The position numbers were made by a program, and so were the translations under genes. DNA of 63,240 bases from Rhodobacteraceae bacterium CG17_big_fil_post_rev_8_21_14_2_50_63_15 (GTDB lineage Bacteria > Pseudomonadota > Alphaproteobacteria > Rhodobacterales > Rhodobacteraceae), in contig PFEY01000014.1 of NCBI GenBank assembly GCA_002783205.1, positions 1 through 63,240 on the forward strand, written 5' to 3'. Under the pieces are notes generated by a model, which saw only the letters and a list, made by a program, of their open reading frames with translations, did not search any database and had not been told where the DNA came from. Below, piece after piece: positions 1-63,240 of this stretch; position 1 is the stretch's first letter; every line of letters begins with the position of its first letter.

Positions 1-470
1 ATCTGGCTGACGGACCGGCTCCCCAGCCGAAGATCCGCGGCCTCTCCGATGATGTGACGAGAATTCTTGGCGACGCCACGCGATTTGCTGCGCAGCATGG
101 CGTTGGTTTGGGCGCTGCGATAGCCGCTCAGCATCATGTAGGGTTCGTTTGCACCCAACAGATTGTGGCTTGCGGCCATGATGTCGATGGTGCGGGGGTC
201 GATTGTTTTCACACCATTGGTGCGCCAGTCGCGCATGAAGAGCGAAATCTCTTTCAACGCTTCCGGGATGTAATCCCCTTCAATCCAGTAGATTGTATCG
301 ATACGTTCACCAGTTCTCGGTGAGACCATGCGGATGCGGCGAATGTCGCCGGCGCCCCGCAGAAAGCCCGCTGCGTTGGCAAATGTCGGCGCCGCAATGA
401 TCGCCGTTGCCGCAAACGCCCTCAAAATCCCACGGCGTGTGAGTCCCATAGAACTGGATTGTGTCATCAT
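1..470 (-). CDS. MepK/YcbK-like (DUF882) murein endopeptidase, 3' end outside window
   Basis: The first 156 codons of a minus-strand gene are visible; it runs off the left edge. It starts at the tandem ATGs at 465-470. Residues 10-33 form a twin-arginine type signal (TRRGILR followed by a hydrophobic Ala-rich stretch), so the protein should be exported by Tat. The body matches the DUF882/M15 peptidase family: SGYRS at residues 115-119 and a SRHxxGEAADL motif giving putative zinc ligands His139 and Asp146. E. coli MepK of this family cleaves 3-3 meso-DAP cross-links. The gene is divergent from an LdtD-like L,D-transpeptidase that would make such cross-links, and mepK and ldtD are also neighbours in E. 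coli. The third zinc ligand lies beyond the window and cannot be checked. Confidence 0.85.
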   Translation of the reverse strand, partial: MMTQSSSMGLTRRGILRAFAATAIIAAPTFANAAGFLRGAGDIRRIRMVSPRTGERIDTIYWIEGDYIPEALKEISLFMRDWRTNGVKTIDPRTIDIMAASHNLLGANEPYMMLSGYRSAQTNAMLRSKSRGVAKNSRHIIGEAADLRLGSRSVSQ

Positions 471-789
471 TTCAAACGCCTGTCCCGTCGTTTAACGATA
501 GCCGCTGTGTCGCGGCTTGTGAGTGTCATCCCCAGATGCCCGATCTTTATGGCATAACGAGAATCGTCCACCAAGCCCTGATTTGACACAATCCGTGAGG
601 AGCAAGAGGTTTCGGCAGAATTTCGCGCATATTCCGGGAATGTCACCATTTTGCGCCGTTGCGCCCGAGTTGTTGCCGTAGTCACACGGATGATGGGAAA
701 GTTGACAGGAAAATGTTGGGAAAAAATTGAGATCCCGGTGGTGAGCGGCCTATAGTGCAAGGACGCATTGAGGCTGAGGCAAGGAACAG
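471..789. other. Divergent intergenic region between mepK-like and ldtD-like genes
   Basis: This 319-bp gap holds no convincing gene; the overlapping minus-strand frames have no ribosome-binding site or family resemblance. It is expected to carry promoters for both flanking envelope genes. A plausible sigma-70 promoter for the rightward gene is listed separately. Confidence 0.6.
727..756 (+). promoter_or_regulatory. Sigma-70-type promoter of the L,D-transpeptidase gene
   Basis: TTGAGA (727-732) and TATAGT (751-756) are separated by 18 bp and end 33 bp before the start codon. Both hexamers are close to consensus. This is a sequence-based prediction only. Confidence 0.5.
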
Positions 790-2406
790 ATGATGGATGT
801 TATGCTCTCGCGGCGTGTGCTTGGAGTGGTTCTGACCGGGGCCGTTCTGCTGCTTGCGGGCAAGATCAATGCAGCCCCCCTTCCGGGGCAGAGCATCGCG
901 TTCCGTCAGGCCGTGGCCGAGGCGGCCGCGACGGATCGCGAGATTGCCGAGTTTTACCGTGAGACCGACTATCGCGCGATCTGGACGGACCAGTCCGACG
1001 CCGCAGAGGCCCGTCGTCAGGCCTTGGTGCGGGCGCTGTCGCAGGTCGAGCGGCATGGTCTGCCGATGGGGCGTTATGATCTCGACGGACTGATGGCGCA
1101 GATGGGCGCAGCCCGCTCGCTGCGCGATCTGGGGCAGATCGAGGTCGTATTGAGCCAGACCTATCTGCGCTATGCGCGGGACGTGCAAACCGGGATCCTT
1201 GTGCCGTCGCAGATCGACGAGGGGATCAAACGCGAGGTGATCTATCGGGATCGGGCTGACTTTCTCAGAGAGATTGCAACGGGCAAGCCGCGCGACGTGA
1301 TGCGCGCCTTGCCGCCGCAGAGCCAGGATTATGCCCGCCTGATGAAGGAAAAGCTGCGTCTCGAGCAGGTGATCGCATTGGGGGACTGGGGGGCGGTGGT
1401 GCCCGCCGAGACCCTCAAGCCGGGACAACAGGGCGCGGCCGTCGTTGCCCTGAGGGATCGGCTGATCGCCATGGGCTATCTCGACCGCAGCGCCAGTCGC
1501 GACTTTGATGCCCGCCTGCAACAGGCGGTTCAGGCGTTCCAGTCCGATCATGGGCTCGATCCCGACGGCGTGGTCGGCGCGAGCACGATGGCCGCGCTCA
1601 ACATGTCCGCCGCCGGGCGGCTCAAATCCGTGATCGTGGCCATGGAGCGTGAACGCTGGCTGGTGCGGGATCGCGGGGCGCGGCATATCCTCGTCAATCT
1701 GACGGATTTCAGCGCGCGCATTCTTGACGCTGACATCGTGACCTTTCGCACCCGTGCTGTTGTCGGATTGAATGAAACTGGTCGTCGCAGCCCGGAATTC
1801 TCGGACCAGATGGAATACATGGTGGTAAACCCGACCTGGCACGTGCCGCGCTCGATTGCCGTCAAGGAGTATCTGCCGCAGATGCAGCGCAACCCGAACG
1901 CGGCCGGGCATCTCCGGCTCTATGACAGCCGGGGGCGCGAAGTGAGCCGCGCTGCCGTCGATTTCGGTGCCTACAGCGCGCGCAGCTTTCCGTTTGCGAT
2001 CAAGCAGCCGCCGTCAGAGCGCAACGCGCTCGGGCTGGTCAAGTTCATGTTTCCGAACAAATACAACATCTATCTCCACGACACCCCGCAAAAGGCCCTG
2101 TTTGATCGCGATAAACGTGATTTCAGCCATGGCTGCATTCGTCTCCAGCAACCTTTCGATTTTGCCTACGCGCTGTTGTCAAAGCAGGAAAGCAATCCCG
2201 AGGCGTATTTTCAGTCGGTGCTGAATACCAAGCGCGAGACCTATGTCTATCTCGACCAACCCGTCCCGGTGCATATCATCTACCGCACGGCCTTTACGCA
2301 GGCCCAGGGCCGCATCCAGTATCGTGGCGATGTGTATGGGCGAGATGCCAAGATCTGGGACGCGCTTGAAAGGCTCGGGGTTTCCCTCGCCGCCGTTCAG
2401 GGCTGA
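790..2406 (+). CDS. L,D-transpeptidase, YcbB/LdtD type
   Basis: This 538-residue exported or membrane-anchored murein enzyme has an N-terminal hydrophobic segment at about residues 10-30. A peptidoglycan-binding domain of the LKPGQQGAAV...LRxRL type spans about residues 205-275, followed by a C-terminal YkuD catalytic domain. The catalytic signature SHGCIRL is intact with the nucleophile at Cys449. The length and domain order fit the large YcbB class, which has a lid region upstream of the catalytic domain. The enzyme should form 3-3 cross-links between meso-DAP residues or attach proteins to murein. The start ATG at 790 follows AAGGAACAG. The divergent neighbour is the matching endopeptidase family. 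Confidence 0.92.
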   Translation: MMDVMLSRRVLGVVLTGAVLLLAGKINAAPLPGQSIAFRQAVAEAAATDREIAEFYRETDYRAIWTDQSDAAEARRQALVRALSQVERHGLPMGRYDLDGLMAQMGAARSLRDLGQIEVVLSQTYLRYARDVQTGILVPSQIDEGIKREVIYRDRADFLREIATGKPRDVMRALPPQSQDYARLMKEKLRLEQVIALGDWGAVVPAETLKPGQQGAAVVALRDRLIAMGYLDRSASRDFDARLQQAVQAFQSDHGLDPDGVVGASTMAALNMSAAGRLKSVIVAMERERWLVRDRGARHILVNLTDFSARILDADIVTFRTRAVVGLNETGRRSPEFSDQMEYMVVNPTWHVPRSIAVKEYLPQMQRNPNAAGHLRLYDSRGREVSRAAVDFGAYSARSFPFAIKQPPSERNALGLVKFMFPNKYNIYLHDTPQKALFDRDKRDFSHGCIRLQQPFDFAYALLSKQESNPEAYFQSVLNTKRETYVYLDQPVPVHIIYRTAFTQAQGRIQYRGDVYGRDAKIWDALERLGVSLAAVQG

Positions 2407-2582
2407 GATCCCGATAGGCCCCTCTGGCGTGGCGATCTTGCCCCCCGTGGTGTGCGGGGAGAAGGGCGTGCGCGATGATCTTTCCGGTCGAACGGCCCAC
2501 AGGGCGGTTGGCGCCGCGCGATCCGGCGAGAACGACGGGATTCGGCCGTTGCGGTGTTTGACCGTCGGTCTCGTCTGGAAGA

Positions 2583-2611
2583 TTGTTCGACGATCTGGCA
2601 GAGTTTAAAAT
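2583..2611 (+). promoter_or_regulatory. Promoter for the acp-ketosynthase pair
   Basis: TTGTTC (2583-2588) and TAAAAT (2606-2611) with an exact 17-bp spacer lie about 70 bp upstream of the acyl carrier protein start. The surrounding 275-bp gap (2407-2681) otherwise contains only a small CCCCG-AA-CGGGG hairpin near 2650 and the AAGGAAAG ribosome-binding site. Confidence 0.5.
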
Positions 2612-2681
2612 ATCTGTTACATGACCGACGCAAAAGACCTGACATCGCCCCGAACGGGGTGCCAAAAGGAAAGACCGTAGC

Positions 2682-2942
2682 ATGAGCAGCCTTCAGAACC
2701 GTGTTATCCGCATCATCGCCGAACAGGCGGTGCTGGACCCCACCGATGTCACCCTCGACAGCACCCTCGACAGTCTCGGGATCGACAGCCTTGGTCTGGT
2801 CGAGAGCATCTTTGCCATCGAGGAAGCGTTCGACATCACGGTGCCGTTCAACGCAAATAATCCTGCCGAGAGCGATTTCGACATCTCTTCAGTCCGTTCG
2901 ATCATCGCCGGCATCGAAAAGCTGATCGCGGAGCAGGCATGA
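2682..2942 (+). CDS. Accessory acyl carrier protein
   Basis: An 86-residue acidic helical protein with the phosphopantetheine attachment motif IDSLGL at Ser36 and a typical four-helix ACP pattern. It is not in a housekeeping fatty-acid locus (no fabD, fabG or housekeeping fabF around it). Its stop overlaps the start of the adjacent ketosynthase by ATGA, so the two are translationally coupled and probably work as a pair. This resembles NodF/NodE-like arrangements that build special acyl chains, but the product cannot be inferred. The start follows AAGGAAAG. Confidence 0.88.
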   Translation: MSSLQNRVIRIIAEQAVLDPTDVTLDSTLDSLGIDSLGLVESIFAIEEAFDITVPFNANNPAESDFDISSVRSIIAGIEKLIAEQA

Positions 2943-4150
2943 AACGCGTCGTCATCACCGGTGCCGGCACGATCAACGCGCTCGGCCATACCGTCCCGCA
3001 GACGCTTGCGGCAATGAGCGAAGGTCGCTGCGGGATCGGCGAGCTGGAGTTTCGCGATGTCGAGCGGCTGTCGATCCGGATCGGCGCGCAGGTCCGCGGC
3101 TATGATCCCGAATCACAGTTCAACCGCCAGCAGCTTGCGCTCTACGACCGATTTACCCAGTTCACTCTGATCGCGGCGCGCGAGGCGATCGCGCAGGCGG
3201 GGCTGGAATTTTCGGGTGAATTGGGGGCGCGGGCGGGGGTGATCCTCGGCAATTCCGGCGGCGGCATGACCACGCTCGATGAGAATTACCGCTCGGTCTA
3301 TGAGGAGGGCAAGAACCGGGTCCATCCGTTTGTCGTCCCCAAGCTGATGAACAACGCCGCCGCCTCGCATCTGTCGATGGAGTTCGATCTCCGGGGGCCG
3401 ACCTTTACCGTCTCGACCGCCTGCGCCTCGTCCAATCACGCCATGGCGCAGGCCTTTCAGATGGTGCATGGCGGGATCACGCCGGTGATGGTCACGGGCG
3501 GATCGGAATCGATGCTCTGTTTTGGCGGGGTCAAGGCCTGGGAGGGGCTGCGGGTAATGAGCCGCGATGCCTGTCGCCCGTTTTCGGCCAATCGCAACGG
3601 CATGGTGCAGGGCGAGGGCGCGGCGATCTTCGTCTTTGAGGAACTGGAACATGCCCGCACGCGCGGGGCCGAGATCCTTGCCGAGGTGGTGGGCTTTGCC
3701 ATGACCTCGGATGCCTCCGATATCGTCATGCCCTCAAAGCAGGGCGCGGCGCGGGCGATCGAGGGGGCCCTGCGCGATGCCCGCGTGAACCGCGAGGAGG
3801 TGGGCTATATCAACGCCCATGGCACCGGCACGGCCGCCAATGACAAAACCGAATGTGCGGCGGTGGCCGATGTCTTTGGTCCACATGCCGACAAGCTGAT
3901 GATCTCCTCGACCAAGTCGATGCACGCCCATCTGATCGGCGGCACCGGTGCGGTCGAACTTCTGGCCTGCATCATGGCGTTGCGCGACGGCATCATTGCG
4001 CCCACCATCGGTTATGAGGAACCCGATCCCGAATGCGCGCTGGATGTCGTGCCGAACGAGGCGCGCGAGGCAGAGGTGAAGGTCGCGCTCAGCAATGCCT
4101 TTGCCTTTGGCGGGTTGAATGCCGTGTTGGCGTTGCGGCGGTTTGTCTGA
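2939..4150 (+). CDS. Beta-ketoacyl-ACP synthase, FabF/KAS II-like
   Basis: A 403-residue condensing enzyme. The Cys-His-His triad is visible: Cys162 in STACASSN, His294 in NAHGTGT, and His331 in the segment before LIGGTGA. It should extend acyl chains bound to the ACP encoded immediately upstream, with which it overlaps by four bases. The length equals ordinary FabF, and nothing suggests a chain-length factor lacking the active Cys. A hairpin terminator follows the stop. Whether it serves a special lipid (lipid A, ornithine lipid, polyene) or bulk synthesis is not decidable here. Confidence 0.9.
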   Translation: MKRVVITGAGTINALGHTVPQTLAAMSEGRCGIGELEFRDVERLSIRIGAQVRGYDPESQFNRQQLALYDRFTQFTLIAAREAIAQAGLEFSGELGARAGVILGNSGGGMTTLDENYRSVYEEGKNRVHPFVVPKLMNNAAASHLSMEFDLRGPTFTVSTACASSNHAMAQAFQMVHGGITPVMVTGGSESMLCFGGVKAWEGLRVMSRDACRPFSANRNGMVQGEGAAIFVFEELEHARTRGAEILAEVVGFAMTSDASDIVMPSKQGAARAIEGALRDARVNREEVGYINAHGTGTAANDKTECAAVADVFGPHADKLMISSTKSMHAHLIGGTGAVELLACIMALRDGIIAPTIGYEEPDPECALDVVPNEAREAEVKVALSNAFAFGGLNAVLALRRFV

Positions 4151-4162
4151 CCCTCAAAGAAA

Positions 4163-4189
4163 CACGCCGCCCCTGACCGGAGCGGCGTG
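4163..4189. terminator. Hairpin terminator between convergent genes
   Basis: CACGCCGC (4163-4170) pairs with GCGGCGTG (4182-4189) across an 11-base loop. It sits between the stops of the ketosynthase gene and the convergent IalB-family gene. There is no strong U-tract on either strand. Confidence 0.5.
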
Positions 4190-4215
4190 ATTGCCGGTGC
4201 AACCGGTGGCCGCGC

Positions 4216-4842
4216 TCAGTTGTTCAGAACCGAGGCGGCCTCGAACGCTGCGGTGAAACCCTTGAGCGAGGCGCTGATCCGCACTTTCTGATCGGGCGCT
4301 TGCGCCGGCACGATCTCGATCGTGGCCGTCACTCCGGACTTCATCGCGTCCACATCCGCTTGCGACAGTCCGATCCTGGCAAAACAGCCGCCCATCGTGC
4401 AGAACGAATAGGCATAGCTCTTGGCCTTGCCGCTATCGATCGACACCTTTACCTCTTCGGTCAGAAGCGTGCCCAAAGGCACCGCGAGGGTCGCCCCTGC
4501 AACAACCGGTCCGCCGGGGGGCAGGCGATAGAGGCTGAACTCCGCGACCGGATTGCCAGCAGCCTCGGTCAGCAACTGATACATCTGGCAAAGATCCTCG
4601 TTGTCTCCGGCGGGAAAGCACTTGATCTGCCAGTCACCATGCTCTTCGCGGATAAAGGACGGGTCTTGGCGCACTTCGCGTCCGGTATCGAGTTCGATTG
4701 CCGGAGCAGGGGTCTCGGCCTGGGTTTCCCCCGGCGCAGGTTCTACGGCGGGCGGCGTCTCGGTTGTGGTGGTTTGCGCGCTGAGGGTGGTGGCCATCGC
4801 CAGCAGGGCGGCAAGAGACAGGCTGGAAAGTAATCTAGGCAT
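4216..4842 (-). CDS. Invasion-associated locus B (IalB) family protein
   Basis: A 208-residue exported protein. It has a signal peptide (residues 1-22 ending near LSAQ), then a low-complexity Thr/Pro/Glu linker to about residue 50, then the IalB domain with the DWQIKC motif and paired cysteines (KCFPAGDNEDLC, SFCTMGGCF). IalB-family proteins are common periplasmic proteins of alphaproteobacteria with unclear biochemical function. The name comes from Bartonella, and no virulence role is implied here. It is convergent with the ketosynthase gene. The two small RNAs at 5000-5220 lie upstream on the same strand. Confidence 0.85.
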   Translation of the reverse strand: MPRLLSSLSLAALLAMATTLSAQTTTTETPPAVEPAPGETQAETPAPAIELDTGREVRQDPSFIREEHGDWQIKCFPAGDNEDLCQMYQLLTEAAGNPVAEFSLYRLPPGGPVVAGATLAVPLGTLLTEEVKVSIDSGKAKSYAYSFCTMGGCFARIGLSQADVDAMKSGVTATIEIVPAQAPDQKVRISASLKGFTAAFEAASVLNN

Positions 4843-4999
4843 TGGTTCCCCATGATCGGCTGACTTCGTTGCTGCGCTCTAACACGGCGCGCGGGCACTG
4901 TCAGGAGCAAAACAGCTGAATTCCGCACACTTCGGCGGGGTTGAGCGCATTTCTGTCGCCACGCCCGGCGCTTTGCGACGCTGCTCTCTGATCGGCACA

Positions 5000-5064
5000 A
5001 AAAGAAAGAGGCCTTGCGGCCTCTTCCTGTCTTCTCCCCGTCGGACTGGCCGACTTAGTTATTG
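5000..5064 (-). ncRNA. Candidate small RNA 2 (or terminated leader)
   Basis: A promoter of the Rhodobacter type (TTGACC, 17 bp, TAGCGT) is followed by a GTCGG/CCGAC hairpin. Next comes a linker containing GGGGAG, then a strong terminator: AAGAGGCC-loop-GGCCTCTT on 5006-5025 followed on the minus strand by TTTCTTTTT. The predicted transcript is about 60-70 nt. It lies 160 bp upstream of the IalB-family gene on the same strand, so it could instead be an attenuated leader of that gene. No known RNA family is recognised. Confidence 0.5.
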
Positions 5065-5070
5065 CGAGAG

Positions 5071-5099
5071 ACGCTAGGACACAAGCCGCCTTGGGTCAA
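5071..5099 (-). promoter_or_regulatory. Promoter of candidate small RNA 2
   Basis: On the minus strand TTGACC (5099-5094) and TAGCGT (5076-5071) are separated by exactly 17 bp. This combination is typical of strong promoters in Rhodobacterales. Confidence 0.55.
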
Positions 5100-5120
5100 C
5101 TGGCTATGTCGCATAATTGA

Positions 5121-5216
5121 TAAAAAAGGCCGCACCTTGAAGGCGCGGCCAGTCTGACAGGGAGGAAGTCATCCGCGACCAGAGGACGTGCGATCTCGGA
5201 TGTGAATTCAGACTGG
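5121..5216 (-). ncRNA. Candidate small RNA 1 with long stem and U-rich terminator
   Basis: On the minus strand a nine-base arm CCAGTCTGA (complement of 5208-5216) pairs with TCAGACTGG (complement of 5149-5157). The pair encloses a loop with an inner ATCCG/CGGAT stem and the exposed anti-Shine-Dalgarno sequence CTTCCTCCC. Next comes a terminator, GGCCGC and GCGGCC arms at 5128-5150 followed by TTTTTTA. The CC at 5149-5150 belongs to both stems, so the two structures compete slightly. A TTGACC element lies at 5244-5239, but its -10 is poor, so the 5' end is uncertain. It overlaps the untranslated leader of the divergent HerA-like gene. Confidence 0.5.
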
Positions 5217-5275
5217 CAGAGAACCGTTAAATTTGTATGGTCAAGAGGTGGCATTTTCTAGACAGGAGGATCGGC

Positions 5276-6829
5276 GTGCAGACTTCAGTTTTCGTGGGCG
5301 GTGGCGGGCCGGATTATGGCGAACCGCAGGAGTTGCTGCTGAGTTATGCCAACCGCCATGGGCTGATCGCTGGCGCGACCGGAACCGGCAAGACCGTGAC
5401 CCTGCAAATTCTGGCCGAGGGGTTTTCGGATGCCGGAGTGCCGGTGATCCTGTCGGACATCAAGGGCGACATCTCGGGCATGGCAGAGCCGGGCAGTCCT
5501 GAGGGCAAGCTGCACAAGCCCTTCAGCGAGCGCGCCGCCAAGATCGGCTTTGAGGGGTTTCGCTATGACAGCTTTCCGGTGGTGTTCTGGGATCTCTTTG
5601 GCGAGCAAGGCCATCCGGTGCGCACCACGCTGGCCGATATGGGCCCGCTGCTGCTCTCGCGCCTGATGGGTCTCACAGAGGCGCAGGAGGGCGTGCTCAA
5701 CATCGCTTTTCGCGTGTCAGACGAAGAGGGGCTGCCGCTTCTCGATCTCAAGGATTTGCAGGCGCTGCTGACCTGGGTGGGACAGAATGCGGGCGATCTG
5801 TCGCTGCGCTATGGCAATGTCGGCACCGCCTCGGTCGGCGCGATCCAGCGGGCGCTTCTGGTGCTGGAAAATCAGGGTGGGGCGCATTTCTTTGGCGAAC
5901 CTGCGCTGGCGCTCGAGGATCTGATGCGGGTTACGCCCGAGGGGCGCGGCCATATCAACATCCTTGCCGCCGACCGGCTGATCAACTCGCCACGGCTTTA
6001 CGCCACCTTCCTGCTCTGGCTTCTGAGCGAGTTGTTCGAGACGTTGCCCGAGGTGGGCAATCCCGAAAAGCCAAAGCTGGTGTTCTTCTTCGACGAGGCA
6101 CATCTGTTGTTTGACGACGCGCCAAAGGCACTGGTTGACAAGGTGGAACAGGTGGCGCGGCTGATCCGGTCCAAGGGGGTGGGGGTCTATTTCATCACCC
6201 AGAACCCTGATGACGTTCCCGAAAACATCCTTGGCCAGCTTGGCAACCGCATCCAGCACGCGCTGCGCGCCTTTACCGCGCGCGATCAGAAGGCGCTCCG
6301 GCGCGCGGCGGAAACCTATCGCCCCAATCCGCGATTTGATACGGTCGAGGCGATCCGCGATGTCGGGACCGGCGAGGCGGTGACTTCACTTCTGGAGGCC
6401 AAGGGGGTGCCGGGCGTGGTCGAACGCACGCTCATTCGTCCACCATCCACACGGCTTGGCCCCTGCGATGCCGCCACCCGTCGCCGGATCATCGAAACCT
6501 CGCCGTTGGCGGGCAAATACGAGGCCGCCTTTGACCGCGAATCGGCGCATGAGATCCTTGCGGCGCGGGCCGCTGCCGCCGCGCGGGACGCCGAAGAGGC
6601 AGAAGCCCGCGTCGCGCGGGAGGCCGAGGCGGATCGTGACTACAAGGCCGCGCGGCGCTATTCCGGCGAGGCCCGTCCCAAAGGCGTTTCCAGCCGCCCG
6701 CGCAGCAGCAGCCGACAACCCGACTCTCTGGGGGGGGCGCTGACCGAAGCCGTGCTCAAGGAGCTTTCGGGCACCACTGGCCGCCGCCTCATGCGGGGCC
6801 TTCTGGGCGGTCTTTTCAAGGGGCGTTGA
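5276..6829 (+). CDS. HerA/FtsK-like ATPase, DUF853 (YjgR) family
   Basis: A 517-residue P-loop ATPase. It has Walker A GATGTGKT at about residues 33-40, and Walker B in VFFFDEAH near residue 272. The conserved C-terminal HerA-like block includes FITQNPDD and the [13 protein letters not shown] arginine-finger region. The C-terminal about 90 residues are Ala/Arg/Glu-rich and low complexity, ending in LLGGLFKGR. The start chosen is GTG 5276, six bases after AGGAGG (5264-5269). An upstream in-frame ATG at 5237 would place that ribosome-binding site inside the coding region. The biochemical role of this family is not established; it is related to DNA-translocating helicases. Confidence 0.85.
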
Positions 6830-6857
6830 GACGCAGCTGAAGCCGACGTGGCAGGCT

Positions 6858-7826
6858 TCAGACGGGGAGGGCCGCCAGATCCCGTGCCAGCGCCGTGTAC
6901 ATGTCTTCGGCATGGAGCAGGCGGTCTTTCTTCAGGCCCTTGTGCTCGACTCGAATCAGGGCCTCTACCCCGATGAAGAAGGGCAGCCAGAGCCGTCGTT
7001 CGGTTTCGCTCAGCTCGAAGACCTTGGCAAAAATCTGGAGTCCCTTGCGGTCCACGCCCAGTTGGCGCTGTGTTGACGGGATCATGCCGCGTCGGCCCAT
7101 ATGGACCAGAAACCGGGCTATATCCTTGCAAACCGGCAACCGGGCCGAGCCGCCCGTATCGATGCCGGTCAGTCGATTCTTGCTGAGAATGAGATTGTTG
7201 GGATGAAAATCGCCATGACAGATCGCCACCCGCCAGTCACAGCCGGCGAGCGCTCCAGCGATGGCGCGCAGATGGCGCAGGATTTCGACCTCCGGGATGC
7301 GCAGCCGGGCAAAGGCTTGGTGCGCCGCCCCGCGCTCGGCCCGCGCCAGCCAGCCCGCCACATTGCCCGCAGACCAGTATTCGGTCGTCTCGGTATAGTG
7401 GCGCAGCCATTCGGCAGCGGGGCGCAGATGCGCCACGCGCCGCGCGGGAAGGGTGTGCCAGAGATGTTCCAGCAGCGGCGGACCGTCAACCCTTTCCACC
7501 ACCATCAGCCCGGCATCCGGCAGATAGAACAAAGGTTCTGGAACGCGATAGGGGCCGTCCTGCATGATCGGCCATATCCGTGTCAGTTCCTGCCATTCCC
7601 GCGCCAGCCGCTCCTGCTCCTGGGGTTCCGCGAGACGGATCACGACGGCGCGATTGTGCCATCTGCCCGCCAGAACGGCGCGCCGGCCGGGCACGAGACG
7701 CAGCACATCGTCGATCTCGGCACTCTCGAGAGCGGCATGGTTGCGGCGCGCCAGATCAAGGTGGGCGCGCAGAACGCTGAGCGTTTCTGAGTCGGTCAGC
7801 AGGTCAGGACGAGAGGTATCCGGCAT
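6858..7826 (-). CDS. Aminoglycoside-phosphotransferase-like small-molecule kinase
   Basis: A 322-residue APH/choline-kinase fold protein. The catalytic loop HGDFHPNN lies at residues 204-211 and the metal-binding Asp223 follows in the GIDTGG segment. A nucleotide-binding N-lobe with AVVIRL lies near residues 60-65. The family phosphorylates many small molecules and some members act on lipopolysaccharide sugars, so the substrate here is unknown and drug resistance should not be assumed. It is convergent with the ATPase gene and divergent from xseB. Confidence 0.75.
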   Translation of the reverse strand: MPDTSRPDLLTDSETLSVLRAHLDLARRNHAALESAEIDDVLRLVPGRRAVLAGRWHNRAVVIRLAEPQEQERLAREWQELTRIWPIMQDGPYRVPEPLFYLPDAGLMVVERVDGPPLLEHLWHTLPARRVAHLRPAAEWLRHYTETTEYWSAGNVAGWLARAERGAAHQAFARLRIPEVEILRHLRAIAGALAGCDWRVAICHGDFHPNNLILSKNRLTGIDTGGSARLPVCKDIARFLVHMGRRGMIPSTQRQLGVDRKGLQIFAKVFELSETERRLWLPFFIGVEALIRVEHKGLKKDRLLHAEDMYTALARDLAALPV

Positions 7827-7866
7827 AGCCGCAAAGTCTCACCACCTCCGAGCCGCGTCAACCGAT

Positions 7867-7895
7867 TTGCACCCATGCGGCAGCGCGGTTATGCT
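7867..7895 (+). promoter_or_regulatory. Promoter of the xseB-ispA-dxs operon
   Basis: TTGCAC (7867-7872) and TATGCT (7890-7895) with a 17-bp spacer end 34 bp before the xseB start, in the gap to the divergent kinase gene. Confidence 0.5.
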
Positions 7896-7929
7896 GGCGC
7901 ATGACCGCCGCCGCAAGAGGACACAAGCG

Positions 7930-8172
7930 ATGCCTGATACCCCCGCCTCCGAAATGTCATTCGAGCAGGCCATGAAGGAACTCGAACAGGTTGTCGGACG
8001 GCTTGAACGGGGCGATGTGGCGCTTGAGGACTCGATCGCGCTCTATCAGCGCGGTGCCGATCTCAAGAAGCGCTGTGAGGCCAAGCTCAAGGAAGCCGAG
8101 GAAAAGGTGGCGGCCATCACGCTCGATGGCAATGGCCAGCCTGCGAGCCTGCGACCGCTCGAGGGCCTCTGA
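7930..8172 (+). CDS. xseB: Exodeoxyribonuclease VII small subunit
   Basis: An 80-residue protein with the family core SFEQAMKELEQVV and a second helix ALYQRGADLKKRCEAKL, typical of XseB, the small subunit that oligomerises on XseA. Exonuclease VII degrades single-stranded DNA in both directions. The position directly before ispA and dxs is the widespread proteobacterial arrangement. The start ATG 7930 follows AAGAGGACAC. xseA is not in the window. Confidence 0.93.
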   Translation: MPDTPASEMSFEQAMKELEQVVGRLERGDVALEDSIALYQRGADLKKRCEAKLKEAEEKVAAITLDGNGQPASLRPLEGL

Positions 8173-8177
8173 TCCAG

Positions 8178-9041
8178 ATGCAGGACAGGCTTGCCGCCGA
8201 TGCCGCCGCGATCCAGGGGCATTTCGATCGCGTATTGCTCGATTTCGGCACCGGTCCTGTGGCCGAGGCCATGCGCTATGCCACGCGCGGCGGCAAACGC
8301 ATTCGCGGCTTTCTGGTGAGGGAGAGCGCGCGCCTGCATGACGTGCCCGAGGCGGCGACGCTCTGGCCCGCCACCGGCATCGAGGCGCTTCATGCCTATT
8401 CCCTCGTGCATGATGACCTGCCCGCCATGGATGATGACGCGCTGCGCCGGGGCCAGCCCACGGTGCATGTCAAATGGGACGAGGCGACGGCGATTCTGGT
8501 GGGTGACGCGCTGCAATCTCTGGCCTTCGAGATGGTCGCGCATCCCGACTGCGGCCCGCCCGCGATCCGCGCCGATCTGGCGCTCAGCCTCGCACGGGCG
8601 GCAGGCGGGCAGGGGATGGTGCTGGGCCAGGCGCTCGACATCGCCGCCGAAACCGCCGCGCTGCCGCTCACGCTGGAGGCCATCACCACGTTGCAGGCGG
8701 CCAAGACCGGGGCGCTCATTCTTTGGGCCGCAACTGCCGGCGCGCGCATGGGCGGCGGCGATCTCGCGCCGCTTTCGGCCTATGCCCGCGCGCTTGGCCT
8801 GGCGTTCCAGATTCAGGACGACGTGATCGACGTGACCGGCGATGCCCATGCCGCGGGCAAGGCGGTGGGCAAGGATGCCGCGGCGGGCAAGGCAACCTTT
8901 GTCTCGCTTCTCGGCCTCGAAGGCGCGCGCGCCCGCGCTGCGGCGCTTGTTGACGCGGCCGACGATGCGCTATCTTGCTATGGGGCGCGGGCCGATGGCT
9001 TGCGCGCTCTTGCCCGCTTCGTTATCTCGCGCCAGAACTAG
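8178..9041 (+). CDS. ispA: Farnesyl/geranylgeranyl diphosphate synthase
   Basis: A 287-residue trans-isoprenyl diphosphate synthase. The first aspartate-rich motif is DDLPAMDDD (Asp79-Asp87) and the second is DDVIDVTGD (from Asp214). GGKRIRG near residue 38 binds isopentenyl diphosphate. The enzyme condenses IPP with DMAPP and GPP to make the C15 or C20 precursors of quinones, carotenoids and hopanoids. It starts five bases after xseB and is followed by dxs, so the operon couples supply and chain elongation of isoprenoids. Product chain length cannot be fixed from sequence alone. Confidence 0.93.
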
Positions 9042-9063
9042 ACCTTCAGTCAGGGAGGGGTCC

Positions 9064-10992
9064 ATGCCCGACCGCCCGCAAACGCCGCTGCTCGATCAGG
9101 TTGCAAGCCCTGCGGATCTCAAACGCTTCTCGGATCCGCAACTGGTGCAACTGGCGAATGAACTGCGCGCCGAGACGATCTCGGCGGTCTCCAAGACCGG
9201 CGGGCATCTGGGCGCGGGCCTCGGCGTGGTCGAACTGACCGTGGCGCTGCACCATGTCTTTGATGCCCCCCGCGACAAGATCATCTGGGATGTCAGCCAC
9301 CAAAGCTATCCGCACAAGATCCTCACCGGTCGGCGCGACCGCATCCGCACGCTGCGGCAAAAGGACGGGCTGTCGGGCTTCACCAAACGCTCGGAATCGC
9401 CCTACGATCCCTTTGGCACGGCCCATAGTTCGACCTCGATCAGCGCGGCTCTGGGCTTTGCCGTAGCGCGTGACCTGGGCGGCAATTGCCCGACGGGCCT
9501 CGGCGATGCGATTGCGGTGATCGGCGACGGGGCGATGTCGGCGGGCATGGCCTTTGAGGCCATGAACAACGCAGGCCATCTGAAAAAGCGCCTGATCGTG
9601 ATCCTCAACGACAACGAGATGTCGATCGCGCCGCCGGTGGGCGCGCTCTCGACCTATCTCTCGCGGCTCTACGCCGGAGAGCCGTTTCAGGAATTGAAGG
9701 CCGCCGCCAAGGGGGCGATTTCGCTCTTGCCACCACCCTTTCAGGAGGGCGCGCGCCGCGCCAAGGACATGCTCAAGGGGCTGGCCGTCGGGGGCACGCT
9801 CTTTGAGGAACTGGGTTTCTCCTATGTCGGCCCCATCGACGGGCATGACATGGACCAACTGCTGCCGGTGCTGCGCACCGTCAAGGCGCGCGCCAGCGGG
9901 CCGATCCTGATCCACGTGCTGACCAAAAAGGGCAAGGGCTATGGCCCGGCCGAAAACGCCCGCGATGGCGGTCATGCGACGGCGAAGTTCGACGTCCTGA
10001 CCGGTGTGCAGCGCAAATCCCCCTCCAATGCGCCCAGTTACACGTCGGTCTTTGCCAAGGCGCTGCTGAGCCATGCCGCACAGGATGACAAGATCTGCGC
10101 CGTGACCGCCGCGATGCCCGATGGCACCGGGCTCAACCTCTTTGCCGAGCGCTACCCGTCGCGGCTCTTTGACGTGGGCATCGCCGAACAACACGCCGTG
10201 ACCTTCTCGGCGGGACTGGCGGCTGGCGGGCTCAAACCCTTTTGCGCGCTCTATTCCACCTTTCTGCAACGCGGCTACGATCAGGTCGTGCATGACGTGG
10301 CCATTCAACGCCTGCCGGTGCGTTTTGCCATTGATCGGGCGGGGCTTGTCGGGGCCGACGGGGCCACCCATGCGGGTGCCTTCGATATCGCCTTTCTCGC
10401 CAATCTGCCGGGTTTCGTGGTGATGGCCGCCGCCGATGAGGCGGACCTGGTGCATATGGTCGCGACGGCGGTGGCGCATGATGCAGGCCCCATCGCCTTT
10501 CGCTATCCGCGCGGCGAGGGGACCGGCGTCGAGATGCCCGAACGCGGACAACCGCTCGAAATCGGCAAGGGCCGGATCATCGAGGCGGGATCGCGCGTGG
10601 CGATCCTGTCATTCGGCACGCGACTATCGGAGGTGCTAAAGGCGTCCGAATCGCTGCGTGCGCGCGGCATCCGGCCGACCATCGCCGATGCCCGCTTTGC
10701 CAAGCCGCTCGATACGGCACTGATCCTCGATCTCGCGGCCACGCATGAGGCCCTGATCACGATCGAGGAGGGTGCCATTGGCGGGTTCGCAAGCCATGTC
10801 AGTCATTTACTGGCCGAAGCTCAGGTGTTTGACCGGGGCTTCAAGTTTCGCTCGATGGTGTTGCCGGACATCTTCATCGATCAGGCCAGCGCCGAGGACA
10901 TGTATGCCGTGGCCCGCCTCAACGCCGCCGATATCGAGGCGCGGGTGCTCGATGTGCTGGGCATCGCGCAGATCGCTGGCAAACGCGCCTGA
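9064..10992 (+). CDS. dxs: 1-deoxy-D-xylulose-5-phosphate synthase
   Basis: A 642-residue thiamine-diphosphate enzyme that condenses pyruvate and glyceraldehyde 3-phosphate, the first and controlling step of the MEP isoprenoid pathway. The ThDP-binding motif GDGAMSAG starts near residue 154. The catalytic Glu lies in [14 protein letters not shown], and the histidine in the early ISHQ-like segment [11 protein letters not shown] is present. The ATG at 9064 is preceded by GGGAGGGG. An in-frame upstream extension into ispA has no ribosome-binding site and is rejected. The length matches the family. Confidence 0.97.
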
Positions 10993-11025
10993 AATCCCTA
11001 TCTTGAGGTGGGAAAGGAGCGCTCC

Positions 11026-12123
11026 ATGCCCCGTCTCGTCGCCCTTCTTCTCTGCCTGATTCAGACGTTTCCGGTCGGGGCCCTCGAGACGAGTGTCGGC
11101 CGGCTTGCCGTCACCAAGATGGCGGGCGGGCTGGAGGAACCCTGGGCGCTCGGCTTTCTGCCCGACGGCGGCGTGCTGATCACCGAACGCGGCGGACGGC
11201 TGCTGCTGCTCGAGCAAGGCCGTCTCGACCCGGTTCACGGCCTTCCCGAGGTCGCGGTGATCGGGCAGGGCGGGTTGCTCGACGTGCTGGTGCCAAGGGA
11301 TTTCGCGGCAACCGGGACGATCTATCTGACATTCGCCAAGTGGCAGTCCGGAAGGCCAAACGGCACGGGCACGGCGGTGGCGCGGGCGCGGCTCGATCCG
11401 CGCGGCCGCCAACTGACCGACTGGACCGAGATCTTCGAGCTGACCCCCGGATCGGCGGGCGGCGTCCATTTCGGATCGCGGCTGGTCGAGGGGCCGGATG
11501 GCACTCTCTTTGTCACCATCGGCGAGCGCGGCGAAGCCGACGCGGCCCAGGATCTCGGGCGCGAGAACGGCTCGGTCATCCGCATCGCTCGCGATGGTGG
11601 CATCCCCGAGGACAACCCCTTTCTCGCAACGCCCGGCGCGCGACCGGCGATCTGGTCCTATGGCCACCGCAACCCGCAGGGTGCGGCGCTTGACGCCGCG
11701 GGCGCGCTCTGGGTCGTCGAACATGGCGCCAAGGGGGGCGACGAGGTCAATCTTATCCGCCGCGGGGCCAATTACGGCTGGCCGGTGATCTCCTATGGCA
11801 CGCATTACTCCGGCAAGCCGATTGGCGAGGGGGCCCACAAGCCGGGCATGGAGCAACCCGCCTTCTACTGGGATCCCTCCATCGCTCCCTCCGGCATGAT
11901 GATCTATTCGGGCCGTCTTTGGCCGGAGTGGCAGGGCGACATCTTTGTCGGGTCGCTCAAGTTCGACCTGATCTCGCGGCTCTCCGGCATGCCGCTTGCC
12001 GAGGCCGAGCGCCTTCATGCCCCCGAGACCGATCGCGTCCGCGACATCCGCGAGGCGCCCGATGGCAGTATCTGGTTTCTGAGCGTGGGCAACGGCGCGG
12101 CCTATCGCATCACGCCAGAGTGA
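11026..12123 (+). CDS. PQQ-dependent soluble aldose sugar dehydrogenase family protein
   Basis: A 365-residue periplasmic beta-propeller protein of the GDH-B/YliI (Asd) family. Residues 1-21 form a signal peptide ending GALE. Family landmarks include EEPWALGFLPDG, GGVHFGSRL, FVTIGERG, YGHRNPQGAAL and WVVEHGAKGGDEVN, the last containing residues known to bind PQQ and calcium in relatives. It should oxidise aldoses or other polyols in the periplasm. The ATG at 11026 follows AAAGGAG (11013-11019); the earlier GTG would put that site inside the gene. No PQQ synthesis genes are in the window. Confidence 0.85.
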   Translation: MPRLVALLLCLIQTFPVGALETSVGRLAVTKMAGGLEEPWALGFLPDGGVLITERGGRLLLLEQGRLDPVHGLPEVAVIGQGGLLDVLVPRDFAATGTIYLTFAKWQSGRPNGTGTAVARARLDPRGRQLTDWTEIFELTPGSAGGVHFGSRLVEGPDGTLFVTIGERGEADAAQDLGRENGSVIRIARDGGIPEDNPFLATPGARPAIWSYGHRNPQGAALDAAGALWVVEHGAKGGDEVNLIRRGANYGWPVISYGTHYSGKPIGEGAHKPGMEQPAFYWDPSIAPSGMMIYSGRLWPEWQGDIFVGSLKFDLISRLSGMPLAEAERLHAPETDRVRDIREAPDGSIWFLSVGNGAAYRITPE

Positions 12124-12125
12124 TC

Positions 12126-12147
12126 TTTCATCGTTCCAAAAATACTC
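12126..12147 (+). repeat. 22-bp intergenic repeat, copy 1
   Basis: This copy reads TTTCATCGTTCC, then AA, then AAATACTC, three bases after the sugar dehydrogenase stop. Related copies lie at 16552-16573 (inverted) and 30198-30219. The three share about 19 of 22 positions. Confidence 0.6.
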
Positions 12148-12164
12148 GAAAAACCAGACCTGCC

Positions 12165-13169
12165 TCAGACCGACAGGCGCGAGGTATGCGCGCCGCGCTC
12201 ACGATAGGGTGTGGTGTCGTAATGCGCCCGGTAGCATTTCGAGAAATGTGACGGCGAGGCAAAGCCGCAGGCCAGCGCCACGTTGATCACCGTCATGTCG
12301 GTCTGCATCAGCAGGTTGCGCGCCTTTTGCAGCCGGAGTTCCATGTAATAGCGCTTGGGGCTGCGGCTGAGATAGCGGCGAAAAAGCCGCTCAAGCTGGC
12401 GGGTGGACATGCCGACGTCACGCGCGAGGACGGAGGGGCTGATCGGCTCCTCGATATGGCTTTCCATCATCTGGATGACCTGGCTCAGCTTGGGATGGCG
12501 CACCCCGATGCGGGTCGGCACCGACAGGCGCTGGGTGTCCTGATCGGTGCGGATCGAAGAATAGATCTGCTGATCGGCCACCGCATTGGCCAGCCTCTCG
12601 CCGTGATCATCTGCGATGATGTTGAGCATCAGATCGATCGACGAGGTGCCGCCCGCCGTGGTCATGCGGTTGCCGTCGATGACAAAGACCGATTTGGTCA
12701 GGTGCACATCGTCGAATTCCTCGAGAAAGCTGTCGTGGTTTTCCCAATGGATCGTCGCGCGCTTGCCATCCAGCAGACCGGCCCGCGCCAGCACATAGGC
12801 GGCGGTGCACAGCCCGCCGATCTTGAGCCCCTTGCGTGCCTCGCGCCGGAGCCAGTTCAGGATGCGTTTGGTGGCGGCCACCTGCACGTCCACGCCGCCA
12901 CAGACCAGCACGATGTCATCGCGATTCAACGCGCTCAGTGGAAAATCAAGGTGAAACAGCACGCCCGCCGAGCACGCGACCACATCATCGGAGTCCCCCG
13001 TCAGGGCCCAACTGTAAAGTGGTTCTTCGGCCATCCGGTTGGCGATGCGCAGGCATTCTACGGCAGAGGCAAAGCTGAGCAGCGTGAATTTGTCGAGCAG
13101 CACAAAGACAAAGCGCTTTGGCGCTTTGGGCGGGCTGACCTCTATCTTTCCGGCTTCAGGCGTCATCAC
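12165..13169 (-). CDS. GlxA-family transcriptional regulator (DJ-1/PfpI plus AraC HTH)
   Basis: A 334-residue protein with an N-terminal class I amidotransferase-like domain (about residues 18-180, with GGLCTAAYVLARAG at the nucleophile-elbow position). A C-terminal AraC-type double helix-turn-helix spans about residues 225-325 and includes ARDVGMSTRQLERLFRRY and the final ACGFASPSHFSKCYR. Relatives in this group control catabolism of glycine betaine, carnitine, arginine or polyamines. No obvious target operon is adjacent, so its inducer is unknown. It is convergent with the sugar dehydrogenase gene. Confidence 0.85.
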   Translation of the reverse strand: MMTPEAGKIEVSPPKAPKRFVFVLLDKFTLLSFASAVECLRIANRMAEEPLYSWALTGDSDDVVACSAGVLFHLDFPLSALNRDDIVLVCGGVDVQVAATKRILNWLRREARKGLKIGGLCTAAYVLARAGLLDGKRATIHWENHDSFLEEFDDVHLTKSVFVIDGNRMTTAGGTSSIDLMLNIIADDHGERLANAVADQQIYSSIRTDQDTQRLSVPTRIGVRHPKLSQVIQMMESHIEEPISPSVLARDVGMSTRQLERLFRRYLSRSPKRYYMELRLQKARNLLMQTDMTVINVALACGFASPSHFSKCYRAHYDTTPYRERGAHTSRLSV

Positions 13170-13337
13170 AAACCGAATCCCTGACCCTGTCGTGTTGTCT
13201 CGCGTCTGTCACGAAACGGTTGTGATTGACAAGAGATGAGGGCGTCTTTGCCGGGATTTCCTGCAATACCCATATGGTCACTTGGGAGTGGTTTCAGTAT
13301 AGACAGATTTCAGACTGCGGAAAAGTGGAGACGGATC

Positions 13338-14708
13338 ATGACGGACTGGCAAAAATCGGACTGGCGCGCGAAGCCGCGGGTGCAGATGCCTGATTATCCT
13401 GATCCGGCTGCGCTCGCGGCGGTCGAGGCGCGTCTGCGACAATACCCTCCCCTGGTTTTTGCCGGTGAGGCGCGGCGTCTGAAATCACAGCTTGGGGCGG
13501 CCTCGCGGGGCGAGGCGTTTCTGCTTCAGGGCGGGGACTGTGCCGAGGCCTTCGATCAGTTCTCGGCCGATGCAATTCGCGACACGTTCAAGGTCATGCT
13601 GCAAATGGCAATGGTGCTGACCTATGGCGCCAAGGTGCCGGTCGTGAAGGTGGGCCGCATGGCCGGCCAGTTTGCCAAGCCGCGCTCGGCGCCGACCGAG
13701 GTGATCGAGGGCGTGGAACTGCCCAGCTATCGCGGCGACATCATCAACGAATTGGCCTTCACGCCCGAGGCCCGTATTCCGAACCCGGAAAAGATGTTGC
13801 AGGCTTATACTCAGGCCGCCGCCACGCTCAACCTCCTGCGCGCGTTTTCAACCGGCGGCTATGCCGATGTGCATCAGGTGCATGCCTGGACGCTGGGATT
13901 CACCGAGAGCGAGAAGGCCGCGAAATACCGCGACATGGCCAATCATATCTCGGATGCGCTCGATTTCATGAAGGCCGCGGGGATCGACAGCGACAGCGCG
14001 CACACGCTGCGCACGGTTGATTTCTACACCTCGCACGAGGGCCTGCTTCTGGAATATGAAGAGGCGCTCTGCCGGCTCGATTCAACCTCTGGCAAATGGC
14101 TGGCGGGGTCAGGCCACATGCTCTGGATCGGCGACCGAACGCGCCAACCCGAGGGGGCGCATGTCGAATTCCTGCGCGGGGTTCTCAATCCGATCGGTCT
14201 CAAATGCGGGCCGAGCATGACCTCTGAGGATCTCAAGCGCCTGCTCGCCACGCTCAACCCCAGAAACGACGCCGGGCGCCTCACGCTGATCGCGCGGTTC
14301 GGGGCGGGCAAGGTCGCCGAAAACCTGCCACGCCTTATCCGCACGGTGCAGGCCGAGGGGGCCAGCGTCCTGTGGGTCTGCGATCCGATGCATGGCAACA
14401 CGATCAAATCGGCCAGCGGCTACAAGACCCGCCCCTTTGAGTCGGTGCTGCGCGAGGTGCGCGACTTCTTTGCCATTCACAAATCCGAGGGCACGATCCC
14501 TGGTGGCGTCCATTTCGAGATGACGGGTCAGGACGTGACCGAATGCACCGGCGGGATGCGGGCCTTGTCGGACGAAAATCTGAGTGCCCGCTATCACACC
14601 GCCTGCGATCCGCGCCTCAATGCCAGCCAATCACTCGAACTGGCCTTTCTTGTGGCCGAGGAACTGTCGGTCCTGCGGCTCGACCGTCAGCAGGCGGAGG
14701 CGGTCTGA
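13338..14708 (+). CDS. aroG: 3-deoxy-7-phosphoheptulonate synthase, class II (plant type)
   Basis: A 456-residue first enzyme of the shikimate pathway, condensing phosphoenolpyruvate and erythrose 4-phosphate. Class II features are visible: [11 protein letters not shown] with the metal-ligand Cys68, the central [21 protein letters not shown] and the terminal [15 protein letters not shown]. It is unrelated in sequence to E. coli AroF/G/H. The ATG at 13338 follows GTGGAG; the longer frame from 13236 overlaps the promoter region of the divergent regulator and is unlikely to be translated. aroQ of the same pathway is at 25986. Confidence 0.95.
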
Positions 14709-14723
14709 GCCAGAACGGACGGT

Positions 14724-15377
14724 CTATTTCACCACCCGAAGATGGGTGCGGCAGCGCAGCACCGTCGAGTCCTGCATCGCGGCCCCGCCATGCAGCGCGC
14801 GCAGCGGCGTGGTGGCCGCGCCGCTCAGTGCCTCCATCCGCGCCGCCACGATCTCGAACCGGCGGGACGGGCGGCCGATCTGGCCACTGGTCACGAAACA
14901 CCCCAAGGCGCGCGATACGTCGCCCAGATCGCTGCGCAGCGGCAGCAGGATCAGCGTGCCGGTCATGTCTGGCCGTCCCACACCGGCGCGGCTGCGCAGG
15001 TCCATCCTGAGCGCCGCCGGGGCCTCGAAGAGATCGACCAGCCGCAGGGCAAAATCGTCGCGCGCGGCAGGGGCGATGAAGCTGCTCAATGGCATACCGC
15101 GCACTTCCATGCCCATAAGCTCGCTCAGATGCTGGCCCGCGATCCGAAGCCGCGTGACCCCCGGTGCGATTCGTTCGGCGATGAAGGCGTTGGGCAGCAA
15201 GGCGTCGATTCGGCGCGGGTCGATATCCGATCGGCGCGGCACGACATGGCCCTTGCGCATGCTCTCCCAATAGCTGCGGAAGGCGTGCAGCTGGACGGAC
15301 CGTCCCTCCTGCTGACGTCCCTCCTGCTGACGTCCCTCGCGCGTCTCGGTCAGCGTCCGCGTGCTATCGTCCAACAT
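14724..15377 (-). CDS. PAS-domain protein (PAS_5-like) of unknown role
   Basis: A 217-residue protein with a single PAS-like domain at about residues 45-180 (GxGVTRLRIAGQHLSELMGMEVRGMP, FFxAP-like segment) and no output domain. Proteins of this family are frequent in Rhodobacteraceae and unassigned. The N-terminus carries an in-frame pentapeptide repeat EGRQQ-EGRQQ-EGR caused by a 15-bp tandem DNA repeat at 15301-15338. It starts at ATG 15377 after AAAGGG. It is convergent with the DAHP synthase gene. Confidence 0.7.
   Translation of the reverse strand: MLDDSTRTLTETREGRQQEGRQQEGRSVQLHAFRSYWESMRKGHVVPRRSDIDPRRIDALLPNAFIAERIAPGVTRLRIAGQHLSELMGMEVRGMPLSSFIAPAARDDFALRLVDLFEAPAALRMDLRSRAGVGRPDMTGTLILLPLRSDLGDVSRALGCFVTSGQIGRPSRRFEIVAARMEALSGAATTPLRALHGGAAMQDSTVLRCRTHLRVVK
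15301..15338. repeat. 15-bp tandem repeat, about 2.5 copies
   Basis: The unit CGTCCCTCCTGCTGA occurs at 15301-15315 and 15316-15330, followed by a partial CGTCCCTC. It lies within the N-terminal coding region of the PAS protein and preserves the frame. Confidence 0.85.
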
Positions 15378-15625
15378 CGTCTTACCCTTTCAAAACGCGA
15401 TTGCGTTAAACCTGATCATCGCGCGGGCCCCTTTAGACCGAGCCTTGAACCCGTGCTCTGCCATCCTGCGATGCAGGCAATCTGCCACAAGACCGGAGCG
15501 ATTTGTCTAAAAATCGAATCGATTGGTTAACCACCGGGCAAGCGCCCGTGACGCGGCCGCGCTTGCCAGTCGGGCGAGCAATGGCTAGGACAGGGCAGAG
15601 CCGGAGCACAGGGAGCCTGACCCGC

Positions 15626-16516
15626 ATGATCCAGTCGATGACCGCCTTTGCCACCGCCAAGGGCGGACATGCGGGCCAGAGCTGGGTCTGGGAAATGCGC
15701 AGCGTCAATGGCAAGGGCCTCGATCTGCGGCTCCGTCTGCCCGAAGGCATCGACGGGCTGGAGGCCGGGTTGCGCGCGGCGCTCGATCGCACGCTGGCGC
15801 GCGGCAATGTCAGTCTCACGCTCAAACTCCAGAGCACCGCGCCGGTCGGCGCGCGCAACCTCAACAGCGCCGTGCTCGACGCCGTGCTTCAGGCCATGGC
15901 CGAGGTTGAAAGCCGCGCCATGGAGGTCGGCGTATCGCTTGCGCCCGCCACCGCCGCCGACGTGCTCGGTCTCCCCGGCGTGCTCGAGAACCGGGAGGGG
16001 GGGGACGATGCAGGCGACCTCGGTCGCGTCCTGCTGGCGGATTTCGAGTCTGTGCTCGAAAGTTTCATCGCCATGCGCCAGAGCGAGGGTGCCGCGCTCG
16101 CGATGGTGCTGAGCGCACAGGTGAACGAGATCGCACGACTGACGGATGAGGCCCGCGCGCTGCTTGACAGCCGCTCGGCGGAGATTGCCCGCAGTCACCG
16201 CGCCGCGCTCTCGCGCGTGATCGAGACCGCAGCGGATGTCGATTCCGGGCGCGTCGCGCAGGAACTGGCGCTTCTGGCGGTGAAACTCGACGTGACCGAA
16301 GAGCTTGACCGTTTGCGGGCGCATGTCGCGGCCGCGCGTGCGTTGCTTGCCAAGGGCTCGCCGATGGGCCGCAAGCTGGATTTTCTCACCCAGGAATTCA
16401 ACCGCGAGGCCAACACTCTGTGTTCCAAGGCCCAACATCCGGGCCTGACCATGGTCGGGCTTGCGCTGAAGGCGGTGATCGACCAGATGCGCGAACAGGT
16501 GCAGAATGTGGAATGA
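15626..16516 (+). CDS. yicC: YicC-family endoribonuclease/stress-induced protein
   Basis: A 296-residue protein starting MIQSMTAFATAKG with the conserved EMRSVNGKGLDLRLRLP block and a C-terminal DUF1732-like end (KLDFLTQEFNREANTLCSK...). E. coli YicC has been linked to small-RNA turnover and endoribonuclease activity. The ATG at 15626 follows GGGAG (15611-15615). It is immediately upstream of gmk, the usual proteobacterial partner. Confidence 0.93.
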   Translation: MIQSMTAFATAKGGHAGQSWVWEMRSVNGKGLDLRLRLPEGIDGLEAGLRAALDRTLARGNVSLTLKLQSTAPVGARNLNSAVLDAVLQAMAEVESRAMEVGVSLAPATAADVLGLPGVLENREGGDDAGDLGRVLLADFESVLESFIAMRQSEGAALAMVLSAQVNEIARLTDEARALLDSRSAEIARSHRAALSRVIETAADVDSGRVAQELALLAVKLDVTEELDRLRAHVAAARALLAKGSPMGRKLDFLTQEFNREANTLCSKAQHPGLTMVGLALKAVIDQMREQVQNVE

Positions 16517-16551
16517 TGGCGGCGGGCGGTCACGGCGGCACCGGCGGATCC

Positions 16552-16573
16552 GAGTATTTATGGAACGATGAAA
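16552..16573 (-). repeat. 22-bp intergenic repeat, copy 2 (inverted)
   Basis: On the minus strand this copy reads TTTCATCGTTCC, then AT, then AAATACTC. It lies in the yicC-gmk gap, in opposite orientation to the flanking genes, unlike copies 1 and 3, which follow genes in the same direction. Confidence 0.6.
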
Positions 16574-16614
16574 AGCGTCCTGCAAGGAATTGAAACAAAA
16601 GAAAGAGCACGGTG

Positions 16615-17256
16615 ATGAACCAGCGTCGGGGCCTCTTGATCATTCTCTCCTCGCCCTCGGGGGCAGGCAAATCCACGCTGTCGCGACGGCTGCGCGCGTG
16701 GGATCCGACGATCACCTTCTCGGTATCGGCCACAACGCGGTCGCCGCGCGAAGGGGAGCTGGACGGGACGGATTACCATTTTCTGACGAATGACCGCTTC
16801 AAGCGCGAGGTCGCGACGGGTGGAATGCTTGAACATGCGCATGTCTTTGGCAATTTCTACGGCAGCCCGCGCGCCCCGGTGCAGGCGGCGATTGACGCTG
16901 GACGCGACGTGCTCTTTGACATTGATTGGCAGGGGGCGCAGCAGATCCGCAACTCGGGTCTGGGAGAGCTTACCCTCTCGATCTTCCTGTTGCCGCCCTC
17001 AATCCGCGAGTTGCATCACCGCCTCGAAACCCGCGGACAGGACGCACCAGAGGTCATCGCCAAGCGCATGGAAAAGAGCTGGGACGAGATCAGTCACTGG
17101 GATGGCTATGATTTCGTTCTGGTCAATGACTCTCTGGACGTGACCGAGGCGCGCCTGAGAACCATCATCGAAGCAACGCGCCTGCGCCGCAGCCAGCAAC
17201 CCTGGCTGATTGAGCATGTGCGTGCCTTGCAGACAGAATTCGAGGAGAGACAATGA
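16615..17256 (+). CDS. gmk: Guanylate kinase
   Basis: A 213-residue enzyme phosphorylating GMP to GDP. The P-loop [10 protein letters not shown] lies at about residues 12-21, the GMP-binding segment [17 protein letters not shown] follows, and the [10 protein letters not shown] motif is present. The start is ATG 16615; a GTG immediately before it is possible. The stop overlaps the next start as ATGA, coupling it to the gamma-carbonic anhydrase gene. Confidence 0.96.
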
Positions 17257-17774
17257 CAGTTTATGCGCTGGAGGGGCACCGCCCGTTGATCGCCGAGGAT
17301 ACCTGGGTTGCGCCCGATGCCAATCTGATCGGCAAGGTGGTGCTGGACACGGGGGCGTCGGTCTGGTTTGGCTGCACACTGCGCGGCGACAACGAAGTGA
17401 TTCATGTCGGTGCGGGCAGCAATGTGCAGGAGAATTGTGTCATGCACACCGACATGGGCTATCCGTTGGTGATCGGCGCGGGCTGCACGATTGGTCACAA
17501 GGCGATGCTGCATGGCTGCATCATCGGCGAGAACTCTCTCATCGGGATGGGGGCCGCGGTGCTCAACGGGGCACGCATCGGGCGCAATTGCCTGATCGGC
17601 GCGGGGGCTCTGATCACCGAAGGCAAGGAGATTCCCGACGGAAGCCTCGTCATGGGCGCGCCGGGCCGCGTTGTGCGCAGCCTTGACGCTGCTGCCATCG
17701 ACGGCCTGCGGGCCAGTGCGTTGCATTATCAACATAACATGCGCCGGTTTCGCGCGGGGCTCACGGTGCTCTGA
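17253..17774 (+). CDS. Gamma-carbonic anhydrase family protein
   Basis: A 173-residue left-handed beta-helix protein of hexapeptide repeats (such as [16 protein letters not shown]). The three zinc-binding histidines are present: His65 (VMHTDMG), His82 (IGHKAM) and His87 (MLHGC). It therefore could hydrate CO2, though relatives (YrdA, PaaY, CaiE type) are often of unknown substrate and some are thioesterases. It overlaps gmk by four bases and is followed after six bases by phoR. Confidence 0.88.
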
Positions 17775-17780
17775 GGTGCA

Positions 17781-18827
17781 ATGACGGGTCTTGGATCGGT
17801 TCTGGCAGGGGTTCCGTTGGCGGCGATTGTGATCGGCCGCGACGAACGAATCCTGGCGGCAAATCCTGCCGCTTGCGATCTGCTGGGGCAGGGACTGGAG
17901 GGGCGACATCTGCTGACGGCGCTGCGCCAACCGGACGTGCTGGAGGCGATCGAGGCGAGCCTGCGCGATCAGCAGCCGCGCAAGATTACCTACCAGACTT
18001 CCGAGGCGGGGCGGGACAGCAGCTTTCAAGTGCATGTGGGCCCTGTCGAAACGTCGGACGCCCGCGGCACATTGGTCTGTTTCGAGGATCTGACCGAACG
18101 CGAACAGGCAGCGCAGATGCGGCGCGATTTTGTCGCCAATGTCAGCCACGAGTTGCGCACGCCTCTCACCGCGTTGATCGGATTCATCGAGACCCTGCAA
18201 GGCCCCGCGCGTCACGATCAGGCCGCCATCGACCGATTTCTGGGGATCATGCAATCCGAGGCGGCCCGGATGGAACGCCTGGTGCGGGATCTCTTGTCCC
18301 TCAGTCGTGTCGAAAGCGAAGAGCGTGTGCGGCCGCGTGATGCCGTAGATCTGGCATCGGTGATCAGTTCGGTTCTGCACGCACTGCGTCCGCTCGCGCG
18401 GGACCGGGGATGCGAAATCAGTTTCGACGCGCCCGACGGCATGATCGTGCGCGGTCATGATGACCAGCTTCAGCAGGTGTTCACCAACCTGATCGAGAAT
18501 GCAATCAAGTATGGTGGCAAGAACAACCACATCACCATCACGCTTGAAGGTCTCCTGCGCGACGCAACCCTGCGCGCACCAGTCATTCTGGCACGGGTGC
18601 GCGATCAGGGTCCGGGGATCGATCCGCTGCATATCCCCCGCCTCACCGAACGGTTCTACCGCGTCGATACGCATCGGTCGCGCGAGATGGGGGGCACGGG
18701 CCTTGGCCTTGCCATCGTCAAGCATATCGTCAACCGCCACCGGGGAAGATTGCGAATCGCGTCAACCCCCGGCGAGGGCAGTGAATTCACGGTGATTCTG
18801 CCGCAATGGGAAAGAACCGAAGGTTGA
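17781..18827 (+). CDS. phoR: Phosphate regulon sensor histidine kinase
   Basis: A 348-residue kinase with an N-terminal PAS domain (residues 5-105) and then a HisKA domain with phospho-acceptor His123 in FVANVSHELRTPLTAL. A HATPase domain follows, with NLIENAIKYGG, DQGPGI and TGLGLAIVKH. No transmembrane segment precedes the PAS domain, so it appears cytoplasmic, unlike E. coli PhoR. The pairing with phoU and phoB downstream supports the assignment. It should autophosphorylate under phosphate limitation and activate PhoB. Confidence 0.88.
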   Translation: MTGLGSVLAGVPLAAIVIGRDERILAANPAACDLLGQGLEGRHLLTALRQPDVLEAIEASLRDQQPRKITYQTSEAGRDSSFQVHVGPVETSDARGTLVCFEDLTEREQAAQMRRDFVANVSHELRTPLTALIGFIETLQGPARHDQAAIDRFLGIMQSEAARMERLVRDLLSLSRVESEERVRPRDAVDLASVISSVLHALRPLARDRGCEISFDAPDGMIVRGHDDQLQQVFTNLIENAIKYGGKNNHITITLEGLLRDATLRAPVILARVRDQGPGIDPLHIPRLTERFYRVDTHRSREMGGTGLGLAIVKHIVNRHRGRLRIASTPGEGSEFTVILPQWERTEG

Positions 18828-19236
18828 TGACTGCGTGAAAGCGCTTGATTTCATGAAAAATCTGCCTTGTCATTAAATCGTTACATAAAGTTAACAAAAG
18901 CGTCGTTGTAAGGGCTTAGCACCGCGATCGGGGTCACTTGTCCGTTCGGCGCCGAAGCCCCAGTGCCGGGAGTAATCCATGTTTGTTCATGCCATCGTTT
19001 TTGCCGCTGCGCGCCGAGGCCAGGTGCGACAAGGCCGAAGGGTCTTCTCAGGGTCTCCTTGGCGCGGCTCCCGCCATCGCGGAATTGGCTTTCTGCATCG
19101 CCAACCAGACCGTGACTGTTCCTGTCCATTTGGCCCCTCATGTTGACCTCGACGAAACCGGCCAAATCTTAACCAAGCCGAGAGATGACCGCACCGCAAG
19201 CACCAACACCCGACGCAAAGGCCAAGGATCCGCCCA
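18828..19236 (+). other. Intergenic region where pstSCAB would be expected
   Basis: This 409-bp stretch separates phoR and phoU. In many Rhodobacterales the phosphate ABC transporter genes lie at this point. I see no recognisable remnant of PstS, PstC, PstA or PstB in any frame. The left end is AT-rich with a Pho-box-like element, and the rest is GC-rich like coding DNA but without a supported gene. Confidence 0.6.
18868..18900 (+). promoter_or_regulatory. Candidate Pho box (three 11-bp units)
   Basis: Three consecutive 11-bp units, TGTCATTAAAT, CGTTACATAAA and GTTAACAAAAG, share the TGTCAT/GTTACA pattern of PhoB sites. They lie 40 bp after the phoR stop. They would let PhoB control the downstream phoU-phoB genes. 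The match to the E. coli consensus is partial. Confidence 0.5.
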
Positions 19237-19962
19237 ATGTCCGACCAACACATCGTTTCCTCCTTCGACCGCGACCTCGAAACAATTCAGGCCCAGATCA
19301 TGAAGATGGGGGGCATGGTTGAGCGTGCAATTTCTGATGCCGCCCGTTCGCTCGAGGCCCGTGACGAGGAACTTGCCGAAGAGGTCAGAGGCCGCGACAA
19401 GGCGATTGATGATCTCGAAGAGCAGATCAATCAGGAGGCCGTCCGCGTCCTTGCCCTGCGCTCACCCGCCGCGCGTGACCTGCGCCTCATTCTGACCGTG
19501 ATCAAGATATCGGCCAATCTGGAGCGGATCGGTGATTACGCCAAGAACATGGCCAAGCGCACTTCCGTCCTGTCGCAACTGTCAGCGGTCAACGGCTCTC
19601 CGTCCGCGCTCCGCCGCATGGCCCGTGAAGTCGAGGGAATGCTCAAGCATGTGCTCGACGCTTATATCCAGCGCGACGTGGATCTCGCCCGCATGGTGAT
19701 CCAGAGGGATCAGGACATCGATCAGATGTACAACGCGATCTTCCGCGAGTTCCTGACCTTCATGATGGAGGATCCCCGCAACATCACGCCCTGCATGCAC
19801 TTGCATTTCATTGCCAAGAATACCGAACGCATGGGGGATCTGGTGACGTCCATCGCGGAACAGGTGATTTATCTTGTCACCGGCCAGATTCCGGACGAAC
19901 CGCGACCCAAGGGCGACCAGACATCGACCGATCCGTCGGTGGCCCCCGAGTTGCGGGTCTGA
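19237..19962 (+). CDS. phoU: Phosphate uptake regulator PhoU
   Basis: A 241-residue all-helical protein with two PhoU domains. The conserved motifs are SLEARDEEL...DKAIDDLEEQINQ in the first half and DQMYNAIFREFL with NTERMGDLVTSIAEQVIYL in the second. PhoU damps PhoR signalling and depends on the Pst transporter, which is absent next to it. The start ATG 19237 follows AAGGCCAAGGATCCGCCC. The C-terminal tail (about 15 residues) is acidic and variable. Confidence 0.95.
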   Translation: MSDQHIVSSFDRDLETIQAQIMKMGGMVERAISDAARSLEARDEELAEEVRGRDKAIDDLEEQINQEAVRVLALRSPAARDLRLILTVIKISANLERIGDYAKNMAKRTSVLSQLSAVNGSPSALRRMAREVEGMLKHVLDAYIQRDVDLARMVIQRDQDIDQMYNAIFREFLTFMMEDPRNITPCMHLHFIAKNTERMGDLVTSIAEQVIYLVTGQIPDEPRPKGDQTSTDPSVAPELRV

Positions 19963-19979
19963 AAGAGGAGCATCGCAAA

Positions 19980-20669
19980 ATGTCCGTTGATCAACCAACG
20001 GTCCTGCTGGTCGAGGACGAGCCCGCACAGCGCGAAGTGCTTGGGTATAATCTTGAGGCGGACGGTTTCCGGGTGCTCACCGCCAGCAATGGCGAGGAGG
20101 CGCTCTTGATGGTGTCGGAAATGGCACCTGACATCATCGTTCTCGACTGGATGATGCCCAATGTTTCGGGGATCGAGGTCTGTCGTCAGCTCAAGACCCG
20201 CTCCGAGACCCGCGCGATCCCGATCATCATGCTCTCGGCGCGCTCCGAGGAGGTGGACCGCGTGCGCGGGCTGGAGATCGGCGCCGACGACTACGTGATC
20301 AAGCCCTATTCGCTGGTCGAACTCATGGCGCGCGTGCGAGCGCAACTGCGCCGCACCCGTCCCGCCTCGGTGGGCGAGCGGCTGGAATATCTCGATATCG
20401 TTCTGGACGCCGAGACCCATCGTGTGACGCGCGGCGAGAAGCCGCTGAAGCTGGGCCCGACCGAATTTCGCCTGCTGTCCACCTTCATGGAAAAGCCCGG
20501 CCGGGTCTGGTCGCGCGAGCAACTCCTTGACCGGGTCTGGGGCCGCGACATCTATGTCGATACCCGCACCGTTGACGTGCATATCGGCCGGTTGCGCAAG
20601 GCGCTCTGCCTGCATGGCGGCGACGACCCGCTACGCACCGTGCGCGGCGCGGGTTACGCGCTTGGGTAA
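19980..20669 (+). CDS. phoB: Phosphate regulon response regulator
   Basis: A 229-residue OmpR-type regulator. The receiver domain has acidic residues in VEDEP, phospho-acceptor Asp56 in VLDWMMP and conserved Lys in IKPYSLVEL. The winged-helix domain occupies about residues 130-228 with VDVHIGRLRKAL. It follows phoU by 17 bases with GAGGAG as ribosome-binding site. PhoB should bind Pho boxes, including possibly the element upstream of phoU. Confidence 0.95.
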   Translation: MSVDQPTVLLVEDEPAQREVLGYNLEADGFRVLTASNGEEALLMVSEMAPDIIVLDWMMPNVSGIEVCRQLKTRSETRAIPIIMLSARSEEVDRVRGLEIGADDYVIKPYSLVELMARVRAQLRRTRPASVGERLEYLDIVLDAETHRVTRGEKPLKLGPTEFRLLSTFMEKPGRVWSREQLLDRVWGRDIYVDTRTVDVHIGRLRKALCLHGGDDPLRTVRGAGYALG

Positions 20670-20675
20670 GGGCGC

Positions 20676-21587
20676 TCAGCGCGGCAGGGGATCTTCGTCT
20701 TCGGTCTGGCCAGCCAGCCAGTCGCGGAATGTCGCAAGCGCCGGATCACGGTCGCGCTGCACCGGCCAGAGCAGATAGTAGGCACCTGAAACCGTTGTTC
20801 GCTGGCCCCAGACGCAGGTTAACCGCCCGGTTGCGATATCCTGTTCGGCCAGATAATCGGGCAACAAGGCGACACCCAGGCCATGCAGCGCGGCCTGCGT
20901 GATGGTTGAGAACTGGTCATAGACCGTGCCGCCCACCCTTGCGGCGTCAACCCCATGACCCTTGAACCACGCCTCCCACGCCTCGAGGCGGGTTTCGATG
21001 TGCAGCAGCGGTAGTCTCAACAGGTCTCTGGCGCTGTCGAGCGGCGGGCGTGACGCCAGAAAATCCGGCGAGGCCACGGGCAGCACGGCTTCGGTCTTGA
21101 GCCTCAGCGCATGGGTTCCCGGCCAGTCCGATTTCCCGAAATGTATCGCTGCATCAAATGGTTCTAAGGCGAAGTTGAATGGCTTGAGGCGCGTGGACAG
21201 GTTGATCGTCACTTCTGGATGGAGGCGGGCAAAATCGGCCAGTCGCGGCACCAGCCAGCGCATTCCAAAACTGGGAAGAATCGCGAGACTCAGGTTGCCA
21301 CCCACCGGGTTGACCGTCAGCTTGACCGAGGCTTGAGCAATCTGCCGGAGCGCGCTGCGGATCTTGTCGGCATAATCTGCCGCCGCCGGCGTCAGCACTA
21401 GGCGGCGACCCTGCCGCAGAAAGAGCGTCACGCCTAGTTGATCCTCCAGTGTTTTCAACTGCCTGCTGATCGCGCTCTGGGTCTGGGACAGTTCCATCGC
21501 GGCCGATGTGGCGCTTCCCAGCCGGTCCAGCGCCTCAAGCGCGCGCAGTGATGCGATCGAGGGCAGAAGGCGGCGGGGTAGGGTCAT
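20676..21587 (-). CDS. LysR-family transcriptional regulator, GcvA/GcdR-like
   Basis: A 303-residue regulator with an N-terminal HTH (LDRLGSATSAAMELSQTQSAISRQLKTLE, split across residues 19-48) and a C-terminal inducer-binding domain. It is divergent from the glutaryl-CoA dehydrogenase gene with a 103-bp gap, the usual arrangement of a LysR regulator and its target. It is therefore likely to control gcdH in response to glutarate or a related acid. It ends six bases from the convergent phoB stop. Confidence 0.88.
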   Translation of the reverse strand: MTLPRRLLPSIASLRALEALDRLGSATSAAMELSQTQSAISRQLKTLEDQLGVTLFLRQGRRLVLTPAAADYADKIRSALRQIAQASVKLTVNPVGGNLSLAILPSFGMRWLVPRLADFARLHPEVTINLSTRLKPFNFALEPFDAAIHFGKSDWPGTHALRLKTEAVLPVASPDFLASRPPLDSARDLLRLPLLHIETRLEAWEAWFKGHGVDAARVGGTVYDQFSTITQAALHGLGVALLPDYLAEQDIATGRLTCVWGQRTTVSGAYYLLWPVQRDRDPALATFRDWLAGQTEDEDPLPR

Positions 21588-21690
21588 GCTTGCGTTTTAC
21601 TCATTGGTTGCGACGGAAAAATCGTTATTCAAGGCGGTTTGTCCAGTGTAATCTTTCGAAAACCTGTTGAAAACGCATAAGGACCTCACC

Positions 21691-22914
21691 ATGAACGCCA
21701 AGACCCCGACGGTGCGCGCCAAGGATGCTCCCGATCTCAATACCTTCACGTGGGATGATCCGTTCCGCCTTGCCGATCAACTCTCGCAAGAGGAGCGGAT
21801 GATCGCCGAAAGTGCCCGCAGTTTTGCTCAGGAGACCCTGCAACCGCGGGTCATTGCTGCCTATCGCGAAGAACGGGTTGATCCGGGGATTTTCCTGGAG
21901 ATGGGGCAAATGGGGCTCCTTGGCACCACCATTCCCGAGGCCTATGGCGGGCTTGGCGCGGGCTATGTCAGCTATGGCCTGGTTGCCCGTGAGATCGAGC
22001 GGGTCGATTCGGGCTATCGCAGCATGATGAGCGTGCAATCCTCGCTCGTGATGTATCCGATCTATGCTTACGGGTCCGAGGAGCAGCGCCGCAAATACCT
22101 GCCTGGTCTCGCGCGTGGAGAGTTGATCGGCTGTTTCGGCCTTACGGAACCCGATGCCGGCAGCGATCCGGCAGGCATGAAAACCCGCGCCTTGCGCACG
22201 AAAGACGGCTATCGCCTGACCGGCACCAAGATGTGGATTTCCAACAGCCCGATTGCTGATGTTTTCGTGGTCTGGGCAAAATCCGAGGCGCATGACGGCA
22301 AGATCAGGGGGTTCATCCTCGAAAAAGGCATGAAGGGCCTCAGCGCGCCGAAAGTGGGCGGCAAGCTCAGTCTTCGCGCCTCTGTCACCGGCGAGATCGT
22401 GATGGACAACGTGGAGCTGTCAGAGGACGCACTTTTACCGCATGTTCAAGGGCTTAAAGGGCCATTTGGATGTTTGAACAGAGCCCGTTACGGGATCGCC
22501 TGGGGGGTCATGGGGGCGGCCGAATTCTGCTGGCATGCGGCGCGGCAATACGGCCTCGACCGGCGGCAATTCAATCGGCCTCTCGCCCAAACCCAGCTCT
22601 TTCAGCTCAAACTGGCCAATATGCAGACCGAGATTGCCCTAGGCCTGCAAGCCGCGCTGCGCGTCGGCCGTCTGATGGACGAGGCCAATGCCGCCCCCGA
22701 GATGATCAGCCTGATCAAGCGCAACAATTGCGGCAAGGCGCTGGAGATCGCTCGCCATGCCCGCGACATGCATGGCGGCAACGGAATTTCCGAGGAATTT
22801 CAGGTCATCCGGCACATGGTCAATCTTGAGACGGTGAACACCTACGAGGGCACCCATGACGTGCACGCCCTGATCCTTGGTCGCGCGCAAACCGGCTTGC
22901 AAGCGTTCTTCTGA
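21691..22914 (+). CDS. gcdH: Glutaryl-CoA dehydrogenase
   Basis: A 407-residue acyl-CoA dehydrogenase. The C-terminal signature [20 protein letters not shown] with catalytic Glu near residue 386 is diagnostic of glutaryl-CoA dehydrogenase. [12 protein letters not shown] and WISNSPIAD bind FAD and substrate. It converts glutaryl-CoA to crotonyl-CoA and CO2 in lysine, tryptophan, cadaverine and glutarate catabolism. ATG 21691 follows AAGGACC; a TTG 24 bases earlier lacks support. Confidence 0.93.
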
Positions 22915-22961
22915 CAGGGCAGGGTCGGACCGGGCACCAAGACCGGGCACCAAAGGGAACC

Positions 22962-24227
22962 ATGATGACCGCAGGGTTGGGAAACCTCTGGCGCGACAGC
23001 GCCGCCGAACAATTTTCGACCTCTCAGTTCCAGGGCAACCGCAACGCCGATCTCGCCATCATTGGCGGCGGTTTTACCGGACTTTCCGCTGCGCTCCACG
23101 CCTCAGGGCAGGGCGCTGACGTGACCTTGCTTGAGGCCGAGACCATCGGTCATGGGGGATCAGGGCGCAATGTCGGGCTGGTCAACGCCGGGTTGTGGCT
23201 GCCGCCAGAGGAGGTCTGCAAAGCGCTCGGAGAGCATCCCGGCGAGCATCTCAACCGCGTTCTGGCCGCCGCACCTGATCTGGTCTTCGATCTCATCGGA
23301 CGCCATGCCATCGCCTGCGAGCCGGTGCGCGCCGGCACGCTGCATCTTGCACATGCTCCAAGTGGTCTGGGCCAGTTGCAGATGCGCCTTGCACAGATGC
23401 AGGCACGAGGTGCTCCGGTCCGGCTGTTGGAGGCGCAGGAGGTGGCGACCCGCCTTGGCTCCGAGCGGTTTCATGGCGCGCTGCACGATCCGCGCGCCGG
23501 CACGATTCAACCGCTTGCCTATGCGCGGGGCCTGGCGCGCGCGGCGACTTCTGCGGGCGCGCGGTTGCACGAGCATAGTGCCGTGACCAGTGCTGAACGG
23601 CGCGGTGGGCAATGGCTGATTACCACGCGGGGCGGCAAGTTGCAGGTGCGCAAGCTGCTGATTGCCACCAATGCGTATCATCAGTCGGTCTCCCATCTCG
23701 ACCTGCCCAAGGTGCCGGTGGTGCAATATTTTCAGATCGCCACCGCGCCCCTTGGTGACAATCTGGCGGGCGATATCCTGTCGGGCGGCGAAGGCGCGTG
23801 GGATACCGGCCTGATCATGACGTCGATCCGGCGCGATCAGGCGGGACGGGTGATCCTTGGCGGCATGGGTGGAGAGGCCCGTCAGCATACCGATTGGGCG
23901 GTGCGCAAGCTGGCACAGCTGTTTCCGCGCCTCAGGGGGGCCACGATCGAACATGCCTGGTCCGGCCGCATCTCCATGCCCGCGAACCATCTGCCGCGCA
24001 TTCAGCGCGTGGGGCAGGGGGCGTATGCCATCTATGGTTATTCCGGGCGCGGCATCGGTCCCGGCACGGTTTTCGGCAAAGCCGTGGCCGAAGCGCTGTT
24101 GCAGGAAACGGAGGCGGGTCTGCCCGTGCCTGCCATCGCGACCCATCACGAGCGCCTCGTTGCGCTCAAGACGCTCTACTATGAAACCGGCGCAAGGTTG
24201 GTTCATCTGTCCGCCGCACGACGCTGA
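22962..24227 (+). CDS. FAD-dependent amine oxidase-like protein (DAO/PuuB family)
   Basis: A 421-residue flavoprotein with an N-terminal FAD-binding motif IIGGGFTGLSAAL at residues 33-45 and the GHGGSGRNVGLVN block. The C-terminal IYGYSGRGIGPGTVFGKAVAEAL is typical of the gamma-glutamylputrescine oxidase and sarcosine-oxidase-like DAO branch. It should oxidise a primary or secondary amine or amino acid. It follows gcdH by 47 bases with AAGGGA before the ATG, so the two may be co-transcribed. A link between amine oxidation (for example of gamma-glutamyl-cadaverine) and glutaryl-CoA is possible but inferred. Confidence 0.8.
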   Translation: MMTAGLGNLWRDSAAEQFSTSQFQGNRNADLAIIGGGFTGLSAALHASGQGADVTLLEAETIGHGGSGRNVGLVNAGLWLPPEEVCKALGEHPGEHLNRVLAAAPDLVFDLIGRHAIACEPVRAGTLHLAHAPSGLGQLQMRLAQMQARGAPVRLLEAQEVATRLGSERFHGALHDPRAGTIQPLAYARGLARAATSAGARLHEHSAVTSAERRGGQWLITTRGGKLQVRKLLIATNAYHQSVSHLDLPKVPVVQYFQIATAPLGDNLAGDILSGGEGAWDTGLIMTSIRRDQAGRVILGGMGGEARQHTDWAVRKLAQLFPRLRGATIEHAWSGRISMPANHLPRIQRVGQGAYAIYGYSGRGIGPGTVFGKAVAEALLQETEAGLPVPAIATHHERLVALKTLYYETGARLVHLSAARR

Positions 24228-24317
24228 CAGAATTGCACAGCCGATGTGTGAACGCGGATGATTGCCCCGCCATCTGACGCGACTATTTATCGTCGAGGTC
24301 GATAACCCGGGTGTGAC

Positions 24318-25721
24318 ATGGCAACGGCAGAGCAAAACGTAGACTTTACCACGGGAAATCTTTTCCGGCATGTTTCGGTGATGTCGCTGACCTCGAGCAT
24401 CGGTTTGATGGCGATCTTTGCCGTTGATCTGATCGATATCCTGTTCATTTCGATGTTGGGACGCGACGAGTTGGCAGCCGCTGCCGGTTACGCCTCTGCG
24501 ATCATGTTCTTTGCAAGTGCCATCAATATCGGCCTGTCGATCGCCGCCGGTGCTCTGGTTGCGCGTGCCTTGGGCCGGAACGATACGGTTGATGCCCGGG
24601 AATTCGCAACCAGTTCTGCGGCGTTCGCAATCGTCGTCGGTCTGGTCATTCCAGTGCTCGCCTTGCCCAAGATCGAGTTTGTTCTGGGGCTGACGGGCGC
24701 GCAGGGAGCGGTCGCGGACATGGCGGCCCGCTATCTCTGGATCATTCTGCCAAGCACCTTCCTGTCAGGACTGTCAATGGTCGCGGTCGCCGTTTTGCGG
24801 GCCTATGGCGATGCCCGGCGGGCGATGTATCCCGCCTTGCTCGGGGCGGCGGTCAATGCGGTGTTTGATCCGATCCTGATCTTCGGGTTCGGACTTGATC
24901 TGGATGGCGCTGCCATGGCGACTGTGCTGGCGAGAGTGGCGACCGCGGCGCTCGCGATGATGTTCGCCATCTCCCGCTATCAGGCCTTTGTCAGACCACG
25001 ACCGGGCTGCGTGGCACGCGACTTTCGCGAGACGGCGGAGATCGCGCTGCCAGCGATGCTTGCGACCGTCGCCACACCTGTCGGCACCGCCATTGTGACT
25101 CGGGAAATGGCAAAATACGGATCTGACGCCGTTGCCGGGCTGGCAGTTATCAACCGGTTGATTCCGGTGGTTTTTTCAGTGGTTCTGGCGTTGTCGGGCG
25201 CGATTGGCCCGATCTTTGGGCAGAATTTCGGCGCCGGGCGCATGGACCGGGTGGAACAGACATTTTACGACGGGCTGAAGTTTCTGGCGCTCTACGTCGT
25301 GGTTGTGACAAGTCTGCTGTTCATGTTTCGCGGCCCGCTGGCCGATCTGTTTCAGGCGAGCGGGATCATGCGGTCGCTGCTCTATCTCTACCTCGGTCCG
25401 TTGGCGCTGGCGTCGTTCTTCAATGGCGCGATCTTTGTCTCCAATGCCTCGTTCGTCAATCTTGGCCACCCCGAATACTCGACCGGCGTGAACTGGGCGC
25501 GCCACACGCTCGGGACATGGCCATTCGCCATCGCCTTTGGGGCAGTCTGGGGCGCGCATGGCGTCCTGATCGGGCAGGCGGTCGGCGGGGCAATCTTTGC
25601 GGCGGTGGCAATCTGGCTCAGCCTGCGGGTGATGGCCGCGCCGTGCCGAGATCCGCTCAAACTGTATTACACATGCCCGAATCAACGGATGCAGGTTGTC
25701 ATGAACAGGGTCTATCGATAA
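24318..25721 (+). CDS. MATE-family efflux transporter
   Basis: A 467-residue integral membrane protein with about twelve hydrophobic segments in two homologous halves. Each half begins with MATE-type motifs (SSIGLMAIFAVDLIDILFIS and GLAVINRLIPVVFSVVLAL). Members export cationic drugs or metabolites in exchange for Na+ or H+. The substrate is not predictable. The ATG at 24318 is preceded by GTGTGAC with no strong ribosome-binding site. The last about 20 residues are polar. Confidence 0.9.
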   Translation: MATAEQNVDFTTGNLFRHVSVMSLTSSIGLMAIFAVDLIDILFISMLGRDELAAAAGYASAIMFFASAINIGLSIAAGALVARALGRNDTVDAREFATSSAAFAIVVGLVIPVLALPKIEFVLGLTGAQGAVADMAARYLWIILPSTFLSGLSMVAVAVLRAYGDARRAMYPALLGAAVNAVFDPILIFGFGLDLDGAAMATVLARVATAALAMMFAISRYQAFVRPRPGCVARDFRETAEIALPAMLATVATPVGTAIVTREMAKYGSDAVAGLAVINRLIPVVFSVVLALSGAIGPIFGQNFGAGRMDRVEQTFYDGLKFLALYVVVVTSLLFMFRGPLADLFQASGIMRSLLYLYLGPLALASFFNGAIFVSNASFVNLGHPEYSTGVNWARHTLGTWPFAIAFGAVWGAHGVLIGQAVGGAIFAAVAIWLSLRVMAAPCRDPLKLYYTCPNQRMQVVMNRVYR

Positions 25722-25985
25722 GGCGCATAATCAGTATTATGTAAATAAAGAATGATCAAAGTCAGGATCAACACCGCCACACGGAACCACAAATCGCTTT
25801 TCATCAGTGTGTTACAGAGCATCTCTAAACCACAAGTCTTGTCGCTTCACGCCGGAGCGAACGACCGTGACCGCTGCCACCCGGATCCGGGAGCCCCCCT
25901 TGTCCGGGGAATCCGAGCAACTGACCACCGCAGGTCTCGACAGGCCAAGGAGTCACGGTCTATGACAGAGGTCCGGGAGTAGACC

Positions 25986-26429
25986 ATGACCAGCATTCTG
26001 ATATTGAACGGCCCGAACCTGAACCTGCTCGGCACGCGCCAACCCGAAGTCTATGGCCGCACGACCCTAGCGGACATCGAGGCGATGTGCCGGATCAAGG
26101 CGGCGGATCTTGGCGTGGGCCTTGGCTTTGAACAGAGCAACCATGAAGGTGTGCTGATCGACGCCATCCATGCCGCGCGTGGCCGACATGACGGGATCAT
26201 CCTCAATGCCGGAGCCTATACGCATACATCGGTCGCGCTGATGGACGCGATCAGTTCCGCGGCGCTGCCCGCGATCGAGCTGCATCTGTCGAACATCCAT
26301 GCGCGCGAGGCGTTTCGCCATCAGTCCTATATCGCCAGGGTGGCGGTCGGCGTGATCTGCGGCTTTGGCGCGCGCGGCTATGTGCTGGCGCTCGACGCGC
26401 TCTGCGGGCATCTGGAGGCTGGTGGGTGA
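25986..26429 (+). CDS. aroQ: 3-dehydroquinate dehydratase, type II
   Basis: A 147-residue dodecameric flavodoxin-fold enzyme of the shikimate pathway. [19 protein letters not shown] carries catalytic Tyr23, NAGAYTHTS binds substrate and [11 protein letters not shown] carries the catalytic His100. Length and motifs are canonical. Its stop overlaps the GTG start of a LuxR-type gene, so the two are translationally coupled, an unusual partner for aroQ. The 264-bp gap upstream (25722-25985) has an AT-rich start, a 12-bp palindrome around CGGATCCG and no supported gene. Confidence 0.95.
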
Positions 26430-27181
26430 TCGACGCCGCAAGGATCAATGCCATCGCAAATGCCTCCTCGATCGAGGAACTTTGGGCCATGCATTGTCGC
26501 AACATGGCGGAGTTCGGATTTGATCGGCTGATCTATGGCTATACCCGCTATCGCACGGCGACCTCGCTCGGCGATCCGGATGATTTCGTTCTGCTGACCA
26601 ACCACGACCCGGCCTATACGGATGTGTTCATCGGCGAAGGCCTGTTCTTTCATGCGCCGATGGTGCGATGGGCGCTCGACCATGACGGGGCCTGCTCTTG
26701 GTCGCTGCTGGCAGAAATGATCTCCACCGGGACGCTGACGTCACAGGAGCGCAAGGTTTTCGACTTCAACAGGTCACAGGACGTCACCGCCGGGTATTCG
26801 ATCAGCTTCAAGTCGATGTCACCCCGATCCAAGGGGGCGATCGCCCTGACCGCAAGACGCGGCCTCTCCCAGAGTGCCGTGGATGCGATGTGGCAGGTCG
26901 AAGGAGAACGCATTCTGGCCCTCAACAACGTGGCGCATCTGCGCATTCTCGCCCTGCCCTACACAGCGCCCAGTCGCGCCCTGACGCAGCGCCAGAAAGA
27001 GGTGCTGGGTTGGGTTGGCGATGGCAAGACGATTCAGGATATCGCCCTTCTCATGGGGCTGACCTCAACGACGGTGGAAAAACACCTGCGACTCGCGCGT
27101 CAAGTCCTGTCGGTTGAAACGACGGCACAAGCGGTTTTGAAGGCGGCGTTTCAAAACCAGATGTTTATTGTCGAAAAGTAG
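26426..27181 (+). CDS. LuxR-type regulator with autoinducer-binding-like domain (LuxR solo)
   Basis: A 251-residue protein with an N-terminal autoinducer-binding-like domain (residues 15-165) and a C-terminal LuxR HTH ([37 protein letters not shown]). No luxI synthase gene is in the window, so it is a solo here. In the ligand pocket, the canonical Trp57 and Asp70-Pro positions appear as Tyr and His-Ala-Pro ([10 protein letters not shown]), so ordinary acyl-homoserine-lactone binding is doubtful. It starts with GTG 26426 overlapping the aroQ stop. Confidence 0.85.
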
Positions 27182-27230
27182 AATATAATTCAATACTTTA
27201 CGCCTATGGTATGGAATTCCTTACTTTCAT

Positions 27231-27246
27231 TACCTAACGTAAGGTA
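27231..27246. promoter_or_regulatory. 16-bp dyad, possible operator
   Basis: TACCTAACGTAAGGTA is an inverted repeat with five-base arms TACCT/AGGTA and a central ACGT. It lies 50 bp after the LuxR-type stop in an AT-rich stretch. It is shorter than the 18-20 bp of a classical lux box. The binding protein is unknown. Confidence 0.35.
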
Positions 27247-27316
27247 GCAGGATCGTGATGTTCCGTGAGTGATGGCTTTATTGCCTGGGAACGCGGGGAC
27301 GGTGCTGCCTTCTATT

Positions 27317-27468
27317 GGAAAGGATAGCGCCTTTCCCTCCGGTTCTGCCGGATGTCGGTCGTTGGCCCGTATAGTTCGGGTGAGCGACCGACGCTTCCCT
27401 GACTGGCGTTTCATCCCCATCAGACGGCCAGTCGGATCAGCGGTGTTGCCCCCACCGGCAACACCGCT
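27317..27468. other. Array of five hairpins in the luxR-tsf gap
   Basis: Between the LuxR-type stop and the convergent tsf stop there are five successive stems. H1 is GGAAAGG/CCTTTCC (27317-27336) and H2 is TCCGG/CCGGA (27338-27352). H3 is GTCGGTCG/CGACCGAC with an inner CCCG/CGGG (27354-27392). H4 is GACTGGC/GCCAGTC (27401-27433). H5 is the 12-bp stem listed as the tsf terminator. Such density suggests a structured RNA or long structured 3' ends. The transcribed strand is not clear and no RNA family is recognised. No protein gene is supported in 27182-27474. Confidence 0.45.
27439..27468 (-). terminator. Terminator hairpin after tsf
   Basis: AGCGGTGTTGCC and GGCAACACCGCT form a perfect 12-bp stem with a six-base loop, starting seven bases after the tsf stop. 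There is no U-tract, but the stem is very strong and may work for both convergent transcripts. Confidence 0.6.
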
Positions 27469-27474
27469 TCTGTT

Positions 27475-28371
27475 TCAGCCTTGAGCAACCTTCGCCACCT
27501 CGGCGGCAAAGTCCTCTTCCTTCTTCTCGAGTCCTTCGCCGACCTCGATCCGCGCGAAGGACAGGATTTCCACCCCGGCCTGCCGGGCAGCCTCGGCCAC
27601 CGTGATGTCCGGGTTGATCACGAACTTCTGGTTCAACAGCGTCATTTCCTCGAGAAACTTCTTCATCCGGCCCGGAATGATATTGTTCTGAATGACGGCT
27701 TCCGGCTTGGGCTTGGCGGCCTGGGCATTCTCTTCCAGCGCCTTCTGCGTCTGAACGCTCCGTTCCCGCTCCAGCACCGCCGGATCGAGGCTGGCCTCGT
27801 CCAGTGACAGCGGCGAGGTGGCCGCAATATGCATGGCAATCTGCTTGCCGATGCCCGCATCCGACCCCTTGAGAGCCACCAGAACACCGATCTTGCCCAT
27901 GTCCGTTGCCGCAGCGTTGTGGACATAGGAGACCACCACGTCGCCATCGACCCGCACCATCCGGCGCAGCGCCATGTTCTCGCCAATCACGGCGATCGCC
28001 TCGGTGACAAGCGTTGCCACGTCCTGGCCACCAACCGCTGTCAGCTTCAGCGCCTCAAGATCGGCCGCGCCAAGCGCCGCTTGGGCAATCGTCGAGACCA
28101 TCTTCTGAAAATCGGCGTTCTTCGCCACAAAGTCGGTTTCCGAGTTCACCTCTACGGCAACGCCCACGCCGTTCGCGACGGCCACCCCGACAAGCCCCTC
28201 GGCGGCAACGCGATCGGCCTTTTTCGCAGCCTTGGCCAGCCCCTTGGTGCGCAGCCAGTCAACCGCCGCCTCCATGTCGCCATCGGTCTCTGTCAGGGCT
28301 CTCTTGGCATCCATCATGCCTGCGCCGGTGCTGTCGCGCAGTTCTTTAACCATAGCAGCAGTGATCGCCAT
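27475..28371 (-). CDS. tsf: Translation elongation factor Ts
   Basis: A 298-residue nucleotide exchange factor for EF-Tu. The N-terminal signature [22 protein letters not shown] and the core motif [11 protein letters not shown] (as [19 protein letters not shown]) are intact. The ATG at 28371 follows GAGGAG at a good distance; an upstream in-frame start at 28386 includes that site and is rejected. It lies 74 bp downstream of rpsB, the standard rpsB-tsf order. Confidence 0.97.
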
Positions 28372-28445
28372 ATCGGCTCTCCTCAAATTCGGATGTGGAT
28401 CGGGCGCGGGATACCCGCGCCGCTTGTCAGAGTTGTGACAGGGTC

Positions 28446-29234
28446 TCAGCTTTCCGCTGCGACCGGATCAAGTGTGGTCGGTTCGGTCAGGATTTCCTCG
28501 ACCGGGGCCTCTTCCAATGCGCCCAGATCGACACCTGCCGCCCCCATCTGTGCCGACATGCCGTCCAGTGCGGCACGGCTGACCAGATCGCAATAAAGCG
28601 CGATGGCGCGGGCCGCATCGTCGTTGCCGGGAATGATGTAGTCGATGCCATCGGGCGAGCAGTTGGTATCGACCACCGCAACAACCGGGATACCCAGCTT
28701 GTTCGCCTCAGCCACGGCAAGCGCCTCTTTCTTGACGTCGATGACAAAGAGCATGTCCGGCACACCGCCCATTTCGCGGATCCCGCCAAGGCTGGCCTGA
28801 AGCTTGATCTGATCGCGCTCCATACCCAGACGCTCTTTCTTGGTCAGTCCCTCGGCTCCCGCCTCGATCACGATGTCGATCTGGCTCAGACGCTGGATCG
28901 ACTTGGAAACGGTCTGCCAGTTGGTGAGCGTGCCGCCCAGCCAACGGTGATTCATGTAATACTGGGCGCATTTTTCAGCCGCCTCGGCGATCGGCTGTGC
29001 CGCTTGCCGCTTGGTGCCGACAAAGAGAAGCCGACCACCCTTGGCAACGGTTTCCCGAATCGCGTTCAATGCCGCGTCAAGCAGCGGCACGGTCTGCGTC
29101 AGATCCATGATGTGAATGCCGTTGCGCGCGCCATAGATGAATGGCCCCATGCGGGGATTCCAACGCTGCGTCTGGTGGCCAAAGTGAACGCCAGCTTCCA
29201 ATAGCTGACGCATGGTGAACTCGGGAAGAGCCAT
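28446..29234 (-). CDS. rpsB: 30S ribosomal protein S2
   Basis: A 262-residue S2 protein. It starts [20 protein letters not shown] and contains [21 protein letters not shown] and [19 protein letters not shown], which are universal S2 landmarks. The C-terminal 30 residues are acidic and variable as in other alphaproteobacteria. ATG 29234 follows AAAAGGAAACGAC. The 120-nt leader from the upstream promoter could host S2 autoregulation, which is known for rpsB in other bacteria, but no specific motif is recognised here. Confidence 0.97.
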
Positions 29235-29354
29235 TGTCGTTTCCTTTTCCGGTTTTCGCCTTGGCATGGGATGAGAAGACTGTGCTTCAACCGGTGGACG
29301 GATGGGGATGTCTCCCCCAGACGCCCGCCCATGCCTGCGGATTTCAATGACGCG

Positions 29355-29383
29355 CGTATAGCCTCGTCCTTGAGCAAGCGCAA
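29355..29383 (-). promoter_or_regulatory. rpsB-tsf promoter
   Basis: On the minus strand TTGCGC (29383-29378) and TATACG (29360-29355) have an exact 17-bp spacer. They lie 120 bp upstream of the rpsB start, leaving a leader of about 115 nt. Confidence 0.55.
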
Positions 29384-29496
29384 GCCCTGCCCTGAGACTC
29401 CGCGCGCAGGGTTCCGGCCCGCACAAGAAGAGCCATTGTGAGGCCGAGGCTTTGTGCCTAGATAGCACGACGGGTTGCCAGATCAGCAGAGACACG

Positions 29497-30192
29497 ATGA
29501 ACACGCCCTTTGATGTGCCCCCTCCCGCGCCCCGCAAGCACCGACGCTTCGCCGGGCTGCGGGCGAGTTTCCTGACCGGTCTCGTGGTGATCGCCCCGGT
29601 TGGCCTGACCGTCTGGCTGATGTGGACGCTGATCGGCTGGGTCGATGGCTTCGTGTTGCCGCTGATCCCCGGCAAATATCAGCCGGAACAGTATATCGGC
29701 ATCAACCTGCGCGGCGTCGGCGCGATCATCTTTCTGATCTTCACCGTGGTGGTGGGCTGGGTTGCCAAGGGGCTGATCGGACGCTCGCTCATCCTTTTTG
29801 CCGAATCCCTCGTGAACCGGATGCCGGTCGTCCGTTCGATCTATTCGGGCGTCAAGCAGATCGCCGAGACGGTGTTTGCCCAATCCGAGAGCAGCTTCGA
29901 GAAAGCCTGCCTCGTGGAATACCCGCGCAAGGGAATCTGGGCCATCGGTTTCATCTCGACCGAGGCGCGGGGCGAGATCAGCGAAAAGGCCGGCGCCACC
30001 TGCGACATGCTCAGCGTCTTCGTGCCGACCACCCCCAACCCGACGTCGGGCTTTCTGCTCTATTTTCCCCGCGAGGATGTGATCGAGCTGGACATGGGCA
30101 TCGAGGATGCCGCCAAGCTGATCATTTCGGCCGGGCTGGTCTATCCTGCCGAACGGCCGCAAGTCGAACGGATCGAGCAGCGTCGCAGCTGA
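29497..30192 (+). CDS. DUF502 family inner-membrane protein
   Basis: A 231-residue protein with two hydrophobic segments near residues 24-50 and 72-95. The DUF502 core [20 protein letters not shown] follows, then [20 protein letters not shown]. The family is widespread, membrane-associated and of unknown function. ATG 29497 is chosen because the upstream in-frame start at 29452 lies before the hydrophilic proline-rich N-terminus without support. It is divergent from rpsB. Confidence 0.85.
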
Positions 30193-30197
30193 CGCTG

Positions 30198-30219
30198 CTT
30201 CATCGTTCCTGAAATACTC
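30198..30219 (+). repeat. 22-bp intergenic repeat, copy 3
   Basis: This copy reads CTTCATCGTTCC, then TG, then AAATACTC, beginning six bases after the DUF502 gene stop, in the same orientation and relative place as copy 1 after the sugar dehydrogenase gene. It immediately precedes a terminator stem. Confidence 0.6.
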
Positions 30220-30226
30220 CGGGGGT

Positions 30227-30245
30227 CCGGGGGCAGCGCCCCCGG
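30227..30245. terminator. Bidirectional terminator between DUF502 gene and bdhA
   Basis: CCGGGGGC (30227-30234) and GCCCCCGG (30238-30245) form an 8-bp GC-only stem with a three-base loop between convergent genes. Confidence 0.55.
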
Positions 30246-30251
30246 TCTGGT

Positions 30252-31031
30252 TCAGGCCGCAGTCCAGCCGCCATCGACCGCGATCGCGCTTCCCGTGATC
30301 TGCGCCGCCGCATCCGAGCAGAGGAACAGAACGGTTCCGGCGAGTTGCTCTACCGTGACAAACTCCTTCGATGGCTGCTTGGCCAAAATCACCTTCTCGA
30401 TCGCCTCCTCCTCGGAAATGCCGTATTGCTTGGCCGTGTCGGGGATCTGCGCCTCGACGAGCGGGGTCAGCACATAACCGGGACACACCGCATTGCAGGT
30501 GATCGGCTCCTTGGCGGTTTCGAGCCCGACCGTCTTGGTCATGCCGACCACGCCGTGCTTAGCCGTCACATAGGCCGCCTTGAACGGCGAGGCGCGCAGA
30601 CCGTGCCCGGAGGCAATATTGACGATCCGCCCCCAACCCGCCTTGCGCATCAGAGGCAGGGCCATCGCCGTCGTGTGAAAGACCGAGTTCATATTTACCG
30701 CGATGATCGCGTTCCATTTGTCCACCGGAAACGTGTCGATCGGGCAGACATGCTGAATGCCCGCGTTGTTCACCAGGATGTCACAGGTTCCGGCCTTGGC
30801 GATCAGCGCGCGGCATTGATCGCCGTTCGACATGTCCGCCTGAATGTAACGGGCCTCGACCCCGGTCTCCTGCGCGATTCGCGCGGCCAGGGCGTGATCC
30901 TCTTTCGAATCGGTAAACGAGTTCAGCACGACATTGACCCCGGCGCGCGCCAAAACCTCGGCGATCCCCAGACCGATGCCCGAATTCGATCCTGTGATGA
31001 CGGCGGTCTTGCCCTTGATGCTCATGTTCAT
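30252..31031 (-). CDS. bdhA: 3-hydroxybutyrate dehydrogenase
   Basis: A 259-residue short-chain dehydrogenase. The nucleotide-binding motif TGSNSGIGLGIAE and NNAGIQH are present, with the catalytic Ser in NIASGHG and YVTAK (Tyr-x-x-x-Lys). The region KQPSKEFVTVEQLAGTV near the C-terminus is characteristic of D-3-hydroxybutyrate dehydrogenases. It links polyhydroxybutyrate breakdown to acetoacetate. The start may be ATG 31031 (preceded by GGAGT) or ATG 31025 (GGGAG at seven bases). Confidence 0.9.
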   Translation of the reverse strand: MNMSIKGKTAVITGSNSGIGLGIAEVLARAGVNVVLNSFTDSKEDHALAARIAQETGVEARYIQADMSNGDQCRALIAKAGTCDILVNNAGIQHVCPIDTFPVDKWNAIIAVNMNSVFHTTAMALPLMRKAGWGRIVNIASGHGLRASPFKAAYVTAKHGVVGMTKTVGLETAKEPITCNAVCPGYVLTPLVEAQIPDTAKQYGISEEEAIEKVILAKQPSKEFVTVEQLAGTVLFLCSDAAAQITGSAIAVDGGWTAA

Positions 31032-31113
31032 TCTCCCACTCCATGGTGCAGGCGCAGCATAAGTGCTGCGTCAGCGAAATGCACGGGGAATGGGCATCAC
31101 GAGCCTGAGAGCG

Positions 31114-31141
31114 TAAAAAAACGCCCGCACGAGGCGGGCGT
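31114..31141 (-). terminator. Rho-independent terminator of the 34-codon gene
   Basis: On the minus strand ACGCCCGC, a five-base loop and GCGGGCGT are followed by seven T. It abuts the stop codon of the small minus-strand gene at 31141-31245. Confidence 0.85.
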
Positions 31142-31245
31142 CAAGTTATTGAGGCAGGTTTCATACAGGCAAGAAACCTATCGAGCAGTGCCCCCTTTAT
31201 AAGCATTCCTGCGTCGCTATCCAAGCTAAAAGTTTGAAAAGCCAT
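31141..31245 (-). CDS. Hypothetical 34-residue protein with own terminator
   Basis: A short frame beginning MAFQTFSLDSDAGMLIKG and ending LACMKPASIT. GAGAGGG lies four bases before the ATG, and a canonical terminator starts at the stop codon, which argues for a genuine small transcript unit. The peptide has a hydrophobic centre (GMLIKGALLDRFLACM) that could form one amphipathic helix. No family is recognised. Alternatively, the transcript could be a regulatory RNA and the frame incidental. It is divergent from the peptide-binding protein gene. Confidence 0.5.
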   Translation of the reverse strand: MAFQTFSLDSDAGMLIKGALLDRFLACMKPASIT

Positions 31246-31303
31246 GAATCCCTCTCTAGGGTACGGGCGAGAGGAACGTGGCATATCCGGGGTCATTGCC
31301 AAA

Positions 31304-33133
31304 ATGGGATCAGATTTCTTTCGCCGATTGCGGCTTGCCTGGCTTGGTCTCTGCCTTGGCGGACTAGCCGCGACGGCACAGGCCGAGCCGGCACATGGCA
31401 TAGCTATGTATGGGTTGCCGGCCCTTCCACCCGATTTTGTGTCGCTGCCCTATGCCAATCCGGACGCGCCCAAAGGCGGCCGCGTGGTGACGGGGGATGT
31501 CGGCGGCTTTGATTCGCTCAATCCCTTTATTCTGCGCGGCACCCCGCCCTGGCAATTGGTCGCACTCACGCATGAGACCCTGATGGGCCGCTCTTGGGAC
31601 GAGCCGTTCACACTCTACGGTCTTTTGGCCGAATCAGTCGAGACCGGAGCGGAGCGGGACTGGGTCGAATTCACCCTGCGGCCCGAGGCGCGATTCTCGG
31701 ATGGCGCGCCGGTCACGGTCGCGGATGTGATCTGGTCGTTCGAGGAAATCGGCGCGCGCGGACACCCACGCTATCGTGGCTTCTGGGAAAAGGTGGCAAG
31801 GATTGAACAGACCGGCCCGCGCTCGGTGCGCATCACCTTCAACGTGGCGGACCGCGAGCTGCCGCTGCTCGCCGGGCTGCGACCTATCCTGCAAAGGGCG
31901 CAGTGGCAGGGGCGTGACATCACCGAGGCGGGGATCGCGGACATCCCGATCGGTTCGGGCCCCTATCGGGTCGAGAGTTACGAGATCAATCGCTCGGTCG
32001 TCTTGCGCCGCAACCCCGATTATTGGGGTCGTGATCTGCCTCTGCGGCGTGGCACCAACAATTTTGACGAGATCCGCATCGAATTCTATGGCGACGACAC
32101 GGTTCTGAAAGAGGCCTTCAAGGCCGGGCTTATCAGTTATGTGCGCGAATTGAATGCCGAGGCCTGGGCGACGCAGTATGACTTTCCGGCGGTGAAGCAG
32201 GGCAACATCGTGCTGTCGGAGATCGCGCACCGCAAGCCGTCGGGCATGACCGGATTCGTGATGAACACGCGCCGTCCGCCGCTGGATGACTGGCGGGTGC
32301 GCGAGGCGCTGATCACGGCGTTCAATTTCGAATACATCAACGACACCCTCACCGGTGGCCGACAGCCGCGCATCACTTCGTATTTCTCGAATTCCGAACT
32401 TGGCATGGATCACGGCCCCGCCTCCGGCCGGGTGCGCGACCTGCTGGAACCTTTTGCCGCCACGCTCCTGCCCGGCACGCTAGAAGGCTATACCCTGCCG
32501 CTGGGCGACGGCACCGCGCGAAACCGGGCCAATATCCGGCGCGCCATGGATCTTCTCGCTGCGGCGGGTTGGCAGGTGCGGGACGGGCGCCTCGTCAATG
32601 CGGCAGGCAAGGCGCTCCGGCTGAACGTGCTCTTGCAGCAGGACGGATTGATGGCGCAAGCCAGTGCCATGATGGAGATCTACGCGCGCGCCCTCGACCG
32701 GCTGGGCATCGCGCTCGACGTGGAAATGACCGACAAGGCGCAATATGCCGAGCGTGAGGCGCAGTATGATTTCGACCTCACCCTGATGCGCCGCGCGCTC
32801 TCGCTCAGCCCCGGCAACGAGCAATTGTTCTATTGGGGCAGCGCTGTCGCCGACCAACCCGGAGGCCGTAATCTCATGGGCATGAAATCCCCCGCCGCCG
32901 AGGCGATGATTGCGCATATGCTTCAGGCGCGCGACCGAGAAGAGTTTGTCGCCGCGACCCGCGCGCTGGACCGGGTGTTGATGGCGGGCCGCTATGTGAT
33001 CCCGATTCACCAATATAGCGTCGGGCGTATTGCCCATAAGGCCGAGTTGAAATATGCTGCCGACCGACTGCCGCTCTACGGGGACGGTATCGGATTTCTC
33101 CCCGAAGTCTGGTGGTTCGAGGCAGACGACTGA
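31304..33133 (+). CDS. Peptide ABC transporter substrate-binding protein, family 5 (YejA-like)
   Basis: A 609-residue periplasmic solute-binding protein. Residues 1-28 are a signal peptide (RLRLAWLGLCLGG...AQAEP). The PYANPDAPKGGR motif and SLNPFILRG are typical of YejA-type oligopeptide-binding proteins. No permease or ATPase genes follow, so the partner transporter must be elsewhere or this copy is an orphan. ATG 31304 is chosen because it begins the signal peptide; the frame is open 20 codons further upstream, overlapping the small divergent gene. Confidence 0.88.
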   Translation: MGSDFFRRLRLAWLGLCLGGLAATAQAEPAHGIAMYGLPALPPDFVSLPYANPDAPKGGRVVTGDVGGFDSLNPFILRGTPPWQLVALTHETLMGRSWDEPFTLYGLLAESVETGAERDWVEFTLRPEARFSDGAPVTVADVIWSFEEIGARGHPRYRGFWEKVARIEQTGPRSVRITFNVADRELPLLAGLRPILQRAQWQGRDITEAGIADIPIGSGPYRVESYEINRSVVLRRNPDYWGRDLPLRRGTNNFDEIRIEFYGDDTVLKEAFKAGLISYVRELNAEAWATQYDFPAVKQGNIVLSEIAHRKPSGMTGFVMNTRRPPLDDWRVREALITAFNFEYINDTLTGGRQPRITSYFSNSELGMDHGPASGRVRDLLEPFAATLLPGTLEGYTLPLGDGTARNRANIRRAMDLLAAAGWQVRDGRLVNAAGKALRLNVLLQQDGLMAQASAMMEIYARALDRLGIALDVEMTDKAQYAEREAQYDFDLTLMRRALSLSPGNEQLFYWGSAVADQPGGRNLMGMKSPAAEAMIAHMLQARDREEFVAATRALDRVLMAGRYVIPIHQYSVGRIAHKAELKYAADRLPLYGDGIGFLPEVWWFEADD

Positions 33134-33160
33134 GAACAGGCAAAACATGAAGGCAGGAGT

Positions 33161-33274
33161 ATGCGAAAGATCATCTTGCTCGCTCTGATCGCCGTGATGG
33201 GCGGTTGCGCGACGGTCGAGGGCGTGGGACAGGACATATCCGGTGCCGCGCGCGGCGTGCGCAGCTGGTTCTGA
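33161..33274 (+). CDS. Entericidin-like small lipoprotein
   Basis: A 37-residue lipoprotein. It has MRKIILLALIAVMGGC with a lipobox ending MGGC (lipidated Cys at residue 16) followed by a short mature peptide ATVEGVGQDISGAARGVRSWF-like (21 residues) with the Gly-x-Asp-x-Ser-x-Ala pattern of entericidin A/B proteins. In E. coli these form an antidote/toxin lipoprotein pair; many alphaproteobacteria have single copies of unknown role. GCAGGAG precedes the ATG. Confidence 0.8.
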   Translation: MRKIILLALIAVMGGCATVEGVGQDISGAARGVRSWF

Positions 33275-33421
33275 TCCGCAGCGACCGGATCGCGGGCCTC
33301 CTTCGCCCCCGAGCGGCGAACCTGGACTGCCGCCGCATGGGGGCATCATGGGGGCCGTATCAGGCCTGCCCCCCCTGCCTTTCCCCTTGACCCCGGCGAC
33401 AGTCCTGTCAAAACCCCGCGC

Positions 33422-34459
33422 ATGAGCACCGCGACCCTGACCATCGACCTTGACGCTGTCGTCGCCAACTGGCGTGCGCTTGCGGCGCTTTGCGCAGGAG
33501 AGACGGCGGCTGTGGTCAAGGCCAACGCCTACGGGCTCGGTGCCGAGCGTGTGGCGCGCAGTCTGGCGCGGGCCGGGGCACGACAGTTCTTTGTTGCCAT
33601 CGCGGAAGAGGGCGCAACCCTGCGTCAGGCCCTTGGGCCAGGGCCTCAAATCTATCTGTTGTCCGGCCATATGCCGGGGGATGCCGACATGATCGGCGAT
33701 ATGGACCTGATCCCGATGATCAACTCGGTGCATCAGATGATCCGTCACGTTGAGGCTCTGCCCGGCAAACCATTCGGGGTCCAGCTTGACAGCGGCATGA
33801 ACCGGCTCGGCATGGAACCTGCCGAATGGGCGGCGCTGCGCGATGTCGCGTTGGCTCAGGATCTGCGTCTCATGATGAGTCACCTGGCCTGTGCCGACGA
33901 CCCCGATCACGCCATGAATACCCGGCAACTGGCGCAGTTCCGTGCGATGACCGACGGGTTGGAGGTGCCGCGCAGTCTGGCCAATACCGCCGGGATCCTG
34001 TTGGGCGCGGACTATCACTTCGATCTGGCGCGGCCCGGCATCGGGCTTTATGGCGGGCGGCCCTTTGCGACGGCGCGCCCGGTGGTGACGCTTGATATCC
34101 CCGTGATCCAGTGCCGTGATCTGACGGCGGGCGAAACCGTGGGCTATGGCAATGATTTCACCGCCGCGCGCGAGACCCGCATCGCAACGGTTGCCGCGGG
34201 CTATGCCGATGGCATCCTGCGGGCGATGGGGCCAAGGACCAGCCTGTGGGCCGAGGACATCCCCTGCCCCATCGCGGGCCGCATCTCGATGGACCTGATC
34301 TGCGTCGATGTCACCGATCTGGGCCATGATCCGAAGACTCTGCAACTTCTCGGTGCGAGCCAGTTGATTGACCACCTCGCCGACAATGCCGCCACCATCG
34401 GCTATGAGATCCTGACCTCACTGGGGGCGCGCTACCTGCGGCGCTATATCGGCGGATGA
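33422..34459 (+). CDS. alr: Alanine racemase
   Basis: A 345-residue PLP enzyme making D-alanine for peptidoglycan. The PLP-lysine is Lys33 in [10 protein letters not shown] and the second catalytic base is Tyr242 in VGYGNDF. The substrate-channel motif [12 protein letters not shown] is present. It is somewhat short for the family but complete at both ends. There is no clear ribosome-binding site at ATG 33422. It overlaps mlaE by ATGA. Confidence 0.95.
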
Positions 34460-35241
34460 CTTTTTTTCAGAGCTTTCTGGCCGGTATCGGACGGTATGTG
34501 CTGACGGCGCTGGCGGCGGTGGGACGGATCGCGCTCTTTGCCAGCAATACCCTGAGCCATCTCGCCCGACCGCCCTTCTATACCCGCGAATTCTTGCAGG
34601 CTCTGATCCAGATCGGCTGGCTTTCGCTGCCGGTGGTGGGGATGACCGCGCTCTTTACGGGCGGCGCACTCGCCCTCCAGATCTATGCTGGCGGCGCGCG
34701 CTTCAACGCCGAGACCGTGGTGCCCTCGATCGTCGCGATCGGCCTCACCCGTGAACTTGGCCCCGTGCTGGGCGGCCTCATGGTGGCGGCGCGCGTGGCC
34801 TCCTCCATCGCCGCCGAGATTGGCACGATGAAGGTGACAGAACAGATTGACGCGCTCACCACGCTCTCCACCGACCCGATGAAATACCTAACCCTGCCCC
34901 GCGTGCTGGCCGCCACGCTGGCCGTCCCGTTGCTGGTCGGCGTGGGCGATGCGATCGGCATCATGGGCGGGTTTCTGGTGGGGGTCGGGCGGCTCGATTT
35001 CGGGGCGGCGACCTATCTTCACAACACCATTGATTTTCTCGAGACATGGGATGTGGTCTCCGGCGTCATCAAGGGGGCGGTTTTCGGCTTCATCGTGGCG
35101 CTGATGGGCTGTTACTATGGAATGGAATCCGGGCGCGGCGCGCAGGGCGTAGGGCGCGCAACAAAATCGGCGGTGGTGGCGGCCTCTGTGCTGATCCTTG
35201 CCTCCAACTACATCCTGACAGAGTTGTTCTTTTCGGCATGA
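34456..35241 (+). CDS. mlaE: MlaE-type phospholipid ABC permease
   Basis: A 261-residue permease with five to six membrane segments and the MlaE signature [19 protein letters not shown] with the coupling region [20 protein letters not shown]. The Mla system moves phospholipids between outer and inner membranes to keep outer-membrane asymmetry. It overlaps alr upstream and mlaF downstream by four bases each. The MCE-domain subunit MlaD, usually next, is absent here. Confidence 0.92.
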
Positions 35242-35984
35242 TCGAGCTCACCGACGTTCACAAGGCCTTTGGCCCCAACCGTGTCCTCATAGGCGTCAAC
35301 CTGACCATCGCGTCGGGGAGGTCGATGGTGATCATTGGCGGCTCCGGCACCGGCAAATCGGTGGCGTTGAAATGCATCCTCGGCCTGATCCGCCCCGACA
35401 GCGGCACCATCACGCTGGACGGACAAGACGTGACCAAGGGCGACAGGGATGCCTTCCTCGCCCGCTTCGGGATGCTCTTTCAGGGCGGTGCGCTGTTTGA
35501 TTCCCTGCCTGTCTGGCAAAACGTCGCCTTCCGCCTGTTGCGCGGCTCGCGCAAGCGGCCCCTGCCCGAAGCCCGCGAAATTGCCATCGAAAAGCTGCGC
35601 CGCGTCGGCTTGAAACCCGACGTGGCCGACAAATTCCCGGCAGAGCTTTCGGGCGGGATGCAAAAGCGCGTGGGTCTGGCCCGCGCCATTGCCGCCGAAC
35701 CCGAGATCATCTTTTTCGACGAGCCGACCACCGGCCTCGATCCGATCATGGCCGGTGTCATCAACGACCTGATCCGCGAGATTGTTACCGAAATAGGCGC
35801 CACCGCGATGACCATCACCCATGACATGTCGAGCGTGCGCGCCATCGCCGACAACGTGGCGATGCTGCATGACGGCGTGATCAAATGGACCGGTCCGGTG
35901 GCGGAGATGGACCATTCCGGCGATCCCTATCTGGATCAGTTCATCCATGGCCGGGCGACGGGGCCAATCGAGGCGGTGCGGTGA
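35238..35984 (+). CDS. mlaF: MlaF-type ABC ATPase
   Basis: A 248-residue ATPase with Walker A GGSGTGKS (residues 34-41), Q-loop in FGMLFQGGALFDS, signature LSGGMQKR and Walker B IIFFDEPTTGLDP, followed by the H-loop THDMSS. The FQGGALFDS segment is typical of MlaF. The ATG at 35238 overlaps the mlaE stop. The longer open frame starting inside mlaE is not used. Confidence 0.93.
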   Translation: MIELTDVHKAFGPNRVLIGVNLTIASGRSMVIIGGSGTGKSVALKCILGLIRPDSGTITLDGQDVTKGDRDAFLARFGMLFQGGALFDSLPVWQNVAFRLLRGSRKRPLPEAREIAIEKLRRVGLKPDVADKFPAELSGGMQKRVGLARAIAAEPEIIFFDEPTTGLDPIMAGVINDLIREIVTEIGATAMTITHDMSSVRAIADNVAMLHDGVIKWTGPVAEMDHSGDPYLDQFIHGRATGPIEAVR

Positions 35985-36424
35985 ACGCGGTGATCCGATT
36001 CGCCAACCTCTCCCTCCTCCTGCTTTTTCCCGTCGCCTGGTTCACGCCACTCCTGCGCGCCGGCCTCGACCTGCCGCTCTTTGGCCTCTCGGAAATCAGC
36101 GTCATTTCCGGCCTTCAGGAACTCTGGCGCACCGATGTGTTCCTCGCCCTCCTCGTCACCTTCTTTGCCCTCTTTGCACCCTATCTCAAGACCATCGGTC
36201 TGGCGCTCATCCATTTCGGTCTGATGCGGCGTCGGGTGCTGCCGGTTCTGCATGTTCTGGGCAAGCTGGCGATGGCCGACATCTTTCTGATCGCGCTCTA
36301 CATTGTGCTCGTCAAAGGCGTGGGGCTCGCCCGAATTGAGGTCGCCTGGGGGCTTTATCTGTTTAGTGGATGCATTCTCGCGTCGATCACCATTGGTCTG
36401 CTCTCGGAAAAGCGGGCTCTGTGA
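35981..36424 (+). CDS. Paraquat-inducible protein A (PqiA/YebS) domain protein
   Basis: A 147-residue membrane protein consisting of one PqiA domain with about four hydrophobic segments. The segment LPVLHVLGKLAMADIFLIAL matches the conserved core of PqiA proteins (WSMxDVFVIAL type). It lacks the zinc-ribbon cysteines and the second domain of E. coli PqiA. It begins with GTG overlapping the mlaF stop (GTGA), so it is coupled to the Mla genes. PqiA and YebS partner with MCE proteins in lipid transport, which fits this context. Confidence 0.82.
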   Translation: MNAVIRFANLSLLLLFPVAWFTPLLRAGLDLPLFGLSEISVISGLQELWRTDVFLALLVTFFALFAPYLKTIGLALIHFGLMRRRVLPVLHVLGKLAMADIFLIALYIVLVKGVGLARIEVAWGLYLFSGCILASITIGLLSEKRAL

Positions 36425-36490
36425 TCGAAGATCCTCGCGGCGCGGTCTTTCGGGTTTGACCGCCGCTGCTGGTTGGGGCATCACGCGACT

Positions 36491-37855
36491 ATGGTCAAAC
36501 CGACTTCCTTTTCCTGCACGGCTTGCGGCGCGGTGCATTCGCGCTGGTCGGGCCGGTGCGAGGCCTGCGGCGAATGGAATTCCATCGTCGAGGAGGCCCC
36601 CCTATCGGCCGGTCCAAAAGGCAAGACGCTGGGCGGCAAGCGCGGGTCTGTCCTGTCGCTGACGGATCTGACTACGGAAGAGGCCCCGCCGTTGCGCACC
36701 CAGTCCGGCATCGGGGAGTTGGACCGGGTTCTGGGCGGTGGTCTGGTGCCGGCAAGTGCGGTTCTGGTGGGTGGCGATCCGGGGATCGGCAAATCGACTC
36801 TGCTGCTTCAGGCGGCGGCCCAGTTCGCCCGCGCCGGGCTCAAGACCTTCTACGTCTCGGGCGAGGAGGCAAGCGCGCAAGTGCGGATGCGCGCGCAACG
36901 TCTGGGGCTGGCCGAGGCGCCGGTCAAGCTGGCCACCGCCACCGCCCTGCGCGACATCCTGACCACGCTCGAGTCCGAACGACCCGATCTGGTCATCATC
37001 GATTCGATCCAGACGATGTGGTCAGACACGGTCGAGGCCGCGCCCGGCAGCGTCGCACAGGTGCGGGCCGCCGCCTATGAGCTGACCACCTTTGCCAAGC
37101 GCTCGGGCACCAGCGTGATCCTGGTCGGCCATGTCACCAAGGATGGCCAGATCGCAGGCCCCCGCGTGGTCGAGCACATGGTCGATTGCGTGCTCTATTT
37201 CGAGGGCGAGCGCGGCCATCAGTTCCGCATCCTGCGGTCCGTCAAGAACCGCTTTGGCCCCGCCGACGAGATCGGCGTTTTCGAGATGACCGGGGCCGGG
37301 CTGGCCGAGGTGGCCAATCCGTCGGCGCTCTTTCTCTCGGGGCGCGGCGCGCCCTCCCCCGGCTCGGTGGTCTTTTCCGGGATCGAAGGCACACGGCCTC
37401 TGCTGGTGGAGATTCAGGCGCTGGTCGCGCCAACGCCACAGGCCCAGCCGCGCCGTGCCGTGGTCGGCTGGGACAACGCGCGGCTGGCGATGATCCTTGC
37501 CGTGCTCGAGGCGCGCTGCGGCATCCCCTTTGCCGGGCTCGATGTCTATCTCAACGTGGCCGGTGGCCTCAAGATCAGCGAGCCGGCAGCAGATCTTGCA
37601 GTCGCCGCCGCCCTTCTGAGTGCGCGCGAGGACACAGCGCTGCCTGCGGATACCGTGGTTTTCGGGGAAATCAGCCTATCGGGAGCACTTCGCCCGGTCG
37701 GTCAGACAGAAAACAGGTTGAAAGAGGCTCAAAAACTTGGTTTCACAGCGGCGATCACTCCGTCCGGCGGCAAAACCGGGGGAGAGAGCGGGCTGCGCCT
37801 GATCCAGATGGGCGATCTGACCGCTTTTGTGGGCGATATATTTGGCGCCGGTTAG
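36491..37855 (+). CDS. radA: DNA repair protein RadA
   Basis: A 454-residue RecA-like ATPase. It has an N-terminal zinc finger with Cys9, Cys12, Cys23 and Cys26, and Walker A GGDPGIGKST. The RadA-specific KNRFG motif lies in SVKNRFGPADEIG, and a C-terminal Lon-protease-like domain follows. It promotes branch migration of recombination intermediates. ATG 36491 is preferred over an in-frame TTG 18 bases upstream. It is followed by cvpA and purF, a common alphaproteobacterial order. Confidence 0.95.
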   Translation: MVKPTSFSCTACGAVHSRWSGRCEACGEWNSIVEEAPLSAGPKGKTLGGKRGSVLSLTDLTTEEAPPLRTQSGIGELDRVLGGGLVPASAVLVGGDPGIGKSTLLLQAAAQFARAGLKTFYVSGEEASAQVRMRAQRLGLAEAPVKLATATALRDILTTLESERPDLVIIDSIQTMWSDTVEAAPGSVAQVRAAAYELTTFAKRSGTSVILVGHVTKDGQIAGPRVVEHMVDCVLYFEGERGHQFRILRSVKNRFGPADEIGVFEMTGAGLAEVANPSALFLSGRGAPSPGSVVFSGIEGTRPLLVEIQALVAPTPQAQPRRAVVGWDNARLAMILAVLEARCGIPFAGLDVYLNVAGGLKISEPAADLAVAAALLSAREDTALPADTVVFGEISLSGALRPVGQTENRLKEAQKLGFTAAITPSGGKTGGESGLRLIQMGDLTAFVGDIFGAG

Positions 37856-37878
37856 GGCCAGAGGGACAGGACGAGAGC

Positions 37879-38442
37879 ATGCAAGGTTTCACCATCATCG
37901 ACGGAGTCGTGGCGCTCTTCATTGTCTTGTCGGCGCTCTTGGCCTATTCGCGCGGCTTCGTGCGAGAGGCTCTGGCGATTGCGGGTTGGGTGGTTGCGGG
38001 CATCCTTGCCTTCATCTTCGCGCCGCAGGTTGAACCCTTGGTCAAGGAAATCCCGGTCGTCGGCGAATTCATCGCCGACAGTTGCGAGTTGAGCATGATC
38101 GCGGCGTTTGCGGCCGTTTTTGCCGTCGGACTGATCGCCGCCTCGCTGATCACCCCGCTGTTTTCCTCGCTGGTCCAGCGCTCGGTTCTGGGGGGGCTTG
38201 ATCAGGGCCTGGGCTTTGTCTTTGGCGTCGTGCGCGGTGTTCTGCTCGTGGCCATCGCGTATTTCGTCTATCAGACGGTGATCAGTTCGCAATCCATCCA
38301 GATCATCGACGACAGCCGCTCGGCGCGCGTGTTTGCCCAGCTGACCGGCAAGATCGAGGACGGCAACCCCGAACAGGCGCTTGGCTGGGTCACGCGGCAG
38401 TATGAAGAGCTGATCGGATCCTGTGATGTGCATCAAGAGTGA
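37879..38442 (+). CDS. cvpA: CvpA family membrane protein
   Basis: A 187-residue protein with four hydrophobic segments in the first 165 residues, starting FTIIDGVVALFIVLSALLAYSRGF, the CvpA signature. In E. coli cvpA is needed for colicin V production and envelope stress tolerance and precedes purF, as here. ATG 37879 follows GGGACAGGACGAGAGC. A CCCGGC/GCCGGG hairpin at 38454-38474 after the stop may separate it from purF. Confidence 0.9.
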   Translation: MQGFTIIDGVVALFIVLSALLAYSRGFVREALAIAGWVVAGILAFIFAPQVEPLVKEIPVVGEFIADSCELSMIAAFAAVFAVGLIAASLITPLFSSLVQRSVLGGLDQGLGFVFGVVRGVLLVAIAYFVYQTVISSQSIQIIDDSRSARVFAQLTGKIEDGNPEQALGWVTRQYEELIGSCDVHQE

Positions 38443-38563
38443 CGTAGCGGCACCCCGGCTCTGATCCGGCCGGGCGCTCCGTAGCATGATAGTTTCGTGA
38501 CATGTCCACCCCAAGCGCGTAAGAGAAGGCCAAGCGCTACAACCGGATTCGGAGCTGCCAGCT

Positions 38564-40030
38564 TTGTCCAGACAAATGCCCCCCGCACACCCATTCGATG
38601 ACGACAAGCTCAAGGAGGAATGCGGAATTTTTGGCGTGATCGGCCTGACCGATGCGGCTAATTTCGTGGCCCTTGGCCTGCACGCCCTGCAACATCGTGG
38701 ACAAGAGGCTGGTGGCATCGTCAGCCATGATCCAGAACTCGGGTTCAATTCGGTGCGCCGCTTTGGCTATGTGCGCGACAATTTCACCCGCCAATCGCTG
38801 ATGGAAACGCTGCCCGGCCCGCTCGCCATCGGCCATGTGCGCTATTCTACCGCCGGGGCCAAGGGGGCCGTCATCCGCGACGTGCAACCCTTCTTTGGCG
38901 AGTTTTCCATGGGCGGCGCCGCCATTGCCCATAATGGCAATCTCACCAATGCCGATGCCCTGCGCAAGGAACTGATTGATCGTGGCTCGATCTTTCAATC
39001 CGGCTCGGACAGCGAATGCATCATCCACCTGATGGCCCGGTCCCTGCAACGCACCATCCCCGAACGGATGGAGGATGCCCTGCGCCGGGCCGAAGGGGCG
39101 TTCTCGATCGTCGCCATGACCCATAGCAAGCTGATCGGAGTGCGCGATCCGCTCGGTGTGCGGCCGCTGGTGCTTGGACAGTTGGGCGACGGCTGGGTTC
39201 TGTCGTCGGAAACCTGCGCACTCGATATCATCGGGGCGCAGTTCCTGCGCGAGATCGAGCCGGGCGAGATGGTGGTGATCTCACCCCGAGACGGAATCGA
39301 GAGCCATTTTCCCTTTCGCCGCCAATCGCCGCGATTCTGCATCTTCGAGCATGTCTATTTCTCAAGGCCCGACAGCATCATCGGTGGCCGTTCCGTCTAT
39401 GAAACGCGCCATCAGATCGGCGTCGAACTGGCACGTGAGGCCCCGGTGGACGCGGACCTCGTCTGTCCCGTGCCGGACAGCGGAACACCTGCCGCCATCG
39501 GTTTCAGCCAGGAGTCGGGCATTCCCTACGCGATGGGGATCATTCGCAATCAATATATGGGCCGCACCTTCATCGAGCCCACCGAACAGATCCGCAACAT
39601 GGGCGTGCGGCTCAAGCTCAACGTCAACCGTGCCCTGATCAGGGGCAAGCGGGTAGTGCTTGTCGATGATAGCGTGGTGCGTGGCACCACCAGCCGCAAG
39701 ATCAAGGAGATGATCCTCGACGCGGGCGCGGCAGAGGTGCATTTCCGCATCGCCTCTCCGCCAACGGCCTGGCCTTGCTTTTATGGGGTGGACACGCCGC
39801 AACGTGACAAATTGCTGGCCGCGACCATGTCCGAGGAAGAAATGCGTGACTATCTGGCGGTGGACAGTCTGCGCTTCATCTCGCTCGATGGCCTTTACCG
39901 CGCTGTTGGCGAGGCCGCGGGGCGCGACGCGAAATGTCCGCAATATTGCGATGCCTGTTTCTCGGGCGAGTATCCGGTGGCGCCCTCTGACATGATCGAG
40001 AAGGGTTTCGAGCTGAAAGCCGCCGAATAG
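38564..40030 (+). CDS. purF: Amidophosphoribosyltransferase
   Basis: A 488-residue enzyme committing PRPP to purine synthesis. The mature glutaminase begins at the Cys in EECGIFGV. It is preceded by a propeptide of about 16 residues, so this is the processed B. subtilis-like type. The PRPP-binding motif VLVDDSVVRGTTS is intact. Cysteines near the C-terminus (KCPQYCDACF) suggest the iron-sulfur cluster of that type. The start may be TTG 38564 (GGAG nine bases upstream) or ATG 38576. Confidence 0.95.
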   Translation: MSRQMPPAHPFDDDKLKEECGIFGVIGLTDAANFVALGLHALQHRGQEAGGIVSHDPELGFNSVRRFGYVRDNFTRQSLMETLPGPLAIGHVRYSTAGAKGAVIRDVQPFFGEFSMGGAAIAHNGNLTNADALRKELIDRGSIFQSGSDSECIIHLMARSLQRTIPERMEDALRRAEGAFSIVAMTHSKLIGVRDPLGVRPLVLGQLGDGWVLSSETCALDIIGAQFLREIEPGEMVVISPRDGIESHFPFRRQSPRFCIFEHVYFSRPDSIIGGRSVYETRHQIGVELAREAPVDADLVCPVPDSGTPAAIGFSQESGIPYAMGIIRNQYMGRTFIEPTEQIRNMGVRLKLNVNRALIRGKRVVLVDDSVVRGTTSRKIKEMILDAGAAEVHFRIASPPTAWPCFYGVDTPQRDKLLAATMSEEEMRDYLAVDSLRFISLDGLYRAVGEAAGRDAKCPQYCDACFSGEYPVAPSDMIEKGFELKAAE

Positions 40031-40172
40031 GCGCGCGACAGGCGCCTTGAGCGACGCACCGCCGGAATTTGCTGCGTTGCAGCGACATCCTGCCGATGGT
40101 GCCGGGGTCGGACTATCCACGCCAATGCGGAAAGGTTAGGAGCGAACTCCACCCCCAAGCATCGAGGCGAGA

Positions 40173-40436
40173 ATGACTGATACCACCGAAACTCCGGAGG
40201 CAACGCTTGCTGCGGCCACCCTGCGCGATGCCCTGCCCCCTGCCCGCCTCACCCTTTTGAGCACACGGCACGGTCCGGATGTGGCCCGGGCCGTGATCCG
40301 CTCGGCGGATGGCGTTGATGCTGTCGTTGTGGGTGATGTGGTCAACGGGGCCACGGTTGCAGCCATTGGCGAAGGCGTGATCATTCTGTCGCGCGGCGGC
40401 CGAACGGAACGTCTTACACTACCGGAAACAAGATAA
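40173..40436 (+). CDS. Small protein with GspC/PilP-like beta motif, unknown role
   Basis: An 87-residue protein without signal peptide or membrane segment. The C-terminal half (VVVGDVVNGATVAAIGEGVIILSRGGR) follows the pattern seen at the end of GspC and PilP periplasmic domains, a small beta barrel. The N-terminal half is Ala/Thr-rich. It has a GAGGCGAGA site before the ATG and lies between purF and a shared terminator, so it may be the last gene of the radA-cvpA-purF run. The resemblance is weak, and function is unknown. Confidence 0.55.
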   Translation: MTDTTETPEATLAAATLRDALPPARLTLLSTRHGPDVARAVIRSADGVDAVVVGDVVNGATVAAIGEGVIILSRGGRTERLTLPETR

Positions 40437-40460
40437 AAACGGCTGGCAATATCTTGAAAC

Positions 40461-40488
40461 AAAAAGCGCCGCCCGTTGAGGGCGGCGC
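40461..40488 (-). terminator. Terminator downstream of bioY
   Basis: GCGCCGCCC and GGGCGGCGC form a nine-base-pair stem with a five-base loop (40466-40488), followed on the minus strand by TTTTTG. It ends the leftward bioY transcript and may also stop the rightward purF transcript. Confidence 0.8.
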
Positions 40489-40510
40489 CAATCTTGCGCA
40501 AAGGATCAGG

Positions 40511-41080
40511 TTATCCCCGGCGCGACTTGACGATCGTCCAGATCCCGCTGACAATCAGCGCGGCCAGAACAGCCTTGACCGTGTCCCCCAGAAGGAACGG
40601 CGCCATCCAGCCGCTCCAGAGCGCGTCCCAGGTCTTGCCCATCATCGTCGCAGGCCAGGCCAGACCCGGCAGATAGAGCAGCGCCGAAATGCCGATCGTG
40701 CAGAGCGACGTTGCAACCGGCCCACGCGCCAGCCCCTTTTCCACCGCCAGACCGGCCAGCCAGGCCATCCCGACAAAGCCAATCAGAAATCCGGCTGTCG
40801 GACCAAAGAATGCCGCTCCGTTCATCCCGTTCGCAAAGACCGGCAGCCCGATCGCACCCTCGGCCAGATAGGCCAACAGGGTCACGGCCCCGAGGCGCGA
40901 GCCAAAACTCAGCCCGACGAACAAAATCGCCAGCGTCGAGAGCGTCATCGGCACCGGATAGAACGGCACGCTGACCTGCGCGGCCAACGCGATCAAGAAC
41001 GAGCCGCCCAGAACGAGGCCTGCCTTGCGAAGCCAACTGTCCTGACCGATCACGGCCGTGCTGAGAACTCTGTCGTTCAT
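40511..41080 (-). CDS. bioY: Biotin transporter BioY
   Basis: A 189-residue membrane protein with six hydrophobic segments, containing the BioY signature ALAAQVSVPFYPVPMTLST and GLPVFANGMNGAAFFGPTAGFLIGF. BioY is the substrate-binding S-component of ECF biotin transporters and can work alone in some alphaproteobacteria; no ATPase (bioM) or bioN gene is adjacent. ATG 41080 starts the typical cytoplasmic N-terminus; upstream codons lack support. No BioR-type operator was seen. Confidence 0.92.
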   Translation of the reverse strand: MNDRVLSTAVIGQDSWLRKAGLVLGGSFLIALAAQVSVPFYPVPMTLSTLAILFVGLSFGSRLGAVTLLAYLAEGAIGLPVFANGMNGAAFFGPTAGFLIGFVGMAWLAGLAVEKGLARGPVATSLCTIGISALLYLPGLAWPATMMGKTWDALWSGWMAPFLLGDTVKAVLAALIVSGIWTIVKSRRG

Positions 41081-41188
41081 CTGTTCGTGTCCCTCTGTAA
41101 CCTGCGTTGATCGACCTTTTCGCTGCATGCGAATGAAAGTCAAGAGTTAGCCCTTGATTTGCCCGGCGACTGGTGGGATTTGCCGCAC

Positions 41189-41839
41189 ATGGAACGCAAT
41201 GATCCCCCCCGGATAGCCCTTGTCACCGGTGCCTCGCGCGGTCTCGGCGCCGCCATGGCCGAGATCCTGGCCAAGACCCATCACGTTGTTGCCGTGGCGC
41301 GCACCACGGGCGCCCTCGAGGAACTCGACGACCGCATTCAGGCGGCTGGCGGCGGTGCAACGCTGGCGCCCATGGACATCACCAACATGCAGGCGATGGC
41401 CCAGCTTTGCCGCTCGATCCATGACCGCTGGGGCGGGGTGGCACTCTGGGTCCATGCGGCGGTCCATGCGGCGCCGCTGGCGCCCGCGTCACATCTGGCC
41501 GAGGGCGACTGGGCCAAATCCATCGCCTGCAACGTGACCGCCACCGGGGGTCTCATCCCCTTTCTTGCGCCCCTGCTGGGCGAACAGGGTCAGGCCATCT
41601 TTTTCGACGATCCGCGCGCGGGCGAGAAGTTCTTTGGCGCCTACGGCGCCACCAAGGCGGCGCAGATCGCCCTCGCGCGGAGCTGGCAGGCCGAGACGCT
41701 GCGCATCGGGCCAAAGGTGCATGTGCTTTCCCCGAATCCGATGGCGACCGCGACCCGCGCCCGGTTCTTTCCCGGCGAGGACCGCGCGCTGCTCGCCCAT
41801 CCGCGTGACGAGGCCCTGCGCCTGCTCACGCTTCTTTGA
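41189..41839 (+). CDS. Short-chain dehydrogenase/reductase
   Basis: A 216-residue SDR with the cofactor motif TGASRGLGAAMAE and the catalytic YGATK pair (Tyr-x-x-x-Lys). The catalytic Ser position about 13 residues before that Tyr is not evident: the strand reads GQAIFFDDPRAGEKF, so activity may be altered. The Asn-Ala-Gly motif is also changed to VHAAVHA. The substrate is unknown. It is divergent from bioY and 132 bp upstream of surE. Confidence 0.8.
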   Translation: MERNDPPRIALVTGASRGLGAAMAEILAKTHHVVAVARTTGALEELDDRIQAAGGGATLAPMDITNMQAMAQLCRSIHDRWGGVALWVHAAVHAAPLAPASHLAEGDWAKSIACNVTATGGLIPFLAPLLGEQGQAIFFDDPRAGEKFFGAYGATKAAQIALARSWQAETLRIGPKVHVLSPNPMATATRARFFPGEDRALLAHPRDEALRLLTLL

Positions 41840-41971
41840 CGCGCGCAGGTCGTCGTCATGGCCACGCTGCGCACAATTTCGGAAATCATGGGCGAGTGAA
41901 GCTCCGAGCACCGCTTGCCCCGCCTGCACTGCGCCGCTACACCATGCCAGACAGCAGGACTGGACACCCAC

Positions 41972-42754
41972 ATGCGCATCCTCATCACAAATGACGACGG
42001 CATCAACGCACCGGGTCTGGTCGTGCTGCATGAAATTGCGACCGCCCTTGCCGGAGACAGCGGAGAGGTCTGGACCGTCGCCCCGGCCTTCGAGCAATCC
42101 GGGGTCGGTCATTGCATTTCCTATACCCGCCCGATGATGATCTCGAAAATGGCCGAGCGCCGCTTTGCCGCCGAGGGCAGCCCCGCCGATTGTGTGCTGG
42201 CGGGCTTGCATGACGTGATGAAGGGCGCTCGCCCCGATCTGGTGCTCTCGGGCGTCAATCGCGGCAACAACGCCGCTGAGAACGCGGTCTATTCCGGCAC
42301 CGTGGGTGCCGCGATGGAGGCCGCGCTGCAAGGCATCCCGGCGGTGGCGCTCAGCCAGTATTACGGACCCGGCAACCGCGATCTCGGCGACACGTTCGAG
42401 GCGGCGCGCGCGCATGGTCTGCCAACGCTGCGGCGCCTGCTCGACAAGGGGGTCTGGACTCAAGACGACTACGGCATCTTCTACAACATCAACTTTCCGC
42501 CGGTGCCCGCATCCGCCGTCAAGGGCCTGCGCGCCGCGCCGCAAGGTTTTCGCCGCGACATGGGATATGGCGTCGAGCCGCATGTCGCACCGTCGGGGCG
42601 ACGCTTTCTGTGGGTCACTGGCGCACCGCAGCATGAGCCCACGAGCCCCGGATCGGACGCCGATGTCAATCTGCAAGGGTATATCTCGGTGACGCCAATG
42701 CGCGCCGATCTGACCGCGCATGATGCGCTGGAGGCGCTGAAAGCCATCGAATGA
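41972..42754 (+). CDS. surE: 5'/3'-nucleotidase SurE
   Basis: A 260-residue metal-dependent phosphatase acting on nucleoside monophosphates. It has the N-terminal metal-binding NDDGINAPG (Asp8, Asp9) and then [23 protein letters not shown]. The order surE-pcm-LytM lipoprotein matches E. coli surE-pcm-nlpD. It overlaps pcm by ATGA. The start at 41972 gives the canonical [10 protein letters not shown]; earlier codons lack support. Confidence 0.96.
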
Positions 42755-43407
42755 GCGACGAGGCCGACCATATTGCCGAACGCAAGATGCAGTTCCTTTT
42801 CGCGCTGCGCTCCAAGGGCGTGACCGATGCGCGGGTGCTGACCGCGATGGAAAAGATCGACCGAAGCCCGTTCATCCGCGGTTACTTTGCAGAACGCGCC
42901 TATGAGGACATGCCGCTGCCGATTGCCTGCGGGCAGACGATCAGCCAGCCATCGGTGGTCGGCTTGATGACCCAGGCGCTCAAGGTCACGCCGCGTGATA
43001 CCGTGCTCGAGGTTGGCACCGGATCGGGCTATCAGGCGGCGATCCTCAGCCAACTGGTGCGCCGCATCTATACTGTGGATCGTCACAAGCGACTGGTGCG
43101 CGAAGCCACCGAGGTGTTTCGCGCACTGGACCTCACGAATATCACGGCGCTGACGGCGGATGGCTGCTTTGGCCTGCCCGATCAGGCGCCATTTGACCGC
43201 ATCATCGTGACGGCTGCGGCAGAGGATCCGCCCGGACCCCTATTGGCGCAACTGAAAATCGGGGGTATCATGGTATTGCCCGTTGGTCAGTCCGATACCG
43301 TGCAACGCCTGATCCGGGTGACCCGAACCGAGACCGGGTTCGACTATGACGAGTTGCGCTCGGTGCGCTTTGTGCCCTTGGTCGAAGGTCTGGGGCGTGA
43401 CGTGTGA
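42751..43407 (+). CDS. pcm: Protein-L-isoaspartate O-methyltransferase
   Basis: A 218-residue SAM-dependent repair enzyme for isoaspartyl residues. [13 protein letters not shown] and the SAM-binding [15 protein letters not shown] are present, as is the later [21 protein letters not shown]. It is coupled to surE by a four-base overlap, and its own stop region abuts the downstream lipoprotein gene. Confidence 0.95.
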
Positions 43408-43472
43408 CACAGCGTTCATTTTTGCAAACCAAGACCCCGGACAACACGGGGCAGACCCTGAGGATGATCGAG

Positions 43473-44645
43473 ATGCATCGTATTCCGCGTTCCCTGCCCG
43501 TTCTTGCAGCTGTGACCCTGACGCTTGCAGCTTGTGAACGCCCGCTCGACATGGACATGCGAGGGCTCTTTGGCAACGCACCCAGCACCGCTGATGCGGC
43601 GCTCAACGCGAGCTCAAACCGCCCGCAACCCGACGCACGCGGGATCATCTCTTATCCCGGCTATCAGGTCGCCGTCGCCGAGCGTGGCGACACGGTGGCC
43701 ACCCTGGCCCGCCGGATCGGGGCCGATCCGCAGGAACTGGCGCGCTTCAACGGCGTGCAGACCGGTGATCCGCTGCGTCCGGGCGAGGTGATCGCCCTGC
43801 CCAACCGCGTCGTCGAACCGCTTGGCGGGCCAATCCAGCCTCCCGGAAGCGTCGATATCGCGTCGCTTGCGGATGGTGCCATTCGTCGGGCGGATGCGCA
43901 GCAGGTCGAAACCACCTCGCTTGCTCCCGCCGCTCAGGTGGGCGTTGAACCGCTGCGCCACAAGGTCGAGCGCGGCGAGACCGCCTTTACCATTGCGCGG
44001 CTCTACAATGTCTCGGTCCGCAACCTTGCCGACTGGAACGGGCTTGGCCCCGATTTTGTCGTGCGCGAGGGGCAGTATCTCTTGATCCCCGTCGCCCAGT
44101 CCGAGGAAACGGCTTCAGCGCCCATCGCGGCCGAGGTCGTGGCCGTGCCACGCCCCGGAACCGGGTCGCCGACGCCGACACCGCCCAGTGCCGCCAAACC
44201 GCTTCCGCCGGATGATACAACCCCAAAGGCCGCCCCGGTAAAAGCTGTCGCGGCCCCCGATCTGGGCAAGACCGAAACCAAGGCCACGGGCGCGCGCATG
44301 GCCTTTCCGGTCAAGGGTGACATCATCCGCGACTATGCCAAGGGCCGCAATGACGGGATCGACATCGCCGCCGCTCCGGGAACAGAGATCAAAGCCGCCG
44401 ATGACGGGGTTGTCGCCGCGATTACCGAGGACAGCAACGGCATCCCGATCATCGTGGTCAAGCATTCGAACAATATCCTGACCGTCTATTCGAATGTCGA
44501 TGGGCTTTCAGTGGCCAAGGGCGACACGGTCAAGCGCGGTCAGAAACTGGCCGAGATCCGGCGCAAGGGCACCGCGGCGCTGCATTTCGAGGTGCGTGAC
44601 GGCTTCGACAGCGTCGATCCGATGACCTATCTCAACCCGATCTGA
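43473..44645 (+). CDS. NlpD-like lipoprotein with LysM repeats and degenerate LytM domain
   Basis: A 390-residue outer-membrane lipoprotein with lipobox LTLAAC near residue 21 and two LysM domains (about residues 60-110 and 170-215). A Pro/Thr/Ala linker leads to a C-terminal M23/LytM domain. Two zinc-ligand histidines are replaced: the HxxxD site reads GRNDGIDIA, and YxH reads VYSNV. LHFEVR is kept. It is therefore probably an amidase activator rather than a peptidase, like NlpD or EnvC. Start ATG 43473 follows GAGG; a GTG overlapping pcm at 43404 is an alternative. Confidence 0.85.
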   Translation: MHRIPRSLPVLAAVTLTLAACERPLDMDMRGLFGNAPSTADAALNASSNRPQPDARGIISYPGYQVAVAERGDTVATLARRIGADPQELARFNGVQTGDPLRPGEVIALPNRVVEPLGGPIQPPGSVDIASLADGAIRRADAQQVETTSLAPAAQVGVEPLRHKVERGETAFTIARLYNVSVRNLADWNGLGPDFVVREGQYLLIPVAQSEETASAPIAAEVVAVPRPGTGSPTPTPPSAAKPLPPDDTTPKAAPVKAVAAPDLGKTETKATGARMAFPVKGDIIRDYAKGRNDGIDIAAAPGTEIKAADDGVVAAITEDSNGIPIIVVKHSNNILTVYSNVDGLSVAKGDTVKRGQKLAEIRRKGTAALHFEVRDGFDSVDPMTYLNPI

Positions 44646-44648
44646 GGG

Positions 44649-44819
44649 CTATTTCGGTGGCGGCGCGGCGCAATGCCCGCCCGTCGCCGCCAGACCCGAC
44701 CCAAGCGCCAGCATGGGTGGTCCGGTGTAGGGGTTGAGCGGCGTCGACTGCACCTGATCCAGCGCCAGAAGGCCGAGCACCGCCAAAGCCATCAGCAGAG
44801 CGACATGGGAACGTGTCAT
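44649..44819 (-). CDS. 56-residue membrane protein coupled to the YeeE-like transporter
   Basis: A small protein with one hydrophobic segment (HVALLMALAVLGLLALD, residues 5-21) and a short Pro/Gly-rich tail ending HCAAPPPK. Its ATG overlaps the transporter stop (ATGA), so translation is coupled, and it ends three bases from the convergent lipoprotein stop. The hydrophobic segment may be a signal anchor. No family is recognised; the tail Cys could matter for sulfur chemistry, but that is speculation. Confidence 0.6.
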   Translation of the reverse strand: MTRSHVALLMALAVLGLLALDQVQSTPLNPYTGPPMLALGSGLAATGGHCAAPPPK

Positions 44820-45943
44820 CGCCGCGCCTCCAGCCCCAGAGCCGGGCGCAGGCGGATGCCCAGCCACGACCCGGCAAAGGCCGCGATGAACCACACCCAG
44901 CCATGCAGCGATCCGGTGCTGATGCCGCTGAAAAACGCCCCGATGTTACAGCCAAAGGCCAGCCGCGACGTATAGCCCAGCACCAGCCCCGCCAGCACGA
45001 CCGCCATCCAGGCCCGCAGCGGCAGCCGTGGCAGTGCTGCGGAAAACCCCGCCCGCCACCAGGTCATCAGCGCCGCTCCACCGATCAGACCCAGATTGGT
45101 GAGCGAGGTCACATCGGTCAGAAGGCTTGCCTTGACCTGCGCCGCATTGGCCGATGCCGCCCAGAAGGTTGACCCCGAAAGATCCCCCCCCGCCGCCACC
45201 ACGCCCTTGGCCACCCAGAGCCCAAGACCATAGACCACGCCCCAGGGCTGGCCCGACACGACCAGATGCAGCACCGCCAGGCCCGCCAGCACGATTGCCG
45301 CGCCCCAATACCGCGCCGGCAGGCGGTGGCTTCCGGACTTGCCAAACAGAATCGCCAACCCCGCCAGCGCCGCCAGCCCGGCCAGCGTGATCAGCAATCC
45401 GCGCGTCCCGCTCAGCGCCACCACCGGCAGGCTTCCCAGATCGGTCCACCAGGACAGGTGATAGGCTCCGCCGAAACTGCCAAGCGCAAAGAACGGCAGC
45501 GTCAGCGCGCCGATCGGATTGCCGCTGCCGGCATTCACAAGGGTGCCCGAACCACAGCCCAGAACGATCTGCATCGCCGTGCCAAAGAGAAAGGCGCCGC
45601 CGATCATGGCGATCCCGATCGGTGCATGCGCGCCCTTGAGTTCCCCGCCATGCGCCGCCAGCAGCGGAAAGGCCGCCAGTGCCACGAGACCGATCGAGAC
45701 GAACTGCGCAATGAGGCCAGAGGCGTCGCGCTCGAGGATCATCCGCCGCCACGGCCCGGTGAACCCGAACCGGAACCCCTCCAGCGTCAGGCCAAACCCG
45801 AGCCCGATCATGAGGATGGTGCCAGAACGCGGCCCCGCGAACAGGGCGACGGTAAGAATGATCAGCCCCGTGCCCAGGACGATTCCGCTGCGCGAGATGG
45901 CACTGGGCCCGGCGGGCCGTCGGACGACGCTCGATGGTGTCAT
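44816..45943 (-). CDS. YeeE/YedE-family thiosulfate (sulfur) transporter, TsuA-like
   Basis: A 375-residue membrane protein with about ten hydrophobic segments. The two inverted halves carry the family cysteine motifs GCGSGTLVNAGSGNP and AFGCNIGAFFSGISTGSLHGW. The bacterial TsuA/YeeE protein passes thiosulfate through a cysteine relay. It lies directly downstream of a periplasmic rhodanese gene, its start lying nine bases upstream of the rhodanese stop. ATG 45943 follows GAGGCGG. Together these suggest import or processing of reduced sulfur. Confidence 0.88.
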   Translation of the reverse strand: MTPSSVVRRPAGPSAISRSGIVLGTGLIILTVALFAGPRSGTILMIGLGFGLTLEGFRFGFTGPWRRMILERDASGLIAQFVSIGLVALAAFPLLAAHGGELKGAHAPIGIAMIGGAFLFGTAMQIVLGCGSGTLVNAGSGNPIGALTLPFFALGSFGGAYHLSWWTDLGSLPVVALSGTRGLLITLAGLAALAGLAILFGKSGSHRLPARYWGAAIVLAGLAVLHLVVSGQPWGVVYGLGLWVAKGVVAAGGDLSGSTFWAASANAAQVKASLLTDVTSLTNLGLIGGAALMTWWRAGFSAALPRLPLRAWMAVVLAGLVLGYTSRLAFGCNIGAFFSGISTGSLHGWVWFIAAFAGSWLGIRLRPALGLEARR

Positions 45944-45951
45944 GGGCCGCC

Positions 45952-46893
45952 TCAATACTTGCCGGTGATCTTGTTCAGCATGTTCTGAAACAGGCTGGGA
46001 ACATTGGCCATTTCATAGCCCGACTGCGACCAGCCCACGATGGATTCGGGATACATCCGAACGCCCTCGATTCCCGCCACTTCGCTCAACGCGAACCAGT
46101 TCGTCGCGGCCCAATGCCCGGTATTGCAGAAGGATACCAGCCGATCCCCCTGCTCGAACCCGTTTTCCGCCGCGAGTTGCCGGATCAATTCCGGCTTTAT
46201 CAGCGCCGGTTCATCCTTCCCAAACCAGCGATCATGCGTGAACAGCCGCGCCTGCGGCAGGGTGCCGGGGCGGGCAGCGGCGCCATGCTTGGCTTCGCCC
46301 TTCCAGAACGCCTCTGGACGCGCATCGATCAGTTCGGCGGTGTCCTTGCCGTCGATGATCGCCTTGATATCCTCGCGGGTGGCCAGCCATGTCGGATCAT
46401 AGCGCGCCGTGATGGTGCTGGGGGTGATGGCAGCGGCCGGCCCCTTGGCAATTCTCTGCCCGGCCTTCAGCCAGCCATTGATGCCACCATTGAGAATCGC
46501 CAGATCTCTGAAGCCGTTCGATTTCAGCGTCCAATAGACTCGGGCTGCGGCACCGAAATCCGTCGCGTCGCTGCCCTGATGAACAATGACGACCGCCTTG
46601 TTCGTCGTCAGGCCGAGCGCGCGCAGCACCTCGGTCAGACGCTCCTCGGGAACAAGTTCACCGGGATTGTCGGCCGCGCCCCTGAAGAGGCCGTAAGGCG
46701 CCGAGCGCGCGTCAGGAATACGCCCCTTCGCAAAGGCCGACCCGGAGCGAATGTCCAGAACGATCGGCGGATCACGCTCCAATCTTGCGCCAAGGCCCGC
46801 CGGATCGATCAAGGGACCAATGCCGGCCTGCGCCGTCAGCGGTGCCATCAGCAGGGTCAACGCGAGAAGAACCGAATGAATTCTGTTGGACAT
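45952..46893 (-). CDS. Periplasmic tandem-domain rhodanese (sulfurtransferase)
   Basis: A 313-residue protein with a signal peptide (residues 1-23, ending AQA) and two rhodanese domains. The C-terminal domain carries the catalytic loop with Cys256 in VSFCNTGHWA; the N-terminal domain has no Cys at the equivalent site (VHQGSDATD), as is usual for thiosulfate sulfurtransferases. It should transfer sulfane sulfur in the periplasm. It overlaps or abuts the transporter gene downstream, forming an operon. The 276-bp gap to the divergent GMC gene (46894-47169) has only minor hairpins. Confidence 0.88.
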   Translation of the reverse strand: MSNRIHSVLLALTLLMAPLTAQAGIGPLIDPAGLGARLERDPPIVLDIRSGSAFAKGRIPDARSAPYGLFRGAADNPGELVPEERLTEVLRALGLTTNKAVVIVHQGSDATDFGAAARVYWTLKSNGFRDLAILNGGINGWLKAGQRIAKGPAAAITPSTITARYDPTWLATREDIKAIIDGKDTAELIDARPEAFWKGEAKHGAAARPGTLPQARLFTHDRWFGKDEPALIKPELIRQLAAENGFEQGDRLVSFCNTGHWAATNWFALSEVAGIEGVRMYPESIVGWSQSGYEMANVPSLFQNMLNKITGKY

Positions 46894-47169
46894 GACGACC
46901 TCGAGTTTCGATCTGTCGCGACCAGCACGGCCGCCCCTGACGTGTTAGCCGCACCCTATGATTGTCCTGCCCGCTCAACAAGGCCGTGGTTGCCACTTCA
47001 CGCTGTCTTGAGGCCAAAATCGGTTCATCTTTCCGGCCTTGCCGGTGCCGGCCTTGGTGATCCCTGCGGCCGGAAAATTTCGCGCCCGTCTCCGCGATTT
47101 CGCTTTCCGAGGCAAAATTCTCTTTGTAACGCTTGCGCGTTGAACCAGCAGAACGGGACAGGACCGATC

Positions 47170-48780
47170 ATGGCAGGATATGACTATATCATCGTGGGCG
47201 CGGGTTCGGCGGGTTGTGTGCTGGCCGAGAGATTGAGCGCCAGCGGCAGGCATCGCGTGCTCATTCTAGAGGCGGGCGGGCGCGGGCGCAGCCCCTGGAT
47301 CGCCCTGCCGCTCGGCTATGGCAAGTGTTTCCACGATGCGCGGGTGAACTGGAAATACGAGAGCGAGGCAGAAGACACGCTGGCCGGGCGCCGTGGCTAC
47401 TGGCCGCGCGGCAAGGGGGTCGGCGGCTCCGGCGCCATCAACGCGCTGATCTATGCCCGCGGCCTGCCGCAGGATTTCGACGATTGGGAAGCGGACGGCG
47501 CGACCGGCTGGGGTTGGGACGCCGTGCGCCGCACCTATGAGGAAATGGAAACACAGGTCGCCCCGGACGGGCGACGGCAGGGCGACGGCCCGATCACGGT
47601 GCAGGATGTCAGCGATCAGATCCATCCGGTCAATCGCCACTTCTTTGCCGCCGTCGATGAATTGGGCCTTCCGCGCACCGACAACATCAATGATCCGGCG
47701 GGCGAAGGCGGTGCGATCTATCGGATCAATACCTCCGGCGGGCGGCGCAACTCTTCTGCCCGTGCCTGTCTGAAACCGGCCCTCCGACGATCCAACGTGA
47801 CACTGTTGACCGGCGCTCTGGTTGAAAAAATCGAATTCGAGGGGCGTCGTGCGGTCGCCGTCGCCTACCAGCATCGTGGCGCGCGCCATGTTGTGCGCGC
47901 AGGCCGCGAGATCATCCTTGCCGCAGGCAGCGTGACCTCGCCGCGCCTCTTGCAACTCTCGGGCATCGGTCCGGCCGATCTCCTGAAAGGGCACGGCATC
48001 ACGCCGCTCTTCGATGCGCCTCATGTTGGCGGCAACCTACAGGACCACCTCGGGATCAATTACTATTTCCGCGCGACAGAACCCACGCTCAACAACGAGC
48101 TTGCGCCGCTCTGGGGCAAGGTGCGCGCGGCGTTGCGCTATGCCTTGACCCGACGCGGCCCACTCGCCCTCTCGGTCAATCAATGCGGCGGTTTCTTTCG
48201 CTCGTATCGCGGTCGGAACTGCCCGGATCAGCAGATCTATTTCAACCCGGTGACATATACCACGACGCCACAGGGGACACGTTCGGTGATCCGGCCGGAT
48301 CCGTTTGCGGGCTTCATTCTGTGCTTTCAGCCCTCACGCCCGACCAGCCGGGGGCGCATCGACATCAGCAGCGCTGATCCTGCTTCTGCGCCGCTCATCC
48401 GTCCCAATTCGCTGTCAACCGAAGAGGATCGCGCGCAGGTGATTGCCGGTGGGCGGCTCTGTCAGCAGTTGATCGGCACGCAAGCGCTCCAACGCCTTGT
48501 CTTGTCCGCCATGGGCGAGGATCTGCGACAGATGGACGACGCCGCCATTCTCGCAGATTTTCGCCTCCGGGCCAGCACGGTTTTTCACCCGGTGGGCACC
48601 TGCCGGATGGGGGCCGATGCCGCACAGTCTGTGGTTGATCCCCACCTTCGGGTGCACGGCATCACCGGGCTTCGCGTCGTGGATGCCTCGGTCTTTCCCA
48701 ATCTCACCTCTGGCAATACCAATGCGCCAACGATGATGGTCGCACACCGCGCCGCCAATCTCATTCTTGACGCCACCTGA
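47170..48780 (+). CDS. GMC-family oxidoreductase (choline dehydrogenase-like)
   Basis: A 536-residue FAD enzyme with VGAGSAGCVLAERL at residues 9-22, the PRGKGVGGSGAINALIYARG block, and the C-terminal active-site His in VFHPVGTCRMG plus Asn in SGNTNAPTMM. Such enzymes oxidise alcohols such as choline or aromatic or polyethylene-type alcohols; without a bet context the substrate is open. ATG 47170 follows GGGACAGG; a much longer open frame upstream is antisense to the rhodanese gene and not real. It ends directly against the convergent rpoN stop. Confidence 0.9.
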   Translation: MAGYDYIIVGAGSAGCVLAERLSASGRHRVLILEAGGRGRSPWIALPLGYGKCFHDARVNWKYESEAEDTLAGRRGYWPRGKGVGGSGAINALIYARGLPQDFDDWEADGATGWGWDAVRRTYEEMETQVAPDGRRQGDGPITVQDVSDQIHPVNRHFFAAVDELGLPRTDNINDPAGEGGAIYRINTSGGRRNSSARACLKPALRRSNVTLLTGALVEKIEFEGRRAVAVAYQHRGARHVVRAGREIILAAGSVTSPRLLQLSGIGPADLLKGHGITPLFDAPHVGGNLQDHLGINYYFRATEPTLNNELAPLWGKVRAALRYALTRRGPLALSVNQCGGFFRSYRGRNCPDQQIYFNPVTYTTTPQGTRSVIRPDPFAGFILCFQPSRPTSRGRIDISSADPASAPLIRPNSLSTEEDRAQVIAGGRLCQQLIGTQALQRLVLSAMGEDLRQMDDAAILADFRLRASTVFHPVGTCRMGADAAQSVVDPHLRVHGITGLRVVDASVFPNLTSGNTNAPTMMVAHRAANLILDAT

Positions 48781-50037
48781 TTACCCACCGGCTGAAACCC
48801 GGGGTTCGCTGCGGTTGCCAATGCCGGCACGGGCCCTCAGCTTGGCGGCCACACGGCGCGAGACAGGCCAACCAGCATCGCTCAGCCATGCGGCAATCTG
48901 GTCATCGCTCAAAGGTTTCTGCGGCACTTCGGTCGCTATCAGTCGGGCGATCCGGGCGATCATCGCCGGGGCGCTTGTTCCGGCCAGGCCATCATGCCGC
49001 ACGGCCCGGCAAAAGAACCGCTGCAACGGCATGATTCCCTGCGGTGTTGCGGCGGCACAGGCATTGACCATCCGCCCTATCGTGCTCTCATGCAGGCGCA
49101 GCACCCGCGCCACGGCACGCTGCGTCAACGGGCGCTGTGCAATCTCGCCCTGCGACAGAAATGCCCCCTGTTCATGGGCCAATATCTCACCCAAAGCCAA
49201 AAGCGTGAGATTGCGCCGCTCCAGCGCCGTCACAAGGCCATGCGCCTCGCGTCGTGACCGCGACGGGGCGGGATCGCGGCGGCCAGTTGGCCCGACGGCA
49301 CAGGCCATCCATGCCCGTGGCGTGGTGTCGGGGTTTAACGTCACCTGCCAACTCGACCCGTCGCGGACAAAGATCAGATCGGCAACCCTTGTGCGCACCA
49401 TCGCCCCGGCAAAGCACGCCGCCGGGCGCGGATCAAGTCCGCGAAGCCGCGCCAGCCCAGTCTTGACCTCTGCCACACTCAACCCGCTCGCAAGTGCAAC
49501 CGCGTCGATGCCGCCACGCGTCAGCATCGGCAGCACCCTCAGCAAACGGTTCAGGCGGTCCGTTTTCCGCTCTGCCTCGGTCAGTTGCAGGGCAAGACAT
49601 TCAGACACCGACCGCGCAAAGAGCCCTCGGGGCTCGATCCGCTGAAGAGCCCGCAGCACCCCCTCGACGCGCTCTGTTGGAACCCCGCATCTTGCGGCAA
49701 TATCCCTCAGGGGCCGGACCATGAATCCGCCCGAATCGAGTTCCTCGATGATCGCCAGAGCAACCGGTTGATCCGATGCGTCGTGGATCAGAGTTGGCAG
49801 GCAGAGCAGGACATGCTCGTGCAATGTCGGACCACAGGCCGCGGCTTCGGTGGGGGGGGCATCGTTCGGGCGCATCGGCAGGCGCAATTCGAGCCACGGA
49901 TTATCGGCTGCCGCCTCTTCGAGACAGCGGGCAAGCTCGAGATTGCCCGCCGCCATGAACGCAAGTCCAGTCTGCAGATGCGGACTGAGCCCCATCCGAA
50001 CCTGCTGCCGAAGCGCGATGGTCGATCCGAGTTTCAT
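48781..50037 (-). CDS. rpoN: Divergent RNA polymerase sigma-54 factor
   Basis: A 418-residue sigma-54. Region I is recognisable (LRQQVRMGLSPHLQTGLAFMAAGNLELA). The HTH block contains LRLHESTIGRMVNACAAATPQGIMPL. The RpoN box reads SRRVAAKLRA instead of the consensus ARRTVAKYRE, and the protein is shorter than housekeeping RpoN (about 470-500). It follows the amidotransferase gene after nine bases, on the same strand as the P450/glutamine-synthetase cluster. It likely serves that cluster, as specialised rpoN copies do in Rhodobacter sphaeroides. Start ATG 50037 fits the family; GTG 50043 is an alternative. Confidence 0.88.
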   Translation of the reverse strand: MKLGSTIALRQQVRMGLSPHLQTGLAFMAAGNLELARCLEEAAADNPWLELRLPMRPNDAPPTEAAACGPTLHEHVLLCLPTLIHDASDQPVALAIIEELDSGGFMVRPLRDIAARCGVPTERVEGVLRALQRIEPRGLFARSVSECLALQLTEAERKTDRLNRLLRVLPMLTRGGIDAVALASGLSVAEVKTGLARLRGLDPRPAACFAGAMVRTRVADLIFVRDGSSWQVTLNPDTTPRAWMACAVGPTGRRDPAPSRSRREAHGLVTALERRNLTLLALGEILAHEQGAFLSQGEIAQRPLTQRAVARVLRLHESTIGRMVNACAAATPQGIMPLQRFFCRAVRHDGLAGTSAPAMIARIARLIATEVPQKPLSDDQIAAWLSDAGWPVSRRVAAKLRARAGIGNRSEPRVSAGG

Positions 50038-50046
50038 GGTCACAGC

Positions 50047-50748
50047 TTAGGACGCGCGCAGGAGTCCGGCAATGGCACGCGCCACCCGGTCACTGTCCAG
50101 CGCCCCCTCAAGGCCCGCGCGCGCAACAGCCGCCTGCTCGGAGGAAAAACATGCATCAGCAAGCAGATCAGTCATCACCGACGCATCAAATTCAGGATGG
50201 AACTGCACCGAGATGCCCGGAAAATCGGTGTAGAGGAACGCCCCGTTGGGCGACAGGTGATTGCCTGCCAGACGGCGCGCCATGGGCGGTGGCACAATGA
50301 CCTGATCCTGATGCATCGACATCTGCCAGAGCGGATCGGCGCCAAAGATGCGCTTGCCCGGCACCGTCAGGGTCTGCTGCATCCGGCCCAGAACCCAGCC
50401 ACATTCGGCCTTGCGGGCCTCGCCGCCAAAGGCCTGAGCCATGACCTGATGGCCGAAACAGATCCCCGCCAAGGGGCGCTTTTCGCTCCGCAGCCTTTGC
50501 AGAAATGCAATCAGCGGTGCGATCCAGCCGTCATCATCGTAAACACCCACCCGCGCACCGGTGATCAGATAGCCGTCATAGGCCCGAACGGAATCGGGAA
50601 AGGCCATCCCGCCCGCGACATCGAGCGCCTCGAACTCTGCATCCGGCATGGTCGGTTTCAGCCAGCGCCGAAACATCTCTGAATAGGTGCCGTGTTTCTT
50701 CAGAAACGTGCCTTCGGGCCGGTCAACTTCAAGAATGCAAACCCGCAT
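50047..50748 (-). CDS. Class I glutamine amidotransferase-like hydrolase
   Basis: A 233-residue stand-alone class I amidotransferase domain with the triad Cys97 (GICFGHQ), His184 and Glu186 (FHPEF). It is not fused to a synthetase and is closest in type to GMP-synthase-like amidotransferases and gamma-glutamyl hydrolases. With two glutamine-synthetase-like ligases upstream it could remove gamma-glutamyl groups, in the manner of PuuD, although it is a different length and branch. This is inference from context. Confidence 0.82.
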   Translation of the reverse strand: MRVCILEVDRPEGTFLKKHGTYSEMFRRWLKPTMPDAEFEALDVAGGMAFPDSVRAYDGYLITGARVGVYDDDGWIAPLIAFLQRLRSEKRPLAGICFGHQVMAQAFGGEARKAECGWVLGRMQQTLTVPGKRIFGADPLWQMSMHQDQVIVPPPMARRLAGNHLSPNGAFLYTDFPGISVQFHPEFDASVMTDLLADACFSSEQAAVARAGLEGALDSDRVARAIAGLLRAS

Positions 50749-50796
50749 GGATGTCCTTGTCCCTGTCTTTTGTCTGATGGGCGGATCAGAGGTGGC

Positions 50797-51645
50797 CTAC
50801 AGCCTTTTTTCCCGATTTGCGATCACCGCCAGAATGATCAGCACAAGAGAGAACAGGACAATCAGTGTGCCTACCGCATTGATTTCGGGGGTCACGCCGC
50901 GCCGCATGGTTGAATAGATATACATCGGCAAGGTGTTGTCGCGTCCGGTGAGAAAGAAGGTCACGGGAATTTCGTCAAAGGACAGCACGAAGGACAGCAA
51001 TCCCGCGCCAATGACCGCCGAGCGGATATTGGGCAGGGTAATGTGAAAGAAGGTATGCACCGGCGACGCACCAAGATCGGCAGAGGCTTCCTCGAGCGAC
51101 TTTGGCAGCCGTTCGAGCCGCGCCGATACCTGCGTGACCACGACCGCCAGAAGCGCCGTGGCATGACCCAGAATCACCGTCTCCAGGCTCAGGTTGAACC
51201 CCAGAAGGCGGAACAGGTTGAGCATGGAAATGCCGGTCACAACGCCGGGCAAGGTGATCGGCAGAACCACCAGCCGCCGGAACAGTTTCTTGCCGGGAAA
51301 ATTGATCCGGTGCAGCGCGAGCGCAGCCGGCACCCCGACCAGCAGGGTCAGCACCGTCGCGCAACTCGCCACGTAAAAGCTGTTGCCGATCGCATCGAGG
51401 AGCTGCTGATTGTTCCACAGCTTGACATACCAGTCCAGCGTGAAGCCGGACAAAGGCCAGGTCAGTGAACGTGAATCGTTGAAACTGAAGATAATCAGCA
51501 CCCAGATCGGGATGTAGAGAAAGGCCATCAGCAACGCCACAAAGGTCGCAAAGGCCGTATCGGCCGCATAGCGGTTGAGCGCGGCGCGCGGGGGTGAGGC
51601 GCGCGAACCAGTGCCGACGATGCTGGAAGCGAGGGGCGTGCCCAT
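50797..51645 (-). CDS. ABC transporter permease, PotC-like
   Basis: A 282-residue inner-membrane permease with six hydrophobic segments and the coupling motif EASADLGASPVHTFFHITLPNI (EAA loop). It begins one base after the stop of the PotB-like gene, with AAAGGA upstream. Together with the other three genes it forms a complete spermidine/putrescine-type importer. The N-terminus (about 35 residues) is polar. Confidence 0.92.
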   Translation of the reverse strand: MGTPLASSIVGTGSRASPPRAALNRYAADTAFATFVALLMAFLYIPIWVLIIFSFNDSRSLTWPLSGFTLDWYVKLWNNQQLLDAIGNSFYVASCATVLTLLVGVPAALALHRINFPGKKLFRRLVVLPITLPGVVTGISMLNLFRLLGFNLSLETVILGHATALLAVVVTQVSARLERLPKSLEEASADLGASPVHTFFHITLPNIRSAVIGAGLLSFVLSFDEIPVTFFLTGRDNTLPMYIYSTMRRGVTPEINAVGTLIVLFSLVLIILAVIANREKRL

Positions 51646-51646
51646 G

Positions 51647-52513
51647 TCATGTTTCCTTTGGCGAATAACGTCGCTCGACCCGGTCAGAGAGCGACAGGAC
51701 GGCCAGCACGATGACGAGGACAAAGATTGCCAGAGCCGATCCCATGGGCCAGTTCAGGGCCGTGCCGAATTGCGTGACAATCACGTTGGCGACCAGATTT
51801 CCGTCCGGTCCGCCGACAAGGAAGGGCGCGACGAAATCGCCGAACGTCAGGCAAAAGGTCATGGTGAACCCCGCTGCAACGCCCGGCATCGACAACGGCA
51901 GAATGATCCGCAGGAAGGTCGGGATCGGGCGCATTCCCAGATCACTTGACGCCTCGATCAGGTTGCGTGGGATCTTTTCCAGCGCGGTGTAGATGGGCAT
52001 GACCATGAACGGGATGAAGATGTAAGTCAGCGTCACAACCATCGCAAACTGGTTGTAGAGAAAGATGTCCGACGGTTCGGACAGGACGCCCACGTTCATC
52101 AGAAACGAATTCAGGATTCCCTCGGTGCCGAGGATCGTTTTCCAGACATAGGCCCGCAACAGGTAGCTGACCCAAAGCGGCGCGATCACCGCCAGATAGA
52201 GCCAGGTGCGCAAGGCCGATGATTTGCACCGCAGGGCGAGGTAGTAGGCGAACGGATAGGCCAGCAGGAAAGCAAACAGCGACACCAGCAACGACACCTT
52301 GAGCGTCCGCATGAGAACCCGGAAATACTGCGGATCCACAAAAAGGGCGAGGTAATTCCCGAACTGGAAGCCCGGCACAAAGGTCGGATACTGCTTGGTC
52401 CAGAAGCTGTATGTGAAGATGATGGCGTAGGGCAGCAGCATGAAGACCGTGATCCAGAGGAGCGGAACGCCGAACACGGCCACGCCAATGGCGCGATCTC
52501 TGATCGGGGACAT
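51647..52513 (-). CDS. ABC transporter permease, PotB-like
   Basis: A 288-residue permease with six membrane segments and the EAA loop IEASSDLGMRPIPTFLRIILP. The start overlaps the stop of the ATPase gene (TGATG); a GTG just upstream is also possible. It pairs with the PotC-like permease to form the channel of the importer. Confidence 0.92.
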   Translation of the reverse strand: MSPIRDRAIGVAVFGVPLLWITVFMLLPYAIIFTYSFWTKQYPTFVPGFQFGNYLALFVDPQYFRVLMRTLKVSLLVSLFAFLLAYPFAYYLALRCKSSALRTWLYLAVIAPLWVSYLLRAYVWKTILGTEGILNSFLMNVGVLSEPSDIFLYNQFAMVVTLTYIFIPFMVMPIYTALEKIPRNLIEASSDLGMRPIPTFLRIILPLSMPGVAAGFTMTFCLTFGDFVAPFLVGGPDGNLVANVIVTQFGTALNWPMGSALAIFVLVIVLAVLSLSDRVERRYSPKET

Positions 52514-53604
52514 CACAGCGTCCCCGCGTCAAAGACAAAGATATTGCCCGCCGACAGCGCCATGCGCACACGCTGCCCCACCCGCGGCACCGACGTGTTG
52601 GCCAGCCGATCAGGTAACAGGCTGTCAACGTAAACGGTGGCATTGCCGGGCACCGCAACCGACAGGCGCAGACCCAGACCATAATAGACCACTTCGGCGA
52701 TCTCGCCCGCGAAACTGTTCGGCGCGTCCTCCCCGTCGGCCAGAATCCGGATCTTTTCGGGGCGAAATCCGATCGTGATCGCCTCGCCGACCGCTCTGGG
52801 CTGATCGACCACCGCATCCAGTTCGTCCCCGGCAACAGCCACCCGCGCCTGATCGCCGGACATCGCCACAATCTGCGCCGCAAGAAAATTCGTCGTGCCG
52901 ATGAAATCCGCCACATAGGGCGTGGCGGGATGGTCATAAAGGCGGTCCGGGCTGCCCGCCTGCGCCACACGTCCCGCCTGCATGACAACAACGCGGTCCG
53001 ACATCACCAGCGCCTCGGTCTGGTCGTGAGTGACCATGACGAAGGTGATCCCGACCTTCTCGTGCAGATGCTTCAATTCCAGCTTCATCTGATCGCGCAA
53101 CTTGGCATCCAGCGCCGAAAGCGGTTCATCCAGCAACAAGACCTTGGGGCGCCGCACGATCGCCCGCGCCAGGGCGATGCGTTGGCGCTGCCCCCCCGAC
53201 AATTGATGCGGACGCTGGTTCACCTTGTCGGCCAACCCCACCAGATTGAGCGCATCCCCAACCGATTTGGCAATCTGCGCGGCATCCAGTTTCATCTGCT
53301 TTAGGCCGTAGGCTATGTTGTCGCCCACGGTCATGTGGGGAAAGAGCGCATAATCCTGAAACACCATGTTTACATCGCGTCTGTAGGGCGGGGTCCAGGT
53401 GACATCCTGCCCATCCAGCCGGATCGAGCCCGAACTGGGCTCTTCGAACCCGCCGATCATCCTCAGCAAGGTGGATTTGCCGCAGCCCGATGGCCCCAGC
53501 AGGGTGACAAATTCGCCGTCCTCGATCGAGAATGACACATCATCAACCGCCATCAGAGTGCCGTAGCTTTTGCACAGCCGCTCGAGTTCTATGATCGAGG
53601 CCAT
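52513..53604 (-). CDS. ABC transporter ATPase, PotA-like
   Basis: A 363-residue ATPase with Walker A GPSGCGKST (residues 37-45), signature LSGGQRQRIALARAI, Walker B VLLLDEPLSALD and H-loop VTHDQTEAL. A C-terminal TOBE domain spans about residues 280-360. This architecture is typical of polyamine/spermidine, iron and glycerol-phosphate importers, and the neighbours indicate the polyamine branch. It is separated from the binding-protein gene by 79 bp with a stem-loop. Confidence 0.93.
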   Translation of the reverse strand: MASIIELERLCKSYGTLMAVDDVSFSIEDGEFVTLLGPSGCGKSTLLRMIGGFEEPSSGSIRLDGQDVTWTPPYRRDVNMVFQDYALFPHMTVGDNIAYGLKQMKLDAAQIAKSVGDALNLVGLADKVNQRPHQLSGGQRQRIALARAIVRRPKVLLLDEPLSALDAKLRDQMKLELKHLHEKVGITFVMVTHDQTEALVMSDRVVVMQAGRVAQAGSPDRLYDHPATPYVADFIGTTNFLAAQIVAMSGDQARVAVAGDELDAVVDQPRAVGEAITIGFRPEKIRILADGEDAPNSFAGEIAEVVYYGLGLRLSVAVPGNATVYVDSLLPDRLANTSVPRVGQRVRMALSAGNIFVFDAGTL

Positions 53605-53632
53605 CTTGCCTCTTCTCCTTCATGTTGAACAG

Positions 53633-53658
53633 AGCGCGGAACCAGAGAGCCCCGCGCT
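53633..53658 (-). other. Intercistronic stem-loop between binding protein and ATPase genes
   Basis: AGCGCGG (53633-53639) pairs with CCGCGCT (53652-53658). Such hairpins after binding-protein genes often stabilise the upstream message or lower readthrough, which would raise the amount of binding protein relative to the membrane complex. There is no T-tract. Confidence 0.45.
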
Positions 53659-53683
53659 TTGCTCGTCTGTGGCAAATTCCCGG

Positions 53684-54721
53684 TTATTGAGCCTTCACGC
53701 CATTCCAGGCGTTGAGATAGGTCTCGAACCGGTCGCCAAGCGGGGTCCAGATCATCAGGCTGTCAAGATAATCGGGATCGTCCTGATGCAGCGCGGCAAA
53801 CTGCTCTGGCGCCATGCAGGCCTTTGCTGCGGCCGGATTGGCGGCGGAATAGCCGTTCACATTGGCCACACCGCATTGTCCCAGTTCTGACAATTGCATG
53901 TTCAGGAATTTGTAGGCGCATTCGCGGTTTGGTGTGCCTTTGACAACCATCCAGGCGTCCAGCCAGCCTTCGGCCCCTTCCTCGGGAATGAATTCCGTCA
54001 CCTTGATCCCTTCATCGGCCAGGAGCGACGACTGATAGCCCGCCCAGGTGTTCGAGATCACCACTTCGCCGGCCTTGTAGAGATCGACCAGTTCGCCCGC
54101 AGTTGACCAGTATTTGCGCACCAGGGGCTTTTGCTCGACCAGGCGCTGCTTGGCTGCTTCGATCTGCTCATCGGTGAGGTCATAGATGTTCATGTCGCCG
54201 TTCAGACGCGCGGCCACGTAGACCGAACTCTTGTCATCCCAGAGTGAGACCTTGCCGGAACTTTTCGCATCCCAAAGCGCCTTGATCGAGGTCGGCGGAG
54301 TCTCGAAGGCATCGTCGCGATACATGAACGCAATCGCGCCCCAGCTATAGGGCATCCCGTAATACTGACCACCCTCCTGAATGCCGTCGAGCGCGAGAAA
54401 CTTGGGATAGATATTGTTCCATTCGGAAATGGCGGCGGTGTCCAGTGGCTCGACAAAGCCAAGGTCGATCATGAGTTGGGTGGTATCGATAGAGGGGGTG
54501 ATCAGGTCATAGACACCGCCGCCGGCCATCATCTTGGGCGCAAAATCGTCATTTGAACCGACATAGGTTGCATTCACCGCGCAACCGGTTTCTGCGACAA
54601 ACTTGTCCAGGAACGAGGCATCCGCATAGCCCTCCCAAGTCAGGACATTGATCGTGCCCTCGGCAGCGAGCGGCGCGGCGGTGAGCATCAAGAGTGCGGA
54701 TAGTGCCAGTTTGCGTGTCAT
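53684..54721 (-). CDS. Polyamine-type ABC substrate-binding protein, PotD-like
   Basis: A 345-residue periplasmic protein with a signal peptide (residues 1-20, ending LAAEG). The mature start TINVLTWEGYADASFLDKF is characteristic of the PotD/PotF family. Its ATG overlaps the stop of the sigma-54 activator gene (ATGA). In PotD proteins acidic and aromatic residues line the amine pocket; several Trp/Asp/Glu are present here, but the ligand cannot be named. Its position inside the cluster suggests the imported amine is the substrate of the P450 or the ligases. Confidence 0.92.
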   Translation of the reverse strand: MTRKLALSALLMLTAAPLAAEGTINVLTWEGYADASFLDKFVAETGCAVNATYVGSNDDFAPKMMAGGGVYDLITPSIDTTQLMIDLGFVEPLDTAAISEWNNIYPKFLALDGIQEGGQYYGMPYSWGAIAFMYRDDAFETPPTSIKALWDAKSSGKVSLWDDKSSVYVAARLNGDMNIYDLTDEQIEAAKQRLVEQKPLVRKYWSTAGELVDLYKAGEVVISNTWAGYQSSLLADEGIKVTEFIPEEGAEGWLDAWMVVKGTPNRECAYKFLNMQLSELGQCGVANVNGYSAANPAAAKACMAPEQFAALHQDDPDYLDSLMIWTPLGDRFETYLNAWNGVKAQ

Positions 54722-56115
54722 TCTTCGTCTCCTCTGTTGAGTTTTTTGGTCTTTCGGGAAATAGTGCCGATATCGACACCAAGGGCGACAGCGGCCTTGC
54801 GCTTGCTGCCATGGATACGGATCGCCTCTTGGATGACCCGTAATTCAAATTCCGACACGGCGTCCCGCAGAGGACGGCCGCTCAGTGACAGATAGCCGCC
54901 GGTTGCGTCTGGGCAGGCCAAGAGCGCATCGCTTGGCATCGCGCGCAAGGCCTCTGGCAACTCGTCGTCCTGTTCGCCCAGAACCGAAATCTGCTGCATC
55001 AGGTTCCACAATTCACGGATGTTTCCGGGATAGCGATAGCCGCGCAGTCTTGCGCGCATATGCTCGGACAGCCGCATTGGCATCGTCCGCCGATTGTTGA
55101 TCATCGAGAGGAAGCGGTCGATCAGATGATCGATCAGTTCCGGCATCTCGCGCAATGGCAGGATCGGCAATTGCACGACCGCCAGCCGGTAATAGAGATC
55201 AAGCCGGAATTCACGCCGTTCCGCCATCTCCAGCAGATCGCGATTGGTGGCCGAAATCACGCGCACGTTGGCCGGTCGCGGGCGGGTGCCGCCGATCCGC
55301 GTGACCACTCCGTCCTCAAGGTAGGACAGCAGCTTGGCCTGGAGTGGCAGGGGAATCTCGCCAACCTCGTCCAGAAACAGGGTGCCCCCCTCTGCGGCCT
55401 CGATCAGCCCCTTCTTGCCCTCTTGCGCCGCCCCGGTGAAGGCCCCCCTTTCATAGCCGAACAATTCGGACTCAAAGAGGCCTTCGGGGATGGCGGCGCA
55501 ATTCACCACGATGAAGGGATCCGTCGCGCTGGCCACGAAATGATGCAGATGACGGGCAACCTCGGTCTTGCCCACACCCGACTCGCCCGTGATGATCACG
55601 CGCGCGCCTTGCAAGAACGCCCGCTCGCCACGGGACAGGATCCGGTCGAGCGCGCCAGAAATGTTGCGCTGGCGGGCCAGATCCGGTCGCATCCGGTGAT
55701 CGGCTGCCGGCGCCAGAGGCGCGAACTGACGCCGCCCCTCGGCTTGTCGTCGGACGTGATCGAGCACCGTCAGATCCCGCAACTGCAAGAGATAGCCGCC
55801 CGCGGCATCCGCAGGATCGATCCGCCGGAGCGAGGCCAGCACCGCTCCGACCGGATCGCACCGCAGGATCACATTGCCGTTGCGACCGCCTTCGATCATC
55901 TCCTGGAGCACGGTCCAGTTCAGATTGCCTTCACGACAGAGGGCGGCGAAACTCATCCCCTGCACCCGCTGCGGATCTATCCCCGAGATCACCCCCGCCA
56001 CCCGGTTGAACACGCCGACGCGCCCATCGCCGTGCAGATGGATGAGTCCGTCCGGAAGCGCATCGAGCGCCGATGACAGGTCAGGATCGTGCGACGGATT
56101 GGTCGATGCGATCAT
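54718..56115 (-). CDS. Sigma-54-dependent transcriptional activator (PAS-AAA+-Fis)
   Basis: A 465-residue enhancer-binding protein. The N-terminal PAS domain covers about residues 13-120 and the AAA+ domain about 155-385. Walker A is GESGVGKT (177-184), GAFTGA is intact at 224-229 for contact with sigma-54, and Walker B is GTLFLDE. The C-terminal Fis-type HTH is RKAAVALGVDIGTISRKTKKL-like. No receiver domain is present, so activation is probably through the PAS domain or the adjacent PAS protein. It is in the same operon as the transporter and close to a dedicated rpoN. Confidence 0.92.
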   Translation of the reverse strand: MIASTNPSHDPDLSSALDALPDGLIHLHGDGRVGVFNRVAGVISGIDPQRVQGMSFAALCREGNLNWTVLQEMIEGGRNGNVILRCDPVGAVLASLRRIDPADAAGGYLLQLRDLTVLDHVRRQAEGRRQFAPLAPAADHRMRPDLARQRNISGALDRILSRGERAFLQGARVIITGESGVGKTEVARHLHHFVASATDPFIVVNCAAIPEGLFESELFGYERGAFTGAAQEGKKGLIEAAEGGTLFLDEVGEIPLPLQAKLLSYLEDGVVTRIGGTRPRPANVRVISATNRDLLEMAERREFRLDLYYRLAVVQLPILPLREMPELIDHLIDRFLSMINNRRTMPMRLSEHMRARLRGYRYPGNIRELWNLMQQISVLGEQDDELPEALRAMPSDALLACPDATGGYLSLSGRPLRDAVSEFELRVIQEAIRIHGSKRKAAVALGVDIGTISRKTKKLNRGDEE

Positions 56116-56130
56116 CGCGCGTCCCCTCTC

Positions 56131-57321
56131 CTATTCCTGACCGCCGCTCATGGCGGCGCTGCGGGCGGTCTTGATGTCACGCGCCATGCCCAGCCGCAAG
56201 CGCAGGCTGATCGCAAGACAAGGCCTCCCCCGCAAGCTCAGGCTCCGCACCGCAACGCCCGCCGTCGCGCTCTGGCCTCCGGCCCGGAATGCCACCGACA
56301 GAACCTTTGGCGGGTGGCCGGGTATCTGACTCTCTGCAATGGTGAAAAGATCCTTCATCGACAACGGCAGTGTCACGAGATCGCCCAGCCCATGCTCCAT
56401 CAGCACGTCGCGCGGCACGTTGAACAGTTCCTCGGCGGCACGATTTGCATGGATCACCCTGCCGTCCTGCTCGACCACCAGCAAAGCGTCGGGCAACGCC
56501 TCGAGGATCTCCTCCAGCATCCCGATCCGATCGCTCAAGACAGCGGTGCGGCGGGCGTATTTCGACACGTCCCGCACCGTGCCCCACATCCGATAGAGCA
56601 GGTTGCCACGGATATGGCTGCGCACGTCATTCTCGACCTCGATAAAGGCTCCGTCATAGCGCAGATCACGCGAGGGCGATCCGTCAACATCGAAATTGCC
56701 ATGAATCAGATTGCGCACGAACTCTTCATTGCTGCGGGTCCGAGGAAAGGTTTCATGCACCGGGCGCTGGTTGAAATCCTCGCCCTCGGGGGTTCGGTAA
56801 AGCCGCGCCATCGCGCCGTTGCAAAAACGCCATCTTGGACCGTTTTCAAATACTTGCCGGATGATTTCCTGTTCTGGTGCCGAGAGATCGACGGGATCGC
56901 GCCACTCCATGCACCAGCCCGCGTCATTGGAGGTTTCGAGAATCGACGCGCGCATCTCGTTCTCTTCGGTCAACCGCGCCAAATCCTTCAACGCCCCGCC
57001 CTGCTGCCATTTCACGGTGCGCAGGCAGCGCGTGCCATCTGCGGCGTTGATCAGGGTTGCGATCGCCGTCGTGGTGATCACGCCGCCGGTCACATCGCGC
57101 AGATCGAGACTCAGAACATGGGGCCCCGGATCACTCTGCGCAAAGATATGCTCCAGCCGTTCGCGCGCGGCCAGCGGATAGATCAAGGACCACTCCCGCC
57201 CCGCAGCACGCCCCGGCGCAAGACCGAGCCGCGCTTCCTGTGCCGGACAAGCGTGGACAATCCGTCCGTCCTGCGCCAGCAGGTCGGTCATTTCGACAGG
57301 GATTTCGGGCGAGAGGTCCAT
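56131..57321 (-). CDS. PAS-domain protein without output domain
   Basis: A 396-residue soluble protein. A clear PAS domain lies at about residues 255-330 (LEALPDALLVVEQDGRVIHANRAAEELFN), with a second, weaker PAS-like region around 120-230. No kinase, HTH, GGDEF or AAA+ domain follows. It is encoded 15 bases upstream of the sigma-54 activator, which has its own PAS domain, so it may act as a sensor or anti-activator for it. Start ATG 57321 has GGAG six bases upstream; ATG 57327 is too close to that site. Confidence 0.75.
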   Translation of the reverse strand: MDLSPEIPVEMTDLLAQDGRIVHACPAQEARLGLAPGRAAGREWSLIYPLAARERLEHIFAQSDPGPHVLSLDLRDVTGGVITTTAIATLINAADGTRCLRTVKWQQGGALKDLARLTEENEMRASILETSNDAGWCMEWRDPVDLSAPEQEIIRQVFENGPRWRFCNGAMARLYRTPEGEDFNQRPVHETFPRTRSNEEFVRNLIHGNFDVDGSPSRDLRYDGAFIEVENDVRSHIRGNLLYRMWGTVRDVSKYARRTAVLSDRIGMLEEILEALPDALLVVEQDGRVIHANRAAEELFNVPRDVLMEHGLGDLVTLPLSMKDLFTIAESQIPGHPPKVLSVAFRAGGQSATAGVAVRSLSLRGRPCLAISLRLRLGMARDIKTARSAAMSGGQE

Positions 57322-57349
57322 TCTCATCTCCGGCGACCGGCGTTGCGCT

Positions 57350-58867
57350 TTACGGGACACAGTGCAGATACCGCTCCACATCCCAGTTGGTGACTTCGCG
57401 CAGGAACCGCGTCCATTCGTCCTGCTTGTACTCGTCATATACCTCATAAAGACGCCCCGGCAGAGCAGAACGAATGACCTCGTCCTTCTTCAACGCATCC
57501 AGCGCATCCCTGAGGTTGAGAGGGATAAGGCTGACATCTCCGCCCGATTGCCAGACCTCGGTGACGTTGCGCGACTCAGCCGGGCCAGGGTCAATCCTGT
57601 TGAGGATGCCGTCATCCATCGCCTTCAGCAATGCCGCACAGAAAAGATGCGGATTGACCATGCTGTCAACGGCCCGGAACTCGAACCGGTCCGGCGAAGA
57701 AATGCGGATGGTGCAAGAGCGGTTCTGCAACCCCCAATTTGCCCCGATCGGGGCCCAGAGCCCATAACCGTTGAAGCGTCGATAGGAATTCACGGTTGAC
57801 GCTCCGATCGCGGTGAGCGCACCGATATGTTTCAGCGAGCCGCCCAAGACCCAATGACCCAGTTCTGTCGGCAACCAGCCGCCATCGGTATTCTCGAACC
57901 CATTGATGCCACCCTTGGAATACATGAAATTCTCTTCCATGCCGGGAAGCTCGCCGGACACCAGATGCTGAACCTCGCGCGTGCCGCCGGTCCAGACCGA
58001 ACAATTGTGGTGACAGCCGTTTGCCGCGTAACCCATGAACGGCTTGGCCATGAAACAGGCAATCAACCCGCGCTGACGCGCGACCTCGGCACAGATCTGG
58101 CGATAGGTGGTCATCCGGTCGCAGGTCGCCACGGTGTCGTCGAACTGATAATTCAGCTCGATCTGGCCCGGTGAATCCTCGCAGTCGCCCTGAATCATGT
58201 CCAACCCCATCGCCAGCGCGTAATCCGACACCTGCTTCCACAGGTCGCGGGCGCTCTCGAACTGGCCGATGTGATAGGCCAATGGCTCGGTCACGCCTTC
58301 ATAGGGCTGCACCGCATCCTCCTTGGGACGCAACCACACCATTTCCGGCTCCAGTCCGACGCGAAGATGCAGACCACCATGCGCCTCGCGGAACTCTCGA
58401 TCAAAGCGTTTCAGATTTCCACGGGTGTCGTATTCGTAATGTTGGCCGGCAAAATTCGGATCTTCCAGGCTGTAGAACAGGGTGCAGAACACGCGCCCTA
58501 CCCGCTTGTCCCAGGGCAGTTGCATGAAGGTTTCCGGATCGGGCAATGCGATGCACTCCATCGCATTCGAATCAAACCCGATCAGATTGCCTTGGAAATC
58601 CGGCAGCACGTTGGTCACGCCCCCCATCCAGGTCTGCACCCCCTTGCGGGCTTGGGTTTCCCAATGGCGCGATGGCGCGGCCTTGCCCATCACGCGGCCC
58701 GTGATCGAGATGTATTGGTAATAGATATAATCGATCCCGAGCGCGTCGATCTTCTTGCGGACACGGTCCACCCGCTCGGCGCGGCCTGACGCCTCGACGG
58801 CGCGGTGATAATCGGTGTCGGTTCCCTGCGGCTTTGAAGGTCCGCCACTGCGGATTTGCGGGCTCAT
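57350..58867 (-). CDS. Glutamine synthetase family ligase 1 (gamma-glutamyl amide ligase)
   Basis: A 505-residue GS-fold enzyme. Metal and substrate residues are visible: GLEPEMVW (first Glu pair), GDCEDSPGQIELNY (second Glu pair), GCHHNCSVW (His) and the FEFR segment near residue 418. The N-terminal about 40 residues extend beyond ordinary GS. It belongs to the branch that includes GlnT and gamma-glutamyl-amine ligases such as PuuA, GMAS and IpuC, which couple ATP hydrolysis to joining glutamate with an amine. A second, quite different GS-like gene lies just upstream. GGGAG precedes the ATG. Confidence 0.88.
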   Translation of the reverse strand: MSPQIRSGGPSKPQGTDTDYHRAVEASGRAERVDRVRKKIDALGIDYIYYQYISITGRVMGKAAPSRHWETQARKGVQTWMGGVTNVLPDFQGNLIGFDSNAMECIALPDPETFMQLPWDKRVGRVFCTLFYSLEDPNFAGQHYEYDTRGNLKRFDREFREAHGGLHLRVGLEPEMVWLRPKEDAVQPYEGVTEPLAYHIGQFESARDLWKQVSDYALAMGLDMIQGDCEDSPGQIELNYQFDDTVATCDRMTTYRQICAEVARQRGLIACFMAKPFMGYAANGCHHNCSVWTGGTREVQHLVSGELPGMEENFMYSKGGINGFENTDGGWLPTELGHWVLGGSLKHIGALTAIGASTVNSYRRFNGYGLWAPIGANWGLQNRSCTIRISSPDRFEFRAVDSMVNPHLFCAALLKAMDDGILNRIDPGPAESRNVTEVWQSGGDVSLIPLNLRDALDALKKDEVIRSALPGRLYEVYDEYKQDEWTRFLREVTNWDVERYLHCVP

Positions 58868-58902
58868 CGGTATCTCCCTTCTGAATGCGTTGTGATTGGT
58901 GT

Positions 58903-60219
58903 TCAGCCTTCAAGGTATCTGGCGCGTTCCTCAGCGCTTACGGCGCGGGTCAGGCTGGCGTATTCGGCCCGGCAGGCGGTCACAAAATTCTCGGTAAAGC
59001 CGGTGCCGAAAATTCTTCTGGCATGCGTCGAGACGGCCAGCCTCTCGGCCGCTTCGGCCAGATCACGCGGAAAGCGCTGCGCGCCTTCGGGCACCGTATC
59101 GGGGCCCGCGGCCTCGGTTGCGGGCGGCGCGACCAGACCGCGCTCGATCCCGTCCAGCCCCGCCCCCAGCATCAGCGCCAGGCTCAGGTAGGGATTGCAG
59201 TCGGCGGGCGGCACGCGGAATTCCAGCCGAGCGCGCGGACCGTGATGCGGGACCGAACGCACCGCGACGGTAAAGGGATACTCCGCCCAGGTCAGCGACT
59301 TTGGCGCCCAGCTTCCCGGTGCCAGCCGGCGATAGGCGTTGACCGAGGACGTGCACATCGCAAAGGCCTCGGGAACGATCTCCATCATCCCCGAGATGAA
59401 GGACCGAGCCAGCGCATTGGTGGTTCCAGATGGGTCGGAAAACAGGTTTCTTCCGCTTTGCGCGTCGCGCAGCGACAGCACGCAATGCCCGCCGATGCCG
59501 GGGTATTCTTGGCCCAGATAGGGCATGAAACTGGCGGTCTTGCCTTGCTTGCGGGCATAGGATCGGGCCGCCATGCGCAGGAAGCAGGCATCATCTGCCG
59601 CGCGCAGCCCTTCGCTTGCCGCCTGCGTCAGCTCAAGACAGCCCGGTCCCAATTCGACCCCGAGCGCATAGAGCGCCACGTCATGGCCCAGGATTTCCGC
59701 CTCCATCCCGGCGATGAATGCAGCATGGGTGTTGGCAGTGGCCCCCGACCAGCATTTGTTGTCAGGGGCAAACTTGGCCAGACCTTCAAACCCCTTCTGA
59801 CGCACCGTCGCGGCATCTTCGTCCAACACCAGCACTTCGAATTCAAAGGCCGCATCAACCTTGTATCCCAGGGTGGCTGCGCGCTCGATCTGTCGGCGCA
59901 GCACCTGACGCGGCATCAGATCCCGCGCGGGACCGGACAATTCGGCGATCACCGTTACCGCCCCCGGCTCTGACGGGTTGCGCCGCATCGAGGAGGCATC
60001 GATCTCAACCGTCTCGGTAAAGAACTTGCTTCCCCCGAACAGCGTATCGGCACTGTCCCAATAGGCGAGCACATTGGCAAAGCGCGGATCTCCCGCCCAA
60101 TCCAGAAACTGTGCGCGCCGCAGACGCCGTTCGCGAAAGACGGCGCCATAGTCGAACTGGCCAACATGCACGATTTCGGCTTCAAATCCTTCGAGGGCTT
60201 GGGTCAGGGTCTCGGTCAT
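58903..60219 (-). CDS. Glutamine synthetase family ligase 2
   Basis: A 438-residue GS-fold protein only distantly related to its neighbour. Catalytic residues are conserved: FEFEV (first Glu pair), ELGPGCLELTQ (second pair), GGHCVLSL (His) and RLEFRVPPADCNPYLSLALML. The length is close to PuuA-type gamma-glutamylpolyamine synthetases. It lies 10 bases after the reductase gene in the same run. Two unlike ligases in one operon suggest either two amine substrates, two steps, or a hetero-oligomer. Confidence 0.88.
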   Translation of the reverse strand: MTETLTQALEGFEAEIVHVGQFDYGAVFRERRLRRAQFLDWAGDPRFANVLAYWDSADTLFGGSKFFTETVEIDASSMRRNPSEPGAVTVIAELSGPARDLMPRQVLRRQIERAATLGYKVDAAFEFEVLVLDEDAATVRQKGFEGLAKFAPDNKCWSGATANTHAAFIAGMEAEILGHDVALYALGVELGPGCLELTQAASEGLRAADDACFLRMAARSYARKQGKTASFMPYLGQEYPGIGGHCVLSLRDAQSGRNLFSDPSGTTNALARSFISGMMEIVPEAFAMCTSSVNAYRRLAPGSWAPKSLTWAEYPFTVAVRSVPHHGPRARLEFRVPPADCNPYLSLALMLGAGLDGIERGLVAPPATEAAGPDTVPEGAQRFPRDLAEAAERLAVSTHARRIFGTGFTENFVTACRAEYASLTRAVSAEERARYLEG

Positions 60220-60229
60220 CTCTTGGTCC

Positions 60230-61459
60230 TCATGCGGTTACAGGCGACGAGAGCGCCCTGGTCAGACGGGTGGCATGGCTGGCGAGGGTCGCGGGCGGCG
60301 CACCGATGCCCGTGATCGCGACGGGCTGTCCGGCGCGGCGGTATTCGACGATGACGGGCCCCTCGCCGATCTGAGCAAGATCGCCCGCGATCACGCTCTG
60401 ACTGTCGGCCAGAACCGGGGCACCATAGGATTGCAGACGCAAACCATACTGATCGCTCCAGAAACTCGGCATCGGGGCAAAGCCTGCCGATGGCTCCCGG
60501 CCGGTCGTGATGGCGCTGATCGTCTCGGCGGCGCGGCGTGCGGTCTGGCCGGGGACGCACCAATGTTCGGTCCGGCGCGGCACGCCATCAAAGAGCGAAT
60601 TGGGGAATCGCGCGACATCGCCCACCGCGAGCAGGGTCTCGACCCCTTTGGCGATCATCCGGTCATCGGTCAGCACACCATCGCTCAGATCGGCCCCGCT
60701 GCCCTCCAGCCAGCCGACATTCGGTAGCGCGCCCAAGGCTTCGACGATGACATCCGCCTCCAGCCTGTCGCCGTCATCGAGAACCACGTGATCGGCCGCA
60801 AAATCGGAAACGGTCCGCCCGGCATGGATCCGCACGCCGTGTCTGCGGTGCCATGCGGCCATCGCGGCAGCCACCCGCGACCCCAGAGCACGCAGCATCG
60901 GTTGCGGTTCGGTCTCGACGAGATCGACATGCAGACCGAGGCTCCGCGCCGTCGCCGCAATCTCGCAGCCGATGAACCCGCCCCCGATCACCACCATCCG
61001 TGCGGACCGGCGCAAGGCTAGGGCCAGCCGTTGCGCATCCTCAAAGCTACGCAGGACGTAACGCCGGTCCTGCGCCCCCGTGAGCGGCAAACGGCGCGGA
61101 CTCAATCCGCTCGCCGCCACGATCCAGTCTGCATTGATCCGGCTCCCATCGGCAAGGATCAGTTGCCCCTCCCGCATCCCGGTGGCAACACAGCCAAGAC
61201 GCAGTTCGGCATCCTGCGGTGTCAGTTTGCTGCGCAACAAGAGCTTGCCAAACACGTCCTTGATATCGGCAGGGCTGGCGGCCAGCGCCGCGATTGCGTC
61301 TTTCGAGAGCGGCGGTCGGTTATAGGGGCGATGGGTCTCGCGGCCGACCAGAACGATGCGCGCCTCGGGCAAGGCCGCCTTGATCGCCTCGGCAGTGCGA
61401 AGCCCGGCGAGCGACGCCCCGACGATCACGATGCGAGGGGAAGGTGTCACAACCGGCAT
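60230..61459 (-). CDS. FAD-dependent ferredoxin reductase
   Basis: A 409-residue NAD(P)H:ferredoxin reductase of the putidaredoxin-reductase type. It has FAD motif IVGASLAGLRTAE (residues 12-24), then the RPPLSKD loop, NAD motif VVIGGGFIGCEIA and the AVGDVARFPN segment. It should pass electrons from NAD(P)H to the 3Fe-4S ferredoxin encoded immediately upstream. Its ATG overlaps the ferredoxin stop (TGATG). The long frame extending upstream of this start runs across the ferredoxin gene and is rejected. Confidence 0.92.
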   Translation of the reverse strand: MPVVTPSPRIVIVGASLAGLRTAEAIKAALPEARIVLVGRETHRPYNRPPLSKDAIAALAASPADIKDVFGKLLLRSKLTPQDAELRLGCVATGMREGQLILADGSRINADWIVAASGLSPRRLPLTGAQDRRYVLRSFEDAQRLALALRRSARMVVIGGGFIGCEIAATARSLGLHVDLVETEPQPMLRALGSRVAAAMAAWHRRHGVRIHAGRTVSDFAADHVVLDDGDRLEADVIVEALGALPNVGWLEGSGADLSDGVLTDDRMIAKGVETLLAVGDVARFPNSLFDGVPRRTEHWCVPGQTARRAAETISAITTGREPSAGFAPMPSFWSDQYGLRLQSYGAPVLADSQSVIAGDLAQIGEGPVIVEYRRAGQPVAITGIGAPPATLASHATRLTRALSSPVTA

Positions 61460-61644
61460 CAGGTGATCACGATGGCCTGCTCGGGGCAGGCATCCGCAGC
61501 GGCCTCGGCCTCGGCGCGCAGCCCTTCGCCGGGTTCCGCGATCCAGACCAGATCCCCCGCGGTGCCGAAAGAGAACAATTCGGGCGCCGCGATGACGCAT
61601 TGACCATGCAACAGACAGGCGTCGCGATCGACCTCGATGCGCAT
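61459..61644 (-). CDS. 3Fe-4S ferredoxin, P450 partner type
   Basis: A 61-residue ferredoxin with Cys10, Cys16 and Cys53 (CLLHGQC and ACPEQ) and His13 in place of the fourth Cys, the usual pattern of 3Fe-4S ferredoxins that serve bacterial P450 enzymes. It lies between the P450 and reductase genes, giving a complete class I P450 electron chain. AAGGAG precedes the ATG at 61644. Confidence 0.9.
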   Translation of the reverse strand: MRIEVDRDACLLHGQCVIAAPELFSFGTAGDLVWIAEPGEGLRAEAEAAADACPEQAIVIT

Positions 61645-61678
61645 CCTCAGACTCCTTCCAGAGAACAGGTCCGGCGTG

Positions 61679-62881
61679 TCATGCCGGGTCAAAGGCAATG
61701 GGCATGGCAATCGCGCCGGTATTGCCACTATCGGGCAACCATTCGACCTTGCCAGCGTAGCGAGGGTTCTTCAGGCGCTGCGCGAGCAGCTTCAACGCCT
61801 CGGTCATGTCCCCCCGGGCGATGAAATGTCCAAGACAGTGATGCGCCCCGCCGCCAAATCCGAAATGCGGTGCGCGACGGGCCGAGATGTCAAAGCCGGG
61901 GTCGGGAAACACCGCCGGATCAGACGCCGCCGATTGCGACAGCAGATGCAGCGTCGTGCCCGCCGGAATATCGGTATTGTTATAGGCAAAATCCTCGGTC
62001 GCCTCGCGCGTGACCCAGGTGACCGTGGGGCGCACGCGCATGACTTCTTCAACCGCCGCGCGGGCCAGTTCCGGGTGTTGCCCGAGCAGCGCCCATTGCT
62101 CGGGATGCTCGATAAAGACCGCCATCGCCAACCCCAACTGGTTGCGGGTCGTGTCGATGCCGCCAAAGATCGCCAGCACGATCATGTCGAGCAGTTCCTG
62201 ATCCGAAAGCTGATCCTTGTCCCTGTTGGCGGCGACCAGTTCGCCGATGAAATCGCCGGACGGATTGGCCCTGCGCTCTTCGGCCAGTTCGGCGGCATAG
62301 GCATAGAGCCGCGTGGTGGCCGCGTCGATGGTCTCGATATCCTGCTTGAACGTCACCCCCAGCGCGAGCCCCATGTCGGCCGCGATATCGGCCAGTTCAC
62401 GCCAGCGCTCGAACGGCAGGCCCAGCAGGTCGCAGATCACGCCCGTCGCGTAGGGTTCGGTGAACGCGCCGATGAATTCGCATTCGCCCCTTGTGACGAA
62501 AGCGTCGATCAATCTGCCCGCAAGCGTGGTGAATCTCGGTTTCAGATCGGCAATCAGTTTGGGTGAAAAGGCCGGGTTCGCGATCCGGCGCAGTCGGGCA
62601 TGAGAGGCGCCCTCCTGGCTCAACAACATGTTTTCCCACCAACCGGCAAAGACGCCACTCACCCCATTATGGCTGGGCCAGCGATAGGATCCCTGCCGAA
62701 GACTTGGATGACGCAGCAATTTCTGAACGTCGTCATAGCGCAGCACGGCCAGACCATAAGGCGTATCCGCGCACCAATGCGCGTCCCTCGCCAATGCAAT
62801 CGCGTCTGATCGCACTGAAAAATGCGGGTCGGCAAGATCCAGAAACGGTTTTGCCTCGTGAAACGGTCCGGTATCAGACAT
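61679..62881 (-). CDS. Cytochrome P450
   Basis: A 400-residue soluble P450. The heme-binding signature FGFGGGAHHCLGHFIAR has the thiolate Cys349. The I-helix oxygen-activation motif is AIFGGIDTTRN and the ExxR motif is in VEEVMRVRP. It should mono-oxygenate a small organic substrate, probably hydroxylation or N-dealkylation of an amine, judging from the polyamine-type importer and gamma-glutamyl ligases in the same run. Mycobacterial morpholine/piperidine clusters also combine P450, ferredoxin, reductase and a GS-like gene. It is the first gene after the sigma-54 promoter. Confidence 0.92.
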   Translation of the reverse strand: MSDTGPFHEAKPFLDLADPHFSVRSDAIALARDAHWCADTPYGLAVLRYDDVQKLLRHPSLRQGSYRWPSHNGVSGVFAGWWENMLLSQEGASHARLRRIANPAFSPKLIADLKPRFTTLAGRLIDAFVTRGECEFIGAFTEPYATGVICDLLGLPFERWRELADIAADMGLALGVTFKQDIETIDAATTRLYAYAAELAEERRANPSGDFIGELVAANRDKDQLSDQELLDMIVLAIFGGIDTTRNQLGLAMAVFIEHPEQWALLGQHPELARAAVEEVMRVRPTVTWVTREATEDFAYNNTDIPAGTTLHLLSQSAASDPAVFPDPGFDISARRAPHFGFGGGAHHCLGHFIARGDMTEALKLLAQRLKNPRYAGKVEWLPDSGNTGAIAMPIAFDPA

Positions 62882-63240
62882 CCAGCAATGCTCCCTGCAA
62901 CACGTCAGCGTGCCTTGGAATCAAGGATGCAAGTTTCGTTCCAGAATTGAACACCCGATGCCAAAATGATGATATCAGACGAAATTTATCCTGGGTTCCG
63001 GATCAGGATCGCGATGGTCCAAAGAATTCCCCCCCCCGCGCTGCGCCTGATTGCTGCAATCTTGCAGATCTGCTGCACAACAACATCGCCGCCGATGATC
63101 GCAACCGGGTGCAAGACAGGCCCGGTCATCGCCCGCCGCTCGGGGCGCAACCTGTCCTGCGCATTTTCGTCGATAGATCGTCCGTGCTGTGCGCGGGCCT
63201 GGTGCCGCAGCGAGGCCATTGACCGAATGTGATCACCGTC
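62882..63240. other. Region upstream of the P450 cluster to window edge
   Basis: Apart from the sigma-54 promoter this 359-bp stretch holds no gene I can support. There are palindromes TGATATCA (62970-62977) and ATCGCGAT (63009-63016) that might belong to an activator site, and a run of C at 63031-63038. Overlapping frames on both strands reach the edge; none resembles a known family. Confidence 0.55.
62928..62943 (-). promoter_or_regulatory. Sigma-54 (-24/-12) promoter of the P450 cluster
   Basis: On the minus strand TGGAACGAAACTTGCA matches the TGGCACG-N4-TTGCA consensus at all but one fixed base, with the GG and GC at the required 10-bp spacing. The predicted start lies near 62917, 36 bases before the P450 start codon. 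It agrees with a sigma-54 factor and a GAFTGA-bearing activator in the same run. Confidence 0.75.

Follow-up and report, generated by a model that had tools for sequence, protein, structure and literature searches.

A probable amine-catabolic operon carrying its own sigma-54 switch in a Rhodobacteraceae genome

The combination of P450 chemistry with glutamylation is known in kind from the mor/pip and Ipu systems, and the unusual part of the locus described here is its apparently private control by sigma-54. Mycobacterial operons encoding CYP151, ferredoxin and GS have been cited, and the available text of these reports has MorA (AAV54064.1) and its partners oxidizing morpholine and PipA (AAD28344.1) being induced on piperidine. 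As described there, the pipA/morABC operons contain adjacent genes for a P450, a ferredoxin, a reductase and a GS-like protein, as does the window (the whole analyzed stretch of 63,240 nucleotides, contig PFEY01000014.1), but they are subject to PipR-type regulation where the window has sigma-54. Their P450 apparently is of a family related to the window P450. To our knowledge, the pip/mor operons have one GS-like gene and neither an ABC importer nor an amidotransferase. The Puu putrescine pathway of E. coli comprises a gamma-glutamyl ligase, the aldehyde dehydrogenase (ALDH) PuuC and a gamma-glutamyl hydrolase. Such a ligase and hydrolase are also predicted in the window, and a PuuC-like ALDH in its relatives; however, the window has no PuuB-type gene, its hydrolase belongs to a different family, and the site of its binding protein is not polyamine-like.

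Closer in composition is the Ipu pathway for isopropylamine, which in Arthrobacter (Paenarthrobacter) TC1 is glutamylation-first according to the accessible part of its description (PMC6776027) and has the gene order GAT-P450-Fd-FdR-ipuC. The Ipu systems of Pseudomonas KIE171 and TC1, as far as these excerpts go, share with the window a GS-like ligase, a P450, a ferredoxin, a reductase and an amidotransferase-type hydrolase, but they contain an amino-acid permease instead of an ABC importer and one ligase per cluster instead of two. No sigma-54 gene was present among the 18 annotated features around the TC1 Ipu cluster. The statement of the first-pass annotation that no described system has the full set thus needs narrowing: Ipu has ligase, P450, ferredoxin, ferredoxin reductase and amidotransferase, whereas a second ligase, an ABC importer and a sigma-54 module are missing from it. 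During the degradation of 1-naphthylamine and aniline, the dioxygenase requires the glutamylated amine, which a GAT-like enzyme hydrolyzes (PMC11335346, in the portions available). The AtdA1-A5/NpaA1-A5 systems treated there resemble the window in combining a glutamyl organic amide synthetase, a GAT-like hydrolase and an oxygenase, but use a Rieske dioxygenase on aromatic amines, whereas the window encodes a P450. A search of the open-licence literature, within the text it offers and with no claim for all print, yielded no description of the whole gene set.

Sigma-54 is usually described as a factor shared by many activators. The row in the window pairs one RpoN copy with one activator, a pairing suggested by genomic co-occurrence, and in this respect resembles Cereibacter sphaeroides, where the accessible text reports the dedicated pairs RpoN1-NifA, RpoN2-FleQ and RpoN3-AprX (PMC11999139). 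There, four RpoNs coexist and the tasks are nif, flagella or xrpA; in the window, the task would be amine catabolism, and the single RpoN detected is encoded inside a row that it presumably transcribes. A PAS sensor protein next to a sigma-54 activator also recalls NifL-NifA, and 9qq6 is among the fold matches of the window PAS protein; the model of this protein, however, shows three PAS folds and lacks a kinase-like part, and no sequence kinship is claimed.

The row consists of 13 consecutive minus-strand genes from the P450 (62881) to rpoN (48781; Table 1). Its widest intergenic gap, between the binding protein and the ATPase, measures 79 nt, and start and stop codons overlap at several junctions. 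All gene types listed by the first-pass annotation were recovered where it had placed them, its span of 48781-62943 is correct, and its description of overlaps and short gaps agrees with these distances. It had, however, counted twelve genes plus a divergent rpoN; rpoN shares the strand of the row and is its thirteenth gene, and the opposite strand carries a GMC oxidoreductase gene, which is convergent and directly adjoins the stop codon of rpoN. This GMC gene was rejected as a fixed part of the cluster, for no match longer than 150 residues was found in the other cluster loci; a 69% match in L133 is a fragment at the end of the locus, the full gene there being 37% identical.

Table 1. Predicted features of the row and its flank, with positions in the window.
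Feature	Position	Strand	Basis
sigma-54 (-24/-12) promoter TGGAACGAAACTTGCA	62928..62943	-	14 of 15 points; 62 nt before P450 ATG
cytochrome P450, 400 aa, CYP151-like by resemblance	61679..62881	-	Pfam p450
ferredoxin, single-cluster type, probably 3Fe-4S	61459..61644	-	Fer4_15/Fer4_13; Cx5C...CP spacing by eye
NAD(P)H:ferredoxin reductase	60230..61459	-	Pyr_redox_2, Reductase_C
GS-like ligase 2 (GS2, 438 aa)	58903..60219	-	Gln-synt_C
GS-like ligase 1 (GS1, 505 aa)	57350..58867	-	Gln-synt_C
PAS protein	56131..57327	-	PAS families; predicted model
sigma-54 activator (bEBP), GAFTGA	54718..56115	-	Sigma54_activat, AAA lid, HTH
periplasmic solute-binding protein, PotD/YdcS-like	53684..54721	-	sequence matches
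ABC importer ATPase	52513..53604	-	ABC_tran, TOBE_2
ABC importer permease 1	51647..52516	-	BPD_transp_1
ABC importer permease 2	50797..51645	-	BPD_transp_1
class I glutamine-amidotransferase-like, putative gamma-glutamyl amide hydrolase	50047..50748	-	GATase PF00117; CFGH + HPEF motifs
rpoN, sigma-54, 420 aa, last in row	48781..50043	-	AID, CBD, DBD domains
GMC (choline-dehydrogenase-like) oxidoreductase, membership uncertain	47170..48780	+	GMC_oxred N and C

We consider it probable that this row is an amine-catabolic operon with a private, self-feeding sigma-54 switch. The PAS protein, NifL-like in logic, would free the activator in response to the amine or to a redox signal, and activator and encoded RpoN would then fire the single promoter ahead of the P450. 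Because both regulators lie in the very row they would fire, its expression would feed itself.

The synteny check proposed for the linked-system idea speaks in its favor. The order P450-GS2-GS1 is kept in 34 of the 80 loci found with GS1, and since this core recurs so often, its linkage is, judged by gene order, more than chance. Of these 34 loci, 30 also encode an activator of the GAFTGA type together with a PAS protein. A related cluster resides on a plasmid of Paracoccus sp. TOH; the papers on this strain, in their available parts, concern polymer production and name no amine substrate for it.

The predicted sigma-54 promoter could be confirmed as a site with the GG-N10-GC pattern at 62943-62928. 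Among 500 random resamples of the upstream DNA, between 6 and 118 attain 11 points (67 in the case of the window), and one -24/-12 site taken alone is therefore weak evidence. Across loci, however, a site of at least 11 points occurs in all 31 with a seen activator, the window included and two loci with a cut-off activator omitted, and in none of the five distinct loci lacking the activator. The window activator contains an AAA domain and the GAFTGA motif, which is conserved in 30 of the 31 loci and replaced by GSFTGA in the remaining one. For the PAS protein, the AlphaFold model (mean pLDDT 76.8, pTM 0.40) has three PAS folds whose matches include PAS structures, and no kinase or HTH part was found in the protein. 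Its longest reading overlaps GS1, and residues 1-47 of that reading have pLDDT values below 50; with ATG at 57327 as the start, the overlap disappears. As a marker of the cluster the PAS protein proved unsuitable, shorter relatives occurring elsewhere in 6 of 394 family genomes.

The cluster RpoN has the AID, core-binding (CBD) and DNA-binding (DBD) domains and an RpoN box, VSRRVAAKLRARAGI. It scores below the NCBIfam cutoffs and is therefore regarded as a divergent member of sigma-54. A Sigma54_DBD search of the genome returned this protein as the only match, although the assembly is 94.5% complete, so that a second rpoN could be missing from the sequence; in seven further genomes carrying a cluster rpoN, those of Thioclava pacifica and Salinihabitans flavidus among them, too, it is the only sigma-54 found. 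The proposal of a dedicated sigma factor agrees with this comparison, in which promoter, PAS protein, activator and RpoN either occur together or are absent together: two genomes of the same genus (Roseovarius) have the enzymes, but promoter, PAS protein and activator are absent and no RpoN match was obtained. It could be argued instead that the linkage is incidental, the row being a travelling island whose rpoN is a remnant or acts on promoters elsewhere. Ten of the 31 activator-bearing loci indeed lack a cluster rpoN, 13 of the 21 genomes with one have further RpoN matches, and a loose -24/-12 pattern retrieves seven other sites in the genome (four for the reversed pattern). All ten genomes without cluster rpoN, however, have another RpoN, the three domains are in place, 20 cluster RpoNs form one supported, exclusive clade free of non-cluster rows in a tree of 55, and in L052 and L078 promoter, activator and rpoN are missing jointly. 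We thus regard incidental linkage as very improbable. Beyond the private switch favored here, we tentatively entertain a travelling, self-amplifying sigma-54 circuit, in which an operon-only RpoN lineage with a drifted -24 preference (TGGAAC for TGGCAC) might form a channel orthogonal to the housekeeping RpoN, turning genomes otherwise devoid of sigma-54 into users of it for one operon that reads an amine via a three-PAS sensor. A strict link between a Tyr-to-Leu/Ile exchange in the RpoN box and TGGAAC did not hold, as KYR is retained in L198 (standing for L044) and in L207 (standing for L054) and the loci still have TGGAAC.

Regarding the chemistry, the first-pass annotation proposed import, attack by the P450, gamma-glutamylation and hydrolysis, a plausible scheme for which near parallels are known. 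The window P450 is 56, 54 and 51% identical to P450s of Gordonia KTR9 (plasmid pGKT2), S. clavuligerus and R. opacus, respectively, and its nearest PDB entries are 3p3l/3p3o. The Gordonia gene, annotated simply as P450, is followed downstream by genes for an FAD oxidoreductase and another P450; we take it to be cyp151C, beside xplB and xplA. Two actinobacterial relatives adjoin a GS1-like gene (39% identical), with no GS2 counterpart seen beside either pair. This kinship to P450s with GS-like neighbors suggests a small amine, cyclic or secondary, as substrate. In a P450-first sequence, to which we assign not quite an even chance, such an amine would first be imported, the CYP151-like P450 would hydroxylate the carbon next to the nitrogen so that an amino-aldehyde opens, and one or both GS-like ligases would cap its nitrogen with glutamate. 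The aldehyde would then be oxidized, in many relatives by the PuuC-like ALDH and in the window genome by another ALDH or the GMC enzyme, and the amidotransferase-like enzyme would release an amino acid and glutamate. An ALDH gene is found in 23 of the 34 relatives, where PuuC is the best NCBIfam model at a score below its cutoff; it was not seen in the window or in 11 relatives, one of which (L039) is cut before the place, and outside the window the genome offers no closer match to it than one of 40% identity.

Following Ipu and aniline logic, a primary amine might instead be imported and glutamylated, the P450 then oxidizing the gamma-glutamyl amide and the amidotransferase freeing the hydroxylated amine. 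The gene order and the dioxygenase requirement cited above for these two pathways are in line with such a route, as is the 33% identity of GS2 to TC1 IpuC (25% for GS1). On the other hand, the TC1 Ipu P450 shares just 25% identity over 240 residues with that of the window, which is therefore not Ipu-type, and the two nearer P450-ligase pairs carry a GS1-like, not a GS2-like, ligase; we consider glutamylation first rather unlikely. A Puu-like putrescine or spermidine route with the P450 in the place of the oxidase appears improbable. The PotD/YdcS-like binding protein, the PuuC-like ALDH of the relatives and the amidotransferase would fit it, and the first-pass annotation had named the importer polyamine-type. 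This holds for the overall sequence, but of the four acidic residues that we take to be the polyamine contacts in PotF, three are replaced in every readable row (26 or 27 of 27; the window plus 26 rows, two being second copies of L052 and L078) and one is kept, so that the acids holding both amino ends are not conserved and import of a polyamine is unlikely. PuuD, moreover, is of the Peptidase_C26 family, whereas the window hydrolase matches PF00117 only, and no PuuB-type oxidase is encoded among the 13 genes. One TC1 glutamine amidotransferase gene is 30% identical to this hydrolase over 173 residues.

In both ligases the flap Glu is replaced throughout (38/38 rows for GS2, 39/39 for GS1). 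The best PDB match of GS2 is glutamate-methylamine ligase, and GS1 matches the model for GlnT of type III with a score under the cutoff. For the ferredoxin, ATG 61644 is the probable start, giving 61 aa; its assignment as 3Fe-4S, put forward earlier without reserve, fits the cysteine spacing and is retained as probable. HcaD is the best NCBIfam model for the reductase, under its cutoff. Locus L057 retains GS2 and GS1, but its P450 forms a fusion with a reductase of a different type.

Factor, activator, sensor-like protein and one clear promoter are joined with a putative catabolic pathway in a single block, and there are relatives in which this block is missing entirely. The locus thus offers a natural system for studying the route by which a sigma factor turns private, a possible co-evolution of the -24 element with the part of RpoN that reads DNA, and the switch-like behavior that might be expected of an operon encoding its own sigma factor and activator; the second ligase in a P450-glutamylation pathway provides a way to learn the purpose of the glutamate tag. 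A second target of the circuit may exist in the genome, given that it also encodes one activator-like protein with the near motif GAFSGA and two weak AAA matches, besides the seven loose sites.

The window forms contig C12 of a 3.34 Mb assembly that is 94.5% complete, from a genus group that includes Roseovarius. Window annotation and domain searches place thirteen genes on one strand, from the P450 to rpoN (see table), with a widest intergenic gap of 79 nt. The first-pass annotation had called rpoN divergent, which is not borne out: it is the final gene of this row, and a plus-strand GMC oxidoreductase terminates beside its stop. The contig ends only 359 nt upstream of the P450 start. Next to the GMC gene lies a rhodanese-YeeE/YedE-like pair, which is probably a separate sulfur unit.

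Positions of the cluster genes and of features in the source genome and compared loci
Feature	Position	Strand	Basis
P450, ferredoxin, ferredoxin reductase, GS2, GS1, PAS protein, sigma-54 activator, solute-binding protein, ATPase, two permeases, class I amidotransferase, rpoN (in this order)	window 62881-48781	minus	gene and domain calls
Rhodanese-like protein and YeeE/YedE-like membrane protein	window 44816-46893		named by eye
Response-regulator type activator L145	G000:C71:36520-37020		
P450 fused to CysJ/CPR-like reductase, Rhizobiaceae	L057:5605-8592		
Second P450 with GS1 relative	L233:8784-14491		
Second, short RpoN (L210), Ciceribacter naphthalenivorans	G549:C6:61625-62086		
P450-ferredoxin-reductase trio, Streptomyces plasmid	L221:6354-10089		
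P450-ferredoxin-reductase trio, Streptomyces plasmid	L222:6361-10120		

The cluster is a real, conserved operon of patchy spread. Genome contigs were scanned with GS1, one of the two glutamine synthetase (GS)-like ligases, and the window proteins were then queried against the resulting loci, at least 80 in number. Among the matches listed, 34 of 80 loci carry P450, GS2 and GS1 in that order, and one (L064) begins within GS2, so that the upstream P450 position falls outside it. At the remaining 45 loci a GS1 relative (about 50% identity) is present, and the window proteins as queries gave no P450 or GS2 match; in two of them read by eye (L099, L070), the neighbours resemble a gene set that we take to be of the N-methylglutamate-synthase type. 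The usual order in Rhodobacterales is that of the window, with an optional aldehyde dehydrogenase (ALDH) between the second permease and the amidotransferase. Over the 34 loci plus the window, an ALDH at least 60% identical to the L032 copy lies there or after GS1 in 16 of 35, one of about 39% to that copy follows GS1 in seven, and none was seen in 12, including the window and L039, which is cut before the ALDH position. At the Rhizobiaceae locus L057, a 996-aa frame fuses the P450 to a CysJ-like reductase, a self-sufficient form replacing ferredoxin and ferredoxin reductase; P450-GS2 spacing is similar in L056 and L058-L063. No match to ferredoxin, ferredoxin reductase, PAS protein, activator or rpoN was found in Roseovarius L052 and L078, in L053 or on the Ruegeria plasmid L142, which has its own 2Fe-2S ferredoxin gene; L052 and L142 carry a divergent Lrp-type gene. 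Counting the source genome, GS1 matches with E below 1e-200 occur in 5 of 394 sampled family genomes, and matches of at least 80% in 3 of 84 genus genomes. A second P450 (49%) of another same-genus genome (L233) has as neighbors a GMC oxidoreductase (37%), a GS1 relative (50%) and a hydrolase-like gene; neither GS2 nor sigma-54 genes were seen on its contig.

Private sigma-54 control appears to be the unusual feature of the cluster. Its support lies in parts that are present or absent together and in the exclusivity seen across the data compared. The source genome has a single Sigma54_DBD match, the cluster RpoN, and a search with this protein in 71 other same-genus genomes matched 11, one by a weak fragment. 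With L039 left out of the tally, rpoN is cluster-borne at 21 loci (window, L032-L038, L040, L041, L042, L044, L046-L051, L054, L055, L065); for L042, L051 and L054 we infer this because RpoN shares another contig with the cluster's later genes. It is the sole RpoN found in eight of these genomes (G000, G524, G526, G527, G528, G529, G534, G547), and the remaining 13 have further RpoN matches. Ten activator-bearing loci (L043, L045, L056-L063) have no rpoN in the cluster, and every one of their genomes has an RpoN elsewhere; no RpoN match came from the two Roseovarius genomes with activator-less clusters. In a tree of 55 rows, mostly from cluster-bearing genomes with a few of the same genus and without the more distant RpoNs (L007-L017, L019-L031), 20 cluster RpoNs form one clade (support 100/97) with no other rows inside. 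L207 was counted among them, as ALDH and amidotransferase genes were found just before its rpoN; the Oricola cluster RpoN (L065) is placed outside this main clade. In C. naphthalenivorans, the second, short RpoN L210 lies about 15 kb past GS1, on a contig equal in length to the one that bears the cluster.

The putative promoter TGGAACGAAACTTGCA begins 62 nt upstream of the P450 ATG. In relatives, the P450 start was placed by tblastn alignment and the DNA just upstream scored for a GG-N10-GC site (maximum 15). All 31 loci with a seen activator (the window and 30 others) have a site of at least 11 at -43 to -66, the weakest being L038 (11), L041 and L055 (both 11.5). A site is also present in two further loci, L054 and L143, whose contig or fetched region stops short of the activator. 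None of the five distinct activator-less loci has such a site: L052, L053, L078, L142 and L133, the last of which pairs P450 with GS1 and lacks GS2. L190 and L191 duplicate L078 and L052 and were not counted. Since first-order random resamples of each upstream reach a score of 11 between 6 and 118 times per 500 trials, a lone site is weak evidence, and consistency across loci is what counts. Letter 4 of the -24 element appears to track the RpoN subclade, a pattern and no more, as close relatives inflate the counts: A in 15 of 16 loci of the larger subclade (T in L055), C in all four of the smaller (L048-L051) and in all 11 without a cluster-type RpoN (L043, L045, L056-L063, L065). The loose pattern TGGMACN5TTGCW gave eight hits genome-wide, only one of them at this cluster, versus four for a reversed control; the others were examined by overlap with genes only.

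The window activator carries GAFTGA, the motif of 30 of the 31 activators compared, the window's included (GSFTGA in L051). Six further activator-like proteins of the source genome, not counting two weak AAA matches, include one with GAFSGA (L145) and five without the motif; among those examined, only L145 might use the cluster RpoN besides the cluster activator. The PAS protein was modeled as three PAS folds linked by helices, with a mean pLDDT of 76.8 and a pTM of 0.40 that leaves relative domain placement unsure; no kinase or HTH was found in it. PpsR, minus its HTH, heads the list of fold matches with TM-scores between 0.23 and 0.27, which denote likeness only at the single-domain level; NifL-NifA is also on that list. 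Six of 394 family genomes encode shorter relatives outside the cluster. Five of these loci (L240-L244) have a visible activator-like neighbor, in each case without GAFTGA, and the sixth locus is cut by a contig end; four of the six genomes lack an RpoN match (one is only 78% complete) and two have one. The PAS-activator pair therefore looks like an older module, and among the pairs compared the sigma-54 contact motif is confined to the cluster version. Dedicated RpoN-activator pairs are known from Cereibacter sphaeroides (PMC11999139), and most organisms surveyed have one RpoN, few having several (PMC12316311). The principle is not new; its setting and all-in-one packaging were not found described in the literature searched.

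The enzyme set is a new combination of known parts. The flap glutamate is lost in all 38 GS2 and 39 GS1 rows (which count duplicates of the window, L052 and L078), and the metal, ATP and glutamate residues, whose roles we presume from bacterial GS, are retained in every printed row, so both ligases would be better suited to an organic amine than to ammonia. CFGH and HPEF are present in the window amidotransferase and in 9 of 9 printed rows per motif (22 aligned). The binding protein is PotD/YdcS-like by sequence; W-E-G-Y, DDKS and TW(A/G)GY stand in for three of four acids that we take to be the polyamine contacts of PotF, and W(L/M)D retains the fourth (26 or 27 of 27 rows).

The P450 is 56, 54 and 51% identical to plasmid-borne P450s of Gordonia KTR9, Streptomyces clavuligerus and Rhodococcus opacus, the first two adjoining a GS1-like gene (39%). 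In published work, MorA with partners oxidizes morpholine, piperidine induces PipA, and Gulosibacter has two P450-ferredoxin-reductase-GS units to judge by its locus tags (PMC9477822); a mycobacterial CYP151-ferredoxin-GS operon is cited (PMC10516948), and a table lists two CYP151C members in Alphaproteobacteria (PMC8197338). Glutamylation before the P450 step, as in the isopropylamine (Ipu) pathway, whose P450 works on the already glutamylated amine (PMC6776027), seems somewhat less likely than the reverse order; that P450 is only 25% identical to the window's. Given these relatives and precedents, we tentatively favor a P450-first order, in which a small secondary or cyclic amine would be attacked by the P450, glutamyl capping would follow, the aldehyde would then be oxidized and the amide hydrolyzed last. 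Two Streptomyces plasmids (L221, L222) carry P450 relatives of 47-48%, with ferredoxin and reductase, between ectA and the ectoine synthase gene ectC, which suggests an oxidized ectoine-like product there.
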